Positions 1 to 64,000 of a stretch of 64,000 nt of DNA are shown here, one piece after another. The stretch comes from Pseudomonas entomophila L48. GTDB lineage: Bacteria > Pseudomonadota > Gammaproteobacteria > Pseudomonadales > Pseudomonadaceae. The notes beneath the pieces are model-generated. The model did no database searches and was not told the DNA's origin. It saw only the letters and a program-made list of their open reading frames with translations. Made by a program: the position numbers and the translations under genes. Numbering within the stretch: the first letter of the stretch is position 1; each line of letters opens with the position of its first letter. The DNA is taken from assembly GCF_000026105.1 (NCBI RefSeq), contig NC_008027.1, positions 2,558,001 to 2,622,000 on the forward strand, in the 5' to 3' direction.

Positions 1-533
1 TGGCTGTTGACGGTCTCGGAGGTCCAGCCGCTGGGGCTGTTGAGGAAGCGGCCCTTGCCGGGGGCCTCGGGGTCCTTGAACACTTCGGGGTAACGCTTGA
101 GATCCGCGACGTGGTGCAGGTCGGGCGCCAGTGCCTTGAGGTTGCGCGCGGCGTCGCCCTTGATCACATAGGCCGGCACCCACCAGCCTTCCTCGGCGTT
201 CTTCACCGTGTCGCCCAGGGCGAACACCTGGCCGGCCTGTTCGGCCTTGACCCAGGCCGGGCTGCGGCCGGCCCATTCCTCGGCGATCACCTGCAGGTCG
301 TTGCGGGCCAGGGCCACTTCCATGCTGACGGTACTGCCGGGGAGTGTATCGGTGGGGTAGCCGTAACCGTGCTCGACGATGAAGCGCAGGATCTCGGTGG
401 TCAGGGCGCCGCTTTCCCAACCGATGGCACCGAAGTGGATGGGCGCCGGTTGCTTGGCGGCTGCGGCGGAGTCGGTGGTGGCCAGGCCCAAGGCGAGCAG
501 CAGGCCGGCCAGCAGGGTGGGGATCTTTTTCAT
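1..533 (-). CDS. Glycine betaine/proline-type ABC transporter substrate-binding protein (partial, N-terminal part)
   Basis: The gene enters from the left edge; its first 177 codons are present and the C-terminus lies outside the window. The product begins MKKIPTLLAGLLLALGLA, a Sec signal peptide with an Ala-rich cleavage region near residues 22-26. A mature domain follows with a GAIGWESGALTTEI segment and an EEWAGRSPAW segment, the style of OpuAC/ProX periplasmic proteins that bind quaternary amines or similar small solutes. The ATG at 531-533 is the only start that retains the signal peptide. The cognate permease and ATPase are not in the window. Substrate specificity cannot be read from the visible part; the OpuAC fold assignment is by family resemblance. 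Confidence 0.75.
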   Translation of the reverse strand, partial: MKKIPTLLAGLLLALGLATTDSAAAAKQPAPIHFGAIGWESGALTTEILRFIVEHGYGYPTDTLPGSTVSMEVALARNDLQVIAEEWAGRSPAWVKAEQAGQVFALGDTVKNAEEGWWVPAYVIKGDAARNLKALAPDLHHVADLKRYPEVFKDPEAPGKGRFLNSPSGWTSETVNS

Positions 534-670
534 CGGGGCCTCGTCGATTGCCGTTCCATGGGTAGGGGCAAAGTGTAGACGACGACATCTGAGCCCCGTC
601 GCGTGGCCTGCTTGGGTCGCGTCCTATGGGAGCAACAGGCTTGCAGGGTCTTGGGGATTTACGCTTACCT

Positions 671-787
671 CTGTAGGAGCGGCCTTGTGCCGCGAAAGGG
701 CCGCAAAGCGGCCCCGGCGATCTTTGCTTAACACTGAGTCCTGGGGCCGCTACGCAGCCCTTTCGCGGCACAAGGCCGCTCCTACAG
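671..787. repeat. REP pair (inverted palindromic repeats)
   Basis: A 31-base arm beginning CTGTAGGAGCGGCCTTGTGC at 671 is repeated in inverted orientation at 757-787. This makes a large cruciform between the binding-protein gene and the 3' end of the diguanylate cyclase gene. It belongs to the GTAGGAGC repeat family of Pseudomonas. The rest of 534-830 holds no gene that I can support. Confidence 0.85.
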
Positions 788-830
788 GGGAGGCACCGAT
801 CCAGAGGCTGGTACGGTCCCGGTGGGAGGG

Positions 831-2012
831 TTATCCAGCGTACTGCAAGGCCCGGCTGCGCCCTTGCTGCTTGGCTTGGTACAGGGCGTGGTCGGCCATC
901 GACAGCAGCCGTGAGAGGTCGCATTGCTGCGCGGGTTGGCTGGCAATGCCGATGCTCACGCCCAGCGCACCGGGCTCCAGCAGTGGCAAGGCGGCGAATG
1001 CCGCGCAGATCCGCCGCGCAACGTGTTCGGCCGCCGCTTCGTCGCCACCCGGCAGCAGGCAGGCGAACTCTTCGCCGCCAATCCGCGCGAACAAGTCGCC
1101 CTGGCGCAGGTGGCGACGGGCTTCCTCGGCGAACGCCAGCAACACCTGGTCGCCCTTGGGGTGACCGTATTGGTCATTGATGCGCTTGAAATGATCCAGG
1201 TCGCACAGCAGCAAGGCCACCGGCACCCGTTGCGCTGCGCAGTCGTGCAGCAGGTGGGTGCCGTGCTCCATGAACGCCCTGCGGTTGCCGATACCCGTCA
1301 GTGGGTCGCTGTAGGCGGCGGTGCGCAATTGCACTTCGGCACGTTCACGGACCATGGCCAAGGTGACGTAGGAGATACCGATGGCGAACAGCATCGATTC
1401 GAACAGGATGAAGGCGAAGAAGCCTGGGTGCCTGCCCTGGTCGGCGATGGCCTGGTCCAGGGCGGCGCCATCGTCGATCAGCAGGCGCGCGAAATACACC
1501 GCGCCATGCAGCCCGGTCAGGATCAGCGCCGGGGTGTACGACACCGGCAGGCGGACCCGTGGGCGGTACAGTTCGCGCATGCACAGGCCGGTGTAGAACA
1601 GGGTCAGTAGCGAGTAGGCCTGCACCCGCAGGCCAAGGGTGGCGTAAAAGCCCGGCCACAGGCTGAACAGCCACCAGAGCACGGCGCCGGCGAACACCAG
1701 CGGCCAATGTGCGGTGCGCCCGCCGAACACGCGCATGGCGGTCCAGCCCAGGCCTGCGCCGACCAGCAGGACGATGTTGCCCAGCACCAGCGCCAGGTAG
1801 TCCAGCCCCAGGCCGCGCAGGGCGTTCAGGCTGACGCCGAGAGTGCAGGTCAGCAGCATCGCCCCCAGGTAGCCCAGGCTCGGGTCGCCGGCGCAGCGGC
1901 GCCAGGCGTGCAGGGTCAGGCTGCCCATCAGGGCGAAGATGAACACGGCGACCAGCATCAGGGTCGGCAGGCTAAGCGGCACGGTGCAAGGCTCTTGGGA
2001 TAAACGGCGCAT
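831..2012 (-). CDS. Membrane-bound GGDEF diguanylate cyclase
   Basis: A 393-residue protein with about six to seven hydrophobic segments in residues 13-220, followed by a GGDEF domain at about 228-390. The active-site signature GGEEF is at 312-316 and the metal-binding DLDHFK begins at Asp271. An RxxD motif (RQGD, 303-306) lies five residues before the signature, so a c-di-GMP product-inhibition I-site is present. It is expected to make c-di-GMP from two GTP at the inner membrane. No EAL domain follows. The gene starts 34 bases after the secretion platform gene on the same strand and probably forms an operon with it and the pseudopilin gene. The upstream ribosome site is weak, so a start at a downstream Met (about residue 19) is possible. 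Confidence 0.9.
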   Translation of the reverse strand: MRRLSQEPCTVPLSLPTLMLVAVFIFALMGSLTLHAWRRCAGDPSLGYLGAMLLTCTLGVSLNALRGLGLDYLALVLGNIVLLVGAGLGWTAMRVFGGRTAHWPLVFAGAVLWWLFSLWPGFYATLGLRVQAYSLLTLFYTGLCMRELYRPRVRLPVSYTPALILTGLHGAVYFARLLIDDGAALDQAIADQGRHPGFFAFILFESMLFAIGISYVTLAMVRERAEVQLRTAAYSDPLTGIGNRRAFMEHGTHLLHDCAAQRVPVALLLCDLDHFKRINDQYGHPKGDQVLLAFAEEARRHLRQGDLFARIGGEEFACLLPGGDEAAAEHVARRICAAFAALPLLEPGALGVSIGIASQPAQQCDLSRLLSMADHALYQAKQQGRSRALQYAG

Positions 2013-2046
2013 GCTAAGCCAGGCTTGTGGCCATTTGCCAGTTCAC

Positions 2047-3237
2047 TCAGTGGATACTTGAGGCCAGTTCGAAGATCGGCATGTACATCAGGATCACGAT
2101 CAGCCCGATCAGCAGGCCGATGAAGGTCATCAGCAGCGGTTCGAACAGTTTGACGAACCACTCCACCCAACGGCCGATCTCCTGGTCGTGGAAGTCCGCG
2201 CAACGTTCCAGCATCTCGCCCAGGTTGCCCGATTGCTCACCCGCACGCAGCAGGCGCAAGGCCACTGGCGTCACCAGTTGCCCGGTTTCCAGCGCGTCGG
2301 ACAGTGGCAGGCCTTCGGTGACACGGCGGCTGGCATGCTCCAGGCCATCGGCTGCGGCGCTGCCGAGCAGCCCGCGGGCCATGCCCAGGGCGGTGAGAAT
2401 CGGGATGCCACCCTGCAGCAGGATCCCCAGCGACCGATAGAAACGCGCCAACTCATACATCATCAGGCGCCGGTGCAGGGCCGGGATCCGTCGCGACTGG
2501 CGGCTGGCCCAGCGGCGCACGCCGGGATGGCGGCGCAGGGCGACCAGCATCGCGATGCCACCGAGGGCGCCGAGGCCCAGGGGCAGTTGCTGGGCATGCA
2601 GGAACAAGCCGATCTGCATCAGCACCCGCGACAGCCAGGGCAGCTCGGTGCCCATGCCCTCGAATACCAGGCTGAAGCGCGGCACCACGTAGCCCAGCAG
2701 GAACAGCACCACGCCGCCGCCCACCAGCAACAGCAGCAGGGGGTAGACCGAGGCGCCGACCAGTTTCTGCCGTACCAGGTCCAGGCGCTGGCGATAGCCG
2801 ATGTAGCGGGCCAGGGCATCCCCCAGCGCACCCGTGCGCTCGCTCGATTGCACCAGGGCCACGTAGAGGCTGGGAAAGACCTGCGGTTGCCGGGCCAGGG
2901 CCTGGGACAGCGAGCGGCCTTCGTAGAGCTGGCGCACCAGCAGCTCGAGGGTCTTGCGCGGGGTACCGGCGCTGGCCTTTTCGGCCAGGCTTTCCAGGGC
3001 GTCGATCAGGGGCAGGCCGGCATTGAGCAGGGTGGCCAGCTCCTGGCTGAACAGCACCAGGTCGAAGGCGGCGGCCTGGCGCCAGGGTAGGGCGGGCAAG
3101 CGCAGCCCCTGGCCGCGCACGCTGAGCACGCGCAAGCCCTGGTCCTGGGCCTGGCGTCGGGCCTGCTCGCTGTCTTCAGCTTCCACGTGCAGCTGCACCA
3201 CGCCCTGGCTGCCCAGGGCCTTGAGTCGAAAACGCAT
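2047..3237 (-). CDS. Type II secretion / type IV pilus inner-membrane platform protein (GspF/PilC family)
   Basis: A 396-residue protein with two copies of the GspF domain. The first begins near VLFSQELATLLNAGLPL (about residues 62-78) and the second near ARFYRSLGILLQGGIPIL. Hydrophobic segments follow the first copy (LLLLLVGGGVVLFLLGYVV) and end the second (LLMTFIGLLIGLIVILMY). This is the standard platform architecture of assembly systems for pseudopili or type IV pili. The ATG at 3235-3237 is chosen because the product then starts MRFRLKALG, as in family members; an upstream extension would overlap the pseudopilin gene. It lies 11 bases after the pseudopilin gene. The secretion ATPase and secretin are not in the window, so the pair is either an orphan set or works with a system encoded elsewhere. 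Confidence 0.9.
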   Translation of the reverse strand: MRFRLKALGSQGVVQLHVEAEDSEQARRQAQDQGLRVLSVRGQGLRLPALPWRQAAAFDLVLFSQELATLLNAGLPLIDALESLAEKASAGTPRKTLELLVRQLYEGRSLSQALARQPQVFPSLYVALVQSSERTGALGDALARYIGYRQRLDLVRQKLVGASVYPLLLLLVGGGVVLFLLGYVVPRFSLVFEGMGTELPWLSRVLMQIGLFLHAQQLPLGLGALGGIAMLVALRRHPGVRRWASRQSRRIPALHRRLMMYELARFYRSLGILLQGGIPILTALGMARGLLGSAAADGLEHASRRVTEGLPLSDALETGQLVTPVALRLLRAGEQSGNLGEMLERCADFHDQEIGRWVEWFVKLFEPLLMTFIGLLIGLIVILMYMPIFELASSIH

Positions 3238-3248
3238 GGCTTGGGCCC

Positions 3249-3674
3249 TCACTGCCAACTGGTGATCTCGGCGTTTTCCCCGTCGCCGCCGGGCTGGCCG
3301 TCCTTGCCCATCGACAGCAGGTCGTATTCGCCGCCGTTCTCGCCCGGTTGTCGGTAGAGGTAGGCGCGGCCCCACGGGTCCTGGGGCACGGCTTTCTGCA
3401 GGTAGGGGCCGGACCAACGCGCCTCGCCGCTGGGCGCGACCACCAGGGCCTGCAGGCCCTGTTCGCTGCTGGGGTAGTGGCCGACTTCGAGGCGGTAGAG
3501 GTCCAGGGCTTTGCCCAGGCCTTCGATCTGCGCCCGCGCCACCTTGGCTTCGGAGCGGCCGAGCTGGCTGAAGTACTTGGGCGCGACGATGCCGGCCAAC
3601 AGGCCGAGCACCACCAGCACCACCAGCAGTTCGAGCAGGGTGAAACCACGTTGGGTGTGAATGCTGCGCTGCAT
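3249..3674 (-). CDS. GspG-type major pseudopilin
   Basis: A 141-residue protein with a short basic leader and a prepilin peptidase site, QRG^FTLLELL, with cleavage after Gly10 and the conserved Glu at position 5 of the mature chain. A long hydrophobic N-terminal helix follows, then a C-terminal region with GHYPSSEQGLQAL, DPWGRAYLY and YDLLSMGKDG. These are hallmarks of the calcium-binding C-terminus of GspG major pseudopilins, and the length is typical. The ATG at 3672-3674 is preceded by GGAGGGTTCCCCC-type ribosome-site sequence. It is the first gene of a likely pseudopilin - platform - diguanylate cyclase operon. The partner ATPase and secretin lie elsewhere. Confidence 0.9.
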   Translation of the reverse strand: MQRSIHTQRGFTLLELLVVLVVLGLLAGIVAPKYFSQLGRSEAKVARAQIEGLGKALDLYRLEVGHYPSSEQGLQALVVAPSGEARWSGPYLQKAVPQDPWGRAYLYRQPGENGGEYDLLSMGKDGQPGGDGENAEITSWQ

Positions 3675-3848
3675 GGGGGAACCCTCCGTTGCGTGTGCAC
3701 GGTGCTCATGCAACAGCCGTGCACGTCTGCGCCGGGCCCTTGCGCCGTGCGGGGTGGCAAGCGGCACGCGGCTTGCGTCGTCACTGCGGGCCCCGGGTTT
3801 TGCGGGGCATTTCCCCCACATCGGGGGCCACGGTGGGAGGCGATCGAC

Positions 3849-4439
3849 ATGCGTGGACTGATTCTGGGATTGACCGGGTTGCTGGCGTTGGGTGCCCAGG
3901 CCGATGTGTATGTCTCCAGCGACGGCAAGGGTGGTTACGTGCTGTCCAACGTGCATCGGCCGGGGCGGCACTATGAGCGGGTGATCAGCGAAACGGGCAC
4001 GGGGCCGGTCGATGCGCAACTGGTGACCGGGCGCCCCTATGCCGACCTGGTGGCCGCCGCCGCGCTGGCCAACGATGTGCCGCAGGCCTTGCTGCATGCG
4101 CTGATCAAGGCCGAGTCGGGCTACAACCCCAAGGCGCGCTCGGCCAAGGGCGCGGGCGGGTTGATGCAACTGATGCCGGACACCGCCAGGGAACTGGGGG
4201 TGAAGGATGTGCTGGACCCGCAGTCCAACCTGCAGGGTGGGGCACGTTACCTGAAGCGCATGCTGACCCTGTTCGACAACGACATCACCCTGGCGGTGGC
4301 GGCCTACAACGCAGGGCCCGAAGCGGTGCTCAGCCGTGGCAAGGTGGTGCCCCCGTTTGCCGAGACCCGCCGTTATGTGCCGACGGTGCTGCGCGATTAC
4401 CGACTATTGCGAGGGCTGGCAGAAGACGCGCCCTTGTAG
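3849..4439 (+). CDS. Periplasmic lytic transglycosylase, SLT family
   Basis: A 196-residue protein with a Sec signal peptide (MRGLILGLTGLLALGAQA), a short region with DVYVSSDGKGGYVLSN, and an SLT domain from about residue 64. The catalytic Glu is in IKAES (Glu89-Ser90). The family motifs GLMQLMP (104-110) and AVAAYNAGP are present. The enzyme should cleave peptidoglycan with formation of 1,6-anhydro-muropeptides. It is divergent from the pseudopilin operon across 174 bases. Such small SLT proteins often sit beside trans-envelope machines, so it may open the wall for the pseudopilus; that link is inference. The ATG at 3849 has GGTGGGAGG upstream. Confidence 0.9.
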   Translation: MRGLILGLTGLLALGAQADVYVSSDGKGGYVLSNVHRPGRHYERVISETGTGPVDAQLVTGRPYADLVAAAALANDVPQALLHALIKAESGYNPKARSAKGAGGLMQLMPDTARELGVKDVLDPQSNLQGGARYLKRMLTLFDNDITLAVAAYNAGPEAVLSRGKVVPPFAETRRYVPTVLRDYRLLRGLAEDAPL

Positions 4440-4520
4440 GAGCCGGCTTTGCCGGCGAACACCGGCGTAGCCGGTGCCATCCACCGCGTCGTCTGGTTCG
4501 CCGGCAAAGCCGGCTCCTAC
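4436..4520. repeat. REP pair
   Basis: GTAGGAGCCGGCTTTGCCGG at 4436 and its inverted copy ending at 4520 enclose about 30 bases. The pair begins at the stop codon of the transglycosylase gene and lies between it and the convergent aldo/keto reductase gene. It may act as a bidirectional terminator or transcript stabiliser. Confidence 0.85.
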
Positions 4521-4529
4521 AGGGGGCCA

Positions 4530-5351
4530 TCAGAGCATCGCCAGGCGCTGCTTGCGCGTTGGCGGCGCGAACGCCTGGTCGATTGCCCGCAGGTCCGCGT
4601 CGTCCAGCACCAGCGCCGCGGACGCCGCGTTCAACCGCACATGCTCGGGTTTCACCGCCTTGGGAATGGCGATCACCCCATCGTCACGCGTCACCCACGC
4701 CAGGCTGACCTGCGCCGGTGTCGCCCCATGGCGCTTGGCGATTTCCCCCAACACCGGGTGGCGCAGCAAGCGCCCGGCCTGGGCCAAGGGGCAGTAGGCC
4801 ATGGTCGGCATCTGCCGCTCTCGGCCCCATGGCAGCAGGTCGAACTCGATGCCGCGCTCGGCCGGGTTGTACAGCACCTGGTTGGTGGCGCATGCCGGGT
4901 TGTCCAGTTCGCGCAGGTCATCGAGGTCGAAGTTGGACACGCCCCAGCGGCGAATCTTGCCCTGCTCGACCAGGCGCTCGAAAGCTTCCACTGTCTCTTC
5001 AAGCGGGTACTGTCCGCGCCAGTGCAGCAGGTACAGGTCGATACAGTCGGTGCCAAGGCGCTTGAGGCTGCGCTCACAGGCTTCGGGCACGCCGCGCCGG
5101 CTGGCGTTGTGCGGATACACCTTGCTGACCAGGAACACCTGGTCGCGGCGCCCGGCGATGGCCTGGCCAACCACCTGCTCGGCACCGCCCTCGGCATACA
5201 TCTCGGCGGTGTCGATCAGGCTCAGGCCCAGCTCGATGCCCTGTTGCAGCGCCGCCACTTCGGCGGCCCTGTGGCCCGGGTCCTCGCCCATGTACCAAGT
5301 GCCCTGGCCGATGGCCGGCACGCGGGAGCCCGCCAGATTCACGTAACGCAT
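4530..5351 (-). CDS. Aldo/keto reductase
   Basis: A 273-residue TIM-barrel oxidoreductase. The family's catalytic tetrad is visible: Asp and Tyr in DTAEMYAEG, Lys in VSKVYP and His in YLLHWRG. The NADPH-binding GVSNFD and IPKAVKPEH segments are also present. It should reduce a carbonyl with NADPH; the substrate cannot be inferred. The ATG at 5349-5351 lies inside the 3' end of the LysR gene (13-base overlap), so the two are probably one transcription unit and may be coupled in translation. Confidence 0.9.
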   Translation of the reverse strand: MRYVNLAGSRVPAIGQGTWYMGEDPGHRAAEVAALQQGIELGLSLIDTAEMYAEGGAEQVVGQAIAGRRDQVFLVSKVYPHNASRRGVPEACERSLKRLGTDCIDLYLLHWRGQYPLEETVEAFERLVEQGKIRRWGVSNFDLDDLRELDNPACATNQVLYNPAERGIEFDLLPWGRERQMPTMAYCPLAQAGRLLRHPVLGEIAKRHGATPAQVSLAWVTRDDGVIAIPKAVKPEHVRLNAASAALVLDDADLRAIDQAFAPPTRKQRLAML

Positions 5352-6244
5352 GTCACCTCCTGTGGAAGGGTATGGGTCAGCAGTACATCGAGCAGCGCCT
5401 CGGCGGCTTTCGACAGCTTGTGGTCGCTCAGGGCGATCACGCCGATGCGCCGTTCGACGGTGGGCTCCACCAGGGCCACGCAGCGCGCGCCGAGCTCCTG
5501 CATCTGGCCGATGCACAGCGCCGGCACGGCACTCACGCCCAGGCCGCTGGCGACCATGCGGCCGACCGTCGACAGCTGGTGGCTTTCGAAGGCCACCGCC
5601 AGCTTGCCATGGTTGGCGGCCAGGTGCTGCTCCAGCAACAGGCGCACCGCCGAAGGCCGCTGCAGGGCGATGAAATCCTGGGCCAGCAGCTCCTGCCAGC
5701 GCACCTGGGGCTGGCGGGCGAGGGGCGAGTCGGCGGGCACCACGGCCACGAAACGGTCCATGTACAGCGGATGAAAGCGCAGCGCCTCGCTGCGCTCGGG
5801 CTCGAAACCAATGCCCAGTTCGACGCGGCGGTGGCGCACCAGCTCCAGCACCTGCTCGTTGATCACGTCGTGCACGGTGACGTTGACCTTGGGGTAGCGC
5901 TGACGAAACACCTTGAGCGACTGCGGCAGCAGGTTGCCGGCGAAGGCCGGCATGGCCGCCACCGATACCCGGCCCAGTTGCAGGGTGAAGCGCTGGCGCA
6001 GCAGTTCTTCGGTGTCGTCCCAGTCGGCCAGCAGGCGCCGGGCCAGGGGCAGCAGCACCTCGCCCTCGGGGGTCAGGCTGACGCTGCGGGTGGTGCGGGT
6101 GAGCAGGGCGCCGCCGAGGTTGTCCTCCAGTGCCTTGATGGTCAGGCTCAGGGCCGGTTGCGAGACGTGCAGGTGTTCGCCGGCCTGGGCGAAGCTCTGG
6201 TACTTGGCCACGGTGACGAAAGCACGCAGCTGCTTGACGTTCAT
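5339..6244 (-). CDS. LysR-family transcriptional regulator
   Basis: A 301-residue LysR regulator. The N-terminal winged helix-turn-helix is in residues 1-60 (MNVKQLRAFVTVAKYQSFAQ, then HVSQPALSLTIKALE). The effector-binding domain follows from about residue 90. The ATG at 6242-6244 is chosen because it places the helix-turn-helix at the usual position; an earlier start would add about 20 residues not seen in the family. It is divergent from the CoA-transferase genes across a 120-base AT-rich region, the usual arrangement for a LysR regulator of the neighbouring operon. It overlaps the downstream aldo/keto reductase gene. Confidence 0.92.
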   Translation of the reverse strand: MNVKQLRAFVTVAKYQSFAQAGEHLHVSQPALSLTIKALEDNLGGALLTRTTRSVSLTPEGEVLLPLARRLLADWDDTEELLRQRFTLQLGRVSVAAMPAFAGNLLPQSLKVFRQRYPKVNVTVHDVINEQVLELVRHRRVELGIGFEPERSEALRFHPLYMDRFVAVVPADSPLARQPQVRWQELLAQDFIALQRPSAVRLLLEQHLAANHGKLAVAFESHQLSTVGRMVASGLGVSAVPALCIGQMQELGARCVALVEPTVERRIGVIALSDHKLSKAAEALLDVLLTHTLPQEVTCVT

Positions 6245-6364
6245 GACAGGCTTGCCCTTTGTTTTGCAAAAGTTATCAATCGATGACGAAAACAAAATTA
6301 ACAAATCAGTCGTCTACAGTGAAGATGACCGCACGGTTCCAACAACGACAAAAGGCGACTGAGC
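6245..6364. promoter_or_regulatory. Divergent promoter region of LysR regulator and CoA-transferase operon
   Basis: This 120-base intergenic region is markedly AT-rich compared with its surroundings, for example AAAACAAAATTAACAAAT around 6290-6307. It separates two divergent genes and is the expected site of a LysR box. I could not fix a unique T-N11-A palindrome or -35/-10 pair. Confidence 0.5.
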
Positions 6365-7063
6365 ATGGCCGGACTGGACAAGCGTGTAGCAACTTATGAA
6401 GAGGCCCTGGCAGGCCTGACCGACGACATGACGGTACTGGCCGGCGGCTTCGGCTTGTGCGGCATCCCCGAGAACCTCATCGCCGAGATCAAGCGCCGTG
6501 GCGTCAAGGGCCTGACCGTGGTTTCCAACAACTGCGGCGTCGACGGCTTCGGCCTGGGCGTGCTGCTCGAGGAGCGGCAAATCCGCAAGATGGTCGCCTC
6601 GTACGTGGGCGAGAACGCCGAGTTCGAGCGCCAACTGCTCAGCGGCGAGCTGGAAGTGGAGCTGACCCCGCAAGGCACCCTGGCCGAGAAGATGCGCGCC
6701 GGCGGTGCCGGCATCCCGGCCTTCTACACCGCCACCGGCTACGGCACCCCGGTCGCCGAAGGCAAGGAAGTGCGCGAGTTCAAGGGCCGCAAGTACATCC
6801 TCGAAGAGTCGATCACCGGCGACTTCGCCATCGTCAAGGGCTGGAAGGCCGACCACTACGGCAACGTGGTGTACCGCAACACCGCGCAGAACTTCAACCC
6901 GCTGGCCGCCACCGCCGGCAAGATCACCGTGGTCGAGGTCGAGGAAATCGTCGAGCCCGGCGTGCTGCTGCCCAGCGAGATCCACACCCCGGGTATCTAC
7001 GTCGACCGGATCATCGTCGGCACCTTCGAGAAGCGCATCGAGAAGCGCACCGTCAAGGCCTGA
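6365..7063 (+). CDS. scoA: 3-oxoacid (succinyl-CoA:acetoacetate type) CoA-transferase, subunit A
   Basis: A 232-residue alpha subunit of a family I CoA-transferase. The CoA-binding glycine-rich segment [13 protein letters not shown] is near residues 27-39 and the family segment [15 protein letters not shown] is present. It pairs with the beta subunit 35 bases downstream. It should move CoA between succinyl-CoA (or acetyl-CoA) and acetoacetate or a related 3-oxoacid, linking ketone bodies and short-chain acids to central metabolism. The protocatechuate-pathway 3-oxoadipate transferases are a close alternative. The neighbouring short-chain fatty acid transporter gene (at 30285, beyond the inserted block) favours acetoacetate/short-chain acid use. 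Regulation is probably by the divergent LysR protein. Confidence 0.9.
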
Positions 7064-7098
7064 GCGCCGTCCTCAAGAACAACAAAGAGATCCTGACC

Positions 7099-7755
7099 AT
7101 GGCATTGACCCGCGAACAAATGGCCCAACGCGTCGCCCGTGAACTGAAGGACGGCTACTACGTCAACCTCGGTATCGGCATCCCCACCCTGGTGGCCAAC
7201 TACGTCCCCGCCGACATGGACGTGATGCTGCAATCGGAGAACGGCCTGCTGGGCATGGGCGAGTTCCCCACCGAAAGCACGATCGACGCCGACATGATCA
7301 ACGCCGGCAAGCAGACCGTCACCGCCCGCCGCGGCGCGTCGATCTTCGACTCGGCGCAGTCCTTCGCGATGATCCGCGGCGGCCACGTCGACCTCACCGT
7401 GCTGGGGGCCTTCGAGGTGGACGTGGAGGGCAACATCGCCTCGTGGATGATCCCCGGCAAGTTGGTCAAGGGCATGGGCGGCGCCATGGACCTGGTGGCC
7501 GGCGCCGACAACATCATCGTCACCATGACCCACGCTTCGAAGGACGGAGAATCCAAGCTGCTGCCACGCTGCAGCCTGCCGCTGACCGGAGCCGGCTGCA
7601 TTCGCAAGGTGCTGACCGACCTGGCTTACCTGGAGATCGAGAACGGCGCGTTCATCCTGCGCGAGACCGCGCCGGGGGTGAGTGTCGAGGAAATCATCGA
7701 GAAGACTGCCGGCAAGCTGATCGTGCCGGATGATGTGAAGGAGATGACGTTCTGA
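7099..7755 (+). CDS. scoB: 3-oxoacid CoA-transferase, subunit B
   Basis: A 218-residue beta subunit. The catalytic glutamate is in QSENGLLGMG (about residues 49-58), which forms the glutamyl-CoA intermediate in this family. NLGIGIPTLVANY and GGHVDLTVLGAFEVD are also characteristic. The ATG at 7099 follows AAAGAGATCC and lies 35 bases after the alpha-subunit stop. The gene ends at a palindrome that begins the 22-kb accessory block. In Pseudomonas genomes I remember, an atoE-type transporter gene comes next; here it is 22 kb away. Confidence 0.92.
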   Translation: MALTREQMAQRVARELKDGYYVNLGIGIPTLVANYVPADMDVMLQSENGLLGMGEFPTESTIDADMINAGKQTVTARRGASIFDSAQSFAMIRGGHVDLTVLGAFEVDVEGNIASWMIPGKLVKGMGGAMDLVAGADNIIVTMTHASKDGESKLLPRCSLPLTGAGCIRKVLTDLAYLEIENGAFILRETAPGVSVEEIIEKTAGKLIVPDDVKEMTF

Positions 7756-7776
7756 TTTAGGTGCACGCCGACAGCT

Positions 7777-7818
7777 TTGCAGCGTTCTCAATACCGAGCG
7801 CCGCCCGCGCGGCGCTCG
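7777..7818. repeat. GAGCGCCGC palindrome with TTGCAGCG leader (left edge of accessory block)
   Basis: CGAGCGCCGCCC at 7795 pairs with GCGCGGCGCTCG ending at 7818. Ten bases before GAGCGCCGC is TTGCAGCGT (7777-7785). The same layout recurs at 30001-30028, and inverted at 30108-30147 and 34445-34483. It sits between the convergent scoB and hddC-like genes and could also act as a bidirectional terminator. Confidence 0.7.
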
Positions 7819-7854
7819 ATCTGATGAACACTGCAAAACCTTCGTCGTACACCC

Positions 7855-8574
7855 CTAACGCGACGCATTGATCAACGCACCCGCCCGCTGATAATCATGG
7901 GGCACCCCGATATCGATAAACCGCCCCGACGCCTCGAACCCCAGCACGTTCAACCCGCTGTCCAGCCACTGCGGCAGCAGCTGTTCCTCCAATGAAGCCG
8001 CCTGCCCGGCCCGATGGGCGAGGTACTCCAGGCACGCACGGCGCATCCAGTAGACCCCGCCATTGACCCAGGCCTCAGCATCGGCACGGGTATGGGCAAA
8101 GGCCAGGACATGGCCACTGTCGTCAAGGGTAATGCCCGTATACCGCCGGGGTTCCCCATTGCGATAGAGCGCCAGGCAGCAGTCGGCGCGGTGCTGCTCG
8201 GCATACTGCTGCAGCGTGGCCAGGTCCAGGGTGAACCAGGTGTCGCCATTGAGCAGCAGGAAATTCTCGTCGGCCTCCGTCAGGTGTTCGAGCGCCATCA
8301 GCAACCCGCCACCTGTGCCCAGGGGCTGCGGCTCCCTCGCATAGTGCAGCGTGGCACCCCGGTAGCGTTCACCGAAGTGCTCGACGATCGCTTCGTGGCG
8401 GTAGCCAACCGAGAGCACGAAGCGCTCGATGCCCTGGTCGATCCAGTAGTCGAACAGATACTCCAGGAACGGTCGCCCGGCGACGGGCGCCATCGGCTTG
8501 GGTACATCGCTGACCACGCTGCGCAAGCGTGTGCCCAGGCCACCGGCCAGAACCACCGCGGTACGTATGGACAT
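7855..8574 (-). CDS. Sugar-1-phosphate nucleotidyltransferase (HddC-like, heptose-1-phosphate guanylyltransferase type)
   Basis: A 239-residue nucleotidyltransferase. The nucleotide-binding signature is LAGGLGTRLRSVVSDVPKPM (residues 9-28). A metal-binding Asp is in LLNGDTWF and a product-site Asp in FIDIGVPHDY. Its compact length and its position directly after a GHMP sugar kinase gene match HddC, which makes GDP-D-glycero-alpha-D-manno-heptose. A mannose- or glucose-1-phosphate enzyme remains possible, because family members differ in few visible residues. It starts 16 bases after the kinase gene stop. The pair is divergent from the aminocyclitol-like operon. Confidence 0.8.
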   Translation of the reverse strand: MSIRTAVVLAGGLGTRLRSVVSDVPKPMAPVAGRPFLEYLFDYWIDQGIERFVLSVGYRHEAIVEHFGERYRGATLHYAREPQPLGTGGGLLMALEHLTEADENFLLLNGDTWFTLDLATLQQYAEQHRADCCLALYRNGEPRRYTGITLDDSGHVLAFAHTRADAEAWVNGGVYWMRRACLEYLAHRAGQAASLEEQLLPQWLDSGLNVLGFEASGRFIDIGVPHDYQRAGALINASR

Positions 8575-8590
8575 GTCTTGGGCTCCTGTA

Positions 8591-9586
8591 TCAGGTGGGG
8601 CTGGGCTGGTAGCGCATCAACTGGCTGCCGGACTGCTCGAAGCGAAAAGGCACATGGACAAGGTCGCGCAGGCTTTCGCGGACCTGGGCTTGCCGCTCGG
8701 GCCTGACGAACAACAGCATGAAACCGCCACCGCCGGCCCCCAGCAGCTTGCCGCCAATGGCACCGGACGAGCGGGCGATGGTGTAGAGGTGGTCGATGTC
8801 TTGATTGCTGACCTGGCTGGACAGGTTCTTCTTGAGCAGCCAGCTGCAGTGCAGCAACTCGCCGAAGGCCTCCAGCGACCCTGGGCCCTGGAGGATGGCG
8901 AGTGCCTCGTCGACCATGGCATGGAGGCGGGTCAGCTCATCGAGACGCTTGCCCAGGTTGTCGATCTTCGACTGGGCAATCTTGGCCGCGATCCTGGAAA
9001 AGCCGGTGAAGAACAGCATCAGATGTGCTTGCAGCGCTTCGAGACGGGGCCTTGGCACTTCGGCCGGGGTGACGGTGAAGCCGCCTTCGCCGCGCAGGAA
9101 GTCGATACGGTTGAAGCCGCCGACCGCGGCGGCGATCTGGTCCTGCGACCCGACGCTCTCGCCGATGACCTGTTGCTCCACATGCTGGGCCAGCCTGGCC
9201 AGTGCTTCACGGGCGATAGGTTGGCCCTGCAATGCCTTCACTGCATGCAGCAGGCCGACGGTGAAGGAGGAACTGGAACCCATGCCCGAACGGGCCGGCA
9301 GGTCGCCGTCGACATGGATTTCCAGCCCGTCCTCGCAGCCCAGGTACTGCAAGACCGCGCGCACCGCGGGGTGTTCGATCTCGCGGGGGTGCATCACGTT
9401 CTCGATCCGTGAATAGGCAATTCGGAAGCGATGTTCGAAGAACGGCGGCAAGTGGCGGCAGCTGATATAGCAATACTTGTCGATGGCGGTGGACAGTACC
9501 GCGCCGCCATGGGCTGTGTACCAGGCGGGATAATCCGTGCCGCCGCCAAAGAACGAAATACGATAAGGCGTGCGGGTAATGATCAC
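8591..9586 (-). CDS. GHMP-family sugar kinase (HddA-like, heptose-7-phosphate 1-kinase type)
   Basis: A 331-residue GHMP kinase. It opens with ITRTPYRISFFGGGTDYP (residues 3-20), a sequence style typical of D-glycero-alpha-D-manno-heptose-7-phosphate kinases. The ATP loop is PARSGMGSSSSF (97-108) and the C-terminal motif is GGKLLGAGGGGF. It should phosphorylate the anomeric position of a sugar phosphate ahead of nucleotide activation by the next gene. I chose the GTG at 9584-9586 because GGGAG lies about 10 bases upstream and the product then begins at the conserved motif; a TTG eight codons upstream has no ribosome site. With HddC this would supply GDP-heptose; sedoheptulose isomerase and phosphatase would have to come from LPS-core genes elsewhere. 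Confidence 0.82.
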   Translation of the reverse strand: MIITRTPYRISFFGGGTDYPAWYTAHGGAVLSTAIDKYCYISCRHLPPFFEHRFRIAYSRIENVMHPREIEHPAVRAVLQYLGCEDGLEIHVDGDLPARSGMGSSSSFTVGLLHAVKALQGQPIAREALARLAQHVEQQVIGESVGSQDQIAAAVGGFNRIDFLRGEGGFTVTPAEVPRPRLEALQAHLMLFFTGFSRIAAKIAQSKIDNLGKRLDELTRLHAMVDEALAILQGPGSLEAFGELLHCSWLLKKNLSSQVSNQDIDHLYTIARSSGAIGGKLLGAGGGGFMLLFVRPERQAQVRESLRDLVHVPFRFEQSGSQLMRYQPSPT

Positions 9587-10000
9587 AGGCGAGCGACTCC
9601 CAATATACAACTGTGTATGTGGGGGCGTGATTCATTGTGCCGGCGGCTCACAATGCAAGCGCCATCCATTGCTGTTGTTACTTAGGCGAGTTCCCTGCCT
9701 AAGCGATGAAGTTATCATGTTGGTGTTATATAAAAAGCACTAGTCAACTTGAAGTTTACCTGCATCTTAATGGCGCGCTGAATGCCCAGCTTAGCAGGGC
9801 GGCAAGCCCATTTCGGCGCCGTTTGTCGGCAGGGTTAATGCGGCTTTTCCATGTGTTGGACACGTATTGCATCGCTGAAATCCGGTGCTATCGTAGAACT
9901 TCACCGCGCGCCTGGCAGGCAGGAAGTTTTCAGGTGAGAGGCTAGGGAAGCGTCAAGTTCTTGGTCCCACGGACAAGCAGGGAAGTAGGGGCGTTCGGTC
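9587..10000. promoter_or_regulatory. Divergent intergenic region between hddA-like gene and aminocyclitol-like operon
   Basis: About 410 bases separate the divergent heptose genes from the long plus-strand operon. No convincing gene is present; a 79-codon open frame in it has no recognisable features. The section 9700-9770 is clearly AT-richer than the rest of the block and is a natural place for promoters. A perfect 7+7 inverted repeat lies at 9681-9703 and is listed separately. Confidence 0.5.
9681..9703. promoter_or_regulatory. Inverted repeat, possible operator or hairpin
   Basis: CTTAGGC at 9681-9687 and GCCTAAG at 9697-9703 are perfectly complementary around a 9-base centre. They lie at the edge of the AT-rich part of the divergent region. 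Size and symmetry fit a dimeric repressor or activator site, but no regulator gene is encoded in the block. Confidence 0.4.
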
Positions 10001-11059
10001 ATGACTGATAATATTCAGTTTATTCAGCTTAAAAGTGCCTGTAGTGATCCGGTGACCCATGCCGAACTACCGCGCGCTATATACATCGAGTTGACGGACC
10101 GCTGTAACCTGGTCTGCCCGATGTGTCGCTGCAGCCCGGTCAAAGGCAATATCCTGCCGCTGCCGATGTTCAAGGAAATGGCGGCCGCGCTGTTTCCCAC
10201 CGCCGAGTTCGTCGACCTGCGTGGTTGGGGCGAAAGCACCATCGTGCCCGGCTTTCTCGACTACCTGGACGTGGCCCTGGGCTATCCGGTCAAGCTCAAG
10301 CTGATTACCAACGCGGTGGTGCGTAAACCGCAGCTGTGGCAGCGCCTGGGGCACGAGGGCATCACCGTTGGCGTCTCGTTCGACGCCGCCACGGCGCCGC
10401 TGTTTCGTGAACTGCGTGGTGGCGCTGACCTTCGGCAGGTGCTGGGCAACCTGTGCCTGCTCACCGAGGCGCAGCGCGAGGCCGGGCATGACCCGGCGGA
10501 AAAACTTTACCTGTGCGTGACCGTCAGCGGGCGCAACCTTGACGAACTCGAAACCATCATCTCCCTGGGTATGGAGCTGGGCGTGCGCCGGTTCAAGTTC
10601 GAACCGCTGTGGGCGCCCGACGAAGATCCCAACCGCCTGGAGTTCCACACTGAGAAGGTCGCCACGGTGATGGCCCGGCTCGGTCAATTGCAACGCCAGC
10701 ACCACCTGCAACTCGAACTGTCGGCGGCGCTGTCCGCAGCCAGCATCCAGCACCACGCCGTGAACAAGGTCTGCATCCACCCCTGGCAATACCTCTACAT
10801 CAACAGCCGTGGGCGTCTGGGTTTCTGCGACCACCTCAACGGCCGCGACGAGTTCACCTTCGGCGACTGGCAGCAGGGTGGTTTCGCGGCCTTCTGGAAC
10901 GGCCCAGAGATGCGCCAGTTGCGCGCCGAGCATCACCAGCGCCTGGGCGGGCCGGCCATCAAGCAGTGTGCCGATTGCAACTGGTGCTACGAGCGCCGCT
11001 ACATGGACCTGGAAGACTGGCTGGAGCCTGAGTGGGCCAACTACAGGGTGACCCTATGA
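10001..11059 (+). CDS. Radical SAM protein with SPASM/twitch-like C-terminus (BtrN-like candidate dehydrogenase)
   Basis: A 352-residue radical SAM enzyme. The 4Fe-4S/SAM motif CNLVCPMC has cysteines at 35, 39 and 42. A C-terminal auxiliary set is at Cys258, Cys276, Cys323, Cys326 and Cys329 (CX17C, then CX2CX2C), ending CNWCYERRYMD. The CX17C plus CX2C layout is like the twitch auxiliary cluster I recall for BtrN, the 2-deoxy-scyllo-inosamine dehydrogenase of butirosin biosynthesis, though this protein is longer. With a DOI-synthase-like and an aminotransferase gene in the same operon, oxidation of an aminocyclitol C-OH is the leading guess. A different radical SAM reaction (epimerisation, methylthiolation) cannot be excluded. 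First gene of the operon; its stop overlaps the next ATG. Confidence 0.8.
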   Translation: MTDNIQFIQLKSACSDPVTHAELPRAIYIELTDRCNLVCPMCRCSPVKGNILPLPMFKEMAAALFPTAEFVDLRGWGESTIVPGFLDYLDVALGYPVKLKLITNAVVRKPQLWQRLGHEGITVGVSFDAATAPLFRELRGGADLRQVLGNLCLLTEAQREAGHDPAEKLYLCVTVSGRNLDELETIISLGMELGVRRFKFEPLWAPDEDPNRLEFHTEKVATVMARLGQLQRQHHLQLELSAALSAASIQHHAVNKVCIHPWQYLYINSRGRLGFCDHLNGRDEFTFGDWQQGGFAAFWNGPEMRQLRAEHHQRLGGPAIKQCADCNWCYERRYMDLEDWLEPEWANYRVTL

Positions 11060-11877
11060 ACCTTCGCGACATGACCCTCGACCCACCCTGGCTGGCGAAC
11101 TTCTACGACCCGGCCTTGTTCGATGCCAGCGCCGGGGACGCCGACTCCGCCAACACCATCGCCTGGTACCGCGAGCAACTGCGTGGGCCCGCGCGCCAGG
11201 TGCTGGACATCGGTTGCGGCACCGGGCGCCTGGCCCTGCCGCTGCTGGAGGATGGCCACCGGGTGCACGGGGTGGATATCAGCGAGGCGATGCTGGGCTA
11301 CCTGGCGGCCAAGGCTGGGGCCCTCGCGCCACAGGTCAGGGCCCGTTTGAGCTGGGCTCACGGCAGCGTGCTTGATGAACCCCTGCGGGAGACTTTCGAC
11401 GCCCTGGTGGCCGCCGATGATTTCGTGACCCATTTCGACCGCGACCAGTTGCAGCGCTTCATGGCGATCGCCCATGCCGCGCTGCGCCCCGGCGGCCAGT
11501 TGCTGACTGATATGCGCGAACGCGCGGCGGCCCGCCTTGCGGCGGCTGCAGCACCATTCCCCAAGCCGATGCAGAGCCACGGCCTGTCAGGAGGCATCGC
11601 CAGTGAGCAGGGGCAGTTGCATGTGGCGATGATGGGGTGGGAGGAATACGACCCCGAAAGCCGCTGGCTGGTCAGCCACCAGCTGTACAGTTTCATCGAT
11701 AGCCAGGGGCGCGAAGCGCGGCGTGACTGGAAGACCATTCGCCAGCGCAACCACAGCAATGCCGAACTGGTCGAAGCCGCGCAGCGGGCGGGTTTCGCGG
11801 TCGAGCGCATCATCGGGCGCGACCTTGATGGCGTGCCGGGCGAACAGGGCGGGTTCTTTCAGTTGGTACGCCCATGA
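11056..11877 (+). CDS. Class I SAM-dependent methyltransferase
   Basis: A 273-residue protein. The SAM-binding motif VLDIGCGTGRLALPLL is near residues 49-64, motif II GVDISEAML follows, and AALRPGGQLLTDM is the usual post-II segment. It fits a small-molecule N- or O-methyltransferase and not an rRNA methylase. Its ATG overlaps the radical SAM stop (ATGA) and its stop overlaps the next ATG, so it is an integral member of the operon. The likely acceptor is the sugar or cyclitol product; the position is unknown. Confidence 0.85.
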   Translation: MNLRDMTLDPPWLANFYDPALFDASAGDADSANTIAWYREQLRGPARQVLDIGCGTGRLALPLLEDGHRVHGVDISEAMLGYLAAKAGALAPQVRARLSWAHGSVLDEPLRETFDALVAADDFVTHFDRDQLQRFMAIAHAALRPGGQLLTDMRERAAARLAAAAAPFPKPMQSHGLSGGIASEQGQLHVAMMGWEEYDPESRWLVSHQLYSFIDSQGREARRDWKTIRQRNHSNAELVEAAQRAGFAVERIIGRDLDGVPGEQGGFFQLVRP

Positions 11878-12965
11878 AGCCTGCGCTGGAGCTGATCTGG
11901 GTGGTGCCCTCGCTGGCCAGCTTGGGCGGCAGTGAATATGCGGCCGTGACCTTTGCCCGGCTGGTGGCTGGCGACGGTCATCGTGTGCGCTTGCTCACCG
12001 GGCCTGAAGTGCACCCGGCATGGCGAGCCCTGTTGCAGGTCGAGGGCCTGAGCGTGGTTCAGGATCCGCACGGCAGCGCGACGGCGATGGCCGACACGTT
12101 GGCGTGCCTGCTGGCGGCACGGCCCGCCGACCTGATCCAGTTCATGCCCATCGAAGCCCATTGCCTAGCGTGGCTGGACCGGCGCACGGCGGTGCCGGTC
12201 ATCGGTTGGGAACCCACCGACCTGAGCCCCCGATGCTGGTGGCTGCCAAACACCTTGAGACAACGCCTCCATGAGCTCGACGGGCTGTTGGTGCTCAACC
12301 CCGATGCAGCCATTCATGCCCACGAACACTACGCCTACCGTGGGAGCGTCAGCGTACTGGCCAACACCTTGCTCAGTGTGCCTGCCAAGGTTTCGGCGCC
12401 CCGCGAGCTGGGGCAGGTGGTGGGGTGCATTTCGCGCCTGTCGGCGGAAAAGGGCCTGGAGTTCCTGCTGGCGGCCTTCGCCTTGCTGCTTGAGCGCTGC
12501 CCACGCGCCACCTTGCGCCTCTGGGGCGAAGGCGAGGACCAGGCGCGCCTGGAAAACCTGGCGCGGATGCTGGGCATCGAGGCATCGGTGGACTTTGCCG
12601 GCGGCTTCGAACCTTTTGGCGGCATCGATGACGTGGCTGCGAGCGCCGATGTGTTCGTGCTGAGCTCACTGTTCGAAGGCGCGCCGGTCGCGCTCCTGGA
12701 GCTGGCGGCCAGGGGCCGGCCGCTGGTGGCCTCGGCGACCAGCGGTGCCCGCTGGGTGTGCGGGCAGGCATACCCGTGGCTGACGGCGGTCGGCGATACC
12801 CGCGCCATGGCCGATGCCCTGGCGGATGCACTGAACGGCCAAGGGCGGTCGACCCTGGGGGCGCAGTTGCGCCAACGCTTCGAGCAGCAGTTTGCCCCGT
12901 CCCAGGCACTGGCCACCTTGAACGCGGCCTATGCCCGTGTGCTGGCGACAGGCCTGCGGCCATGA
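11874..12965 (+). CDS. GT4-family glycosyltransferase
   Basis: A 363-residue GT-B fold glycosyltransferase. A glycine-rich N-terminal loop (SLASLGGSEY, about 14-23) is present, and the C-terminal half contains ISRLSAEKGLEFL. The retaining-enzyme EX7E-type motif appears as LFEGAPVALLELAA. In 2-deoxystreptamine pathways the enzyme that attaches GlcNAc to the cyclitol (BtrM/NeoM/KanF) is also a GT4 enzyme, and the next gene here is a PIG-L deacetylase, the enzyme that normally follows it. That role is inference from neighbourhood. Start and stop overlap the adjacent genes by four bases. Confidence 0.85.
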   Translation: MKPALELIWVVPSLASLGGSEYAAVTFARLVAGDGHRVRLLTGPEVHPAWRALLQVEGLSVVQDPHGSATAMADTLACLLAARPADLIQFMPIEAHCLAWLDRRTAVPVIGWEPTDLSPRCWWLPNTLRQRLHELDGLLVLNPDAAIHAHEHYAYRGSVSVLANTLLSVPAKVSAPRELGQVVGCISRLSAEKGLEFLLAAFALLLERCPRATLRLWGEGEDQARLENLARMLGIEASVDFAGGFEPFGGIDDVAASADVFVLSSLFEGAPVALLELAARGRPLVASATSGARWVCGQAYPWLTAVGDTRAMADALADALNGQGRSTLGAQLRQRFEQQFAPSQALATLNAAYARVLATGLRP

Positions 12966-13669
12966 GCAGCCGGGGCGATGCCTGGCTGCTGTCGCCCCAC
13001 TGCGACGACATCGCCTATTCGCTGGCGGGGCGCTTGCTGAGCGGGACGGAGCGAGGGCCGGGCGTGCGCCTGCTGACGATCTTTTCCCAGAGCCGGTTCG
13101 CCCCATACGCGCCGACGCTCAATACCCAGGCGCAGATTTCCAGCTGGCGCCAGGCTGAAGAAGCACGTTTCTGCGCCGCGCTACACCTTGCCCACGAGAG
13201 CCTGGACCTGGCCGAAGCCCCGCTGCGTGGCTATCCCGATGTCGATTCGCTGTTCATCGTCGACGGCGTGATACCGGACGACCCGGCGCTCGAACACCTG
13301 GAGCAGCAGTTGCGCCAACGCCTGGCCCAGGCCCGCCCGGCCAGGGTCTATGCGCCACTGGGGGTAGGCGGGCACATCGACCACCTGCTCACGCGCAGGG
13401 CGGCGCAACGGGTGTTCGCCGATATCTGCCCGCTGCTGCTCTATGAAGACTTGCCCTATGCCGGCGAGTTGTCGGCAGGCGCGCTGGCACACCAGTTGGC
13501 GCGCACCGCCCGGGGTTTGCGGCCCTTGCTTACGCCGTTGGCGGACTGGCTGCCGGAAAAACTCAGGCACCTGGCCGGTTATGCCTCCCAGGTGGCGGAA
13601 AAAGACCTGGCCTCGGTGGCAACCCATGCTCATTTGATCGGAGGTGAACGTGTCTGGACCCTTGGCTGA
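12962..13669 (+). CDS. PIG-L/LmbE-family N-acetylglucosaminyl deacetylase
   Basis: A 235-residue zinc-dependent deacetylase. The metal-binding motif SPHCDD (His13, Asp15, Asp16) is near the N-terminus and a second metal ligand is in GVGGHIDH. Members remove the N-acetyl group from GlcNAc-containing conjugates; BtrD/NeoD do this on N-acetylparomamine in aminoglycoside pathways. The ATG at 12962 overlaps the preceding glycosyltransferase stop. The 3' end overlaps the next gene by about 20 bases. Placed directly after a GT4 gene, it suggests transfer of GlcNAc followed by deacetylation. Confidence 0.88.
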   Translation: MSSRGDAWLLSPHCDDIAYSLAGRLLSGTERGPGVRLLTIFSQSRFAPYAPTLNTQAQISSWRQAEEARFCAALHLAHESLDLAEAPLRGYPDVDSLFIVDGVIPDDPALEHLEQQLRQRLAQARPARVYAPLGVGGHIDHLLTRRAAQRVFADICPLLLYEDLPYAGELSAGALAHQLARTARGLRPLLTPLADWLPEKLRHLAGYASQVAEKDLASVATHAHLIGGERVWTLG

Positions 13670-14459
13670 TATCTGTATCCTGACCTTCGCCGTGGACCGC
13701 CCGCAGGCGTTGGCGCGCTGTATCGCCAGTGTCGCCGCGCAGCAGGGCGGCCTGCGTGTCGAGCATCGCATCCTGTCCGAGCGGGCCATGGCACTGCGCT
13801 CGCATCCAGCCTTGGTGGGGTGGCGTGAGTGGGTGGTGTGGCAGCCGCTCGAAGGGCAGCCTTTCCAGGGCGCTTCCTCGCAGCGCATGGCACGCCTGCG
13901 GGCCGCGGCGTTGGCCCAGGTGGAGCAGCCGCTGGTGGCGTTCCTCGATGATGACAACGCACTCGAACCTGAGCACCTGCAGACCCTCTGCCAGTGCCTG
14001 GAAGACCCGCAAATGCAGGCGGCCCACGCCTGGCGCCAGATCCTCAACCCGGACGGCACGCCGTTCCCGTTCACCCATTACCCCTGGCACGACGATCCGG
14101 TGGTGGCCAACAGGATGTACCGCTGGGGCCTGGCCCATGGCGTGTTCAGCCCCGGCAGCCCGGTGATGCACGACGGCGTGCGCGGCCCCGAGGAGCCCGA
14201 CAGCTGCGCCACCGTGGACATGAACGAATGGCTGTTCCGCACCGAGTGCCTGCGCCGCCTGGGCTTCGACGAGCGCTTCAGCCAGCGCGAAGTGGACCTG
14301 CGGGTCGGTGAAGACGACAAACTGTTCCAGCGGGTGCGCGAGCAAGGGGTGAAGTTTGCCTGCTCCGAGCGCGCCACCGTGCGCTACTACCTGGGCGGGG
14401 TGTCCAACCTGCGCCAGACCAGCGGCCCGACCCAGGCCAGCGCCGGGGTCCACCCATGA
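13650..14459 (+). CDS. GT2-family glycosyltransferase
   Basis: A 269-residue GT-A fold inverting glycosyltransferase. The product opens with DICILTFAVDRPQAL, which is typical of GT2. The metal/nucleotide DXD-type motif is AFLDDDN (Asp100-102), and a catalytic-region acidic cluster is EVDLRVGEDDKLF. I chose the GTG at 13650 because GGAGG lies five bases before it; a GTG two codons earlier overlaps that ribosome site. It could add the heptose or another sugar made by the flanking genes; donor and acceptor are unknown. Its stop overlaps the next ATG. Confidence 0.82.
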   Translation: MSGPLADICILTFAVDRPQALARCIASVAAQQGGLRVEHRILSERAMALRSHPALVGWREWVVWQPLEGQPFQGASSQRMARLRAAALAQVEQPLVAFLDDDNALEPEHLQTLCQCLEDPQMQAAHAWRQILNPDGTPFPFTHYPWHDDPVVANRMYRWGLAHGVFSPGSPVMHDGVRGPEEPDSCATVDMNEWLFRTECLRRLGFDERFSQREVDLRVGEDDKLFQRVREQGVKFACSERATVRYYLGGVSNLRQTSGPTQASAGVHP

Positions 14460-15730
14460 GCGGGCTTGCCTTGTTCGGTGGCACCCCGGTGCACAGCCAG
14501 GCCTGGCCGCAATGGCCGCAGTCCACGGTCAAAAGCGAGCGCGCCCTGCTCACGGTGATGCGCAGCGGGCGTTGGTCGGTCAGCGGCCTGGAGACCGACG
14601 GCAGCCCGACCTGGGACCAGCGCTTCGCCGAGGCCTTTGCCCATTACAACGGCGTGCGCCACTGCGTGCCCACGGCCAATGGCACCAGTGCCCTGATGGC
14701 GGCCATGCAGGCCCTGGGCATCGGCGCCGGGGACGAGGTGATCGTCCCGGGGCTGACCTGGGTGGCCTGTGCCAGCGCGGTCCTGGCGATCAACGCGGTG
14801 CCGGTCATCGTCGATATCGACCCCCACTCTCTGTGCCTCGATCCCCGTGCGGTGGAGGCGGCGATCGGCCCGCGCACCCGGGCGATCATGGTGGTGCACT
14901 TGTACAACGCCATCGCCGACCTCGACGCGCTGCTGCCGATGGCCCGCCGCCACGGCCTGCACCTGATCGAGGATTGCGCCCAGGCCCATGGCGCCCAGTG
15001 GCGGGGGCGGCATGTGGGCACGCTCGGTGCGGTCGGCACCTTCAGCATGCAGAACGGCAAGGTCCTGACCAGCGGCGAGGGCGGCGCCTGCATCTGCGAC
15101 GACCCCGCCTTGGCCGAGCGCATCTTTCGCCTGCGCGCGGATGGTCGGCAGCGGGTCACCGATTCGGTCCCGGCGGGCTACATGACGCTGGAGGAGGGCG
15201 GTCGGGGCTTTGCCCAGAATGCCTGTCTCAGCGAACCCCAGGCGGCGATCCTGCTCAGCCGCCTGGAAGACCTGGACCATGAAAACGCCCAGCGCGCCCG
15301 CCAGGCCCAGCGCTTGCGCCTGTTCCTCCAGGAGATCGGCGGGTTCGCTTTCCAGCAGACCGCCGAAGGCACCGAGCGAACCACCCTGTACCATTTTCCG
15401 GTGCGCCTGGAGGGCCCTGAGTTCGAGGGTGTGCCGGTAGAGCAAGTATGCCGGGCTCTGTCCGCCGAACTGGGCTGCTGGGTGCACCCGCCTTATCCGC
15501 CGATGGATGCCTTCGCGGTGCTTGCGCCCGGCCACTCCCAGCGCCTGTTGACGGCCCCGTGGGTGCCGCAACCGCTGCGTCGCGCCCAGGCCGCGCATCG
15601 CCAGCACGTGATGCTGGCCCATTGGTTGTTCCTCGCCGATGACCAGGCCATGGTCCATGTCGCGCAGGCGTTCGCCAAGGTCAAGGAGCACGCGCACGAA
15701 CTGCGTGCGGGCCAAGGAGAAGGGCTATGA
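14456..15730 (+). CDS. DegT/DnrJ/EryC1 PLP aminotransferase, (deoxy-)scyllo-inosose aminotransferase type
   Basis: A 424-residue PLP enzyme. The PLP lysine is in SMQNGKVLTSGEGG (Lys202) and the pyridine-binding Asp is in IEDCAQAHGA (Asp173). The unusual SMQ..KVLTSGEGG context is the one I associate with L-glutamine:scyllo-inosose and 2-deoxy-scyllo-inosose aminotransferases (StsC, BtrS/RbmB). Sugar-nucleotide aminotransferases usually have a different sequence around the lysine. The next gene encodes a DOI-synthase-like cyclase, which would make its substrate. It overlaps both neighbours by four bases. Confidence 0.88.
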   Translation: MSGLALFGGTPVHSQAWPQWPQSTVKSERALLTVMRSGRWSVSGLETDGSPTWDQRFAEAFAHYNGVRHCVPTANGTSALMAAMQALGIGAGDEVIVPGLTWVACASAVLAINAVPVIVDIDPHSLCLDPRAVEAAIGPRTRAIMVVHLYNAIADLDALLPMARRHGLHLIEDCAQAHGAQWRGRHVGTLGAVGTFSMQNGKVLTSGEGGACICDDPALAERIFRLRADGRQRVTDSVPAGYMTLEEGGRGFAQNACLSEPQAAILLSRLEDLDHENAQRARQAQRLRLFLQEIGGFAFQQTAEGTERTTLYHFPVRLEGPEFEGVPVEQVCRALSAELGCWVHPPYPPMDAFAVLAPGHSQRLLTAPWVPQPLRRAQAAHRQHVMLAHWLFLADDQAMVHVAQAFAKVKEHAHELRAGQGEGL

Positions 15731-16905
15731 ACTCGCTTCTGCAGGATATGCCGGCGCGGAGATCGATCCAGGAGCAGCCGGTACGGACCCTGGACTTCCG
15801 CTTCGGTGAGCAGCGCATGGAAATGCTGCTGGGCTACTGCTTCACCGATCAAATTGCCCAGCGGGTCAGCGAGCAGGCCGCGCATGTCCTGCTGGTGGCT
15901 GATCGACGGGTCTACGAACTATGGGGGGCGCCGTTGCTCGCGGCCCTGCAACGCCACCTGCCGGTGACCTGCCTGTTGGTGGAGGCGATCGAGGCGGCCA
16001 AGACCCTCGGCGTGCTGCAGGATCTGCTCGACCAGGCCGTGGCCGCTGGCGCGACCCGGCGCTCCGTGGTGGTGGCGTTCGGCGGCGGCCTGACTGGCAA
16101 CCTGGCCGGGATGCTGGCCGGGTTGCTGTACCGTGGCATTCGCCTGGTGCACATCCCGACCACGCTGCTGGCGATGTCCGACTCGGTGCTGTCGCAGAAG
16201 CAGGCGGTCAACGGCAGCGCCGCGAAGAACATGTACGGCCTGTACCACCCGGCAAGCCTGTGCTGCGTCGATGTGCAGTACCTGCAGAGCCTGCCGGCGC
16301 CGGCGTTCTCCGCCGGGGTGGTGGAGCTGTGCAAGAACGGCCTGGCCTTCGATGCCGCGACCGTGCCAGCGCTTGAACGCCTGGCGGCGGACACCACGCC
16401 GGCCGGCTGGATCGAGCTGGTCCAGCTGGGGATCCAGGCCAAGCAGCAATTGCTGCTGGACGACCCGCTGGAACACGACCTGGGCGTGGTGCTGGAGTAT
16501 GGGCACACCGTCGGCCATGCCCTGGAGCTGGAGACCGGCACCCTGACCCACGGCCATGCGGTCGGTCTGGGGATGCTGGTGGCCGCTGCCATCGCCCGCG
16601 AGCGTGGCTGGCTCAGCGAACAGGAAGAACACCTGCATGCGCAGCTGCTGCTGCGCTGCGGCGCGCCCCTGAGCCTGGAGAACCTGCCGGCGTTCGACCA
16701 GGTAATGGCGCGCGTCCGCCAGGACAACAAGCGCGGGCGCATTCGCCTGAATGCCGGGCAATACCCTTTCGTGCTGCTGCGCGGCATCGGCCAGCCCGCC
16801 ATGAGCCAGGGCCAGCCGCTGGTGGGGGTGGACGAGGGCGAGATCCGCCGCGCCTACGCCAAGTTGCAGGCGGGCTACTACAGCGCGCTGCGCGTTGCCG
16901 AGTAG
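15727..16905 (+). CDS. 2-deoxy-scyllo-inosose synthase-like sugar phosphate cyclase
   Basis: A 392-residue member of the dehydroquinate-synthase fold. The NAD loop is GGGLTGN (119-125), followed by HIPTTLLAMSDSVLSQKQAVN (142-162), VVELCKN with Glu200, EYGHTVGHALE (257-267), and a C-terminal DNKRGRIRL with GIGQPAM. Dehydroquinate synthases have DSSVGGK..VN and a GVxGD NAD loop. DSVLSxKQAVN with GLTGN and the DNKRG/GxPAM tail is the pattern of 2-deoxy-scyllo-inosose synthases (BtrC family), which cyclise glucose-6-phosphate to the carbocycle of aminoglycosides. I am fairly sure of the subfamily; activity on another sugar phosphate is possible. The ATG overlaps the aminotransferase stop. Confidence 0.85.
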   Translation: MNSLLQDMPARRSIQEQPVRTLDFRFGEQRMEMLLGYCFTDQIAQRVSEQAAHVLLVADRRVYELWGAPLLAALQRHLPVTCLLVEAIEAAKTLGVLQDLLDQAVAAGATRRSVVVAFGGGLTGNLAGMLAGLLYRGIRLVHIPTTLLAMSDSVLSQKQAVNGSAAKNMYGLYHPASLCCVDVQYLQSLPAPAFSAGVVELCKNGLAFDAATVPALERLAADTTPAGWIELVQLGIQAKQQLLLDDPLEHDLGVVLEYGHTVGHALELETGTLTHGHAVGLGMLVAAAIARERGWLSEQEEHLHAQLLLRCGAPLSLENLPAFDQVMARVRQDNKRGRIRLNAGQYPFVLLRGIGQPAMSQGQPLVGVDEGEIRRAYAKLQAGYYSALRVAE

Positions 16906-16942
16906 ACCTTTCCGACCACCGCTCGCGATAAGGAATGTCGTG

Positions 16943-18301
16943 ATGCCCGAACCGAGTTTCAACCTGGCCTGGGTGGATGAAGCCCGCCTGGCCAACACCG
17001 TTGACCAGGCCAACCGCGAGCAACGGCCGCTGTACCTGATCGTGCTCGCCACCAAGCCGTGCTACATCAAGCTGGCCAGCCTGGTGCTGGCCTGCGAGGC
17101 GCTGCGGTTGCCGTTCCTGCTGGTCGACACCGGCCAGCACTACGACCCGGTGCTGACCCAGGCCAGAGAGGAGCTGGGTTACGAACACCTGTTGGCGGTG
17201 AGTTTCGGTATCCGTGGCTCATTGTTGGGGCGCACCGCGCAACTGGCACTGGCCATCGAATGCCTTGATGCCCGGCTCAAGGCCGTTGGGTTGCGCCAGA
17301 GCGCGGTGCCGCTGGTGTCCGGGGACACCGCCACGGCGGCGATGTTCGCCCAGTTCTGGTACCTGGCCCATGGCGCACGCAGCGTGCACGTCGAGGCCGG
17401 GCTGCGCAGCTACGGCCCTGATCGTGGTGCCTGGGCGAACCTGCAGGATCTGGCCGAACAACGCCAGCTGCGCTGGCAGCGGTTTTACGAAGAGCCCTTC
17501 CCGGAAGGGGTCTGCACCACGCTGGCCAGTGTGGTCGGCGACCTGCTGCTGGCCCCGGTGGAGCGCAATGTCGAGCACCTGCTGCGTGAGGGCTACCCGC
17601 TGCCGCAGCTGCGCCAGGTCGGCTCCCTGAGCAGTGACGCGGTGCGCCTGGCCTTGCCACGGGCTGCTCGCAGTCAATTGTTCAGCCTGTACCCGGAGCT
17701 GGTCCTGGGCCGCTGGCTGCGGGTGGACCTGCACCGGCGCGAGAACATGACCGCCCAGGCCTTGCAGGCGGTGTTGCAGGGGCTGGGGCGACTGGCCCTC
17801 GACGGCGTGCAGGTGGTGCTGGTGCGCACCAACGCCCTCGACGGCGCACTGGTCCAGCATCAGCTCGCCGGCCTGCTGGACGAAGTCCGGCTCAAGGGCG
17901 TGGTGGTACAGCCGATGTGGCCGCACTACACCGATGTCATCCACTTCCTGAGCTCCGGCCATTGCCTGGCGCTGTACACCGACAGCGGCGGCCTGCAGGA
18001 GGAGGCCACGGTGCTGGGCGTGCCTTGCCTGACCTGCCGCCTGAGCACCGACCGCCCGGAAACGGTGCTCGACGCGCAGAGCAACCTGCTGCTGCCGCCG
18101 CTGTCGGCGGCGTTCGTTCATCGCCACCTGCGCGATGTGCTGGCGCGCCCGACGGCCGAGGCCTGGCCGGGTTTGCAGCGCGGCCGCACGCTCTATGGCC
18201 AGGCCGTGGGGCAGGGCATCGCCGAGCTGCTCAAGGTGTACGAGGCACCCGCCGTGCTGGCGGGCGCCCAGGCACAGTACTTGCCGCGGGTGTCAGAGTG
18301 A
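16943..18301 (+). CDS. UDP-GlcNAc 2-epimerase-like GT-B protein
   Basis: A 452-residue protein resembling WecB/NeuC-type UDP-GlcNAc 2-epimerases. It has a P..VDTGQHYD segment, SVHVEAGLRSY, and C-terminal LYTDSGGLQEEATVLGVPCLTCR, all characteristic of that family. The central segment VDLHRRENM matches the usual HRREN motif. It is longer than the typical 370-380 residues, with extra sequence around GLRSYGPDRGAWANLQDL. It could make a ManNAc-type sugar or, given the fold, hydrolyse or transfer a nucleotide sugar. ATG chosen for AAGGAA upstream; it starts 37 bases after the cyclase gene, the largest gap within the sugar part of the operon. Confidence 0.8.
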   Translation: MPEPSFNLAWVDEARLANTVDQANREQRPLYLIVLATKPCYIKLASLVLACEALRLPFLLVDTGQHYDPVLTQAREELGYEHLLAVSFGIRGSLLGRTAQLALAIECLDARLKAVGLRQSAVPLVSGDTATAAMFAQFWYLAHGARSVHVEAGLRSYGPDRGAWANLQDLAEQRQLRWQRFYEEPFPEGVCTTLASVVGDLLLAPVERNVEHLLREGYPLPQLRQVGSLSSDAVRLALPRAARSQLFSLYPELVLGRWLRVDLHRRENMTAQALQAVLQGLGRLALDGVQVVLVRTNALDGALVQHQLAGLLDEVRLKGVVVQPMWPHYTDVIHFLSSGHCLALYTDSGGLQEEATVLGVPCLTCRLSTDRPETVLDAQSNLLLPPLSAAFVHRHLRDVLARPTAEAWPGLQRGRTLYGQAVGQGIAELLKVYEAPAVLAGAQAQYLPRVSE

Positions 18302-20190
18302 ACCGCCCGGCGCAGGTCACCACCGCCAAGGCTGCGTCTGCGCGCCTGTGTGGTGGGCTGGGCGGTGGCGCGGGCGATCTGCGGCCCTGGCTGTCGCCCA
18401 TGTGCCAGGCCCTGGGGCTTGAGGCCGACCACCTGCCGTCCACCGCGCACAGCCATACACTGTGGTGCGGTGAGCTGTTCAACCGGGCCCAGTTGCAGGC
18501 ATGGCTGGGCTTGGCGGCGCAGCCGTGTACCGATGACGAGCTGCTGACCCAGGCGTTCCTGGCCTGGGGCGAAGTGACGACCCTGAACCGGATCAACGGC
18601 AAGTTCGCCCTGGCGCACTGGAGCGCCGAGCGGCAGCGGCTGGTGCTGGCCTGCGACCGTACCACGCAGTTCACGGTGTTCTATGGCCGACTGAATGAAC
18701 ACTGGTTGTTCAGCAGCGACTTCGGCGCCTTCCGCCCGTTGCACCGGCAACTGGACGTCGACCGGCAGACGCTGGCGCTGTTCGTGCGCTACGGTTTCGT
18801 TCCGGCGCCGCACACCTTCTACCGGCAGGTGCGCAAGCTGCAGCCCGGCCACTGGGTGTCACTGTCGGCCCACGACACCGGCGAAGTGACGCAACAGCCC
18901 TATGCACCTTCGTCCTGGGCGTACCTGCCGACCACCCAGCGCAAGCCCATCGAGGCAGGGCCCGCCACGCAGGCCTTCGAGCGCCATCTGCTGGCGGCCG
19001 TCGAAGCCCGGCTGGACGGCTCCACGGCAGGCGCCTTCATGTCCAGCGGGTTCGATTCGACCCTGGGCGCGGCGCTGCTGCAGAAAACCCTGGGCAAGCC
19101 CATCCACACGTTCACCGCAGGTTTCCAGGGCATGCATTGCAACGAGGCCCCGGACGCCGCTGCCATCGCCCGACACCTGGGGACCCTGCACCACGAGATC
19201 CGGCTCGATGACGCGGCGCTGGCAGGCGTGGTGCCTGACATCCCCTATGCCTATGGCGAACCCCTGGCCGACTCGTCGCAACTGCCCTCGATGCTGTTGG
19301 CCCGCGCCGCGAGCGAGTACGTCGACACGGTGTTCGCCGGCGATGGCGCCGATTGCGTGCTGGGTGAGTACGCCCAGCGCCTGGACATGTACCGCAGCGT
19401 GCTCCGTGCACGCCGTTTGCCGCCTTGGGGCAGGGCTGCGCTGGGCCATGGCCTGGAGCTGGCCGAACGGTGCTCGACGCCGCTCGCTACAGGCCTATCC
19501 CGTTGGCTCGGTCGACGCCTGGCGTTGGACGACCCCGGCCGTGATGCTTTCGAGGACGTGCGGGGCGTGCTGGCCGCCAATGGCCTGGGGCAGGTTGAGC
19601 GCGTGCTCGGCGCGCGGGTGCTGGACCCAGGGCGGCTGGTGCTCGGCGAAGGCTGGCTGGATATTCCCTGGCCGGGGACCGACGCCGAGCCACCCAGGTT
19701 GTCGGTGTTGCTCGACCAGTTGGTGCAGGTGCAAGGGGAAATCCTTATCGCGCCCGTGACGCAGAAGACCATCGGTGCCTGCGACCACGCCGGCCTGCGG
19801 GTGGCCATGCCGTTTCTCGACGGGGCACTGCTGGACTTCGCCAGGGGCTTGCCCCACCCCCTCAAGCACCGCAAGCACACTTCGAAATGGCTGCTGCGCC
19901 AGGTGGCCTACTCGTACATCCCCAGGGCTTTGCTCGACCGCAAGAAGCTGGGCTTCAGCATCTGGGTGAGCCCGCTGCTGCGCCACCACCTGCGTGACTG
20001 GGCCGAGCACCTGCTGGCGCCGGGCCGTCTGCGCGACGAAGGCTTCTTCGACGTGGCCCAGGTGCGCCGGGAGTGGACGCGGCTGCTGCACCACGGCGAG
20101 CACTTCAGGGAAGAGCGGCTGTGGTCGGTGCTGATGTTTCAACAATGGCTCGACAGCAGCCGGGCCTTCAGCTTGCGGGGGAACGGATGA
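18298..20190 (+). CDS. Asparagine-synthetase-like ATP-dependent amide ligase lacking the glutaminase cysteine
   Basis: A 630-residue protein with the two-domain AsnB layout. The N-terminal Ntn-like domain (about 1-200) does not start with Met-Cys, so the glutaminase nucleophile is absent. The C-terminal synthetase domain has a pyrophosphatase-type ATP loop SSGFDST (249-255) and FAGDGADCVLGEY. Glutaminase-less relatives such as beta-lactam synthetase use ATP to form amides with other nucleophiles. Here it may acylate an amine of the cyclitol or sugar, or form an amide on the carrier. I chose the GTG at 18298, whose GTGA overlaps the previous stop; an upstream extension would overlap the epimerase-like gene. 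Confidence 0.78.
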   Translation: MNRPAQVTTAKAASARLCGGLGGGAGDLRPWLSPMCQALGLEADHLPSTAHSHTLWCGELFNRAQLQAWLGLAAQPCTDDELLTQAFLAWGEVTTLNRINGKFALAHWSAERQRLVLACDRTTQFTVFYGRLNEHWLFSSDFGAFRPLHRQLDVDRQTLALFVRYGFVPAPHTFYRQVRKLQPGHWVSLSAHDTGEVTQQPYAPSSWAYLPTTQRKPIEAGPATQAFERHLLAAVEARLDGSTAGAFMSSGFDSTLGAALLQKTLGKPIHTFTAGFQGMHCNEAPDAAAIARHLGTLHHEIRLDDAALAGVVPDIPYAYGEPLADSSQLPSMLLARAASEYVDTVFAGDGADCVLGEYAQRLDMYRSVLRARRLPPWGRAALGHGLELAERCSTPLATGLSRWLGRRLALDDPGRDAFEDVRGVLAANGLGQVERVLGARVLDPGRLVLGEGWLDIPWPGTDAEPPRLSVLLDQLVQVQGEILIAPVTQKTIGACDHAGLRVAMPFLDGALLDFARGLPHPLKHRKHTSKWLLRQVAYSYIPRALLDRKKLGFSIWVSPLLRHHLRDWAEHLLAPGRLRDEGFFDVAQVRREWTRLLHHGEHFREERLWSVLMFQQWLDSSRAFSLRGNG

Positions 20191-21233
20191 GCGCGATACG
20201 AACGGCCTTGATCGGCTGCGGCACGGTGTGCGACTGGCACCTGGAAGAGCTGGACAAGCTCAGGGACCTGTTCGACGTGCGCTGCCTGTGCGACAGCGTG
20301 CCGGGCAAGGCCCAGGCGCTGGCGCAGAAATGGCGGGTAGGCGGCTGGACCGAGGATTTCCAGCAGGTGCTGGATGACCCGCTGATCGAATGCGTGTGGA
20401 TCCTGACCCCGCCGTTCAACCACGCCGAACTGGCCATCGCGGCACTGCGGGCCAACAAGCATGTGTTCTGCGAGAAGCCCCTGGCCAAGACCTCGGCGCA
20501 ATGCCAGGAGGTGGTGCGGGTAGCCGAAGACAGCCAGCGGGTGTTCCTGCTGGGCTATCCGATGCGCTTTTCCGCCGATGCGGGCAACTTGCGCAAGGTC
20601 GTGCAAAGCGGCGTGCTGGGGCGCCCGGTGGTGCTGCGCGATGTCTGGGCGGTGTGCAAGGGCGCCGACAGCCCGGCCATCCACGATGCCGAGCTGGGCG
20701 GTGGGGTGGTGTTCGAGCATACCCACTGGCTGGACTTCGTGACCTGGATGTTCGGCCCGGCGAGAAAGGTTTATGCCTCAACCCGCAAGCTCAAGCTCGG
20801 GCCGACCAGCGCCCACGACACGGTGATCGCGGTGATCGATTTCGTCTCCGGCGACCAGGCGCTGTGGTCCGAGTCCTGGGCCGCCAGCGGCCTGGGCTGG
20901 GAGCCGTTATGCGTGGGGCGCGCCGGGATCCGTCCGACCTTCGATGTGGTCGGCGAGCAGGGCGTGCTGCAGTTCCCCAACGCCCAAGGCGAGAAAGTCC
21001 TGAGCCTTTACCGCTACGACCGGCCCGAAAAACCGGTCGACAGCTGGACCTGGCAGCACGACTGGGGCACCAACGACGACGCTTTCCCCAACGAGCATCG
21101 CCACCTGTACGCCTGCATCCGCCACGGCACGCCGCCGGTGTGCCAGGCCCGCGACGGCCTGCGCGCGGTGCAGCTGGCCGAAGCCATTCTCGAGTCCAGC
21201 CGCAGCGGCCAGCCGGTGTTCCTGCAGCCATAG
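20187..21233 (+). CDS. Gfo/Idh/MocA-family NAD(P)-dependent oxidoreductase
   Basis: A 348-residue protein with an N-terminal Rossmann fold (TALIGCGTVCDWH, about 6-18) and the family signature FCEKPLAKT near residue 93. The C-terminal substrate domain has EHTHWLDFVTWMFG. Members oxidise or reduce hydroxyl groups of inositols and nucleotide sugars. In aminoglycoside pathways, NAD-dependent enzymes can replace the radical SAM dehydrogenase at the second oxidation, so this may be a second cyclitol dehydrogenase or act on a sugar. The ATG overlaps the ligase stop. It is the last gene of the overlapping sugar set. Confidence 0.88.
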   Translation: MSAIRTALIGCGTVCDWHLEELDKLRDLFDVRCLCDSVPGKAQALAQKWRVGGWTEDFQQVLDDPLIECVWILTPPFNHAELAIAALRANKHVFCEKPLAKTSAQCQEVVRVAEDSQRVFLLGYPMRFSADAGNLRKVVQSGVLGRPVVLRDVWAVCKGADSPAIHDAELGGGVVFEHTHWLDFVTWMFGPARKVYASTRKLKLGPTSAHDTVIAVIDFVSGDQALWSESWAASGLGWEPLCVGRAGIRPTFDVVGEQGVLQFPNAQGEKVLSLYRYDRPEKPVDSWTWQHDWGTNDDAFPNEHRHLYACIRHGTPPVCQARDGLRAVQLAEAILESSRSGQPVFLQP

Positions 21234-21256
21234 CCGATCAACAGGGAGGGGATAGC

Positions 21257-24200
21257 GTGCAGCAGTTCAATCAGATCGTGTCGGTCAATTTCCAGGGCGT
21301 GGTGGTGGTGTTCGGCCGCGAAGTGGCGGGCAAGAACGCCATCTACTTCGATGTGCTCGGCCAGGACGTCGACAGCGACGACGATGACCTCGACTGGTCG
21401 GGCTTCACCGCGGTGACCTTCACCGAACAGGTGCGCCAGGTGGGCATGAGCATCATCGCCGTGGATTGCGATGCCTCGACCCTGGTGCCGTCGCTCGCGC
21501 CGTTCCGGGTGGTGACCGACCAGAAGTACATTTCGGTCATCCAGCAGTCCATGAACGGCACCTTGTACGTGAACCGTTTTCGCCTACTGAAAAACAAGTC
21601 GGGCACCGACCAGAAGACCACCGACTACGAACTGTCACCGGCATGGGAAGTGCGCTACGCCCGCAGCCACAAGGAGGATGTGCCCGCCGACAAGTCCGAC
21701 AAGCAGGACTTCCTCGACCCCGACGGCCAACCCTTCCTCGAGCCTTCCCTCGAACTGTCGATGATCACCGGCGTGACCGATGGCCATTTCGACGTGCTGC
21801 TGCTGCCGATCGCCGGCAGTGAGAGCTTCGCCTGGCAGTTCCTGGCCCTGGATGCCAGCGCCACCTCGGTCAAGCTGTTCAATTTCCCCGCCACTGACAA
21901 TGGCCTGTTCGACGTGGCTGGAAAGCCTGTGGACAGCGACCTGCGCATCCAGCCGGACAGCGTCTTCGGCGTGGCCAAGGCCGGTACCAGCACCGCGCTG
22001 CCGATCACCTCGGCGCCGCGCGCGGTGACCTACGTCAAGCATGAGAAGGTGGTGCAGCCCGACGGTTCGAGCATCGGCGTGCGCCGCGCCACCCGGGTGA
22101 TGATCACCTTGAGCGTCGCCGATGGCACCGTCACGCTGGACTCCGCCATCGGTGTGAACGGCACCATGGCCTACCTCTCGGGGGTGATTGTCACCTCCAA
22201 CATTGTCCCGGCCGAGTTCGACCTGCGCTTCGACGGCGTGTCCTGCCTCAACCTGCTGCCGCCCGCCAGCGGTACCAACCCATTGGCGATCAAGGGCCCG
22301 TTCGAGATCGGCCTGATGCTGGCGCCGGGCGTCAAGGGCGATGGGCTGAAGGTGCTGGGCGGGGCGGCCCAGGCCGAGGAGAAGAACCTCGCGCCCTATG
22401 TCTGGATCGTCGATGGCGACAAGCTCGAAGTGGGCTTTGGCAATGGCAGCGCGCGGGTCAGTTGCCGCACCTTGCACCAGGTGCTGTTCAACGACGTATG
22501 GAGCGACCTGCATATCCGCTACGCGGGCAAGGGCGACAATCCCTTCACCCTGACGGTGAACGACGCGCCGGTACCGCTCACGCCCTGCAGCACCACGGCC
22601 GAGCCCTGCGGCACGGCCATGGCGCTGGTGGCGGCCGGCAGCAACGGTTTCGTCGGCGCGCTGAAACGGCTGGCCATCACGGTAGGGGGCACCGCTGCAG
22701 TGCAGCTGGACTGCAACAGCGTCAACTACAGCGACAACCCGCCGACCACGCTCAACCAGGCCGCCTCGGGTGTGAAAGTGACGGTGCAGGGCGCGCGCCT
22801 TGAACCCTCGGCCTCGCCGGTCAACAGCGACATGAGCGGTGAGTTCTACATCGATGCCATGGGCCTGACCTACTACGCAGGCCTGGCCGGGTTCATCCGC
22901 CCGAACGCGGCCACCTGCCTGATCGACGGCTCCGACGGCCTGCTGCACCTTTACTACCCCGGCGACGGCAACCTGCTGACCGTGGCGCAGTTCTCCACCC
23001 AGTCGGCGCGTGCCACCTTCACTGTCGACTGGACCACGCAATGGGGCAGCAGCGGGGCCAGGGCGGCGGCGCTGGAGCTGCCCGCGACTTCGGTGGCGCT
23101 GTACCGTGGCGTGAGCTGCGAGCACTGGGCGCCGGTGGCGGCGCGGCTGCTGGTGGCCCCGGACACCACCCAGAGCGGCTTCGTCAACTTCGTCGCCCAT
23201 CGGGTGGGCACCTACATGAACAGCACGCGGATCACGGTCGCCGCCTCCAGCGTGTCCGAGTTGCTCTGCGACATCCACGTGGAGGCGTCGCAAAGCGTCG
23301 GCACGGAAACCTGGCGGGGCTTGCCACGGGATATCGCCCAGCTGACGCAGATCTGGAACGGCGCCGCCGCCAACAACCCGGACGACCCCCAGGTCCTCGA
23401 CCAGTCCAAACCCTATTTCGACTATGCGGGCAGCGCGCCAGCGGTGCTGGTGCCCACCCGCACGGGCGGCAACGGCAGCTTCTTCCTGCTGACCTCGGTG
23501 CCGCAGCTGCCGGTCACGCTGACCTCGGTGGCGGTCGCTGCGGGGGCCACCGATGAATTCGTGGTGGTCGACATCACCCTGGCCGCGCCGCCGCGCTGGC
23601 CGGCCAGCGCCACCCTCAACCAGCACTGGCCCGCCGTGCCGGCAACGCCGCGTACCTTGCTCGACGTGTTCGCCGGCAAGGCACCGCACTACGACTACAG
23701 CGCTGTGACCACCGCCGGCAGCCGCGCCTACGGGCTGCCCCTGAGCCTGGCGCGCTCCGACGAGCAGGTCAGCCATGTGCTGGTGTTCGTGCGTGACGAG
23801 CAGAAGGACTTTGCGGTGACGGTCAGTACCGCCACGCAGCCCCTGCTGTGCAACGTGGTCATCTGTGGCGTCAGCCTGCCCGACGTACCCCGCGCGCAGG
23901 CCGAGTTTGTCAAGGTGCTCAACGGCGACGCCACCGGTTATACCTATCCCAGCGGCTACCAGACCGGCCTGGCGACCTTGATCTATGCCATGGGCAACGG
24001 CTTGAGCGCCGACGTGGTCGACACCCCGGCACCGGCGCCTGAAGGCGGCGCGTTCGCCTATGCCGGGCTGCTGCGCGTGCTGTTCCAGGGGCCCAGCTAC
24101 GATGCTCCTGGGATGGCCCCCCAGGCCTTGACCAACGCGGCGGTGATCCAAGGCGCGCGGCTGGCGTTCAATGGCCGGGACGATGCCATTCGCGGCTCGA

Positions 24201-27200
24201 TGCTGTTCGGTGCGCTGGTCGAGGCACCGCCCACCGACGGCGGGGTGGGGCGCCTGACCAACACCTCGGTGCACCAGGGCGGTATCGCCCCGGTACTGAC
24301 GCCCGGGGTCAACGGCGGCTGGATGCCGCTGCCACCCAGTTTCAGCCTCGACCTGAACCCGCCGAACAAGAGCAACTACGTGGCGTTCAATGTCGACAAG
24401 GCGTTCTCGCCCTCGGACCAGTTGGCGATCACCGACGACCTGACCGTGGAGGCCTGGCTGGCCCTGAGCGACAGCCGCATCAACCCGTCGTCACGGGCGC
24501 TTTCCTATAACGTCCTGGGTAACCGCAAGCACCCGGACCTGCCGGTGCAGTACATGATCGGCGCGCGCCAGGGCCCGGGGCTGGAGATGAGCGACAGCAC
24601 CTACGTGACCCGTGCCTTCAACTTCAAGCCACCGGCGTTGTCCTTGCAGGTCTATGTCTACCTGCCCCAGAGCGGCCTGAGCGGCACGTTGCTGTCGGTC
24701 TCGCAGGTGCGCGGCAGCGACCAGTACGTGCAGTTGGCGGTGGATGAGTACGGCAAGGCGGTATTCACCTTCCTGGAGGACAAGGGCGAGGTGAAGACGG
24801 CCCAGCCGCTGTCGGTGGGGGCCTGGACCTGCCTCACCGCAGTGGTGGAGCTCGCCGGGCAGGGGCAGGTGACCCTCAAGCTGTCGGTCAACGCCGGGGC
24901 GCCGGTCAAGGCCACGGCCAGCAACACCTTCAGCGGCGACCTCGGCGCGTTGATGCTGGGCAGCAACCAGGGCGGCAGCCTGCCGGCTCGGGTCAATGGC
25001 GTGGCGTTCTGGCAGCGGGCGCTGAGCGACAGCCAGATGCAGAACAGCTTCAGCCAAGGCTTCGCCGACACCGACTCGATGCTCGGCATCCGCTGGAACC
25101 TGGCCGAAGGCAGCGGCATCGTGATCACCAACTCGGCCGCCACCGGCATCGAGTACGACGCCACGCTGATCAACCCCGCCAGCCCCGCCTGGAACGCGCA
25201 GGGAGCGTTCCAGGTGCCCTATGCCGGGCGCAACGAGCTGGTGCTGACCTCCAACCGCATCCTCAAGGGCTGGACCCATGTGGCCCTGGCCTCGCGCCAG
25301 GGGCACGGGCTGAGGCTGCTGGCCAGCAACTACGGCAAGGTCAGTGACGGCGATGCCTTCAACCCCTCCAGCACCTTCGCCCTGGAGGCCTGGATCGCGC
25401 CGTCGGCCTTGAACCGCAAGCAGATCCTGCTGGAGAAGAACGGCAGCTATTCGCTGTACATCAACACCCTTGGCCAGGTGTGCCTGACCGTGCAGTTGCA
25501 GATGGACCCGCCCAAGTACGACGACCCACCCGTCAACTTCACCCATGAAGTGAAGTTCGCCATAACCGCAGGCGTGACCACCTACGTGGCGCTGAACTTC
25601 AGCACTGGCACCGTGGCCAACGACAACGGCAGCAAGGAGTACGTGGCGCAGAAGTACTACGTGCGGGCCGGGCTGTACCTCAATGGTGTCCAGGTTGCCG
25701 AGCAGATGCGCAACGACCTGGCGCGCCCGGCCACGGTGCGCACGCAGACCTCCTCGTTCTACCTGGGGGTCAACGATGACCTCACGTTCAACTACGAGGG
25801 CTTGATCTCCCATGTGCGGGTGTGGAACCGCACCCTGGCCACCGACCAGATCGCCCAGACCTACGCCCTGCGCCTCACCCCGGCCTCCACCGATGGCCTG
25901 GTGGCCGCCTGGGACTTCGACGAAATGGCCGGCACCAACGCCAAGGACCTCACTGGCAACAACACCCTGGTGCTGAGCAGCAACCAGCTGTGGACCATCT
26001 GGCAGGACGTGGCCCAGGCCAGCCTGGTGGTCAACGGCCGTGGCAGCTTGCCGCTGCGCCTGACGGTGGCCGATGTCGGCGGCTATCAGGACAGCCAGTT
26101 CACCTTCGGCGGCGCCCGCCAGGGGACGACGCTGACGCTGCCCTACAGCGGCCGTATCGACGATGTGCGGCTGTTCTCCACGCGCCTGACCGAGCAGCAG
26201 ATCCGCGAAAGCATGAACAAGGCACTGACCGGTGGCGAGGAGCACCTGGCCGCCTACTGGCGCATCGAGGCCGGCTCCGGCCCGACGCTGTTCGATTTCA
26301 CAGGCTACGGCAACAACGGCACCCTGACCCCGGCCGCCAGCCCGCCGCAGTGGAGCAGCGCCGCGGCGCCGATCCAGAACGAGGCGCAGTACGTGGTCAA
26401 CACCCTGGGCGGCACGCCGGACTACTACGTCGCGCGGATCCAGGGCCAGCCCTCGGTGATCGAGTACGCCAGCGCCGAGAAGGACGCCTACGGCAAGATC
26501 TTCAGTGTGATGAAGCGTGGCTACTTCTACCAGAGCAGCGACGGCGTGACGGCGCTTGAGGTGGGCTACAAAGTCGGTGACCTGGACACCTTGTTCGTCG
26601 GCCAGGTGCAGAGCAAGCCGACCATCATCGGCTTCATCGAAGGCGGCCCACCGCTGCCCAGCGAGAACCAGACCCTGGCCTACTGGGTCGGCGACATGGG
26701 CGGCCCGGCGTCGGACTACGCCTCGGCCTGCTCGGTCACCTACCAGGAGAGCGAAAGCAAGAGCTGGACCTTCACCGGCAACAAGACCTCGACCTTCAAC
26801 GGCGAGTTCAACCTCAAGGGCGGCCTGTACCAGAAGAGCAAGAGTGATGTGTCGGTGGGCCTGGGCGCCGAGGCCGAGACCATGGTGCTGGAAACCACCA
26901 TCACCGGCGGTGCCAAGATGGTGCTGTCGGGCAACCTGGGCGATGGCCTGGAGGTGTCGCAGAACCACTCCAGCAGTGTGAGCCTGGCCACCTCGATGAC
27001 CCCCACCGGCAACTGGGAGGCGGCGAATGCAGTGCTCAACCTGACGGTGGGGCGGCGATACATCCAGAACAACGTCGGTATCGCCCTGGTCAAGTCGTCC
27101 ACCGCCGACCTCTACATGCAGGCGCTCAAGGGCACGCAGACCCCCGTGGGCTACGTGCTGGCGCCGAACACCACGATCCCGGTGGACACCAACATCATCG

Positions 27201-28369
27201 ACTTCCCGATCAACCCGCGCTATGTGAAGAACGGCACCCTGGACGGCAAGGTCGGCCTGGTCAACGACCCGGACTACCCCGAAGCCAATGACGAACGCGG
27301 GAGTTATTTCAAGCCGCTCGAAGCCTACGACACCAAGCGCAAGATCGAGAAGCAGGAGCAGCAGCTCAAGGCCTACTACGACCAGTTCGACGTCAAGAAG
27401 TACCGCACGGTGGCGGCCATGGACAACCTGCGCGACAAGCTCAGGTCCAACCAGTTCTACGACTTCGCCAACCAGCGCAACCTGCGCAGCCTCTACAACA
27501 ACTACGTGTGGACGGCGGCGGGGGGGCTGCACAAGGAAGAGCACAGCTTCGCCAACAGCTACAGCGAGACCTACACCGGCACCAGCAGCCTGACCTTCGC
27601 CGCGGGCCTGGAGTTCAAGGCCGACATCGGCACGCCGTTCGGCGGCTACTACATCGAGGCCGACACCCTGCTGGGCAACACCTGGACCATGACCGCGACC
27701 AAGGTCGAGGCACTGTCCAACGGCTTCGCCCTGAGCTGCAGCGTCAGCCCCACCAACTTCCTGCCCGCGCCGATCCTCACCCAGGAGGGCGGCAACCTGA
27801 AGTTCAGCGGCTATGGGCCCAACGCCGCGCCGGGCAAGGTCGATGCCTACCGCTACATGTCGTTCCTGCTGGCGCCGGCCGCCGACAACTTCAGTGTGCT
27901 TTCGCAGGTGGTGGACCAGAACTGGCTGAACAATTCCACCAGCGCCTCGGCGGCCGCCATGCGCGAGGCCATGAACAACCCAAGCGAGCCGTGGCGGGTG
28001 ATGTACCGCACCACCTATGTCAGCCGCGTGCCGGCGGCGTTCCAGCCGGTCAAGGCCGACACCAACGCACCCAACATCACGCCCCCGGCCAACCTGCCGT
28101 CCAACCACTGGCTGGTGACCGTGATCGACAAGCAACTGGACAAGACCGACCCGACTCGCCTGGAGATCGGGACGGCGATCGACACGGTGCTGGGGAGCCC
28201 CGGCGCCGGCCCAGGCCTGCTCAAGGACCTGATCCCCTGGTGGGCCGCCTTCTACACGGCGGCCAAGGTGTACGGGAGCGACGAATTCCTCGAACTGGCC
28301 GAACTGCGGGTCGACTTGCTGAACTACATGGCCAGCAAGTACGAAGCAGAGCACTACCGCACCAGCTGA
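21257..28369 (+). CDS. Giant LamG/concanavalin-like multidomain protein (2370 residues)
   Basis: I do not recognise a characterised homologue. The GTG at 21257 follows GGGAGGGG and starts 23 bases after the oxidoreductase gene; the open frame extends upstream, but only as an overlap. No signal peptide is visible. Residues 1 to about 1000 are Ser/Thr/Asp/Val-rich beta-type sequence. LamG-like sandwiches lie at about 1040-1130, 1130-1270, 1366-1560 and 1575-1690, each with an EAW.AL or W.RAL..SQM type signature. A segment with TIIGFIEGGPPLPSENQ is at about 1790-1806. Residues about 1835-1990 are long alternating Ser/Thr/Val strands that could form amphipathic hairpins. A charged helix-rich stretch (KRKIEKQEQQLKAYYDQFD) and an Ala/Asn-rich tail follow. 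A cytoplasmically made, lysis-released or specially exported lectin-like or pore-forming protein is possible; function unknown. Confidence 0.8.
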   Translation: MQQFNQIVSVNFQGVVVVFGREVAGKNAIYFDVLGQDVDSDDDDLDWSGFTAVTFTEQVRQVGMSIIAVDCDASTLVPSLAPFRVVTDQKYISVIQQSMNGTLYVNRFRLLKNKSGTDQKTTDYELSPAWEVRYARSHKEDVPADKSDKQDFLDPDGQPFLEPSLELSMITGVTDGHFDVLLLPIAGSESFAWQFLALDASATSVKLFNFPATDNGLFDVAGKPVDSDLRIQPDSVFGVAKAGTSTALPITSAPRAVTYVKHEKVVQPDGSSIGVRRATRVMITLSVADGTVTLDSAIGVNGTMAYLSGVIVTSNIVPAEFDLRFDGVSCLNLLPPASGTNPLAIKGPFEIGLMLAPGVKGDGLKVLGGAAQAEEKNLAPYVWIVDGDKLEVGFGNGSARVSCRTLHQVLFNDVWSDLHIRYAGKGDNPFTLTVNDAPVPLTPCSTTAEPCGTAMALVAAGSNGFVGALKRLAITVGGTAAVQLDCNSVNYSDNPPTTLNQAASGVKVTVQGARLEPSASPVNSDMSGEFYIDAMGLTYYAGLAGFIRPNAATCLIDGSDGLLHLYYPGDGNLLTVAQFSTQSARATFTVDWTTQWGSSGARAAALELPATSVALYRGVSCEHWAPVAARLLVAPDTTQSGFVNFVAHRVGTYMNSTRITVAASSVSELLCDIHVEASQSVGTETWRGLPRDIAQLTQIWNGAAANNPDDPQVLDQSKPYFDYAGSAPAVLVPTRTGGNGSFFLLTSVPQLPVTLTSVAVAAGATDEFVVVDITLAAPPRWPASATLNQHWPAVPATPRTLLDVFAGKAPHYDYSAVTTAGSRAYGLPLSLARSDEQVSHVLVFVRDEQKDFAVTVSTATQPLLCNVVICGVSLPDVPRAQAEFVKVLNGDATGYTYPSGYQTGLATLIYAMGNGLSADVVDTPAPAPEGGAFAYAGLLRVLFQGPSYDAPGMAPQALTNAAVIQGARLAFNGRDDAIRGSMLFGALVEAPPTDGGVGRLTNTSVHQGGIAPVLTPGVNGGWMPLPPSFSLDLNPPNKSNYVAFNVDKAFSPSDQLAITDDLTVEAWLALSDSRINPSSRALSYNVLGNRKHPDLPVQYMIGARQGPGLEMSDSTYVTRAFNFKPPALSLQVYVYLPQSGLSGTLLSVSQVRGSDQYVQLAVDEYGKAVFTFLEDKGEVKTAQPLSVGAWTCLTAVVELAGQGQVTLKLSVNAGAPVKATASNTFSGDLGALMLGSNQGGSLPARVNGVAFWQRALSDSQMQNSFSQGFADTDSMLGIRWNLAEGSGIVITNSAATGIEYDATLINPASPAWNAQGAFQVPYAGRNELVLTSNRILKGWTHVALASRQGHGLRLLASNYGKVSDGDAFNPSSTFALEAWIAPSALNRKQILLEKNGSYSLYINTLGQVCLTVQLQMDPPKYDDPPVNFTHEVKFAITAGVTTYVALNFSTGTVANDNGSKEYVAQKYYVRAGLYLNGVQVAEQMRNDLARPATVRTQTSSFYLGVNDDLTFNYEGLISHVRVWNRTLATDQIAQTYALRLTPASTDGLVAAWDFDEMAGTNAKDLTGNNTLVLSSNQLWTIWQDVAQASLVVNGRGSLPLRLTVADVGGYQDSQFTFGGARQGTTLTLPYSGRIDDVRLFSTRLTEQQIRESMNKALTGGEEHLAAYWRIEAGSGPTLFDFTGYGNNGTLTPAASPPQWSSAAAPIQNEAQYVVNTLGGTPDYYVARIQGQPSVIEYASAEKDAYGKIFSVMKRGYFYQSSDGVTALEVGYKVGDLDTLFVGQVQSKPTIIGFIEGGPPLPSENQTLAYWVGDMGGPASDYASACSVTYQESESKSWTFTGNKTSTFNGEFNLKGGLYQKSKSDVSVGLGAEAETMVLETTITGGAKMVLSGNLGDGLEVSQNHSSSVSLATSMTPTGNWEAANAVLNLTVGRRYIQNNVGIALVKSSTADLYMQALKGTQTPVGYVLAPNTTIPVDTNIIDFPINPRYVKNGTLDGKVGLVNDPDYPEANDERGSYFKPLEAYDTKRKIEKQEQQLKAYYDQFDVKKYRTVAAMDNLRDKLRSNQFYDFANQRNLRSLYNNYVWTAAGGLHKEEHSFANSYSETYTGTSSLTFAAGLEFKADIGTPFGGYYIEADTLLGNTWTMTATKVEALSNGFALSCSVSPTNFLPAPILTQEGGNLKFSGYGPNAAPGKVDAYRYMSFLLAPAADNFSVLSQVVDQNWLNNSTSASAAAMREAMNNPSEPWRVMYRTTYVSRVPAAFQPVKADTNAPNITPPANLPSNHWLVTVIDKQLDKTDPTRLEIGTAIDTVLGSPGAGPGLLKDLIPWWAAFYTAAKVYGSDEFLELAELRVDLLNYMASKYEAEHYRTS

Positions 28370-28398
28370 CCCACAACCCACGTAAAGGAGCTACGAAC

Positions 28399-28944
28399 AT
28401 GGCAGATACAAGCTTTGCGGTGACCGGTATCTTCTCCGGCCTGCAAATCGTCTCGACCGGCATCGGCGGCCTGGTCAACGTCGCCTCGAGCGTCTCGGCG
28501 CAGACCGGCTACGCCATCGCCCGCCAGCAGACCTCCGACGGCACGCCGTACACCTTGCTCACCGCCGCGAATACGCAGGCGGTGAAAGACCCGGCCAGCC
28601 TGGTGGTCAGCGCCCAGTACGCGCAGATCGTCACCTTCGCCGAACTGGACCTGGAGGTGCGCTACACCGACATCCCGGCGGACACGCAAGTGTCGGTGGA
28701 TGCCACCAACCCGAAGCTTGCGGTCGCGCGCCAGGACATCGCCGGCACCAGCCTGCTGGGCAAGCAGAGCAAGAAGCAGGAGGCCTTCGAGATGGAGCTG
28801 AGCCTCAACCTCTGGGTGGCCAAGCCCGAGCAGCTCAAGCCCACCTCGTCGATCACCCTGAGCCTGTCGAGCATCGATGGCAGTTCGGGTGGGCCGGTGA
28901 AGAAGACCCTGCTGCAGAAGGTGCAGATCAACCTGTCGAAATAA
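28399..28944 (+). CDS. Conserved hypothetical protein, 181 residues
   Basis: It follows the giant gene by 29 bases, with AAAGGAG seven to eight bases before the ATG at 28399, so it is clearly in the same operon. The N-terminus (VTGIFSGLQIVSTGIGGLVNVASSV) is hydrophobic and glycine-rich, like a membrane-interacting segment and not a cleavable signal. The rest is soluble beta-type sequence ending LLQKVQINLSK. I do not recognise the family. It may be a small partner or membrane-interaction component of the LamG protein. The alternative is an inclusion-body or phage-tail-like structural subunit; nothing in the sequence decides this. Confidence 0.75.
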   Translation: MADTSFAVTGIFSGLQIVSTGIGGLVNVASSVSAQTGYAIARQQTSDGTPYTLLTAANTQAVKDPASLVVSAQYAQIVTFAELDLEVRYTDIPADTQVSVDATNPKLAVARQDIAGTSLLGKQSKKQEAFEMELSLNLWVAKPEQLKPTSSITLSLSSIDGSSGGPVKKTLLQKVQINLSK

Positions 28945-28965
28945 CCCCTGCAAGGAGCACGCAAC

Positions 28966-29994
28966 ATGGCTACTGAAACCTGGAGCGGCATCGTCGTGCG
29001 CGCCACCCTGGCGGAGAACGGCACGGTCCCGCGCAGCGCCTCGTCGTCCTCGCCCGACATCATCCTCGCCGGCAAGGAACCGCTGGCCGTCCCCTCGGTG
29101 CTGACCGACCCGGCCAACTACAACAACGGCTACGACAACAAGCTGTACATCGGCTTGCCCAACTACCTCTACGTGCGCGGCAAGAACTACACCGCCGGTG
29201 ACCTGGCGGGGTACTGGAACCTGTTCTGGGCCACCCCCAACATCCTGCTGTATCCGTACCTGTGGGAAGGCAACCAGCTGAAGACCTCGGGGGGCGACAA
29301 GAACCCGCCGTTCAGCATCAAGCCGGGGGCCATCGGCGCTTCCCTCGACTGCTTCACCTGGGTGCCGCCAGACACCTCCGACCACTACTGCATGATCGCG
29401 GTGGCCAGCACCCCGGACCATCCCAACCCGCTGAAGGGCGTGACCAACATCACCGACCTGGCGGACGTGCTTTCGAAGAACGCCAACATTGCCCAGCGCA
29501 ACGTGCAGATGGTCCGTGGCGACCTGCCGCAGGTGGTCAGCACCGCTGGCTACAACCAAGGGGACGAGGGCGCGCTGGTGGACTTGGCGGTGGTGTTCGA
29601 GAACATTCCCAAAGGCACCAAGTACACCATCTCCTCGGGCACGCCGCTCAATGGCAAGACCCTCAGCCATTCCGACAACAACACCCTGGATAACGACTTC
29701 AAGTACGCCTGGGTCGGCCAGGACATTCCTGCCAACTGGAATACGCTGTTCACCTTCACCCTGTCGTTCGGCAGCGACTGGTCGGGGATCCCGGCGGGCA
29801 AGAAGCCCAAGGTGACCATTCGGGGTGAGTTGGTGCAGGGTTCCGCGGATCGGCTGTACCACAACCCGGCGGCGTACTTTGCCGACCCGCATCCGCACAC
29901 CCGCGCGGTGCGCCTGGATGCGACGGGGGGGCCGGTGAAGCTTATCGTGGCGGGCAGTGTCACCACGCTTTATACCGACATCGGGCCTAAATAA
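28966..29994 (+). CDS. Conserved hypothetical protein, 342 residues
   Basis: Third member of the giant-protein operon, 21 bases after the previous stop, with CAAGGAGCA before the ATG at 28966. There is no signal peptide. The sequence is rich in Tyr, Asn, Asp and Pro (for example NYLYVRGKNYTAGDLAGYWN and CFTWVPPDTSDHYCMIAV), as in beta-sandwich proteins. It ends GGPVKLIVAGSVTTLYTDIG. I do not recognise it. The blocks LYLYVRGKNYT and FTWVPPDTSDHYC look like an immunoglobulin-like fold that could bind carbohydrate or package with the LamG protein, but this is only a reading of composition. Confidence 0.75.
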   Translation: MATETWSGIVVRATLAENGTVPRSASSSSPDIILAGKEPLAVPSVLTDPANYNNGYDNKLYIGLPNYLYVRGKNYTAGDLAGYWNLFWATPNILLYPYLWEGNQLKTSGGDKNPPFSIKPGAIGASLDCFTWVPPDTSDHYCMIAVASTPDHPNPLKGVTNITDLADVLSKNANIAQRNVQMVRGDLPQVVSTAGYNQGDEGALVDLAVVFENIPKGTKYTISSGTPLNGKTLSHSDNNTLDNDFKYAWVGQDIPANWNTLFTFTLSFGSDWSGIPAGKKPKVTIRGELVQGSADRLYHNPAAYFADPHPHTRAVRLDATGGPVKLIVAGSVTTLYTDIGPK

Positions 29995-30000
29995 CGGCCC

Positions 30001-30147
30001 TTGCAGCGTCCATGAAATCGAGCGCCGCTCTCGCGCCGCATCGCGGATGAATCCGCTCCTACACACACACAGGCAGGGTCACGTGTAGGAGCGGATTTAT
30101 CCGCGATGCGCCGCGCGGGCGGCGCTCGATCTTGAGCGCAGCGCAGA
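30001..30147. repeat. GAGCGCCGC repeat plus REP pair (right edge of accessory block)
   Basis: TTGCAGCGT at 30001 followed after 10 bases by GAGCGCCGC (30020) repeats the layout at 7777-7804 in the same orientation. An inverted REP pair follows (arms 30038-30064 and 30083-30109, GCATCGCGGATGAATCCGCT type). An inverted GAGCGCCGCCC copy is at 30108-30147. The rest of 29995-30284 is the leader of the transporter gene; no gene seen. Confidence 0.75.
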
Positions 30148-30284
30148 CCTATCGCCAAGCACCTGGCCGGCATACAGCTCTCGTGCCTGCCTAATACTTT
30201 AGTCGTAGCCCCTCGGCCCCCAACCACGCCCCCCTTATAGACTCGCCCGGTAATCCGACAATCCAACAACAAAAGGACATTACC

Positions 30285-31703
30285 GTGGCCGCTGAAATCC
30301 AAGACAGCCGCTCCGCCCGCTTTGCCCTGCGTTGCTCGAACTGGGCCGAACGCTGGTTCCCCGACTCCTGGGTGTTCGCCGCCCTGGCCGTGATGCTGGT
30401 GTGCCTCGGCGCCCTGGCCATGGGTGGCAAGCCCACCGACACCGCCAAGGCCTTTGGCGACGGCTTCTGGAGCCTCATCCCCTTCACCATGCAGATGGCC
30501 TTCGTGGTCATCGGCGGCTACGTGGTGGCCAGCTCGCCACCCGCCGCGCGGCTGATCGACCGCCTGGCGCGGCTACCGAGCAATGGCCGCTCGGCGGTGT
30601 GCTGGGTGGCGCTGATCTCGATGCTCGCCTCGCTGCTCAACTGGGGCCTGTCGCTGGTGTTCGGCGGCCTGCTGGTGCGCGCCCTGGCCCGTCGCACCGA
30701 CCTGAAGATGGACTACCGCGCTGCCGGTGCCGCCGCCTATCTCGGTTTGGGCGCGGTGTGGGCGCTGGGCCTGTCGTCGTCGGCCGCGCAACTACAGGCC
30801 AACCCGGCCAGCCTGCCACCGTCGATTCTCGCTATCACCGGGGTGATCCCGTTCACCGAGACCATCTTCCTCTGGCAGTCCGGGGTGATGCTGGCGGCAC
30901 TGGTGATCGTCTCGCTGATCGTCGCCTACGCCACCGCCCCCGGCCCGAACAGTGCCCGTAGCGCCCAGGACTGCGGTGTCGACCCAAGCTTCAGCGCGCC
31001 ACCTTCGCCACAGCGTACCCGTCCGGGCGAATGGCTGGAGTACAGCCCGATCCTGATCCTGCTGCTGGTGGCCCTGGCCGGCGGCTGGCTGTACCAGGAG
31101 TTCGCCACCAAACCTGCGATTACCGCGATCTCCGGGCTGAACACCTACAACCTGCTGTTCATCATGCTCGGGGCCTTGCTGCACTGGCGCCCGCGCAGCT
31201 TCCTCGACGCCGTGGCCCGCGCCGTGCCGACCACCACCGGGGTGCTGATCCAGTTCCCGCTGTACGGCTCGATCGCGGCCATCCTCACCCAGGTCAAAGG
31301 CGTCGATGAACAGACCCTGGCCCATCACATCTCGCTGTTCTTCACCCAGATCGCCACCCATGACACCTACGCGCTGCTGATGGGGGTGTATTCGGCGGTG
31401 CTGGGCTTCTTCATCCCGTCCGGTGGCGGCAAGTGGATCATCGAGGCGCCGTACGTGATGCTGGTGGCCAACGACCTGCAGTACCACCTGGGCTGGGCGG
31501 TGCAGATCTACAACGCCGCCGAGGCGCTGCCGAACCTGATCAACCCGTTCTACATGCTGCCGTTGCTGGGGGTGTTGGGGTTGAAGGCGCGTGACCTGAT
31601 CGGTTTCTCGTTCGTGCAACTGCTGGTGCATGTGCCGTTGGTGCTGGTGTTGTTGTGGGCGCTGGGCACCACCTTGCAGTACGTGCCGCCTGTGATGCCG
31701 TGA
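30285..31703 (+). CDS. atoE: Short-chain fatty acid transporter, AtoE family
   Basis: A 472-residue integral membrane protein with about 12 hydrophobic segments and the family signatures GLSSSAAQLQ, FFIPSGGGKWIIEAPY and NLINPFYMLPLLG. AtoE proteins carry acetoacetate, butyrate and similar acids across the inner membrane. The start is GTG with AAAAGGA seven bases before. It is the natural partner of the CoA-transferase at 6365-7755, from which it is separated by the 22-kb accessory block. It now has its own leader containing REP-type repeats, and its expression may have become independent of the CoA-transferase operon. Confidence 0.92.
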   Translation: MAAEIQDSRSARFALRCSNWAERWFPDSWVFAALAVMLVCLGALAMGGKPTDTAKAFGDGFWSLIPFTMQMAFVVIGGYVVASSPPAARLIDRLARLPSNGRSAVCWVALISMLASLLNWGLSLVFGGLLVRALARRTDLKMDYRAAGAAAYLGLGAVWALGLSSSAAQLQANPASLPPSILAITGVIPFTETIFLWQSGVMLAALVIVSLIVAYATAPGPNSARSAQDCGVDPSFSAPPSPQRTRPGEWLEYSPILILLLVALAGGWLYQEFATKPAITAISGLNTYNLLFIMLGALLHWRPRSFLDAVARAVPTTTGVLIQFPLYGSIAAILTQVKGVDEQTLAHHISLFFTQIATHDTYALLMGVYSAVLGFFIPSGGGKWIIEAPYVMLVANDLQYHLGWAVQIYNAAEALPNLINPFYMLPLLGVLGLKARDLIGFSFVQLLVHVPLVLVLLWALGTTLQYVPPVMP

Positions 31704-31708
31704 CAACC

Positions 31709-31781
31709 GCTTTCGCCAGCAAGGCTGGCTTCTACGGATCGAACGCATCCCCTCGTAGGAGCCAGCTTTGCTGGCGAAAGC
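31709..31781. repeat. REP pair
   Basis: GCTTTCGCCAGCAAGGCTGG at 31709 and its inverted counterpart ending GCTGGCGAAAGC at 31781 form a hairpin pair just after the atoE stop. It may serve as transcription end or mRNA stabiliser. Confidence 0.85.
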
Positions 31782-31822
31782 GCCCGTAAGACCACTGAAT
31801 GACTTCCTTCTTGTCACAATTC

Positions 31823-31841
31823 GATAATGATTCGCATCTGT
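31823..31841. promoter_or_regulatory. Putative Fur box upstream of TonB receptor
   Basis: GATAATGATTCGCATCTGT has the first nine bases of the Fur consensus exactly, and I count 12 of 19 matches overall. It lies about 75 bases before the ATG of the TonB-dependent receptor. Iron repression through Fur is the expected regulation. Confidence 0.6.
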
Positions 31842-31915
31842 GAATCGTTCTCCTATGGCTGTCGCTCACCGGCAGCCAAGGACACCCCTCGAATCGAACA
31901 AGGAGACAGGCAGCG

Positions 31916-34141
31916 ATGTTCGCGCCCATCAGCCGTTCCATGACCCTCACCCTGGGTCTGTGCGCCACCGTCATCGGCCCATTCGCGCAAGCCGAAGAGA
32001 CCGACCCCAAGTCCACCGACGGCGTGCTGGAACTCGGCTCCACCGAAATCCTCGCCCAAGGCCTGGGCAGCACCACGGAACACACCGGCTCCTACACCAC
32101 CGGCAGCATGAGCGCGGCCACGCGCCTGAACCTGTCGATCAAGGAAACCCCGCAATCGGTATCGGTGCTGACCCGCCAGCAGCTCGACGACTTCCGGCTC
32201 GACTCGCTGTCCGAGGCCATGGCCCACGTCACCGGCGTCACCGTGCAGCGCAACGACTCCGAGCGGCCGACCTATTTCTCCCGTGGCTACGCGATCAACA
32301 ACTTCCAGATCGACGGGATGCTCAACACCTTCTCCGGGCTCAAGTCCGACTCCGACACCATCATCTACGACCGCATCGAAGTGGTGCGCGGCGCCACCGG
32401 CCTGACCACCGGGGCAGGGGACCCATCTGGGACCATCGCCATGGTGCGCAAGCGCCCGACCACCCAGCTGGATGTGCGCACGGGCCTGAGTGCCGGCAGC
32501 TACGACAACTACCGCGGCTATGTCGATGTCGGCGGGCCGCTGGGTTGGGAAGGGCGCCTGCGTGGGCGTACGGTGCTGGCCTACCGCGACAGCAAGTCGT
32601 ACATGGACAAGTACGCCAGCCAGCGTGAGGTGGCCTACGGCATTCTCGAAGCCGACCTCACCGACAGCACCGTGCTCGCCGTGGGCTACGACTACCAGAA
32701 CAAGCACGTGCAGGGCGCCTCCTGGGGCACCGTGCCGTATTGGAACGCCGAGGGCGGAAAGGCGCATATGGCGCGCTCGACCAACCTGGCCGCGCCGTGG
32801 TCGTCCTGGCCCTTGAAGGACCAGACCGTGTTCGCCACCCTCGACCAGCACCTGGGTAACGATTGGCTCCTCAAGGCCGCTTATACCCACCGCCAAAGCG
32901 ACAGCGACGGCAAGGTGTACTACGGTGGCAATGGCTTTCCCGCCGCTGACCGCAGCGGCATGAACGCCTGGAGTTCGCATTTCGCCGGGGTGGAGAAGAT
33001 GGACGCCCTCGACCTGAACCTGGCAGGGCCCTATCAGTTGCTGGGGCGCAGCCACGACTTCATGGTCGGTTATGGCGTATCGGAATTGCGCAGCACGGCG
33101 CCGGCGTTTGTTGGCCGTGTCGACCCCAAGGATTACGCGAAGATCCCGGATTGGAAGTACATGGGCGCCATCCCCAAGTTCAGCGACCGCGACAGCGGCC
33201 TGGATTCGTCGCGCTCCTATACCCGGCAGAAGGCCGGCTATATCGCCACCCGCTTGAACCCCACCGACCGCCTGCATGTCGTGCTGGGCAGCCGCTACGG
33301 CAGTTGGGAGAGCGAGAGCAAGAGCTGGACTTACGACGCCAACCTCGCGCTGACCCGCTCCAGCGTCAGCAAGCAGACCCAGAACGACCAGTGGACCCCG
33401 TATGCCGGCGTGCTCTACGACCTCACCGAGCAGTACACCGTGTACGCCAGCTACACCGACATCTTCAACCCGCAGACGCGCAAGGACGTCAGCGACAAGT
33501 TCCTCGAACCCATCGTCGGCAAGGTCTATGAAATCGGTTTGAAGGGCAGCCTGTTCGACGATCGCGCCAACCTCAGCACGGCTGTCTACCGCAGCAAGCA
33601 GGACAACGTGCCGGAGCTCGACGACTCGGTGCCGCTCGGGCCCAATGGCCAGCAGTACTACAAGTCCGGCGGCAAGGGCGTGGTGGTCGAGGGCTTCGAG
33701 GCAGAGCTGGCGGGGGAGGTGATGCCGGGCTGGCAGATGAGCCTGGGCTACAGCTACAGCCATGCGGCCAATGGCGACAAGACCCGCAAGAACACCGAGC
33801 AGCCGATGAACCTGGTGCGCTTCTCCAGCACCTACCAGTTGCTGGCGCAGCTGACCGTGGGCGGCACACTGGATTGGCAGAGCGATATCTACGGCAATGG
33901 CAGGCGGCCGATCGGGCGTGATAGCAACGGCAACATCGTTACCACGCCGGACCGCATGACCCAGGACGCCTACGCCCTGGTCGGGCTGATGGGGCGCTAC
34001 CAGTTCGACGAGCACTTGTCGGCGTCGGTCAACGTGAAGAACCTGTTCGACCAGCACTATTACAACAATGTTGGGTTCTACAACGGTGTGTACATGGGGG
34101 AGCCGCGGACGGTGATGGTCAGCCTTGACTGGAAGCTGTGA
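31916..34141 (+). CDS. TonB-dependent siderophore receptor
   Basis: A 741-residue outer-membrane receptor with a signal peptide (cleavage near FAQA-EE, residue 26). The plug domain has IKETPQSVSVLTRQQLDDF and the ERPTYFSRGYAINNFQIDG region. A 22-strand barrel follows, ending in aromatic-terminated VMVSLDWKL. TPQSVSV and VRGATGL are typical of the hydroxamate/catecholate siderophore receptor group (FhuE/FpvA-like). No FecI-type N-terminal signalling extension is evident: the sequence before the plug is about 45 residues. It stands alone, with no biosynthesis genes next to it, so it probably takes up a xenosiderophore. ATG preceded by AAGGAGACAGGCAGCG. Confidence 0.92.
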   Translation: MFAPISRSMTLTLGLCATVIGPFAQAEETDPKSTDGVLELGSTEILAQGLGSTTEHTGSYTTGSMSAATRLNLSIKETPQSVSVLTRQQLDDFRLDSLSEAMAHVTGVTVQRNDSERPTYFSRGYAINNFQIDGMLNTFSGLKSDSDTIIYDRIEVVRGATGLTTGAGDPSGTIAMVRKRPTTQLDVRTGLSAGSYDNYRGYVDVGGPLGWEGRLRGRTVLAYRDSKSYMDKYASQREVAYGILEADLTDSTVLAVGYDYQNKHVQGASWGTVPYWNAEGGKAHMARSTNLAAPWSSWPLKDQTVFATLDQHLGNDWLLKAAYTHRQSDSDGKVYYGGNGFPAADRSGMNAWSSHFAGVEKMDALDLNLAGPYQLLGRSHDFMVGYGVSELRSTAPAFVGRVDPKDYAKIPDWKYMGAIPKFSDRDSGLDSSRSYTRQKAGYIATRLNPTDRLHVVLGSRYGSWESESKSWTYDANLALTRSSVSKQTQNDQWTPYAGVLYDLTEQYTVYASYTDIFNPQTRKDVSDKFLEPIVGKVYEIGLKGSLFDDRANLSTAVYRSKQDNVPELDDSVPLGPNGQQYYKSGGKGVVVEGFEAELAGEVMPGWQMSLGYSYSHAANGDKTRKNTEQPMNLVRFSSTYQLLAQLTVGGTLDWQSDIYGNGRRPIGRDSNGNIVTTPDRMTQDAYALVGLMGRYQFDEHLSASVNVKNLFDQHYYNNVGFYNGVYMGEPRTVMVSLDWKL

Positions 34142-34210
34142 GGGCGCCTTATCTGCCTGCAGGACCATACGTTGTTTTTCGAGTGGTTCGACGGGAGGGG
34201 GGCTGCGCCT

Positions 34211-34483
34211 ATGAGATCGAGCGCCGCCCGCGCGGCGCTTCGCCGGCAAAGCCGGCTCCTACATCTGTTTCGGGCCAGTTATGCCTGTGCCAGAGGCGGT
34301 GCTCGCGTTGGCGCATGTCTCCCGTCATGCGCAGCGGCGGCAGCGCCCATGCTGAAACTGCGTCGTGCCAACAAGGCGGTCCCCGGTACCTTCCCAGACA
34401 AAACTGGCCCGAGACAAACGGTAGGAGCCGGCTTTGCCGGCGAAGCGCCGCGCGGGCGGCGCTCGATCTTGAGCGCGCTGCAA
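34211..34483. repeat. Nested REP and GAGCGCCGC palindromes
   Basis: A GATCGAGCGCCGCCCGCG copy (34215-34238) runs directly into a REP arm (34238-34262). The mirror arrangement is at 34421-34483: REP arm GTAGGAGCCGGCTTTGCCGG, then GCGCCGCGCGGGCGGCGCTC with TTGAGCGCGCTGCAA. The enclosed 160 bases show no supported gene. The whole stretch 34142-34697 otherwise appears non-coding. Confidence 0.7.
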
Positions 34484-34697
34484 GGCTTGCGACTTGCACC
34501 TGATAGCCATCACGCGATATCTGTAACAAGCCTTTCGTAGTGTCCTGGTGCTGAACGCCGATATCGCGCCAATAAGTCGGAATTTCCCTATTCCATGTAG
34601 TCCATTTCCGAAGCATGCTTTTGCCGCCCTCCAGCCCTTGCCCCAGGCCAACCCGGTCACTAGTCTCGGCCAGCCGCTGCCAATTCAGCGGCCGGTT

Positions 34698-34812
34698 TTG
34701 ACAGACCGTAGACGTTGCCCTCATAGGCTCGCTTTCATGGCGGCTGTACGTGTGGGCACCTCGTGTGCGCCGAGTGCCAACGTCTCGGTCTGTCAACCCG
34801 CGTACAGCTGCC
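34698..34812 (+). promoter_or_regulatory. Interleaved inverted repeats (possible pseudoknotted leader RNA or operator array)
   Basis: Arm A (34698-34717, TTGACAGACCGTAGACGTTG) is complementary to arm A' (34778-34796) with one bulged base. Arm B (34739-34752, GGCGGCTGTACGTG) pairs with B' (34799-34812) over 14 positions with two G-U wobbles. The order A-B-A'-B' is that of an H-type pseudoknot. A third stem (34755-34763 with 34771-34778) sits inside. GTTTTGACAG occurs at 34695-34704 and again at 34821-34830; each contains TTGACA, so promoters may overlap the structure. It ends about 58 bases before the DUF6124 gene. Confidence 0.5.
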
Positions 34813-34870
34813 ACCCTCTTGTTTTGACAGCAAAGTGTGGCGGCTCCATCTCATACGTTGGAGTCTAATC

Positions 34871-35134
34871 ATGCTGAAGATTGTCCCCGATCCACCTTCC
34901 CCCCAAGACCACGCCCACTTCCTCGAAGACACCCTCGTGCGCGCCCTCGAGTACGCCTTCTGCGCACTCACGGTCGCCAACCAGGCCGTGCAGCTGAAAC
35001 CCAGGTCGCCCGGTGCGATCCTGATGCTGGCCGCTGCCCACGAAATGGAGGCGGTGCGCACGTTGCTGGAGTCCGCCCTGGCCCAGGTGCAGCACTCGGC
35101 CCAAACGCCGAGCGAGCCACCCACGCTGCACTAA
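34871..35134 (+). CDS. DUF6124-type small protein
   Basis: An 87-residue acidic helical protein (MLKIVPDPPSPQDHAHFLED, then LVRALEYAFCALTVANQAV). It resembles the small Pseudomonas proteins of the DUF6124 group, which typically precede DUF3077 genes. Function is unknown. Here it is followed 12 bases after its stop by a DUF3077 gene and then an RHS toxin-like gene, so the pair may be a regulatory or accessory module for the RHS cassette. The ATG at 34871 is the only one giving the conserved N-terminus. Confidence 0.75.
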   Translation: MLKIVPDPPSPQDHAHFLEDTLVRALEYAFCALTVANQAVQLKPRSPGAILMLAAAHEMEAVRTLLESALAQVQHSAQTPSEPPTLH

Positions 35135-35146
35135 GGGTGATCGACC

Positions 35147-35419
35147 ATGACCACGGATAATGGCAATACCCCCGTCACCCCCGGCAAGACCCGCTTCTAC
35201 CAAGGCGAGGGCAAGAACGCCCAACCGCTGTTCTGCATCGAGCCCGGCATTCCCTGCCAGCATGCCCGCGAGCAGGCATCCGAACTGATGGACTACGTGC
35301 GCCACCTGACCCTGGTCGGGGTGATGGACGAAGACCCACGAATGGTCTGGGCCGCGCACTACCTCAGCGCCCTGGCCAAGGCACTGATGGACGACGCGGA
35401 ACTGGGCATGGCGCACTGA
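35147..35419 (+). CDS. DUF3077-type small protein
   Basis: A 90-residue protein with the DUF3077 pattern: PLFCIEPGIPCQHAREQASE, DYVRHLTLVGVMD and the helical C-terminus AKALMDDAELGMAH. Function unknown; it is widespread in Pseudomonas, often near RHS/Tc genes. It is cotranscribed with the DUF6124 gene. A decayed copy of its last 19 codons lies at 38405-38463 after the RHS gene, showing that this small gene was once duplicated around the RHS cassette. Confidence 0.8.
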   Translation: MTTDNGNTPVTPGKTRFYQGEGKNAQPLFCIEPGIPCQHAREQASELMDYVRHLTLVGVMDEDPRMVWAAHYLSALAKALMDDAELGMAH

Positions 35420-35461
35420 CGCCCAGTGGGGCGGTCGGCCCGCCCCACTGGCCAAAGCGTA

Positions 35462-35506
35462 CTGTAGGAGCCGGCTTGCCGGCGATGGGCCGCACAGCGG
35501 CCCTGG
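35462..35506. repeat. REP element, single
   Basis: CTGTAGGAGCCGGCTTGCCG followed by GGGCCGCACAGCGGCCC makes two adjacent hairpins between the DUF3077 and RHS genes. This may separate their transcripts. Confidence 0.75.
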
Positions 35507-35575
35507 TATTTCTACCAGTATCCCTTTCTCCCCAAGTCGTCTACCGTCCTCCCAAATGCATCAGGGAGGCTGCCC

Positions 35576-38341
35576 ATGCAGGCCATGGCAATGGATCTCC
35601 ACGCGAACACACCCACAGTGACGGTGTTCGACAACCGCAGCCAGGCGGTTCGCGAGGTTGCCTTTCACCGGCATCCCGGCACCCCGACCGTTACGGACAC
35701 GCGCATCACCCGCCACCACTACGACCCGCGCGGTTTCCTGAACCGAAGCCAGGATCCCCGCTTGTTCGCTGCCGACCTTGCGAACTTCACCTGGCTGGCT
35801 GATCTCGCTGGCACCGCTGTCCGCACCCAAGGCGTCGACCCCGGCATCTCGCTCGACCTCAACGACATCGCGGGCCGCCCGTTGCTGGCCGTCAGCCAGA
35901 TCGCCCCCGGCCCGGACGGCGATGACCACCGCCAGGCGGTCACCCGTACCTGGCGCCACGAGCCTCCGACCTTGCCCGGACGTCTGCTGGCCATCACGGA
36001 GCACACCAGCGGCGAGCCTGTCCGCCAGGCCGAGCGCTTCGTCTATGCCGGTACCGACCAGGCGGCCAGGCAGCGCAACCTGGCCGGTCGCTGCAGCCAC
36101 CACTACGACACGGCGGGGTTGCTGCGCACCGACAGCCTGGCCCTGACCGGCCCGGCATTGGCCAGCCTGCGACGGTTACTCAAGGTGGCCGACGATGTCG
36201 GGTTGATGAGCGACTGGCAAGGCGACGACGCCTCGGTGTGGGAGACGCAGTTGGTGCCAGAGGGCGAAGGCCACCTCACCGTAAGCACCCTTGACGCCAC
36301 CGGTACGCGCCTGAGCAGCATCGATGCCGCCGGCCATGGGCAACGTGTGGCCTATGACGTGGCCGGGCATTTGCGAGGCAGTTGGCTCAAGGTGACGGGC
36401 ACGGCGGAGCAGGCAATCGTCGTGTCGCTGGACTATGCCGCCACGGAGGAAAAGCGGGAAGAGGTGCATAGCAACGGGGTGGTGACCCACTACACCCGCG
36501 AGCCCCGTACCCAACGCCTGGCCGGCATCAGGACCGAGCGCCCAGGGGCCAAGGTCCTGCAGGACCTGCGATACACCTACGACCCGGTGGGCAATGTGCA
36601 GGGCCGGGTGGACGAGGCGCTGGCGATCACGTACTGGCGCAACCAGAAGGTCGAACCGCGCAACACTTATGAATACGACAGTCTGTACCAGCTGGTCAGC
36701 GCCAGGGGCCGCGAGATGGCCGGCGGCGGCAAGCCGGGTCCGGTCCGGCTGCCATTCCACTCATTCGACTACGCGACGTACACCAACTACACCCGGCTCT
36801 ACAGCTACGACACGGCCGGCAACCTGACACGGATCGAACATCAAGCCGATGCCGGCGGCAACAGCCATACGACGGACATCACCGTCAGCGACCGCAGCAA
36901 CCGGGCGGTGACGGGCGAGCTGGCGAGCAGCGCGGCGGACGTGGAGGCATTGTTCACGGCGGGCGGCCAGCAGAAACAGCTGTTCCCAGGCCAGCACCTG
37001 GCCTGGACCCTGCGTGCGGAATTGCTGCAAGTGAAGCCGGTGACCCGCGAAGGCGAACCGGACGATCACGAGGGCTACCGTTACGCGGGTGACAACCAAC
37101 GCTTGCTCAAGGTCAGCGCGCAGAAGACCTCCGGCGGTGAGCGGACGCAGCGGGTGGTATACCTGCCGGGGCTGGAGTTACGCCACACGGCAACGGCAGG
37201 AAGCGCGGTGGAGGACCTTCAGGTGATCTGCGTGGGGCAGGCGGGGCGGGCGCAGGTGCGCGTCCTGCACTGGGTGACAGGTAAGCCGCCAGAAATCGAC
37301 AACGACCAGCTGCGCTTCAGCTACGACGACCTGCTTGGTAGTGGAGCGCTGGAGCTCGATGGCCAAGGCGAGGTCATCAGCCAGGAAGAGTATTTCCCGT
37401 TCGGCGGCACGGCGGTGTTCAGTGCGCGCAGCGAGGCGGAAGGTAGTTACAAGGTGCTGCGCTACTCGGGCAAGGAGCGGGATGCCACGGGGTTGTATTA
37501 CTACGGCTACCGGTATTACCAGCCGTGGGTGGGGCGCTGGTTGAGCGCTGATCCTGGCGGGACTTTGGATGGGCTTAACATTTTTGCAATGCTGGGCAAC
37601 AACCCGATTACATTTCTTGATTCGGGTGGGTTGATAAAGACTGAAGCCAACGAAGCCGGACATGAAGCTGAAGTGCTGCCTCAAAGCCCTGGCGCAAGGC
37701 CGGTCCTGAGCGTTGTAAAAAACCAGAGCCCGCCCTCCAAGGAGAATCCAGGGGCGGCTCAGGTCGTGAAGGCCAGAAGTGCGGCCAGCGCGAATAAAGT
37801 AAGCCTTAAATTAGTTGAGAGGCAGGAGAACTTTGACAAGTCCAGGGCAAAAGAAATTGAGATGAAGGCGGTCAACGATGCCGCCAGAAGTGTCAGTGCT
37901 GAGATGAGGGCGAAGCAAGCGTTGGAAAGTAGAAACCAGAGATGGGGCCCAGATCAAGACAAGCTTCTGGAGGAGGCTGCCGCACAGCACAAGGTTCAGC
38001 GTGATCAGGTAGTTGACATACGAAAGACCCGCGCTGGAAAAGTAGTCTGGTTGGAAACAGGTAATGAAAAGAGCGGATTGCAGCACATCCATATGGGGCA
38101 TGAGGATAATTTTATAAAGCAAGACATCCCCGCTGATGAAATTCATATTTATATTATGGATGCTCTTGAGTCAGGCGAGGTCATTGGGCTTAAGGGCACC
38201 CGGGGGGTCTATAAACTGAAGGGGCACTACATGTCAATTGGCGTGGGTGATAACGGGTATGTGGTTCAAGCCAACCCGCTGAGCGAAAAAGATGCCAAGA
38301 AATCAGCTAGAAAGCTAAATGCGGCGATGGGCAAGGCGTAA
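35576..38341 (+). CDS. TccC-like RHS-repeat protein with variable C-terminal toxin domain
   Basis: A 921-residue protein. The RHS/YD-repeat shell covers about 1-680, with repeats such as YTYDPVGNVQG, YEYDSLYQLVSARGRE and YSYDTAGNLTRIEH. The core-ending signature is YSGKERDATGLYYYGYRYYQPWVGRWLSADP, then NIFAMLGNNPITFLDSGG (to about 690), the hallmark of Tc-toxin C subunits. The last 230 residues are encoded by clearly lower-GC DNA (from about 37570) and end with a compact domain containing LQHIHMGHEDNF and VGDNGYVVQANP. I cannot name this tip; its His-x3-GH motif suggests a catalytic or metal site. No signal peptide. AGGGAGG precedes the ATG. No TcA/TcB genes and no clear immunity gene lie nearby. 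Confidence 0.88.
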   Translation: MQAMAMDLHANTPTVTVFDNRSQAVREVAFHRHPGTPTVTDTRITRHHYDPRGFLNRSQDPRLFAADLANFTWLADLAGTAVRTQGVDPGISLDLNDIAGRPLLAVSQIAPGPDGDDHRQAVTRTWRHEPPTLPGRLLAITEHTSGEPVRQAERFVYAGTDQAARQRNLAGRCSHHYDTAGLLRTDSLALTGPALASLRRLLKVADDVGLMSDWQGDDASVWETQLVPEGEGHLTVSTLDATGTRLSSIDAAGHGQRVAYDVAGHLRGSWLKVTGTAEQAIVVSLDYAATEEKREEVHSNGVVTHYTREPRTQRLAGIRTERPGAKVLQDLRYTYDPVGNVQGRVDEALAITYWRNQKVEPRNTYEYDSLYQLVSARGREMAGGGKPGPVRLPFHSFDYATYTNYTRLYSYDTAGNLTRIEHQADAGGNSHTTDITVSDRSNRAVTGELASSAADVEALFTAGGQQKQLFPGQHLAWTLRAELLQVKPVTREGEPDDHEGYRYAGDNQRLLKVSAQKTSGGERTQRVVYLPGLELRHTATAGSAVEDLQVICVGQAGRAQVRVLHWVTGKPPEIDNDQLRFSYDDLLGSGALELDGQGEVISQEEYFPFGGTAVFSARSEAEGSYKVLRYSGKERDATGLYYYGYRYYQPWVGRWLSADPGGTLDGLNIFAMLGNNPITFLDSGGLIKTEANEAGHEAEVLPQSPGARPVLSVVKNQSPPSKENPGAAQVVKARSAASANKVSLKLVERQENFDKSRAKEIEMKAVNDAARSVSAEMRAKQALESRNQRWGPDQDKLLEEAAAQHKVQRDQVVDIRKTRAGKVVWLETGNEKSGLQHIHMGHEDNFIKQDIPADEIHIYIMDALESGEVIGLKGTRGVYKLKGHYMSIGVGDNGYVVQANPLSEKDAKKSARKLNAAMGKA

Positions 38342-38404
38342 GTCTTTCCGGCAGGCAGACCTTGCAGGGCAAGCGCCCTGTCGAGGATGGGTAGCACAGC
38401 GCAT

Positions 38405-38463
38405 GACCTGGGCGCCCTGATCAAAGTCATGATGGACGACGCGTAACTGGTCATGGCCCCTGA
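38405..38463 (+). pseudogene. Remnant of a second DUF3077 gene (3' end)
   Basis: Reading GGC-GCC-CTG-ATC... gives GALIKVMMDDA-stop-LVMAP. This lines up with SALAKALMDDAELGMAH at the end of the intact DUF3077 gene: MDDA is identical, GAA has become the stop TAA, and LxMA follows. Nucleotide identity is high across GATGGACGACGCG-AACTGG. It begins about 65 bases after the RHS stop. Confidence 0.65.
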
Positions 38464-38473
38464 CCCACGGCGC

Positions 38474-38737
38474 TCAACAGGGCAACTGCGGCAGCACCGA
38501 GATGATACCGATACAATGCTCGTCGATTTCCGCCAGCACTATCCGCTCGCCGTCAGTCTGCACATCGAAGTCCATCAACTGGAATTGCTCGCTTGGCCAC
38601 CAGGTGAAGGTTGTTCTGCGGCTGTGCAGGAACAGCGCGCGCAAGTTGGTTCGGTCGGCTGGCGTAGCAGGCCGGATACAAGGTGAAACGACTCCGGGCG
38701 CTGCAGGCGTGGAAACGGAGGGGAGGGAAGGCGGCAT
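38474..38737 (-). pseudogene. Truncated GNAT-family acetyltransferase
   Basis: An 87-codon frame encodes IRPATPADRTNLRALFLHSR, then MDFDVQTDGERIVLAEIDEHCIGIISV, the N-terminal half of a GNAT N-acetyltransferase (strand 1 to strand 4). It stops at LPQLPC before the acetyl-CoA binding motif. The break falls beside the DUF3077 remnant at 38405-38463, so a rearrangement at the end of the RHS cassette probably removed the C-terminal half. The ATG at 38735-38737 may include extra residues before the family start. The remainder of 38342-38861 holds no supported gene. Confidence 0.6.
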
Positions 38738-38861
38738 GGCTGGCCCGCGCGAGGAGAGGGCGTCCCGATATTAGCAAGCGGCCCCTTCGGGCAGGAGTTC
38801 CCGCTTCAAGGTAGCGGCTGCGTGGCGGTGCAATGTGCTCTCCATTACCAGGAGATTCATC

Positions 38862-39542
38862 ATGAACCGCAATATCCTTCCAAGGCCTTTATCCACCTGT
38901 TTCGTTGGCTTGACCTGGGCCTTTGCCGTCATTGCCTGCGTGGCGGCCGAGCCCGGGCCACTCGATCCACAAGATCAGGCGCTGCAAGCGCGCATGGCTG
39001 TATGCCAGGGCCGCATCAACCAATTCGAGCAGTTGATGATCGACCACATAGAAGGAACCGAGCTGCGATTTGGTGACCAGTTGCGTCGACGGCCGGAACT
39101 TGAACAGTTGATTCGTGTGGCACAGGCCGAACTGGACCAGGAGCGGGCCTATTACGACGATCTGCCTTATCGGCCCGAACACCAACTGTACCTGCGTGGG
39201 CTTGAGAGCAATATCGACAACCTTCGGCGCAGTCTCGCTGTTGCCCTTGAGGCCGAGCGCAGGATCGAGACCATCAAACCGTTCCTGGCCCAGGCCCGCA
39301 CGCGAGGCCAGGGCAACCGCACCTTGCTGGACGACTTTGACTTTGCGTTGCAGGACTGCGCCACTGGGGCCGTGGAGCAGGCGGATTGCCAGGCGCAAAC
39401 CTTGCAACCATTGCGCAAACCATTGGCCGATGCGCTGAACGCCAGTTTTTACCTGCTGTACGAGGCAGTGCCACCACTGGGGTTCGAAAACGTGCGTTAC
39501 CCCAGCGCCTGGGAAGATGACTGCAGGTCTCCCGCCATTTGA
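38862..39542 (+). CDS. Secreted hypothetical protein, 226 residues
   Basis: A signal peptide is clear (MNRNILPRPLSTCFVGLTWA, hydrophobic core ending VAA-EP near residue 28). The mature part is helical and charged, with Cys in MAVCQGRINQF, LQDCATGAVEQADCQ and WEDDCRSPAI that could form disulfides in the periplasm. I do not recognise the family; the helical four-Cys design is loosely reminiscent of small periplasmic inhibitors. GGAGATTCATC precedes the ATG at 38862, chosen over an upstream ATG with no ribosome site. It lies between the RHS region and a large helical protein gene, without tight coupling to either. Confidence 0.75.
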   Translation: MNRNILPRPLSTCFVGLTWAFAVIACVAAEPGPLDPQDQALQARMAVCQGRINQFEQLMIDHIEGTELRFGDQLRRRPELEQLIRVAQAELDQERAYYDDLPYRPEHQLYLRGLESNIDNLRRSLAVALEAERRIETIKPFLAQARTRGQGNRTLLDDFDFALQDCATGAVEQADCQAQTLQPLRKPLADALNASFYLLYEAVPPLGFENVRYPSAWEDDCRSPAI

Positions 39543-39550
39543 ACCGGGGC

Positions 39551-39579
39551 GCTGTTCGCCGGCAAGCCGGCTCCTACAG
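39551..39579. repeat. REP element, single
   Basis: GCTGTTCGCCGGCAAGCCGG followed by CTCCTACAG forms one REP hairpin nine bases after the secreted protein gene. Confidence 0.75.
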
Positions 39580-39734
39580 GGTCGGATTTCGTCTGTTCGC
39601 TCTCTTATGGCGGGTTGCTTCCTACGCATACCGGGATTGTTTCCTGCTTAAGCCGCCCCGTGCGGCAGGTGCAAATTCGCCCTGCCGCCTTGTAGGCAAG
39701 CGCGGACTCACAATCAGAGAAAAGGATTCACGGT

Positions 39735-41507
39735 ATGTCTGAAGTCATTTCGTTCACCAACCGCAACACCCTGCTGGACAATCAGATCATCGAGCAGGCG
39801 GCGGCCATCACCGCTGTCGAGCCCCTGCAATTACCGGCTGGCGACGCCTCACTGGTCACCAGCTTCAAGCACAAGATCGAAGGCAACTACGAGATCGCCC
39901 GGGCCAAGACCGATACCGACCATGCGATCGAGTTGCTGTACATCGCCTATAACACCACGCCACAAGAGCAAGGGGCGATCCGGGTCCGCATCGCCAATAT
40001 CATGAACCGCCTGATCAGCGCACAGCAGCAGAGCGAGCTGACCATCAAAGATGCCGTGCGAGAGGCGCGCAGCATCGGTACACGCCTGCAGCGGGAACTG
40101 CCGATCTGGCTGGATGTGAAGGCATCGGGCGAGGACGAGGAGATCAGACAGTTCGTCAGTACCGAGCTGCTCAAGCTGGCGCGGGAAATCGTTACGAAAG
40201 CGGAAGGCGTGCGCAACAGCCTGGGCGTGATCGTCGATACCTACGAGCAGATCCTGGGTGAAATCGAGGAGGTCATGGCCAGCAGTGAAATGGCCTTGAG
40301 TGACAGCCTCGAAGCGGACCTACAGATCAAGGCGGAAATCGCCGAGGCCGATATCCGTCGAAAGGTGCTCGATGGTCTGGTCGCCGACCTGCAGGGACAG
40401 ATCGAACGGTTCGAGCAACAGGCATTGGCCTATGGCCAGCAAGCAAAAAGTGCTGAGCAGAAAGCGTTCTGGGCCGGGGTGTTCAAATCGTTCACCCAAG
40501 TCCTGTCGGCCGTGCTGCCACTCGCGGCCTTGGGGGCCACCGGCGGCGGGGCAGCATTGCTCGGCGCGGCCAGTGTCGGGGTCATGGCGGGCCAGAACAA
40601 AGGTGAAGTCGATCCAGCCAAGCTGGTGGAAAAGGCCAACCTGGAAAGCCTGCGTATTCGCCAGCAGCAGATTGTCGCGGATCAGGAGCGAGAAATTGCC
40701 GATCTCGAGCGCAAGCGTGACGAGGCCACCAGCGAACTGGTGAGGGACCAGATGGACGAGGCACTGGTCGGGGAACATGCCGAACTGGACGAGAAAAAGG
40801 CAAAACTGGCCGGCATCGAGGCACAGTTGAGCGAGCTTTTGCGTACGTTGGAGCATTTTGCCGGTGAGGTGAGCCAACAGCTCAGGGAGCAGGCGGGCTC
40901 GTTGCGTGCACTTGAGCGGCAGATGCTGGACAAGGTGGAGGAATACGAGAATGTCAGGCGCGAGCAGGCCGCCGAGCTGATACGCATCACCCTGTTGCTC
41001 GATGGCCAGCGCAACGAACAGCAAAGTATCGTACTGGCGGTGAAGTCGCTGAACCTGAGTGTGTCCGCGCTCAAGCGCAGCAAGGAAATCGTCGTGGAGA
41101 TCGCCTTCTTCTTCAAGTCCTTCAGCGATTTCCTGCAGTTGATCATCGACGATGCGCTGGAGCGGGTGGAGGCTTACGAGGACGCGGGCGAGCGAGAGTC
41201 GCTACGTCGTTTCTACCTGGAGCAGTTGCTGGCGTCCACCGACCACTTCTTTGTTACCCAGGCCGCGCAATGGTTGGCGGTGGGCGCCGTTTCGGAGGAA
41301 TTCGTGCAGGTGTTCAACGATGGCTGGAGCAAGCTGAACACGCTTTCGGGTACCTACATCACCGGTGACGAACTGGAAGCCTACCTGGAGCAGGCATCCT
41401 TGCAACTCAAGGCGATCGCCGCGGATCGCGAGGCCGACAGCCGTCAACGCCTGGCCTCGCTGGACGACTACCGTGAGGAGCTGGACCGCAGGGCTGCCGA
41501 AGGCTGA
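39735..41507 (+). CDS. Large helical protein with hydrophobic hairpin (alpha-pore-forming-toxin-like architecture)
   Basis: A 590-residue protein that is almost wholly alpha-helical with long coiled-coil stretches, for example about residues 190-250 and 300-440 (REIADLERKRDEATSEL). A single strongly hydrophobic hairpin, VLSAVLPLAALGATGGG to LLGAASVGVMAG, lies at about 256-288. No signal peptide. This layout (helical bundle, one hydrophobic tongue, no signal) is that of ClyA/XaxA/YaxA/Hbl-type alpha-pore-forming toxins, but I see no direct sequence match and the protein is longer. A structural or phage-shock-like coiled-coil protein is the alternative. AAAGGA lies eight bases before the ATG. 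It stands alone between REP elements. Confidence 0.75.
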   Translation: MSEVISFTNRNTLLDNQIIEQAAAITAVEPLQLPAGDASLVTSFKHKIEGNYEIARAKTDTDHAIELLYIAYNTTPQEQGAIRVRIANIMNRLISAQQQSELTIKDAVREARSIGTRLQRELPIWLDVKASGEDEEIRQFVSTELLKLAREIVTKAEGVRNSLGVIVDTYEQILGEIEEVMASSEMALSDSLEADLQIKAEIAEADIRRKVLDGLVADLQGQIERFEQQALAYGQQAKSAEQKAFWAGVFKSFTQVLSAVLPLAALGATGGGAALLGAASVGVMAGQNKGEVDPAKLVEKANLESLRIRQQQIVADQEREIADLERKRDEATSELVRDQMDEALVGEHAELDEKKAKLAGIEAQLSELLRTLEHFAGEVSQQLREQAGSLRALERQMLDKVEEYENVRREQAAELIRITLLLDGQRNEQQSIVLAVKSLNLSVSALKRSKEIVVEIAFFFKSFSDFLQLIIDDALERVEAYEDAGERESLRRFYLEQLLASTDHFFVTQAAQWLAVGAVSEEFVQVFNDGWSKLNTLSGTYITGDELEAYLEQASLQLKAIAADREADSRQRLASLDDYREELDRRAAEG

Positions 41508-41536
41508 TGATGAACGTGCGTAAGGCCACGCACATC

Positions 41537-41628
41537 CTGTAGGAGCCAGCTTTGCTGGCGAACGCAAGGCGTAGCCTTGCCGGCCAACATCGTGTCGTAC
41601 CCTTGGCCAGCAAGGCTAGCTCCTACAG
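41537..41628. repeat. REP pair
   Basis: CTGTAGGAGCCAGCTTTGCT at 41537 and the inverted arm ending GCTAGCTCCTACAG at 41628 lie between the convergent helical-protein and PBP2 genes, probably acting as a bidirectional stop. Confidence 0.85.
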
Positions 41629-41645
41629 CTCGGCGCCGCACGACT

Positions 41646-43538
41646 TCAACCGTGCGGCGCCGCCTCCTTCCCCGCAGTGCCTGCGAACTGGGCCTTGAGG
41701 TGCCCTTGCTCATCCAGCAGGTACGCATCCATCACTTCGCGCACCACCGGCCCGGCCACTCGGCCTCCGGCCTCACCGTTCTCGATCATCACCGCCACCA
41801 CCATCGCCGGGTGCTCGGCCGGCGCGAAGCCAACGAACAGGGCGTTGTCGCGGTGGCGTTCGAGGGTCTTGTCGCGGTTGTAGCGCTCCCCTTGCTTGAT
41901 CGCCACCACCTGCGCCGTGCCGCTCTTGCCGGCGATACGGTACTGGGCACCGGCGGCGGCGGCGCGGGCGATGCCGCGCGGGTCGTGCATGACCATCTGC
42001 ATGCCCTGGCTGACCTGGTCCCAGGCACGGCGGTCGTGGAGCACGATGTCCGGCATCGGGTTGGGGTCGATGGGCGCCTGGCCACCGACGCTCATCGCCA
42101 GGTGCGGGCGGTGCCAGGCGCCCTTGCTCGCCAGCAGGCTGGTGGCCTGGGCCAGTTGCAGCGGGGTGACCTGCATGTAGCCCTGGCCGATGCCGAGGAT
42201 CAGCGTCTCGCCGGGGAACCAGGCCTGGCGCCGGGTGGCGCGCTTCCAGGCCTGCGATGGCATCAGCCCGGGCGCCTCCTCGAACATGTCCAGCGAGACC
42301 TTCTGGCCCAGGCCGAACTCGGCCATGTAGTCGTGCAGGCGGTCGATGCCCAGCTTGTGCGCCAGGTCGTAGAAGTAGGTGTCATTGGAGCGCATGATCG
42401 CGGTGTACATGTCCACCCAGCCATCACCGGTGCGATTCCAGTTGCGGTACTTGTGGTCATAGTTGGGCAGCTCGTAGTAGCCAGGGTCGAACACCCGGTT
42501 GCCGGGGGTGATCACGCCGCTGTCCAGGCCGGCGATGGCCACCTCCGGCTTGACCGTCGAGCCGGGCGCGTACAGGCCGCGCAGCACGCGGTTGAACAGC
42601 GGCCGGTCGATGGAGTCGCGCAGGGCCGAGTACTGCTTGTAGCTGATGCCCTTGACGAACAGGTTGGGGTCGAAGCTGGGGTTGCTGACCATGGCCAGTA
42701 CATCGCCGTTGGCCGGGTCCAGCACCACCACCGCGCCACGGCGGTCGCCCAGGGCCTTTTCGGCGGCCTGCTGCAGGTGGGCGTCGAGGCTCAGCACGAT
42801 ATCCTTGCCCGGCACCGGGTCGTGGTGGCGCAGCACCCGCATCACCCGGCCCTGGGCGTTGGTCTCGACTTCCTCGTAGCCCACCTGGCCGTGCAGTTCG
42901 CTCTCGTAGAAGCGCTCGACGCCGGTCTTGCCGATCGACTGGGTGCCGCGGTAGGCGGTGCTGTCGAGGGTCTTGGCTTCCTTCTCGTTGATCCGCCCGA
43001 CGTAGCCCACCGAATGGGCAAAGTGCTCGGCCAGGGGGTACTCGCGGATGAACTGCGGTGCCACATCCAGGCCGGGCAGGCGGAACTGGTTGACGGCGAT
43101 CAGGGCGATCTGCTCCTCGCTCAGGCCGACCATCAGGGTCACTGGCTCGAAGGGTTTGCGGCCACGGCGCAGGTCCTTGTCGAACTGATGGCGATCATCC
43201 TCGCCCAGGCCAAGGATCTGCGTGAGGGTGTCCAGCACTCTGGCCGAGTCGCCGGCGCGTTCGCGGGTCATGGTCAGGTCGAAACTGGGCTTGTTGGTCG
43301 CCAGCACCACGCCGTTGCGGTCGTAGATCAGGCCGCGCTCGGGCGGGATGGGCAAGACGTGCACGCGGTTGTTTTCCGACACCGCCGACTGCTGGTCGTG
43401 CTGCAGCACCTGGAGCACGTACAGCCGGCCCACCAGCACCGCCACCAGGCTCATCACCAGGACGGCGCAGGCCAGCAGCCGGCGGTTGACCAGGCTCTTT
43501 TCCTTCTCGTGGTCCTTGAGGGGGATGGGTTGCGGCAT
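41646..43538 (-). CDS. mrdA: Penicillin-binding protein 2 paralogue (peptidoglycan transpeptidase)
   Basis: A 630-residue class B PBP. The N-terminal membrane anchor is LLACAVLVMSLVAVLVGRLY and a dimerisation domain follows. The transpeptidase domain shows the active-site tetrad STVK (in APGSTVKPE), SND and KSGTAQ. It should crosslink lateral-wall peptidoglycan with a SEDS partner (RodA). No rodA, mreB or dacA gene is adjacent, so this is probably the second, stand-alone MrdA of the group; the primary copy is usually in a rod operon. The start at 43536-43538 gives MPQPIPLKDH, as in other PBP2 proteins; an ATG 15 codons earlier is possible. Convergent with the helical protein gene. Confidence 0.88.
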   Translation of the reverse strand: MPQPIPLKDHEKEKSLVNRRLLACAVLVMSLVAVLVGRLYVLQVLQHDQQSAVSENNRVHVLPIPPERGLIYDRNGVVLATNKPSFDLTMTRERAGDSARVLDTLTQILGLGEDDRHQFDKDLRRGRKPFEPVTLMVGLSEEQIALIAVNQFRLPGLDVAPQFIREYPLAEHFAHSVGYVGRINEKEAKTLDSTAYRGTQSIGKTGVERFYESELHGQVGYEEVETNAQGRVMRVLRHHDPVPGKDIVLSLDAHLQQAAEKALGDRRGAVVVLDPANGDVLAMVSNPSFDPNLFVKGISYKQYSALRDSIDRPLFNRVLRGLYAPGSTVKPEVAIAGLDSGVITPGNRVFDPGYYELPNYDHKYRNWNRTGDGWVDMYTAIMRSNDTYFYDLAHKLGIDRLHDYMAEFGLGQKVSLDMFEEAPGLMPSQAWKRATRRQAWFPGETLILGIGQGYMQVTPLQLAQATSLLASKGAWHRPHLAMSVGGQAPIDPNPMPDIVLHDRRAWDQVSQGMQMVMHDPRGIARAAAAGAQYRIAGKSGTAQVVAIKQGERYNRDKTLERHRDNALFVGFAPAEHPAMVVAVMIENGEAGGRVAGPVVREVMDAYLLDEQGHLKAQFAGTAGKEAAPHG

Positions 43539-43693
43539 GGGGCTCGGTTGGGTCGCCAAAGGCACAGGTAATGATGGCGCCATGACGAGGATCAGCGGGA
43601 TCCTCGGGCGTGGCGCAGGGGCGGGGGATGCTACGCAAGGTGAACGGCAGGCTCAAGGCTCGCGCAGCTCCCCCGATGCGCTGGATTGCGCCT

Positions 43694-43713
43694 GCGCCCC
43701 GTGCACGGGGCGC
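43694..43713. terminator. Perfect 20-bp GC palindrome
   Basis: GCGCCCCGTGCACGGGGCGC lies between the phospholipase 3' end (43775) and the PBP2 start, in a 236-base gap with no gene. It could end the phospholipase transcript, but no T-run follows on the minus strand, so a protein-binding site is equally possible. Confidence 0.4.
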
Positions 43714-43774
43714 CTGCGCCGAACATGAAGATTCCTTCACGTGACCGGCGGCCGCTGTGTCTTGCCACCTTGCA

Positions 43775-46700
43775 TCACGGCTGCCATTGCCCGGGGACTT
43801 TGTCGGTCCTGCTGAACCAGACTTCGATCACGCCTTTGGCGCCATTGAGCGTGGGGGAGAGGGGTTGGAGTTCCCAATCGGCGCCCTCCACGGTGGCGTT
43901 CACCGTTTCCACGATAAGGCGTGCGCAGTCGAACCCTGTCGTGTCGTGGTAGCGCACCGTCGTCCTGGACACTTCCCTGGGCGCTGGACGTGCCGCACGG
44001 AACGCGGTTGCGACGACGTCTTCGATCGGTGGCACGCTGGCCTGCCACTGATCGTGCCACAAGCTCCTGAAAGTGCGAACCTGGTTGCGCATTTGGGGGC
44101 CATAGATCTGCATGTAGATCGTGCTGCCCTTGCAGGCCGTGCTTGCTTCTCGGGGAGGCAAAGGTGGTTGTTCGGAGCTGGTGGCGGACGTATCGGGCTG
44201 AACGGGAGGGGTAATGACAGCAGGTGTGGTCGGTACGACCACGGCTTTGCTGCCGGCCTGTGCCACATCTGCCGATGTCACTGGACGGCAACCGACCTGC
44301 ACGCCAGCCAATTCATCCGGTGAACGGGCGTCTTTTACACTGATCTCGTAGAGCTGCTCGAAATTGCTGTACTGCTCGACCAACACGCTACGTTGCGTGG
44401 AACAGGGGTGCAACGTCTTCCAAGTGCCGGCTGCGCTGTAGTCGTACCCCCAGTAGATTGCCTTCGAAGGCGGCGCAGCCCTCAATAGGCACGATCCAGC
44501 ATCCAATGACTTCAGGCCGGATCGAGCCTCGACCATCACTTGGCAGGCTGACCCCATTCCACCTTTGAGAGCCGCGCACGCCTGCACGCCATCGGCGATC
44601 ACGCGTCTGCCGAACTCGGACTTCATGAGCCAGCCTGCGTCACCTTTCATGCAATAGGTGTCGCCTGCACGCAGCAGGGCAACTGCCAATCGGTTCGCCG
44701 CGCCTGCAAGGTCACCCGTGGAGGTTGCGGGTGGTAATTTCTCCCACAGTTTCGAAATCTCCACCAGGGCTGCACGGTCGTCCATCTTTCTGGTCTTTTG
44801 GGTCGTGCGATACACATCGAAGGATTGCCAGGCTGCAACGGCCAGTGAGAGGGCCACGCCTGCGCCTACGGTCGCGCCGACTGGCCCAACCTGGCGCCCC
44901 CAGACACTTCTCGAGGTGCGCTCGGAGGACCGTTTGGCGGTCGCGCCTGAGTTCGCCGAGGCTGGCAGCGAGGGGGCGTTGTCGTCCTCCAGGTCGAACA
45001 GCACTTCCAGGTGCGTCCTGAGCTGGTCGATCATTCGGCGACTCAGGTACCCACCTAGTTCGCTGCCCAGCGCGAAATAAGATTCCCACTGGCGCTCGCT
45101 GAAAAATTGATCGCTGGTGGGCTCCTGGGGGAACAGTGGGCACTGGCGCTTATAGTTAGCCACATCCATCGAAACCGACCGGCAGATGTTGGGCTTGACC
45201 ACGATGAGGATCGCCGGTGGCGCATCCGGATAGACGATGGTGGCGAGTGCGAGGCAGCTTTCGTTGTCATCCTTGGCCAGGTCCTGCAGGGTGCCGAAGT
45301 ACCCGATGGCTTCACACCAGTCACACTCCGGGTCATCGGCAGTAGCCGGTGAGAACAGCCCAGGGTCGCGTGGTTGGCGGAAAGTGATGGTGATGTTCAT
45401 GTCGATGCGTGCCTTGCGCACCAGGTTCTCGACGTCCTCGAAAGAGTAGCCGGGGTCTGCGCCGCAGTCGGCCAGTACGATCACGCTGGCCCGCTCCAGC
45501 AGCAGCGGATAGACTCCGGTGTTCTCGAAGTGTCCGCCGTCGGTAACGAACCAGTCGTCCCTGGGGCCTGCCCCGAAACTTGCGGACAGTTCGTTGCGCA
45601 GCGCCGTCGATTTGCTGAGGCTTCCCGCTAGCCTCCGTCGTATCCAGGAGCGGCTTTCGACCATCGGCCCTCCACGCTCATCCCAGGAAAGCCAGTAACC
45701 CAGCCGTATACCGGCCAGAGTCAGCAGCGCCGCCAACCCACGTTGCGTGCGGGCGCCGAGGCCCGGCGCGGCCGCGGCACCGGAAATTGCCATCCAACCA
45801 CCCAGGCTGAGTTCACCGATTCCGAGGGTGTCGCTTCGCCAACCCTCCTGGCTCAAACGTGAGCCGCCGCCGGCGCGCACGCTCAGGATCAAGCCTTTTC
45901 GGTCACGATTGAACAGCCTGCCCTTGGGGTCTGCTGTCTGGTTGACACAGGTGCTGATGATGTGGACAGGGCCGCCAGCCTGGTGCGGCTGGTAGGCTGC
46001 AAGGGAGACATCATCGCCAGGCGCGACCTTGCCGACATTACTGACCTCGCTGGTGGTGAGTTCGTTTGGTTCGATCCGAGCCAAGGCCGAGGCGGCACCG
46101 CTGCCGCTGAAACGTGCAGGGTTGGTTGCCCCCAGGTAGCTGCGTACCAGCCGTGCCTTGTAGAACGTATGCAGGGAAGAAAGATTGAGAAAACCCAGGT
46201 TCGACCCGGTGATCGCGACATACAGTGCCGGAGGAACCACGATGCACAAAAGTGTCAGCCATCCCGCGCCGAACTGAGGCTGGATGACCTCGGCCGGGGC
46301 GCCGTCCGATTTCACGAACTCCGGAAACACGGGCGTGAAGGCGACTTTCAGGACCAGGGACACCCACCAGACGAACAGTGCTGCGGCCAGCAGGTAGCCG
46401 ACCAGTTGCAGCAGCAGCGGCACAAGGCGGCTGGGGGGCGCGGCTTGCCGTTGCTGGCGGCCCTTGCTTGCACGCAGGCTGAGCATCAGTGCCTGGGCGA
46501 TACCCGAAGCGATCGCCAATGTGATGCCCAGGTCAAGGGTCTCGAACGAATGAGTCTGAAATGCCAACAACCAGGCCAGCCGTTCGGCAATGCCCAGTGC
46601 GAGGATGAGCAGGCCGATGCTCAGGCATGCCCACAGCTGCAGTGTCAGGCGATTGCGTATATCCGACAGGGTATCCTTCGCAGACTCGCTGCCGTTGGTT

Positions 46701-47698
46701 CGCTGGTCTTTCGTCGCCGTCCGACGAACCCAACTGAGCCGTACATGAAGTGCGGACGAAGCCAGGAGCAGGACGACCAGCAGCGCGATGCCAGGCAGGA
46801 GCCGGGCCAGGCTCGCCGAGTCCTGGTCGGCAGCGGATACCTGCGCCATGTTCCGTAGCAATAGGGCGGCGGCGACCAGCACAAGGGACATGACGACCTT
46901 GCCGACACAGCACCTTGCAAAGTGCCTGGCGACCCATTGGGTATCCCAGTAGGTCAGCACGAGGTGCAGCGCGACCGGCACCACCAGCACGAGCAGGAGC
47001 CAGGCGGTTGGAAGCCAGGGTTCGAGGAGCATCAGGCCATTGAACAGCAAGGGCGAGTCCCATTGGTACCCTATGGCCGCGAGACTCTGCCACACCCCAA
47101 GGTCCAGGGCGGTCAGCATGCCACCCGCCAGCACCGCGAGCAGGCCGAATTCGAAGTGCAAGGCCAGCAGGTTACGCAGGTAGAGGGTGATGGCGAACAG
47201 TCGGTCCGCGAAGCCGGCGGGGGCCAGGTAACGGCCATTGGCGCGCAGCCACCAGCCGAACCATCGGCTTTGGGCTTGGGCCATGGCGTCTTCCACCTGA
47301 TCGGCGACGGCCAGTGGTGGCGTGCCGTTCGCCGTGCTGGCGGCGTCGGGAGGCTGCTGGCCAGGACGGATTCGGTCATAGAGCCGGCCGAGCATGCAGC
47401 CGACATAGCCACCGCCGGAAACGGTCGAGAGTAGGTCGAAGCGGCTGAGCAGCTTCTGTCTGGCGAGCCCGCGCAACAGGCCGAGGCTGAAAGTCGCACT
47501 GCGGATACCCCCGCCGGAGAGCGCCAGGCCCCATACGTCGCTGTTGTCGCAGGGAAGCTGGCCGGTCACTGCCACTTCGGCCTTTTCTTCGAAGAGTCGG
47601 TCTCGTCGCTCGGCGATGAGGTCGCTCGAAAGGTTGGGTGGCACAGCAAGCGGGACCTGTGACTGTGGTGCATGCTTGGTCGCGTTTTGTTCGTTCAT
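43775..47698 (-). CDS. Giant membrane patatin-like phospholipase (1307 residues)
   Basis: The N-terminal patatin core has an oxyanion loop SGGGIRSATFSLG (61-73) and a nucleophile segment STVSGGGYVG (91-100) with Ser in place of the usual GxSxG context. The catalytic Asp is in VTDGGHFENTG, about residues 750-760. Between them are several long hydrophobic segments (about 170-480, for example HFEFGLLAVLAGGMLTALDLG), so the hydrolase is membrane-embedded. Another hydrophobic segment (VGPVGATVGAGVALSLAVAA) precedes a C-terminal soluble domain of about 330 residues with several Cys. It should hydrolyse lipid acyl esters. AAGGGA precedes the ATG. It follows a metallo-beta-lactamase-fold gene by 169 bases on the same strand. 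Confidence 0.85.
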   Translation of the reverse strand: MNEQNATKHAPQSQVPLAVPPNLSSDLIAERRDRLFEEKAEVAVTGQLPCDNSDVWGLALSGGGIRSATFSLGLLRGLARQKLLSRFDLLSTVSGGGYVGCMLGRLYDRIRPGQQPPDAASTANGTPPLAVADQVEDAMAQAQSRWFGWWLRANGRYLAPAGFADRLFAITLYLRNLLALHFEFGLLAVLAGGMLTALDLGVWQSLAAIGYQWDSPLLFNGLMLLEPWLPTAWLLLVLVVPVALHLVLTYWDTQWVARHFARCCVGKVVMSLVLVAAALLLRNMAQVSAADQDSASLARLLPGIALLVVLLLASSALHVRLSWVRRTATKDQRTNGSESAKDTLSDIRNRLTLQLWACLSIGLLILALGIAERLAWLLAFQTHSFETLDLGITLAIASGIAQALMLSLRASKGRQQRQAAPPSRLVPLLLQLVGYLLAAALFVWWVSLVLKVAFTPVFPEFVKSDGAPAEVIQPQFGAGWLTLLCIVVPPALYVAITGSNLGFLNLSSLHTFYKARLVRSYLGATNPARFSGSGAASALARIEPNELTTSEVSNVGKVAPGDDVSLAAYQPHQAGGPVHIISTCVNQTADPKGRLFNRDRKGLILSVRAGGGSRLSQEGWRSDTLGIGELSLGGWMAISGAAAAPGLGARTQRGLAALLTLAGIRLGYWLSWDERGGPMVESRSWIRRRLAGSLSKSTALRNELSASFGAGPRDDWFVTDGGHFENTGVYPLLLERASVIVLADCGADPGYSFEDVENLVRKARIDMNITITFRQPRDPGLFSPATADDPECDWCEAIGYFGTLQDLAKDDNESCLALATIVYPDAPPAILIVVKPNICRSVSMDVANYKRQCPLFPQEPTSDQFFSERQWESYFALGSELGGYLSRRMIDQLRTHLEVLFDLEDDNAPSLPASANSGATAKRSSERTSRSVWGRQVGPVGATVGAGVALSLAVAAWQSFDVYRTTQKTRKMDDRAALVEISKLWEKLPPATSTGDLAGAANRLAVALLRAGDTYCMKGDAGWLMKSEFGRRVIADGVQACAALKGGMGSACQVMVEARSGLKSLDAGSCLLRAAPPSKAIYWGYDYSAAGTWKTLHPCSTQRSVLVEQYSNFEQLYEISVKDARSPDELAGVQVGCRPVTSADVAQAGSKAVVVPTTPAVITPPVQPDTSATSSEQPPLPPREASTACKGSTIYMQIYGPQMRNQVRTFRSLWHDQWQASVPPIEDVVATAFRAARPAPREVSRTTVRYHDTTGFDCARLIVETVNATVEGADWELQPLSPTLNGAKGVIEVWFSRTDKVPGQWQP

Positions 47699-47867
47699 GG
47701 TTCATTCCCTTGAGAGCATTCGGTTGCCCTGGGGCAGCGAGCGGGCGACTGACTTGCCGATGGCAGAGTGGCGCTTATTGCCACCGAGGCGTCGGAAGGC
47801 GCCTGGAGTTTCCTTTCATGCGATTTCCTCTGCTTTCGATGAAACCCACCAAATGAACAGCGCCAGA

Positions 47868-48971
47868 TCATTGATCCGCCTGCGCTTGTTTTTTCACGGG
47901 TGGCAGGGCGATCTGCGCGAAAGGTCTGGGCAGGTATACCTGTGCCGCAGGTGTCTGTTTGGCAGCCAGCTCAATCACGTGCCTCTGCATCTCGATGACG
48001 GCCTTAGTGTTCAGTGGAGGGGCATGATCGAGGTCGTATCCGAAGAAGTTTTCCCAGTGACCCAACACCACCACCCGCGGCGTATATGCCTGCAACAGAC
48101 GGTCAGGGTAGCCCGCTGCCTTGCGCCACGAGCCCACGCTAAGGAGCTCGACATCGACTGTTTGGTCATCTGGCCAGATGGGCAGGATGCCGCAGGGCGC
48201 GGGGGCGGCGCTGTCCTGGAAATGAATGCGGTACTCCGGCTCGCCCGCCTCATCCAGCAAGTCGATCAACCAGGCCATCGACTGGCCCTGTTTCCAGCCG
48301 GACAGGGTAGTGGGGACTTCGCTCAGGTCCTGGTAGTAGTGCCCGTGACCTACGGTGTAATTCAGCACATGCGGCGCATGCATGCTCTGGATCGGCATGG
48401 CCCTGATATGCCCGCCTTGCGAGGTGATCCAGTAGCCGGGCCAGGCGGGCGCTTGTCGGCCATCACACCCTGGAACGGTTGCCATGTAGCCTCTGGCACT
48501 CTTCACCCGGTTCGGGTCCACCCAGGTCCAGTGCGCATCCTCCACGCGCGTGGGGTCCTTCATGGCGTGGAGCATGTGCACGACGGTGTCCGAGCCATAG
48601 ACGATCGCCTTGGGCGCGTACTTGCGCATGATCCATGGCACATCCAGCAGGTGATCGTAGTGACCGTGGCCGACCAGCAGCAGGGTGACATCCTGCGTCG
48701 CAAGTCGCTGCATGTAGTGGTCAATACGAGCCTTGTCGGCTACGACCCGCACGGGCGGGAGCCCCTTGGACAGCCCTGACGGGTTGCTGAACGAGGGCGC
48801 GAGCATCACGCCTTCGCCCCGCCAGTGGATGAGCCAGCCGCCTACACCCAGGTACTGGATCTTCGGCTCGGGCAGGCCGCGCGCATTAAAGTACTTCGGA
48901 TAATCGTCCTCGGCGCCCTGTGCGCAGGTGCTGAAGACCAGCCACAGAACCAGCCACACGGTTATACGCAT
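47868..48971 (-). CDS. Secreted metallo-beta-lactamase-fold hydrolase
   Basis: A 367-residue protein with a signal peptide (MRITVWLVLWLVFSTCAQGA; a Cys at residue 16 makes a lipoprotein possible but the lipobox is poor). The zinc motif is GHGHYDHLLD (His102, His104, Asp106, His107). Further ligands are likely in MHAPHVLNYTVGHGHYY and HFQDSAAPAP. Substrate unknown; periplasmic MBL proteins of this type include phosphodiesterases and lipid-cleaving enzymes, which would fit the phospholipase gene that follows. The ATG at 48969-48971 has GAGGTG upstream and gives the signal peptide; a longer frame begins 24 codons earlier. Confidence 0.85.
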   Translation of the reverse strand: MRITVWLVLWLVFSTCAQGAEDDYPKYFNARGLPEPKIQYLGVGGWLIHWRGEGVMLAPSFSNPSGLSKGLPPVRVVADKARIDHYMQRLATQDVTLLLVGHGHYDHLLDVPWIMRKYAPKAIVYGSDTVVHMLHAMKDPTRVEDAHWTWVDPNRVKSARGYMATVPGCDGRQAPAWPGYWITSQGGHIRAMPIQSMHAPHVLNYTVGHGHYYQDLSEVPTTLSGWKQGQSMAWLIDLLDEAGEPEYRIHFQDSAAPAPCGILPIWPDDQTVDVELLSVGSWRKAAGYPDRLLQAYTPRVVVLGHWENFFGYDLDHAPPLNTKAVIEMQRHVIELAAKQTPAAQVYLPRPFAQIALPPVKKQAQADQ

Positions 48972-49046
48972 GGACGTCACCTCGTCAGGCGATGATCGGT
49001 ACTGCTCTGGGGAAAGCGTAGGGTAGGAAGTGGCAGGTGACAAAGT

Positions 49047-49067
49047 CGGCGCGCCTCAGGCGCGCCG
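49047..49067 (-). terminator. GC hairpin downstream of TonB receptor
   Basis: GGCGCGCC (49048-49055), a three-base loop, and GGCGCGCC (49059-49066) form a perfect stem 14 bases after the receptor stop codon. On the minus strand it is followed by ACTTTGTC, a weak T-stretch. It could terminate the siderophore-uptake transcript. Confidence 0.55.
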
Positions 49068-49080
49068 TGGGGATGGCGCT

Positions 49081-51303
49081 TCAGAAGTCCACGGTGGCGG
49101 ACAACTCGTAGGTGCGCGGAGCCCCCAGCCCCAGGCTGGCGGTCAGCGGCACGCCCCAGTAGTCCTTGTCGGTGAGGTTGGAGATGTTGGCGCGGAAGGT
49201 CACCGGCTTGCTGGCAATCTGCATGGCATAGCGGGCGCCGACGTCGAAGATCGTGTAGCCGGGGATCGACTGGCTGTTGTCGGCACTGATGTACTGCTTG
49301 GACAGCGACGTCACGTTACCCGTCAAGGTCAACCCTTCCACTGCCGGAGTGTCCCACTCCATGCCCAGCTTGCCCTGCAGCTTGGGGAAAGCGGTGGCGG
49401 TCTTGCCCTCGTTGACACCGCCCGCGGTCTTGGTCACCTCGGGGTCGACATAGGCCACGCCGCCCATCAGGCGGACATCCGGCAGCGGGGCGCCGAAGAA
49501 GGTCCACTCGACGCCGCGGTTGCGTTGCTCGCCGCCGAACGAATAGACGTTGGTGGCCGGGTCGGTGTAGCTGTTCGGGCGCTTGATCTCGTACAGCGCC
49601 AGGGTGTGGCTGAAGGTACCCAGGTCCAGCTTCAGGCCGACTTCCTTCTGCTTGGACTTGAACGGCGCGAACACCTGGCCGGCGTTGGCGGCGGTCACCG
49701 GTGCGATGGTGCCCTTGCTCAAGCCCTCGATGTAGTTGGCGTAAAGCGACAGCTCGTCGGTCACCTTGAACAGGATCGCGCCGGCCGGGGTGGTGGCGTG
49801 GGTGTCGTAGCCGGGCTTGTTGCGTGCGCCGGTGGCAACGTTGTAGGTGTCGGTGACCACTTCCTGACGACGCACGCCGGCGGTCAGTTGCAGGCGGCCG
49901 TCGAACACCGACATCGTGTCGGCGATGCCGTAGCTCTTCAGGTCGTTCTCGGTGTGGCTGATCTGTGGGAAGGCCTGCGGCGCCTTCGGCCCCCATACCG
50001 GGTGGTAGATGTTGGTCACCCAGTTGCCGCCTGGTACAGAGCGACGCCCGTAGTCCTTCTGCTTGTCGCTGTACTCGGTCGCGTTCACCGACCATTGATG
50101 GTTGATGCCAAACGTGTCGAAGTGGCCGCGCAGGCCCACCTCGGCGGAGGTCTTCTCGATCTCCATCTTCAGCTGGCCCATGGAGGTGCTGAGGTCGCCG
50201 GCGTTGTTGATCACCGTGGCGACCATGGCGCCGCTGTACTTGTAGTCGGTCTTGCTGGTGCCGATGGCGCCATAGGCCAGCAGCTGGTCGGTCAGCTCAT
50301 ACTCGCCACGCAGGATCACGCCCTTGTCCTTGGTCTGGACATAGGCCCAGTCGGGGTTGAGCAGGGTGTCGGACTTCGGTGGCTTGGGCACCGCCACGCC
50401 GGGAGCCAGGCCCAGGCCGCGGTTCTGGCCGCGGATATGATCCTCGGCGTCGAACAGGTCGACCGACAGCTTGGCGCGTTCGCCGCGCCAGTCCAGGGCC
50501 AGGGACGACAGCACGTTGCGCTTGGACTGGTCTTCGGTGCTGGTGTCGCCGTCGCGGTACACGCCGTTGAAGCGCACGCCGAACTGGTTGCCTTCACCGA
50601 AGCGCCGGCCGACGTCGACATGGCCACCGAACTGGGCGTCGGACTCGTAGGTGGCGGTCAGGCGGGTCAGCGGCGTGTCGCCGGCGCGCTTGGGGATCAG
50701 GTTGACGATACCGCCCACCGAGCCGCCGGGGGGCATGCCGTTGAGCAGCGCCGACGGGCCCTTGAGCACCTCGATGCGCTCGTACATCTCGGGCGAGGCG
50801 CGGTAGTAGGGCGCCATGCCGAACAGGCCGTCGACGGTCATGTCGCTGACGCTGGTCTGGAAGCCGCGGATCGAATAGTTCTCGCTGAAGGTGCCCTTCA
50901 GGCCGTTGCTGAACACCGACGGGTCGGTGGCGGCGATCACGTCGGTGATGTCCTTGGCCTGGCGGTCCTGGATGTAGGTGTCGGTGTAGCTGACGGTGCT
51001 GAACGGGGTCTCCATGAAGTCTTTATTGCCCAGCAGGCCGACACGCCCGCCCGTGGCGACCTGGCCGCCCGCGTAGACCGGCGGCAGGTTGCCGGCGCCG
51101 TCGGTGTTGCTTTCGATGCGCGTTTCGTCCAGCTCCAGGCTTTGCGGCTGCGCAGTCTGGTCGTCGGGCTTGCCGGGTTCGGCTGCCACTGCGGCGCCCG
51201 AGATGCCCAGCAGCAGGGCCATGTGTACGGCCATGCAGGTGCGGTTCAGGGAAAACTGGGGCGCGACAAGGTTGAGGCGTCGTGAAGTACAACGTTCCGA
51301 CAT
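49081..51303 (-). CDS. TonB-dependent siderophore receptor (BauA/FhuA-like position)
   Basis: A 740-residue outer-membrane receptor. It has a long N-terminal export region with a hydrophobic core (VHMALLLGISGAAVAA), a TonB-box-like ELDETRIE, and a plug with MTVDGLFGM and ERIEVLKGPSALLNGMPPGG. The barrel ends in RTYELSATVDF with terminal Phe. It lies at the end of a siderophore locus next to a binding protein, ATPase and permeases, the arrangement of BauA in acinetobactin/pseudomonine uptake. AAAGGA precedes the ATG at 51301-51303. A Fur box lies about 70-90 bases upstream, so iron repression is expected. Confidence 0.93.
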   Translation of the reverse strand: MSERCTSRRLNLVAPQFSLNRTCMAVHMALLLGISGAAVAAEPGKPDDQTAQPQSLELDETRIESNTDGAGNLPPVYAGGQVATGGRVGLLGNKDFMETPFSTVSYTDTYIQDRQAKDITDVIAATDPSVFSNGLKGTFSENYSIRGFQTSVSDMTVDGLFGMAPYYRASPEMYERIEVLKGPSALLNGMPPGGSVGGIVNLIPKRAGDTPLTRLTATYESDAQFGGHVDVGRRFGEGNQFGVRFNGVYRDGDTSTEDQSKRNVLSSLALDWRGERAKLSVDLFDAEDHIRGQNRGLGLAPGVAVPKPPKSDTLLNPDWAYVQTKDKGVILRGEYELTDQLLAYGAIGTSKTDYKYSGAMVATVINNAGDLSTSMGQLKMEIEKTSAEVGLRGHFDTFGINHQWSVNATEYSDKQKDYGRRSVPGGNWVTNIYHPVWGPKAPQAFPQISHTENDLKSYGIADTMSVFDGRLQLTAGVRRQEVVTDTYNVATGARNKPGYDTHATTPAGAILFKVTDELSLYANYIEGLSKGTIAPVTAANAGQVFAPFKSKQKEVGLKLDLGTFSHTLALYEIKRPNSYTDPATNVYSFGGEQRNRGVEWTFFGAPLPDVRLMGGVAYVDPEVTKTAGGVNEGKTATAFPKLQGKLGMEWDTPAVEGLTLTGNVTSLSKQYISADNSQSIPGYTIFDVGARYAMQIASKPVTFRANISNLTDKDYWGVPLTASLGLGAPRTYELSATVDF

Positions 51304-51372
51304 GCTGGCTTCCTTTCGATTCGGAGGGTAGTGAAGGCATTCACTAGGGTTTCCGAACCAAAGCGTGAATAC

Positions 51373-51391
51373 CTCAATGATAATCATTTTT
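51373..51391. promoter_or_regulatory. Putative Fur box
   Basis: CTCAATGATAATCATTTTT contains the unbroken core AATGATAATCATT of the Fur consensus; I count 14 of 19 matches. It lies upstream of the TonB receptor gene on the minus strand. Confidence 0.75.
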
Positions 51392-51422
51392 ATTTATTGC
51401 ACCGCCGTGGGCCGCGCATTCC

Positions 51423-51508
51423 CTGTAGGAGCCGGCTTGCCGGCGAACCAGGCAACGCGGTGAATGGCACCGGCGTGGCCGGTGTTCGCCGGCAAGCCGG
51501 CTCCTACA
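51423..51508. repeat. REP pair
   Basis: CTGTAGGAGCCGGCTTGCCG and its inverted arm ending CCGGCTCCTAC lie between the binding-protein stop and the receptor promoter, inside the siderophore locus. Confidence 0.85.
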
Positions 51509-51517
51509 CGGGGGGGC

Positions 51518-52504
51518 TCAGCCTCGGTAGCCCTGCATCACTTCGTCCGCCATGCGGTCCAGGCAAGTCACGCTGGCGGTGCACAGGTACCAGGTCTGCG
51601 CGTCGACGAAGACCACCCGGCCGTTGTTCCAGGCCTTGGTCCTGCGCAACAGGGGGTTGTCCAGGGTCTGCAGGTCGAGCGCCGGGCGGCGCTCCATCAC
51701 TGCGGTGCGGTCGATGACATAGAGAATGTCGGGGTCGGCCTGCTGGATGAACTCGTTGGAAATCGGCTGGCCGTGCAGGCCGGCCTCGATATCGGTGCTG
51801 GCCGGTTTCACCCCCAGGGTGTCGAACACGAAGCCATAGCGCGACTTCACGCCATAGGAGGTGAAGGCGCCATTGTTATGCAGCACGATCAGGGCTTTCT
51901 CAGGCCGCCCTTCGGTCACCTTGCGGGTCTGTTCGACCTTGGCGTCCATCTGCGCCACTTTCTGCTCGGCCAGCGCCTCTTTGCCGAAAATGCGCCCCAG
52001 GGTGGTGAGGTGCTGCTTGGCGGCGTCGATGAAGTTGCCATGCTTGTTGTTGAGGTCGACGTCGTCGTACACCGTCGGCGCGATCTGGCTCAGCTCGGTG
52101 TAGTTCTGCGCCTGCAAGGGCGAGATCAGGATCAGGTCGGGCTTGAGCGCGTGCAGGCGTTCGAGGTTGGGCTGGATGGTGGTGCCGACGTCGGCCACGG
52201 CCGGGTCGTCGCGGTACTTGCTCAGGAAGCTGGCCACGTAGTCCTTGGCGATGCCGGCCACCGGCGCGCCCAGCTGGTCGAGGCTGTCCAGCTCGCTCAT
52301 GTCGAACGCGACCACGCGCTGGGGCAGCTTGTCGATCACCGTGGTGCCCAACGGGTGTTCGATGCTCACCGGCTGGTAGGGCGCTGCCGCGGCTTGCGCT
52401 GGTGCGGGCGCTTGCGCCGTGGGTTTGTCGCAACCCTGCAGCGCCGTGGCGATGGCGAAGGCGAGCAGGGTGGCGGTGATCCGTTTTCCGCGGGCGTTGG
52501 TCAT
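51518..52504 (-). CDS. Siderophore ABC transporter substrate-binding lipoprotein
   Basis: A 328-residue periplasmic protein with a lipoprotein signal: hydrophobic segment LLAFAIATALQG followed by Cys24 (LQGC). The mature chain has the ferric-siderophore binding-protein pattern KLPQRVVAFDMSELDSLDQL, KPDLILISP and ADPDILYVIDR, closest in style to the FatB/YclQ/BauB group that binds catecholate or mixed siderophores. Its ATG overlaps the stop of the ATPase gene (ATGA), so it is the last gene of the uptake operon. It delivers the ferric siderophore to the two permeases encoded upstream. Confidence 0.92.
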   Translation of the reverse strand: MTNARGKRITATLLAFAIATALQGCDKPTAQAPAPAQAAAAPYQPVSIEHPLGTTVIDKLPQRVVAFDMSELDSLDQLGAPVAGIAKDYVASFLSKYRDDPAVADVGTTIQPNLERLHALKPDLILISPLQAQNYTELSQIAPTVYDDVDLNNKHGNFIDAAKQHLTTLGRIFGKEALAEQKVAQMDAKVEQTRKVTEGRPEKALIVLHNNGAFTSYGVKSRYGFVFDTLGVKPASTDIEAGLHGQPISNEFIQQADPDILYVIDRTAVMERRPALDLQTLDNPLLRRTKAWNNGRVVFVDAQTWYLCTASVTCLDRMADEVMQGYRG

Positions 52505-53283
52505 ATCAGTTCCCTTGATGGCGATGGATTGAAGTAGTTGCAGACGAAACCCCGCTCGCTGCGCAGGATCTCGAAGTCCAGGTCGAACAGTTCGGCCAGG
52601 CGCTGCTCGCTGACCACCTCGGCCACCGGGCCCTGGCAGTGCACGGCGCCACGCTTCATGGCGACGATATGGTCGGAGTAGTTGGCGGCGAAATTGATGT
52701 CGTGGACCACCAGGATCACCGTGCGCTCCTGTTCGTCGCACAGCCGGCGCAGGGCGCGCATGATCAGCACGGCATGCTTCATGTCGAGGTTGTTCAGCGG
52801 TTCGTCCAGCAGCAGGTAGTCGGTCTGCTGGGCGATGGTCATGGCCAGGAATGCCATCTGCCGTTGGCCGCCACTGAGCTCGTCGATGTAGGACTGGCGC
52901 AGCGCCTCCAGCGACAGGAAGGCGATGGCCTCGTCGATGGCCTGGCGGTCTTCGGCGGTGAGGTTGCCGCGGCTGTAGGGGAAGCGACCGAAGGCCACCA
53001 GTTCCTCGACGGTCAGGCGCAGGTTGAAATCCGGGGCCTGGCGCAGCGTGGCCACGCGCTTGGCGTAGTCGCGGATGGCAATCGACGCGATATCGCGCCC
53101 GCCGATGCTCAGCTCACCGCGGGTGGCCGTCTGCAAGCGTGCGATCAGCATCAGCAGGGTGGTCTTGCCGGCGCCGTTGGGGCCGATCAACGAGGTCACC
53201 TTGCCCTGGGGAAACCGTACGCTGACATCGCGCAGCACCGGCTTGTCGCCATAGGATTTGTGGACATGGCTGAGGGAGATCAT
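52501..53283 (-). CDS. Siderophore ABC transporter ATP-binding protein
   Basis: A 260-residue ATPase. The Walker A is GPNGAGKTT (about 34-42), the signature is LSGGQRQMAF, the Walker B is YLLLDEPLNNLD, and the switch His is in VVHDINF. It matches FecE/YclP/BauE-type proteins. It powers import through the FecCD-type permeases encoded just upstream, and overlaps both neighbours by four bases. Confidence 0.94.
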   Translation of the reverse strand: MISLSHVHKSYGDKPVLRDVSVRFPQGKVTSLIGPNGAGKTTLLMLIARLQTATRGELSIGGRDIASIAIRDYAKRVATLRQAPDFNLRLTVEELVAFGRFPYSRGNLTAEDRQAIDEAIAFLSLEALRQSYIDELSGGQRQMAFLAMTIAQQTDYLLLDEPLNNLDMKHAVLIMRALRRLCDEQERTVILVVHDINFAANYSDHIVAMKRGAVHCQGPVAEVVSEQRLAELFDLDFEILRSERGFVCNYFNPSPSRELI

Positions 53284-54230
53284 GCGGTGCCTCGTGTGCG
53301 AACCATCAGCGCGAGGAAGTACACGCCACAGACCAGGTTGATCAGGATGCTGACGGAGGTGTTGTAGTTGAACAGCTGCTCGACCAGGTACTGGGCGACG
53401 ATGAACAGGGCGATGGCGATGGCGCTTGCCATCGGCAGCGTGACCCGGTGGCGGTGGGTGCGGGCCAGGGTGTAGGTGATGTTGGCGACGAACACGCCCA
53501 TGAACGCGGTCGGCCCGACCAGGCTGGTGGACAGCGCCACCAGGAGCGCGATCAGCGCCAGTTGCAGGCGCACGCTGCGCTGATGGTCGACCCCGAGGGA
53601 GATCGCCTGGTCACGCCCCAGCGCCAGCACATCGAGCACCGGCAGGGTACGCCAGGCAACCAGGCCCACGGCCGCCACCAGCGCGGCCGCCGCCATCACC
53701 TGCGCCGGCTGGGCCTTGTTGAACGAGGCGTAGTTGAAGCCCTGGAAGATGGAGAACTCGCCGGGGCTGATCTTCAGCTGGATGAACTGGGTGAAGGTGG
53801 TGATCACCATGCTCAGCACCAGCCCCAGCAACAGCAGCAGGTAGACGTTGTTGCGCCCGTCGCGGAACAGCCAGCGGTGGATCAGCCAGGAGTACAGCAG
53901 CATCAGCAGGATCGACAGCGCCATGTTGCCGCCGCGCCCCAGCAGCACCAGGCTCTGGGTGCCGAGGAACAGGATCAGCAGTGCCTGGAACAGCAGGTAG
54001 ATGGCCTCGTAGCCCATCACCGCGGGGGTCAGGATGCGGTTGCCGGTGAGCGTCTGGAACACCACCGAGGCATAGGCCACGCAGACCCCGGCAACGCCCA
54101 TGGCTGCCAGGCGGGTGAGACGCCGAGGGATCACCCAGGCAAAGTCGAAACCGGAGCCCAGCAGCAGGAAACCGAGCGCCAGGGCCAGCACCAGCAGCCA
54201 CAGGCCACGGCGGATCAGTGCGTCGCTCAT
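53280..54230 (-). CDS. FecCD-family siderophore permease 2
   Basis: A 316-residue membrane protein with about nine to ten hydrophobic segments. It carries the FecCD motifs RRLTRLAAMGVAG and SLVGPTAFMGVFVANI (coupling region). It is a YclO/FatC/BauC-type subunit, pairing with the permease encoded upstream. Its stop overlaps the ATPase start, and its ATG (54228-54230) overlaps the upstream permease stop. Confidence 0.92.
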   Translation of the reverse strand: MSDALIRRGLWLLVLALALGFLLLGSGFDFAWVIPRRLTRLAAMGVAGVCVAYASVVFQTLTGNRILTPAVMGYEAIYLLFQALLILFLGTQSLVLLGRGGNMALSILLMLLYSWLIHRWLFRDGRNNVYLLLLLGLVLSMVITTFTQFIQLKISPGEFSIFQGFNYASFNKAQPAQVMAAAALVAAVGLVAWRTLPVLDVLALGRDQAISLGVDHQRSVRLQLALIALLVALSTSLVGPTAFMGVFVANITYTLARTHRHRVTLPMASAIAIALFIVAQYLVEQLFNYNTSVSILINLVCGVYFLALMVRTRGTA

Positions 54231-55174
54231 GGCTTGCTCCTCATCAGCAGGACGAGGAACAACACGCCGCCCACGCTGCCGGCGGTCATGCCGATGGGCA
54301 CTTCGAAGGGGTAGATCAGCAGGCGCCCGACGATGTCGCAGGCCAGCAGCAGCGAGGCGCCGCACAGGGCGACGATGGGCAGGGTGCGTTGCAGGTTCTC
54401 GCCGTAATAGATCGCCACCAGGTTGGGGATCACCAGCCCGACGAAGGGAATCGCGCCCACGGTGATCACCGTGGCCGACACCGTCAGCGCCACCAGCAGC
54501 AAGCCCAGCGCGGTGTTGGCGGCATAGTTCAGGCCCAGGCTGCTGGCCATGCCTTCACCCATGCCCAGCACGGTGAAGCGCTGGGCGAACAGGTAGGCCA
54601 GCGCCACGATGGGCAGGATCAGGTAGATGATTTCGTAGTTGCCCTGGACGACTTTGGAGAAGTCCCCCAGCAGCCAGCCCTGCATGCTCTGCAGGACGTT
54701 GTGCTGGAAAGCGTAGAACTCGGCGATGGCGCTGAGCACGCTGCCGTACATCAGGCCGATCACCGGCACCAGCACGGTGTTCTTGAAGCGGATGCGGCGG
54801 ATGATCGCCACGTACAGCAGGCTGCAGGCAAAGCAGAACACCAGGGCGACGCTCATCTTGGTGAAGGTGCCGGCGGCCGGCAGGGTGGTCAGGGCCACCA
54901 GGATGCCCAGCTTGGCCGCGTCCAGGCCGCCGGAGGTGCCCGGCTCGACGAAGCGGTTGCGCACGATCTGCTGCAGGATCACCCCGCACACCGCCAGCCC
55001 CACCCCGGTCAGCACCAGGGCGGCCAGGCGCGGCAGGCGGCTGGCGGTCAAGGTCAGCCAGGCATCCTCGGAGACGTTCAGCAGGTCGCTCCAGGCCACC
55101 TGCTTGACCCCGACCATCAGCGACAGGCCGCACAGCACCACGAACAGCAGGACAAGAGAGGCAATGCGCTTCAA
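54227..55174 (-). CDS. FecCD-family siderophore permease 1
   Basis: A 315-residue membrane protein with the FecCD landmarks SRLPRLAALVLTGVGLAVCG, VEPGTSGGLDAAKLG and VGAIPFVGLVIPNL, and about nine transmembrane segments. It is a YclN/FatD/BauD-type subunit. The start is a TTG at 55172-55174 that overlaps the exporter stop (TTGA), with GAGGG about nine bases upstream. The two permeases, ATPase and binding protein form one unit downstream of the two half-ABC transporters. Confidence 0.9.
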   Translation of the reverse strand: MKRIASLVLLFVVLCGLSLMVGVKQVAWSDLLNVSEDAWLTLTASRLPRLAALVLTGVGLAVCGVILQQIVRNRFVEPGTSGGLDAAKLGILVALTTLPAAGTFTKMSVALVFCFACSLLYVAIIRRIRFKNTVLVPVIGLMYGSVLSAIAEFYAFQHNVLQSMQGWLLGDFSKVVQGNYEIIYLILPIVALAYLFAQRFTVLGMGEGMASSLGLNYAANTALGLLLVALTVSATVITVGAIPFVGLVIPNLVAIYYGENLQRTLPIVALCGASLLLACDIVGRLLIYPFEVPIGMTAGSVGGVLFLVLLMRSKP

Positions 55175-56940
55175 GCAGTGCCCTCGCTGACCGGCTGCGC
55201 GGCGATGCGCCAGCCCTTGGCCACGCGGCGCTGGGCCAGGAAGTGCGCATACAGGCCGGGTGTTTCGCTCAGATGCGCGGGTGTGCCTTGCTCGGCGATG
55301 CGGCCGTTGTCGAGCACCACGATGTGGTCGGCCATGGCCACGGTCGACAACTGGTGGGCGATCACGATCAGCGTACGTTTGCCGCGCAGGCGTGCCAGCG
55401 TCTCGGTGATCGCCGCCTGGTTTTCCACATCCAGTGCCGCGGTGGCTTCGTCCACCAGCAGGATCGGCGCGTCCTTGATCAGCGCCCGGGCGATGGAGAT
55501 ACGCTGGCGCTCACCGCCGGACAGCCGAGCGCCGCCTTCGCCGACCGGGGTGTCCAGGCCCTGCGGCAAGCGTTCGATGATCTCCAGCACGCCCGCCGCG
55601 CGCGCGGCCTCCAGCACCTCGGCGTCGGTGGCGTCGGCTTTGCCGATGCGGATGTTGTCGGCGATGCTGCCCTGGAACAGGTAGGCGTCCTGGAAGATCT
55701 GGCTGATCTGCGCCGCCAGTTGCCCGGCGGACATTTGCCGCACGTCCACGCCGCCGACCTTGAGGCTGCCCTGGGTGACATCGAAGAAGCGCGCGATCAG
55801 CCGCACCAGGGTGGTCTTGCCGGAGCCTGAGGCACCGACCAGCGCCGTCATGCTGCCTGGGGCGATCGTCAAGCTGACCTGGCGCAGCACCTCAGGCTGG
55901 CCGTCGGCGTAGCGGAAGCTCACCCCGTCCAGCTCAACCCCGGCATGGCCTGGCGCGGTCGGCTGCTGCGCCTGTGGCAACGGCTTGACCGCGAACAGCT
56001 CGCGCAGCACCCCCAGCTGGCTGCGCGCGCCGCGCAGCACCTCGCTGTAGCTGGCCACTTCCAGCAGCGGGTCGATGAAGCGGCTGACCAGCAACAGCGC
56101 CAGGACCACCGGAATCAACGCGCTGGCCGGCAGGCCGGCGCCCCACAGCTCGCCCAGCCACGCCATGCAGCCGACCACCAGGGCGGCGAACGCGGCCTGC
56201 ACGGTCCAGGTGTTGAACACCACCGACATTGCCGAAACATGGATCAGGCGCTTGGCCGACTGCTGCTGGCGGGCGATGGCCTGTTCGAGAAAACGTGTGC
56301 CGCCGTCGGCGCCATTGAAGGCGCGCAGCACCGACTGGGCCTGGGCGAACTCGACCATGCGCTGGCTGGTCTGTGCGGTGTCGGCGTGAAAGCGTTCGTC
56401 GGCGCGTTGGCCAAGGCGCGCGGTGAGCGCGAACAGGCCGAACAGCAGGGGCAGGGTGATCAGGGCGATCAGGCCCACCTGCAGGTTCAGGACCAACAGC
56501 GCCACCACCACCACGAACGGCGTGATCACACCGGTGATCAACGGGGTGAAGACGTGGGCCGGCAATTGCGCCACGGTCATCATGCCCTGCGCGGTGACAT
56601 GGTTCAGGCGCGCGGTGTTGTGGGCGTCGAACCAGCCCACCGGCAACTGCGCGACGTGGTCGCCGAGGCGATGCCGGCCACCCTGGAGCACGGCAACGCC
56701 GACGCGGATGCCGGCCTTTTCGACCACACGGCGCAGCGCCCAGCACACCAGCGAAGCGACCAGCAGCGCGCCCAGCCAGCGCGTGGCACCCGGCAGGTCG
56801 CCTGCCAGCAAATGGCCGAGTACCGGCAGCACGCTGAGGATGGTCAACCCGCACAGCAGTCCGTAGACCAGCGCCTTGACGAGATAGCGATGCAGCACCG
56901 GGGCGTCATCGCCGAGCAGTTCGATCAGGGTCTTCAGCAT
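55171..56940 (-). CDS. Half-size ABC transporter (IrtB/YbtQ/BarB type)
   Basis: A 589-residue protein with an exporter-fold membrane domain (about 20-310, six hydrophobic segments) fused to an ATPase domain. The ATPase has Walker A GASGSGKTT, signature RLSGGERQR, Walker B ILLVDEATAALD and switch His in IAHQLS. It overlaps the next half-transporter by seven bases, so the two should form a heterodimer. IrtAB, YbtPQ and BarAB pairs move siderophores or ferric siderophores across the inner membrane; direction cannot be told from sequence. Confidence 0.9.
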   Translation of the reverse strand: MLKTLIELLGDDAPVLHRYLVKALVYGLLCGLTILSVLPVLGHLLAGDLPGATRWLGALLVASLVCWALRRVVEKAGIRVGVAVLQGGRHRLGDHVAQLPVGWFDAHNTARLNHVTAQGMMTVAQLPAHVFTPLITGVITPFVVVVALLVLNLQVGLIALITLPLLFGLFALTARLGQRADERFHADTAQTSQRMVEFAQAQSVLRAFNGADGGTRFLEQAIARQQQSAKRLIHVSAMSVVFNTWTVQAAFAALVVGCMAWLGELWGAGLPASALIPVVLALLLVSRFIDPLLEVASYSEVLRGARSQLGVLRELFAVKPLPQAQQPTAPGHAGVELDGVSFRYADGQPEVLRQVSLTIAPGSMTALVGASGSGKTTLVRLIARFFDVTQGSLKVGGVDVRQMSAGQLAAQISQIFQDAYLFQGSIADNIRIGKADATDAEVLEAARAAGVLEIIERLPQGLDTPVGEGGARLSGGERQRISIARALIKDAPILLVDEATAALDVENQAAITETLARLRGKRTLIVIAHQLSTVAMADHIVVLDNGRIAEQGTPAHLSETPGLYAHFLAQRRVAKGWRIAAQPVSEGTA

Positions 56941-58739
56941 GGCGCCTGCTCCTGTTCCTTGGCCTGTTGGTAGCCGCCCAACGCCCACAGCCGGGCGTAG
57001 TGGCCGTTGCGTGCGAGCAACTGCGCGTGGTCGCCCTGTTCGAGGATGCGGCCGTTGTCGAGCACGATGATCTGGTCGGCGTGCATCACCGTGTCCAGGC
57101 GGTGGGCGATGACCAGCAGGGTGCGCTGGCGGGCGAAACGCGACAGTGCCTGCTGGATCTGCACCTCGTTCTCGGCGTCGGCGGCGGCAGTGGCTTCGTC
57201 CAGCACGAGCACAGCAGGGTCGAGCAGCACTGCGCGGGCGATGCTCACTCGTTGCAGTTCGCCGCCGGAGAGCTGCACGTCCTCGCCGACCACCGAGTCA
57301 TAGCCGCGGGGTAGGGCGAGGATGCGTTGGTGGATATTGGCGGTGCGCGCCGCCTGCTCGATCTCTTCCTGGCTGGCCGAGGGCCGGCCCAGGGCGATGT
57401 TGTCGCGCAGGCTGGCATGGATCAGGCGCACCTCCTGCAGGACGAAGCCGATATGCCGGTACAGCTGGGCGGTGTCGAGCTGGCGCAGGTCGACACCGCC
57501 CAGGGTGATGCGCCCGTAGGTGGGGTCGAAGAAGCGCAGCAGCAGGCGCGCCAGGGTCGACTTGCCGGCGCCGGACGCGCCGACGATGGCCGTGACAGTG
57601 CCGGGCTCAAGGGTGATGTTGATGTCATCGAGCACCGGGGTGGCACCGTCATAGCTGTAGCCCAGGTGTTCGAAGCGGATCTCGGCGTCCTTCGCCAGCG
57701 TCCGGCCGTTGTGCGCCGGGGCTTCCAGCAGCGGCGTGCGCAGCAGGCCGTCCACCCGTTGCGCCGCGCTGGTGGCGGCATGCAGGTCGTGGGTGATGTA
57801 GCTCATCAGCAGCAATGGCGCGCACATGCCCGGTGCCACCAGGGCGAACGGCAGGATGTCCACCGGGCGAATCCAGCCCAGGTACGTGAAGAGGGTGCCG
57901 AAGGCCAGCACAACGCCCAGCACCGCCACCGGCGTGACCAGCGCATGGGCATTGGCCATGGCGCTGACCAGTGGCCGGGTGAAGTCGGTGAAGGCGGCAG
58001 CGAAACCATCGACCGCCTCGCGGTAGCTGCCATGGGCCTTGCCCTCGATACCGAAAGCCTTGACCACCGGGATGCCGTTGACGAACTCGACCACCGCGTT
58101 GTTGATGCGCCCCATGTGCGCGCCGAACGCTTGCATGTTGGCGCCGCTGGCCTTGGTGGCCCTGGACACGAACAGGAAGAACAGCGGGAACGGCAGCAGC
58201 GAGACAATCGCCATGCGCCAGTCCATGGCGAACAGGTACAGCACCGTGGCCACCACCGCGCCCCAGGTGCGGCCGAGGGTGGTGTAGTAGTGCGCGGTGA
58301 GGCTGTGCAGGGTGTTCACGTCGTCCTGCATGGCTTGCTTGACCTCGCCCGAGGCGCGGTTGGTGAACCAGCCCAGCGGCACCTTGGCCAGGCGCTGAGT
58401 GATGGCCAGGCGCAAGTGGCGGGTGATCCGGTTGTCGGCCAGGTGGGCGAGGGTCTCGCCCAGGGAGATCAGGATCATGCCGACGAACAGGGCGCCCAGG
58501 CTGAGGCCCAGCACTTGCCAGACGCTGGCCTGGATCTGCGCCCAGGGCGCGACGCTGTCACCCTGGCCCAGCGCCAGCTGGCCGATATGGGCGACCCCGG
58601 CCAGGGGCACCAGGGTGAGCATCGTGCCGATCGCCGCCAGGGTGCCGGCGACGATCAACCGCCCGCGAATTGGCCGCAGTACCTCGGACACCGGGTTGCT
58701 GGCGGCGGTGTGCTCCTTGCTCGCATCGTTGGCGCTCAT
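56934..58739 (-). CDS. Half-size ABC transporter (IrtA/YbtP/BarA type)
   Basis: A 601-residue protein with a six-helix exporter domain (about 25-320) and a C-terminal ATPase domain. The ATPase has Walker A GASGAGKST, signature QLSGGELQRVSI, Walker B VLVLDEATAAAD and switch His in IAHRLD. AGGAGA precedes the ATG. It is the first gene of a six-gene unit: two half-transporters, two permeases, ATPase and binding protein. It works as a heterodimer with the product of the next gene in siderophore export or reimport. Confidence 0.9.
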   Translation of the reverse strand: MSANDASKEHTAASNPVSEVLRPIRGRLIVAGTLAAIGTMLTLVPLAGVAHIGQLALGQGDSVAPWAQIQASVWQVLGLSLGALFVGMILISLGETLAHLADNRITRHLRLAITQRLAKVPLGWFTNRASGEVKQAMQDDVNTLHSLTAHYYTTLGRTWGAVVATVLYLFAMDWRMAIVSLLPFPLFFLFVSRATKASGANMQAFGAHMGRINNAVVEFVNGIPVVKAFGIEGKAHGSYREAVDGFAAAFTDFTRPLVSAMANAHALVTPVAVLGVVLAFGTLFTYLGWIRPVDILPFALVAPGMCAPLLLMSYITHDLHAATSAAQRVDGLLRTPLLEAPAHNGRTLAKDAEIRFEHLGYSYDGATPVLDDINITLEPGTVTAIVGASGAGKSTLARLLLRFFDPTYGRITLGGVDLRQLDTAQLYRHIGFVLQEVRLIHASLRDNIALGRPSASQEEIEQAARTANIHQRILALPRGYDSVVGEDVQLSGGELQRVSIARAVLLDPAVLVLDEATAAADAENEVQIQQALSRFARQRTLLVIAHRLDTVMHADQIIVLDNGRILEQGDHAQLLARNGHYARLWALGGYQQAKEQEQAPC

Positions 58740-58780
58740 TCCATCTCCTATGGAAGCAAACTTGACTCTTGCTGTGACTG

Positions 58781-58851
58781 CTGTTCGCCGGCAAGCCGGC
58801 TCCTACAGGTTCGGCGCTGCCCTCGGTAGGAGTCGGCTTGCCGGCGAACAG
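58781..58851. repeat. REP pair
   Basis: CTGTTCGCCGGCAAGCCGGC at 58781 and GGTAGGAGTCGGCTTGCCGG ending 58851 face each other between the sigma factor gene and the transporter operon. Confidence 0.85.
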
Positions 58852-58890
58852 TAGGTGCATATATGTATTCCGAGCGACCGCGCAAAACCC

Positions 58891-59418
58891 TCAATGCGAT
58901 TCATTCAGCAGTGCCGGCGAAAATGGCGAGCAACTACGCAGGGCCGAGGCGATGTACTTCTCGACCGACGACACCGACACCTTCAACTCGGTAGCGATCT
59001 CGCGGTGGGCCATGCCGTTGAGCTTGTGCAGCAACAGCGCCCGGCGGCTGTTGGCGGATTGGCGCTGCAAGGCGGCATCGACCTCGACCAGCGCCTCCAG
59101 GGCCAGGGCGCGGATCTCCTCGGAAGGGGCCAGGGCTTCGTCGCGCTGCATGAGTTCGTCGAGGTAGCGGGCCTCGAGCTGGCGTCGCCGGTACAGGTCG
59201 ATCACCTTGCCATTGGCGATCTGCGCCAGGTGGCGGCGGCAGTCCTGTGCCGCAGGCACGCAGCCCTTGTTCAGCAGGATGAGGCAGATGTCGTGGGCCA
59301 GGTCGGCGGCGTCGCAGGCATTGCCCAGCTTGCGCCGCAGCAGGTTGCACAGCCAGCCATGATGGTCGACATACAACTGTTCCAGTTGTTGTCGGAGTGC
59401 GAACGATCCCTTGTCCAC
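58891..59418 (-). CDS. ECF sigma factor, FecI/iron-starvation type
   Basis: A 175-residue sigma factor. The region 2 pattern is LYVDHHGWLCNLLRRKLG and DAADLAHDICLILL, as in FecI/PvdS-like sigma factors. Region 4 has LHKLNGMAHREIATELKVS, then SVEKYIASAL. I chose the GTG at 59416-59418 because GGAG lies six to seven bases upstream; a TTG four codons earlier has no such site. No FecR-type anti-sigma gene is adjacent, so it may be controlled only by Fur, as PvdS is. It probably drives the siderophore genes on both sides. Confidence 0.88.
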   Translation of the reverse strand: MDKGSFALRQQLEQLYVDHHGWLCNLLRRKLGNACDAADLAHDICLILLNKGCVPAAQDCRRHLAQIANGKVIDLYRRRQLEARYLDELMQRDEALAPSEEIRALALEALVEVDAALQRQSANSRRALLLHKLNGMAHREIATELKVSVSSVEKYIASALRSCSPFSPALLNESH

Positions 59419-59455
59419 GAACTTCTCCAATACCGCACGAGCAAACAGATTTTTG

Positions 59456-59474
59456 ACTAATGATAATTACTACG
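59456..59474. promoter_or_regulatory. Putative Fur box between sigma factor and NRPS gene
   Basis: TAATGATAAT at 59458-59467 is an exact half of the Fur consensus; I count about 13 of 19 matches over the site. It lies 40-55 bases before the sigma factor start and upstream of the divergent NRPS gene, so it could repress either or both. Confidence 0.65.
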
Positions 59475-59630
59475 ATTAGCATCGAAAGCATACGGTGTTG
59501 ATCAGGTACATGCAACGCAGCCTGAGGCCGTTAATCCAGCGTCCGGCATCGCCGGGCGCGACTCCAGGACCGAGGATCGGTCTGTCTGCCCGAATACGGG
59601 TTGTACTGTTTGACAAGGCGGAGCAATTCC

Positions 59631-61790
59631 ATGATGGAACTCAATTCAGGCGCGCAGTCCCAGCGACCTGTCAGCGAATTCGAAGAACATGCCTGGCTGC
59701 TGCAGCAGCAATTCCCCGAGCGGGTGCTCAAGCACTTCAGCGCCTGGCGGCTGGGCGAGGATATCGACCTGGCCAGGCTGCAACGGGCGATCGCCACCGT
59801 GGTCGCCAGCCTGCCGGCGCTCAATGCCCGCTACCGCTTCAATGACGACGGTGATGTGCAAAAGGTTCACGACCAAGATCCGCAAGCCTGCATCGGTGAA
59901 CTGACCGTCACCTGCGATGCGCAAGCCAGCGAACGGTTGCTGGCCTTGCAGGTGCAGCCCTGGGACGCCGAAAGCCAGGCGCCGCTGATGGCGCTGGTCA
60001 TCCGTGGCGGGCAGGCGCCGATCCTGGCCTTCGTGTTGCACCAGGTGCTCGACCAGACCTGCCGCGAAGACGACCTTTACCGCCTGACCATGGACGCCTA
60101 CGCCGGGCGCCCGGTCGGTGCGCCGCACCTGCCCTGGCTGCAGCGCCAGGCGGCAGGCGATCAAGCCGACGCCGTGGCGGCCACTGCGCCGGCGAGCAAC
60201 GACGCTGACGTCAGCGGGCTCATTCTCGACGAGTTCCGCCGTGCCCTGGGTGTGGCGAACATGACGGCGCAGGATGACTTCTTCGACCTGGGCGGTCACT
60301 CGCTGCTGGCCACGCGGATCATCGGCAAGCTGTCGAGCAACCATGGCATCGAGGTGCGCTTCAACGACTTCTTCAGTGCGCCGACCGCCGCCGCGCTGGC
60401 CGCCCGTGCACAGGTGCAAGGGCGCAAGGAGGGGGCTGACACCGCCGTGCCGGATGACCTGCAGCGTGCGCCGTTCGCCCTGGCTCAGGCGTCCCTCGGC
60501 CGGGCCTACGCCGCGTTCGAATTCGGTACCATCTTCAACCTGCCGTTCGCCATGACCTTCCTCGACCCGGTCGACGAGGCGGTGTTCGAGCAGGCGTTCT
60601 CCGACCTGGTGCAGCGCCACGCCAGCCTACGCACCACCTTCCATTTCGAAGGCGACGAGGCCTGGCAGCAACTGGTGCCGGTCAACCAGCTGGGGCAGTT
60701 CAAGTGGTTCTGGTCGAGCCGCGAAAGTGCCGGGGCGAGCCTGGCCAGCGAGGCCGGTCATCGTTTCGACCTGTCCCGTGAACTGCCGATGCGCGTGCGC
60801 TTCTTCCGTGATCCGCACAGCCAGCAGCAATCCCTGTCGTTGCTGGTCAACCACATGGCCATCGATGAGTGGTCGCTCAACGTGATGATGGAAGACCTGG
60901 CCCGCGCCTACCTCGCACGTGCCCAGGACCAGCTGCCACGCTGGGAAGCGGCCGTGCCGTCGTTCCACCAGTACGCGGTGAAGGAGCTGGCGCGCGGCCT
61001 CAATCAGCAGCACCTGGCCTATTGGACCGACATGTTGCGCGACGCCACCCGCGGCCTGGCCCTGCCGGCGATCGGTGAGCAGGTCGGTACGCCCGTGGCC
61101 GAAGCGTCCACCCGTGCGCAGTGGTTCGAGATCAAGCCGGACCAGGCCATGGTCGACTTCCTGCATGGTTTCGCCCGGCAGAACGACGCGTCGCTGTTCG
61201 GGGTGATCTACACCGCCATCGCCCTGGCCTTGCACAAGGTCGGCAACCTGTCCGACCTGGTGATCGGCACTTCGGCCTCGGGGCGTACCGACCCGGCTTA
61301 CTACGAGACGGTTGGCTACTTCACCACCATGGTGGCGCACCGCGTGCAGTTCGAACCACGCCAGAACGTGGGGGCGTTGATCGAGGGCGTGAGCCGCCTG
61401 ATCAACGACTCCATGGCCTATGCCGATGTGCCGATGGAGCATATCCAGCAGGCCCTGGGTATGAGCCCGGCGGATGGATTGCTATTCGACGTTTACGTGC
61501 AGATCCACGCCAACAACGCCTTGAACGGCGCCCTTGCCACGCCCGATGCGGGGAGCATCCGTTATCGACAGATCGACCCGGAGAAAAACGAGTCGATGTT
61601 TGGCATCCAGTTCGAGATCATGGACAACATGATCGACGGCCAGCGCGCGCTGCGCCTGGTGGTCACCTACCGTACCGACCGCTACAGCGCGCAGCAGATG
61701 GCGCGGGTGACCGAGGCCATCGAAGGGGTGTTTGCCCTGTATGCCGGTATCGGTGGGGCGGCGATGGCGGTTGAGGACGTGCAGGTCTAG
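59631..61790 (+). CDS. NRPS protein with C*-T-C architecture (PmsG/BasB-like)
   Basis: A 719-residue protein with no adenylation domain. Residues about 15-180 look like half of a condensation domain in which the active HHxxxDG is replaced by LHQVLDQ (136-142), so it is probably inactive. A carrier domain follows with FFDLGGHSLLATRI (phosphopantetheine Ser224), then a full condensation domain (about 275-710) whose motif reads NHMAIDEWS (407-415). This layout matches the protein that in pseudomonine/acinetobactin assembly accepts a residue loaded in trans and joins it to N-hydroxyhistamine. GGCGGAG precedes the ATG; a second ATG immediately follows. It is divergent from the sigma factor gene. 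Confidence 0.85.
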   Translation: MMELNSGAQSQRPVSEFEEHAWLLQQQFPERVLKHFSAWRLGEDIDLARLQRAIATVVASLPALNARYRFNDDGDVQKVHDQDPQACIGELTVTCDAQASERLLALQVQPWDAESQAPLMALVIRGGQAPILAFVLHQVLDQTCREDDLYRLTMDAYAGRPVGAPHLPWLQRQAAGDQADAVAATAPASNDADVSGLILDEFRRALGVANMTAQDDFFDLGGHSLLATRIIGKLSSNHGIEVRFNDFFSAPTAAALAARAQVQGRKEGADTAVPDDLQRAPFALAQASLGRAYAAFEFGTIFNLPFAMTFLDPVDEAVFEQAFSDLVQRHASLRTTFHFEGDEAWQQLVPVNQLGQFKWFWSSRESAGASLASEAGHRFDLSRELPMRVRFFRDPHSQQQSLSLLVNHMAIDEWSLNVMMEDLARAYLARAQDQLPRWEAAVPSFHQYAVKELARGLNQQHLAYWTDMLRDATRGLALPAIGEQVGTPVAEASTRAQWFEIKPDQAMVDFLHGFARQNDASLFGVIYTAIALALHKVGNLSDLVIGTSASGRTDPAYYETVGYFTTMVAHRVQFEPRQNVGALIEGVSRLINDSMAYADVPMEHIQQALGMSPADGLLFDVYVQIHANNALNGALATPDAGSIRYRQIDPEKNESMFGIQFEIMDNMIDGQRALRLVVTYRTDRYSAQQMARVTEAIEGVFALYAGIGGAAMAVEDVQV

Positions 61791-61827
61791 CGCTACAACA
61801 CACTACCGTTTGATTCAGCAGAGACCT

Positions 61828-61954
61828 TGTAGGAGCCGGCTTGCCGGCGAACCAGACGACACGATGGCTGGCACCGGCTCCGCCGGTGTTCGCCGGCAAG
61901 CCGGCTCCTACGGAATATGCGCCGTACCTGTAGGAGCCGGCTTTGCCGGCGAAC
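61828..61954. repeat. REP triplet
   Basis: An inverted pair (61828 TTGTAGGAGCCGGCTTGCCG, and the opposing arm ending GGCTCCTAC at 61911) is followed by a third copy at 61928-61954. They lie between the convergent NRPS and monooxygenase genes. Confidence 0.85.
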
Positions 61955-62002
61955 AGGCCGGTACAATCAGCACGGCATCGCTGATCCCACAGGGGCCGGG
62001 CA

Positions 62003-62028
62003 TAAAAAAGGGCCGCTTTTGCGGCCCC
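62003..62028 (-). terminator. Rho-independent terminator for the monooxygenase operon
   Basis: On the minus strand GGGGCCGC-AAAA-GCGGCCC is followed by TTTTTT (plus-strand A-run at 62004-62009). It lies 13 bases after the monooxygenase stop codon: a classical stem with T-tract. Confidence 0.85.
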
Positions 62029-62040
62029 GGTCGTTTCTGA

Positions 62041-63360
62041 TCACCCCTCATGCATGCCATAGCGCTGAAACGCCGAACGCTTCGGCAGGCGGTAATGCGG
62101 CCGCCCCAGCAACTGGTTGACGATGCTCGCATTGCGGATCGCGGCAATCCCCAGGTCCGGCGAGCCGACGCCATGCTGGAAGATCTCGGCGTTCTGCACG
62201 AAGATCCGCCCGGCGCCCTGGTCGCAGCGTTGCGCGGTGAAGTCTTCCCGGACAATGCAGTCGCCATGCTCGTCAGTGGCCAGCACGCTGCCCTTGAGCC
62301 GTTCGAACCACTGCGGCCAGGTGTGCCCGTAGCCCGTTGCGGCGACGATCGCATCCGCTTCGAACGCACTGGTCTGCTCCAGTTCACGGTGGCGGTAATT
62401 GATGCGCAGCCGCCCGCCGACATCCTCGACACGCTCCACCTCGCAGTTGGACAGCAGCGTAAGACCGGTGTCGGCGCCACCGACGGAACGCTCGTAGATC
62501 AGGTCGTAGATATCGCCGATGGTCGAGAAACTGATGCCCTTGTACAGCAGCCCTTGCCCGGCGACGATTTCGCGGCGCCGCTCCCGTGGCAGGCTGTGGA
62601 AGTACTCCATGTAGGACGGGGTGAAGCACTCCTGCCCGAGCTTGGAATACTCCATCGGGTGGAAGCCTTGGGAGCGGGTGATCCAGCGAATCGACGCACC
62701 CGCCGCGACGCGTTCCGGAGTCAGCCCGTTGAACAGTGCCAGCACGCATTCCGCCGCACTTTGCCCCGAACCGATCACCGTCACCTGCTTGCACTGGGCC
62801 AACTGCGCCTGGCGCTTGGCGAACTCGGCCGAGTGCAGGATCGGCGCCGTGCTCTTGACCTGCGCCCAGCGCGGCAGCAGCGGCGAGGTGCCGACGCCCA
62901 CCGACAGGTGCTGGCTGTAGTACTGGCGCTTGTACCCGGACAGCGACTGGCTCTCGATCAGGAAGCGCCCGGCGTTGGCGTCGTAGCGCACATCGCAGAC
63001 TTCTTCGCCGAAATGGCAGCTCGCCAGTTGCTGCGAAGCCCAGCGGCAGTAATGGTCGTACTCGCGGCGCGGCACCTGGAAGTTGTCGTAGTAGTAGAAC
63101 TGGTACAGACGCTCGTGCTGGTGCAGGTAGTTCAGGTAGCTGAGCTGATGGGTGGGGTCGGCCATGGTCACCAGGTCGGCGAGAAACGGCACTTGCAACG
63201 TGGTGCCCGGCAGGATCAACCCTTCGTGCCAGCGAAACTCCACCTTGCGGTCAAGGAAGACACCGCTCACGCCAGGATGCTTGGCGAGCAGCGCGGCAAG
63301 GCCCAGGTTGAACGGGCCGATACCGATGCCAGCGATATCCACAGTGGGTAAGTCCTTCAT
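62041..63360 (-). CDS. FAD-dependent amine/lysine/ornithine N-monooxygenase (siderophore hydroxamate formation)
   Basis: A 439-residue flavin monooxygenase. The FAD loop is GIGIGPFNLGLA (11-22), the NADPH-binding site is VIGSGQSAAECV, and the C-terminal ATGYGHTWP is characteristic of the SidA/IucD/PvdA group. It hydroxylates a primary amine before it is built into the siderophore. In the pseudomonine/acinetobactin pathway the equivalent enzyme (BasC) supplies N-hydroxyhistamine; lysine or ornithine are alternatives. I chose the ATG at 63358-63360 because AGGAG lies nine bases upstream; an ATG three codons earlier abuts the ribosome site. It follows the NRPS gene by 82 bases and ends at a strong terminator. 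Confidence 0.9.
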   Translation of the reverse strand: MKDLPTVDIAGIGIGPFNLGLAALLAKHPGVSGVFLDRKVEFRWHEGLILPGTTLQVPFLADLVTMADPTHQLSYLNYLHQHERLYQFYYYDNFQVPRREYDHYCRWASQQLASCHFGEEVCDVRYDANAGRFLIESQSLSGYKRQYYSQHLSVGVGTSPLLPRWAQVKSTAPILHSAEFAKRQAQLAQCKQVTVIGSGQSAAECVLALFNGLTPERVAAGASIRWITRSQGFHPMEYSKLGQECFTPSYMEYFHSLPRERRREIVAGQGLLYKGISFSTIGDIYDLIYERSVGGADTGLTLLSNCEVERVEDVGGRLRINYRHRELEQTSAFEADAIVAATGYGHTWPQWFERLKGSVLATDEHGDCIVREDFTAQRCDQGAGRIFVQNAEIFQHGVGSPDLGIAAIRNASIVNQLLGRPHYRLPKRSAFQRYGMHEG

Positions 63361-63442
63361 CCGATCCATCTCCTTTGGTGCAGCAGTTCAAGAAGGCGCG
63401 GCCAGCGTTGCTGGCGCCGCGCCCTGATTCGTATCGTGTGAT

Positions 63443-64000
63443 TCAGCCGAGCAGCCGCTCGACCTCTTGGGCGTTGCGGCAGCGCAACAGCTGGCCGGGC
63501 GAGAGCGACACACCGAACTGCGCCTGCAACTGGGCCGCGACGGCTTTCAGGTGCGGGGGGCGCAAGCCCAGGCTGATGAAGTCCACCGCGCTGTCGGTGC
63601 CGGCCTCGTTCGAGTGGCCCAGCACCTGCAAGTAGATCGCCAGCACTTTGTCCCGCACTGAGGCGGTGGCTGGCGCGCTCAGCAGCTCACGGGCGCGGCG
63701 CCGATCCGGCTTGCCGTTCTGCGACAGCGGCAGGGCGGCGACACCTAGCAGGCGCGTGGGCACATGGGAGTGGGGCAGGTGTTCACGGGCGTAGTCGCGC
63801 AGCTCGGCCATGCTGGGCTCGGCCGCCTGCGGATCGCAGACATACAGCGCGCCCAGGCACACCTCGCCCAGGCGCGGCTCGCCGTAGTCGACCACCAGCA
63901 CATGGCGCAAGGCCGGGTGCTGGTTGAGCACCATCTCGATGTCCGGCAGCGAGACCCGCACCCCGCGCACTTTCACGTAGCCATTGACGCGGCTGTCGAA
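63443..64000 (-). CDS. NRPS adenylation domain C-terminus with degenerate carrier domain (partial; PmsD/BasD-like)
   Basis: The gene continues beyond the right edge; 185 C-terminal codons are visible. They start in adenylation motif A8 ([21 protein letters not shown]) and include the A10 lysine in [14 protein letters not shown] carrier-like domain follows, but its core reads [11 protein letters not shown] where LGGHSL is expected, so the Ser that bears phosphopantetheine is replaced by Pro and the carrier cannot be loaded. The activated residue must therefore be passed to another carrier, most simply that of the C*-T-C protein at 59631-61790. The substrate code lies outside the window. Confidence 0.88.

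Follow-up and report, generated by a model that had tools for sequence, protein, structure and literature searches.

A genomic island in Pseudomonas entomophila with a candidate pathway to a 2-deoxystreptamine glycoside bearing hexosamine and heptose

A Pseudomonas operon predicted to encode 2-deoxystreptamine (2-DOS) enzymes raises the question of what the genes make and how they arrived. The window is the whole stretch of P. entomophila L48 DNA that was analysed, 64,000 nucleotides long (NC_008027.1, 2,558,001 to 2,622,000). The original prediction had read an operon at 10001-21233 as a paromamine-type pathway. All ten genes are indeed intact ORFs on the same (+) strand, with 4-base overlaps at seven of the nine junctions given the chosen starts, and Pfam matches bear out the families named for the core (GT4, PIG-L, DHQ-synthase-type cyclase, DegT aminotransferase) and for tailoring (methyltransferase, GT2, Epimerase_2, asparagine synthase, GFO/IDH/MocA). 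The unit proved larger than those ten genes, taking in hddA- and hddC-like genes, a LamG gene and a gene for a 342-aa protein. At a probability of roughly 0.6, the island holds a pathway to a 2-DOS glycoside with a hexosamine and a heptose, horizontally acquired and kept by selection. From sequence comparison we infer the product, its activity and the oxidation step to 2-DOS. No description of this gene combination was found in the literature; related gene sets occur in cyanobacteria.

An island within the ato operon

The island (about 7757-30266, 22.5 kb) lies between atoA and the gene for a short-chain fatty acid transporter, its insertion having split the ato operon; these two genes are neighbours in 26 of the 30 loci with the best scores. 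Alignments with island-free loci stop on the left flank at 7747-7777, mostly at 7753-7758, and restart on the right at 30265-30301, mostly at 30267. The gene unit spans 7855-29994. The island ends carry the two copies of an inverted repeat, 57 nt long and imperfect (77%), the left one at 7759-7815 (+) and the right one at 30108-30164 (-); we read the repeat as REP- or hairpin-like.

Pseudomonas lactucae carries the unit at a different site, in a copy whose ORFs are split. DNA homology to that copy covers window positions 8218-9585 and 9999-29994, so that the hddA- and hddC-like genes are part of the transferred unit; the LamG gene is homologous there too. Relatives of the island's core are present in Oscillatoria and Moorena. 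The island would have been gained horizontally and then maintained by selection. In three relatives the twelve genes from hddC to the oxidoreductase gene (Gfo) contain no stops and have full or almost full coverage, and the per-gene dN/dS values are 0.04-0.31; thus the gene set is not due to chance, and purifying selection on the pathway is the best reading of these sequence data. The unit's last gene (28966-29994, +) encodes the 342-aa protein, a predicted beta-sandwich (model pLDDT 93.4) with no Pfam match. Its orthologues of at least 98% are found in 4 of 398 genomes, the same four that have the window-type cyclase, and P. lactucae has one at 79%.

The predicted 2-deoxystreptamine core and hexosamine arm

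The cyclase (15727-16905, +) is of the 2-deoxy-scyllo-inosose synthase (DOIS) type, as had been proposed. Its best PDB match is BtrC (2.4e-60, 207.9 bits), as against 7.5e-37 and 130.6 bits for the best dehydroquinate synthase (DHQS). BtrC residues K141, E235 and E243, which have catalytic roles, are kept as K158, E249 and E257, the last being N in DHQS rows. The phylogeny suggested as a check groups the product with characterised DOIS rather than with DHQS or EEVS, and leaves DHQS outside: the cyclase falls inside the DOIS clade with SH-aLRT 100 in a tree of 101 rows and with support of 100/100 in one of 21 rows that has no EEVS row, BtrC being included in both and both carrying long-branch warnings. 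By homology of enzyme class, it would convert glucose-6-phosphate to 2-deoxy-scyllo-inosose (DOI).

The adjoining gene (14456-15730, +) encodes a DegT-family L-glutamine:DOI aminotransferase. Here too the expectation of a scyllo-inosose-type enzyme held, the closest solved relatives being DOI aminotransferases (5w70, 1.4e-110; 5w71, 7.3e-93; 2c7t, 1.1e-92), with the next family at 3.6e-51 and bit scores of 373 versus 178. An enzyme of this class, assigned from homology, would work twice and place both amines.

The GT4 glycosyltransferase (11874-12965, +; Glyco_trans_1_4, 1.1e-24) is the proposed hexosaminyltransferase onto 2-DOS, and its gene adjoins that of a PIG-L de-N-acetylase (12962-13669, +; PIG-L, 1.4e-11). 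A like pair sits in loci L027 and L072, both from Streptoalloteichus, in which the GT4 resembles that of the island weakly, at about 31% over 170 aa. PIG-L homologues occur in 27 of 80 DOIS loci, and the product has weak PDB matches to glycopeptide-antibiotic deacetylases. A UDP-GlcNAc 2-epimerase-like, or WecB-like, protein is encoded at about 16943-18301 (+, start uncertain; Epimerase_2, 2.6e-32, scanned from 16895), with 107.9 bits to the wecB model, whose cut-off is 210. The GT4 may attach an N-acetylhexosamine from which PIG-L would remove the acetyl group; the WecB-like protein possibly epimerises this sugar at C2.

A probable heptose arm

The predicted paromamine-type pathway thus stands as far as the DOIS and aminotransferase core and the GT4 and PIG-L pair are concerned; what it missed are genes that point to a heptose arm, and the LamG and 342-aa genes. 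Divergent from the operon, at 7855-9610, lie genes for an HddC-like nucleotidyltransferase (7855-8574, -; NTP_transferase), proposed to act on heptose-1-phosphate, and an HddA-like GHMP kinase (8591-9610, -, start uncertain), proposed to act on heptose-7-phosphate. HddC and HddA are their best NCBIfam models, at 174.6 bits (cut-off 300) and 142.4 bits (cut-off 600). The hddC-like gene is kept with the operon in loci L004 and L005, and HddA-like homologues among the 80 loci are confined to these two and four hygromycin-type loci. The GT2 glycosyltransferase (13644-14459, +), the proposed heptosyltransferase, has homologues, among the 80 loci, only in the eight with heptose genes, half of which resemble hygromycin B clusters. 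The nominal Fisher p of 3.4e-11 overstates this co-occurrence, since only three lineages lie behind it. The Moorena cluster, with GmhA- and GmhB-like genes of its own, also speaks for the arm, and elsewhere in the P. entomophila genome are one gmhA and one gmhB-like gene, both below family cut-offs. Co-occurrence suggests that housekeeping GmhA and GmhB, together with the HddA-like kinase and HddC-like nucleotidyltransferase, might supply an NDP-heptose whose heptose the GT2 would transfer.

The alternative that survives best, itself unlikely, is a paromamine-type 2-DOS aminoglycoside without heptose, in which the hddA- and hddC-like genes serve another glycan and the GT2 adds an ordinary hexose. 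DOIS, aminotransferase, GT4 and PIG-L would suffice for paromamine, the oxidation step aside, and this alternative also draws on the sub-threshold hdd scores and the divergent orientation of those genes. Against it, hddA and hddC travel with the operon between species, and GT2 and heptose genes occur together in 8 of 80 DOIS loci and neither in the other 72. The hdd genes and this co-occurrence point to a heptose arm beside paromamine.

The proposed oxidation step

A review describes C-, S- and E-type genes in 2-DOS aminoglycoside clusters (PMC5461906). The island holds the C- and S-type genes, and no E-type dehydrogenase homologue was found in it (1e-15, two queries). In the butirosin pathway a radical SAM enzyme, BtrN, replaces the E-type dehydrogenase, and the proposed counterpart here, a 2-deoxy-scyllo-inosamine dehydrogenase, is a radical SAM/SPASM-twitch protein (10001-11059, +) whose Pfam SPASM match is above cut-off and whose Radical_SAM match is below it. 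The claim that it is BtrN-like fared unevenly: BtrN ranked first in a family profile search (2.3e-12), but a single-sequence search gave no PDB match at E<=0.001. In fold comparison BtrN did not come out as the closest. Residues C258, C276, C326 and C329 are invariant among 55 rows; BtrN has one auxiliary 4Fe-4S cluster, in its twitch domain, with four ligating cysteines, and the four invariant auxiliary cysteines agree with such a single cluster. Sequence comparisons weakly support a BtrN identity.

An alternative is a DOI-derived core other than 2-DOS, with a single amine installed and the radical SAM enzyme carrying out another reaction on sugars, be it epimerisation, dehydration or decarboxylation. 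This is quite improbable given the first rank of BtrN in the profile search and the fit of the cysteines to a single twitch cluster. In the favoured 2-DOS pathway, the radical SAM enzyme would oxidise the intermediate between the two transaminations, the GFO/IDH/MocA oxidoreductase being a less likely candidate.

Candidate tailoring enzymes and the LamG protein

Three further enzymes may tailor the product: a SAM-dependent methyltransferase (11056-11877, +; Methyltransf_25, 1.8e-19), whose nearest homologues beyond Pseudomonas loci are in L006 and L007; an asparagine-synthetase-like (AsnB-like) amide ligase (18298-20190, +, likely GTG start; Asn_synthase, 1.6e-58), whose N-terminus, VNRP, is without the N-terminal cysteine; and the GFO/IDH/MocA oxidoreductase (20187-21233, +; GFO_IDH_MocA, 1.1e-26), whose best NCBIfam model is inositol 2-dehydrogenase (140.6 bits, cut-off 355).

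Beginning 23 bp past the oxidoreductase gene is that of a 2370-aa LamG-domain protein (21257-28369, +; Laminin_G_3, 5e-24; GTG start after a G-rich stretch). Its proximity and co-transfer would suit a glycoside that is not a diffusible antibiotic and is bound to a carrier, such as this protein or a surface glycan; surface glycans are the best-known setting of HddA and HddC enzymes, and none of the 14 island proteins scanned could be recognised as serving resistance or export. Such a role is nonetheless doubtful, less probable still than a single-amine core: no flippase or polymerase was found among the same 14 proteins, LamG homologues are limited to L004 and L005 of the 80 loci and are missing from the Oscillatoria and Moorena loci, and hygromycin B is a soluble antibiotic.

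Barely credible is a cyclase that is a DHQS or another sugar phosphate cyclase, which shared superfamily membership, the automatic naming of some relatives as 3-dehydroquinate synthase and an AU test in which placement of the window subclade on the DHQS side, equivalent to an early branch within DOIS, was not rejected (p 0.187) might suggest: BtrC is far above any DHQS in the PDB search, clade and residues, including E257, are those of DOIS, and the genome has a separate AroB above the curated cut-off (382 bits; 219.7 for the window cyclase, cut-off 305), so that the latter is not the housekeeping enzyme.

Comparison with known systems

Loci L061 (Streptomyces hygroscopicus NBRC 13472), L024, L034 and L043 appear to be of hygromycin B type. 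Like the island, they have DOIS, DOI aminotransferase, HddA-like kinase, GT2 (33-39% identity to that of the window) and a GmhA-like gene, the last lying elsewhere in the Pseudomonas genome. L061 has a PhyH-type oxygenase, used in the hygromycin B pathway for the orthoester, as well as a zinc alcohol dehydrogenase that we class as E-type; neither was found in the island, where the 14 proteins gave no PhyH match. Conversely, counterparts of the island PIG-L, radical SAM, AsnB-like and WecB-like proteins were not found in the L061 stretch. For self-resistance the hygromycin B cluster is reported to encode a phosphotransferase as well as transporters (PMC6804068), whereas no resistance or export gene was recognised for the scanned island proteins, which counts against the favoured pathway.

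The butirosin pathway (BtrC, BtrS, BtrN, BtrM and BtrD) shares with the island BtrC- and BtrS-class enzymes, GT4, PIG-L and, with weak similarity, the replacement of an alcohol dehydrogenase by a radical SAM enzyme. Genes for the ribose and hydroxybutyrate side chains were not recognised in the island, and the heptose-type genes are extra.

The supposed novelty within Pseudomonas needs narrowing, because PMC8719888 reports, by genome annotation, an aminoglycoside-like cluster with DOIS in Pseudomonas Ps639. As described there, it resembles the island in DOIS, DOI aminotransferase, deacetylase and glycosyltransferase and differs in its NeoL, NeoN and ParQ homologues and 2OG oxygenase; what stands is that the gene set is distinct. 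Type-B loci (cyclase 38-41%), which we take to correspond to the Ps639 cluster, showed in their stretches no homologue of the window radical SAM, GT2, hdd, AsnB, WecB or Gfo.

A bolder proposal, tentative and somewhat short of even odds, is a new scaffold with a hexosamine of paromamine type and a heptose of hygromycin type both on 2-DOS, and with a further connection through an amide. An insect-associated Pseudomonas would make it with the genes of a mobile island, and cyanobacteria would make a related form; the giant LamG protein possibly functions together with it. To our knowledge, the two arms occur only in separate families. If true, a 2-DOS class outside actinomycetes would unite both in a tractable Gram-negative genus, with machinery common to Pseudomonas and cyanobacteria. 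It becomes testable whether hygromycin-type clusters use their GT2 enzymes as heptosyltransferases and whether the BtrN-like radical SAM step extends beyond butirosin.

The cyanobacterial loci, in Oscillatoria PCC 10802 (L006) and Moorena SIO3I8 (L007), for which we know of no product, share with the island radical SAM, methyltransferase, GT4, PIG-L, GT2, aminotransferase, DOIS and HddC-like genes. No AsnB, WecB, Gfo or hddA homologue was found in them, hddA not being found in the Oscillatoria and Moorena genomes examined either. Unlike the island, they have GmhA- and GmhB-like genes inside the cluster, those of Moorena having homologues in Oscillatoria, and the Moorena cluster differs further in its LegB- and PseC-like genes.

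Extent of the proposed biosynthetic unit

Most probably the island was gained by horizontal transfer and encodes a route to a 2-deoxystreptamine (2-DOS) glycoside bearing a heptose and a hexosamine. The original prediction of a ten-gene operon (10001-21233) holds in both gene content and gene families: all ten genes are present on one strand, and seven of their nine junctions overlap by 4 bases with the starts chosen. The finding is real, and its extent was understated, the unit being larger. Directly upstream and divergent are genes for an HddC-like nucleotidyltransferase (7855-8574) and an HddA-like kinase (8591-9610), for which HddC and HddA are the top NCBIfam models at scores far under the cut-offs; they belong to the unit, as homology of Pseudomonas lactucae DNA spans 8218-9585 as well as 9999-29994. 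The twelve genes from hddC to that of the Gfo-type oxidoreductase have no stops and near-complete or complete coverage in three relatives, the LamG gene (21257-28369) has complete coverage in one relative and partial coverage in two, and a gene for a 342-residue protein (28966-29994) is covered in one of the three compared. dN/dS for island genes across three relatives is 0.04-0.31. Weighing against the pathway reading, the radical SAM, cyclase and LamG reading frames of the P. lactucae copy are split or shortened, reflecting either sequencing error or decay.

Identity of the cyclase

Among solved structures, the cyclase (15727-16905) best matches BtrC (2.4e-60, 207.9 bits), which serves butirosin biosynthesis as 2-deoxy-scyllo-inosose (DOI) synthase; the top dehydroquinate synthase (DHQS) reaches 130.6 bits. 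It scores 219.6 bits on the NCBIfam aroB model, under the cut-off of 305, and a separate AroB elsewhere in the genome reaches 382 bits. Residues K158, E249 and E257 of the cyclase align with K141, E235 and E243 of BtrC. The phylogeny called for by the original prediction groups the cyclase with BtrC, apart from DHQS and EEVS: in a 107-row tree it lies inside a 101-row clade (SH-aLRT 100) that contains BtrC and no DHQS, EEVS or EboD, and a careful 25-row tree gives the same placement (support 100/100), both trees carrying a long-branch warning. The clade includes loci from organisms that we take to be aminoglycoside producers. A test on the 25-row tree fails to reject an early-branching position for the window subclade (p 0.187). 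Among named relatives P. entomophila COR5 comes nearest (94% for the cyclase), and after it come P. lactucae (77%), Rhizobiales GAS188 (66%) and Burkholderia alba (63%), followed by cyanobacteria, Chitinophaga and Sorangium at 42-48%.

Putative heptose genes

The best 80 of 155 loci around DOI synthase relatives were surveyed. GT2 homologues occur in eight (L004-L007, L024, L034, L043, L061), all of which also carry homologues of hddA, hddC, gmhA or gmhB; the remaining 72 have neither. The nominal Fisher p is 3.4e-11, with just three lineages behind it. The Streptomyces hygroscopicus locus (L061), which we infer to be the hygromycin B cluster, contains a gene for a PhyH-type oxygenase as well as a GmhA-like one; sedoheptulose-7-phosphate is reportedly the source of the hygromycin B heptose, to judge by the title of one study. 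GmhA- and GmhB-like genes, both below cut-off, lie inside the Moorena cluster, and Oscillatoria has homologues of them. Elsewhere in the window's genome are a gmhA scoring 207.4 bits against a cut-off of 209.45 and a gmhB-like gene scoring 106.2 bits against 149.6.

Probable acquisition and distribution

The window spans bases 2558001-2622000 of a genome that consists of one contig of 5,888,780 bases. Of the 30 atoA loci that score best, 26 have a short-chain fatty acid transporter gene immediately next to atoA; the exceptions are the window's own locus, where about 7757-30266 separates the two, one more cluster carrier, and two loci in which the transporter gene was unseen. The P. lactucae unit adjoins PEP-mutase and OprD genes, with no ato genes in the stretch examined, and these different neighbours place the module at two different sites. 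Inverted repeats (57 nt, 77%) lie at the island ends. Among 398 Pseudomonas genomes, counting that of the window, 10 have the cyclase at E<=1e-40; in four it is of window type (93-100%), and the other six carry a different type (39-41%).

Orthologues of the 342-residue protein at >=98% occur in the same four genomes as the window-type cyclase, and distant ones (27-35%) in four others of the 398. The family is also widespread elsewhere and therefore not peculiar to such islands. It is without a Pfam entry and has 77 homologues at E<=0.001, many metagenomic, with Salipiger, Phaeobacter and Aestuariivita among the named members; beta-sandwich domains are seen in its predicted structure.

Missing functions and earlier reports

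Counting against the glycoside pathway, no resistance, export or regulatory genes were recognised among the 14 island proteins scanned, the products of the larger ORFs; the hygromycin B cluster is reported to carry genes for self-resistance (PMC6804068). A review defines 2-DOS clusters by a C/S/E gene set (PMC5461906); C and S are present in the island and no E-type gene was found there. AsnB-like and WecB-like homologues are confined, among the best 80 of 155 loci, to the two with the conserved operon (L004, L005), and are therefore no help in placing the product.

For Pseudomonas Ps639, an eLife pan-genome paper describes an aminoglycoside-like cluster that encodes homologues of ParC, ParS, NeoD, NeoM, NeoN, NeoL and ParQ (PMC8719888). 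A search of open-licence papers for P. entomophila together with inosose matched this paper alone, and a lack of further reports there carries little weight. A streptomycin-type cluster predicted in other Pseudomonas isolates is of a different kind from the island (PMC5953339).

Other cyclase loci and window neighbours

A second type of DOI synthase locus in Pseudomonas, with PIG-L, comprises L015, L023, L048, L050, L065 and L066, and a related group (L025, L041, L042, L044, L045, L047) is found in Photorhabdus and Xenorhabdus. In Streptomyces atratus OK807 (L046) the synthase gene is followed by a radical SAM gene akin to that of the window (33%), and the locus also contains two GT2 genes and one of the GFO/IDH/MocA family; no DOI aminotransferase homologue was found in that stretch, which possibly encodes a different DOI-derived pathway. 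Likewise, none was found within the stretches examined of eleven loci of a cyanobacterial DOI synthase-like clade at 31-36% identity (L049, L060, L063, L067, L071, L074, L075, L079, L080, L081, L083), whose cyclase possibly has another downstream use. A second AroB-like cyclase (L002, G000:C1:2758021-2762001) forms the C-terminal end of a long ORF whose N-terminal region is of membrane type, and adjoins a UbiA-like ORF; we read this locus as an EboD/ebo-type operon (for ebo, see PMC5133447).

Within the window, one large ORF at 35576-38341 carries a Tc-type toxin repeat domain (TTc_toxin_rep); more large ORFs without a Pfam match continue to about 47.7 kb, and a patatin-domain ORF occupies 43775-47698 on the minus strand.
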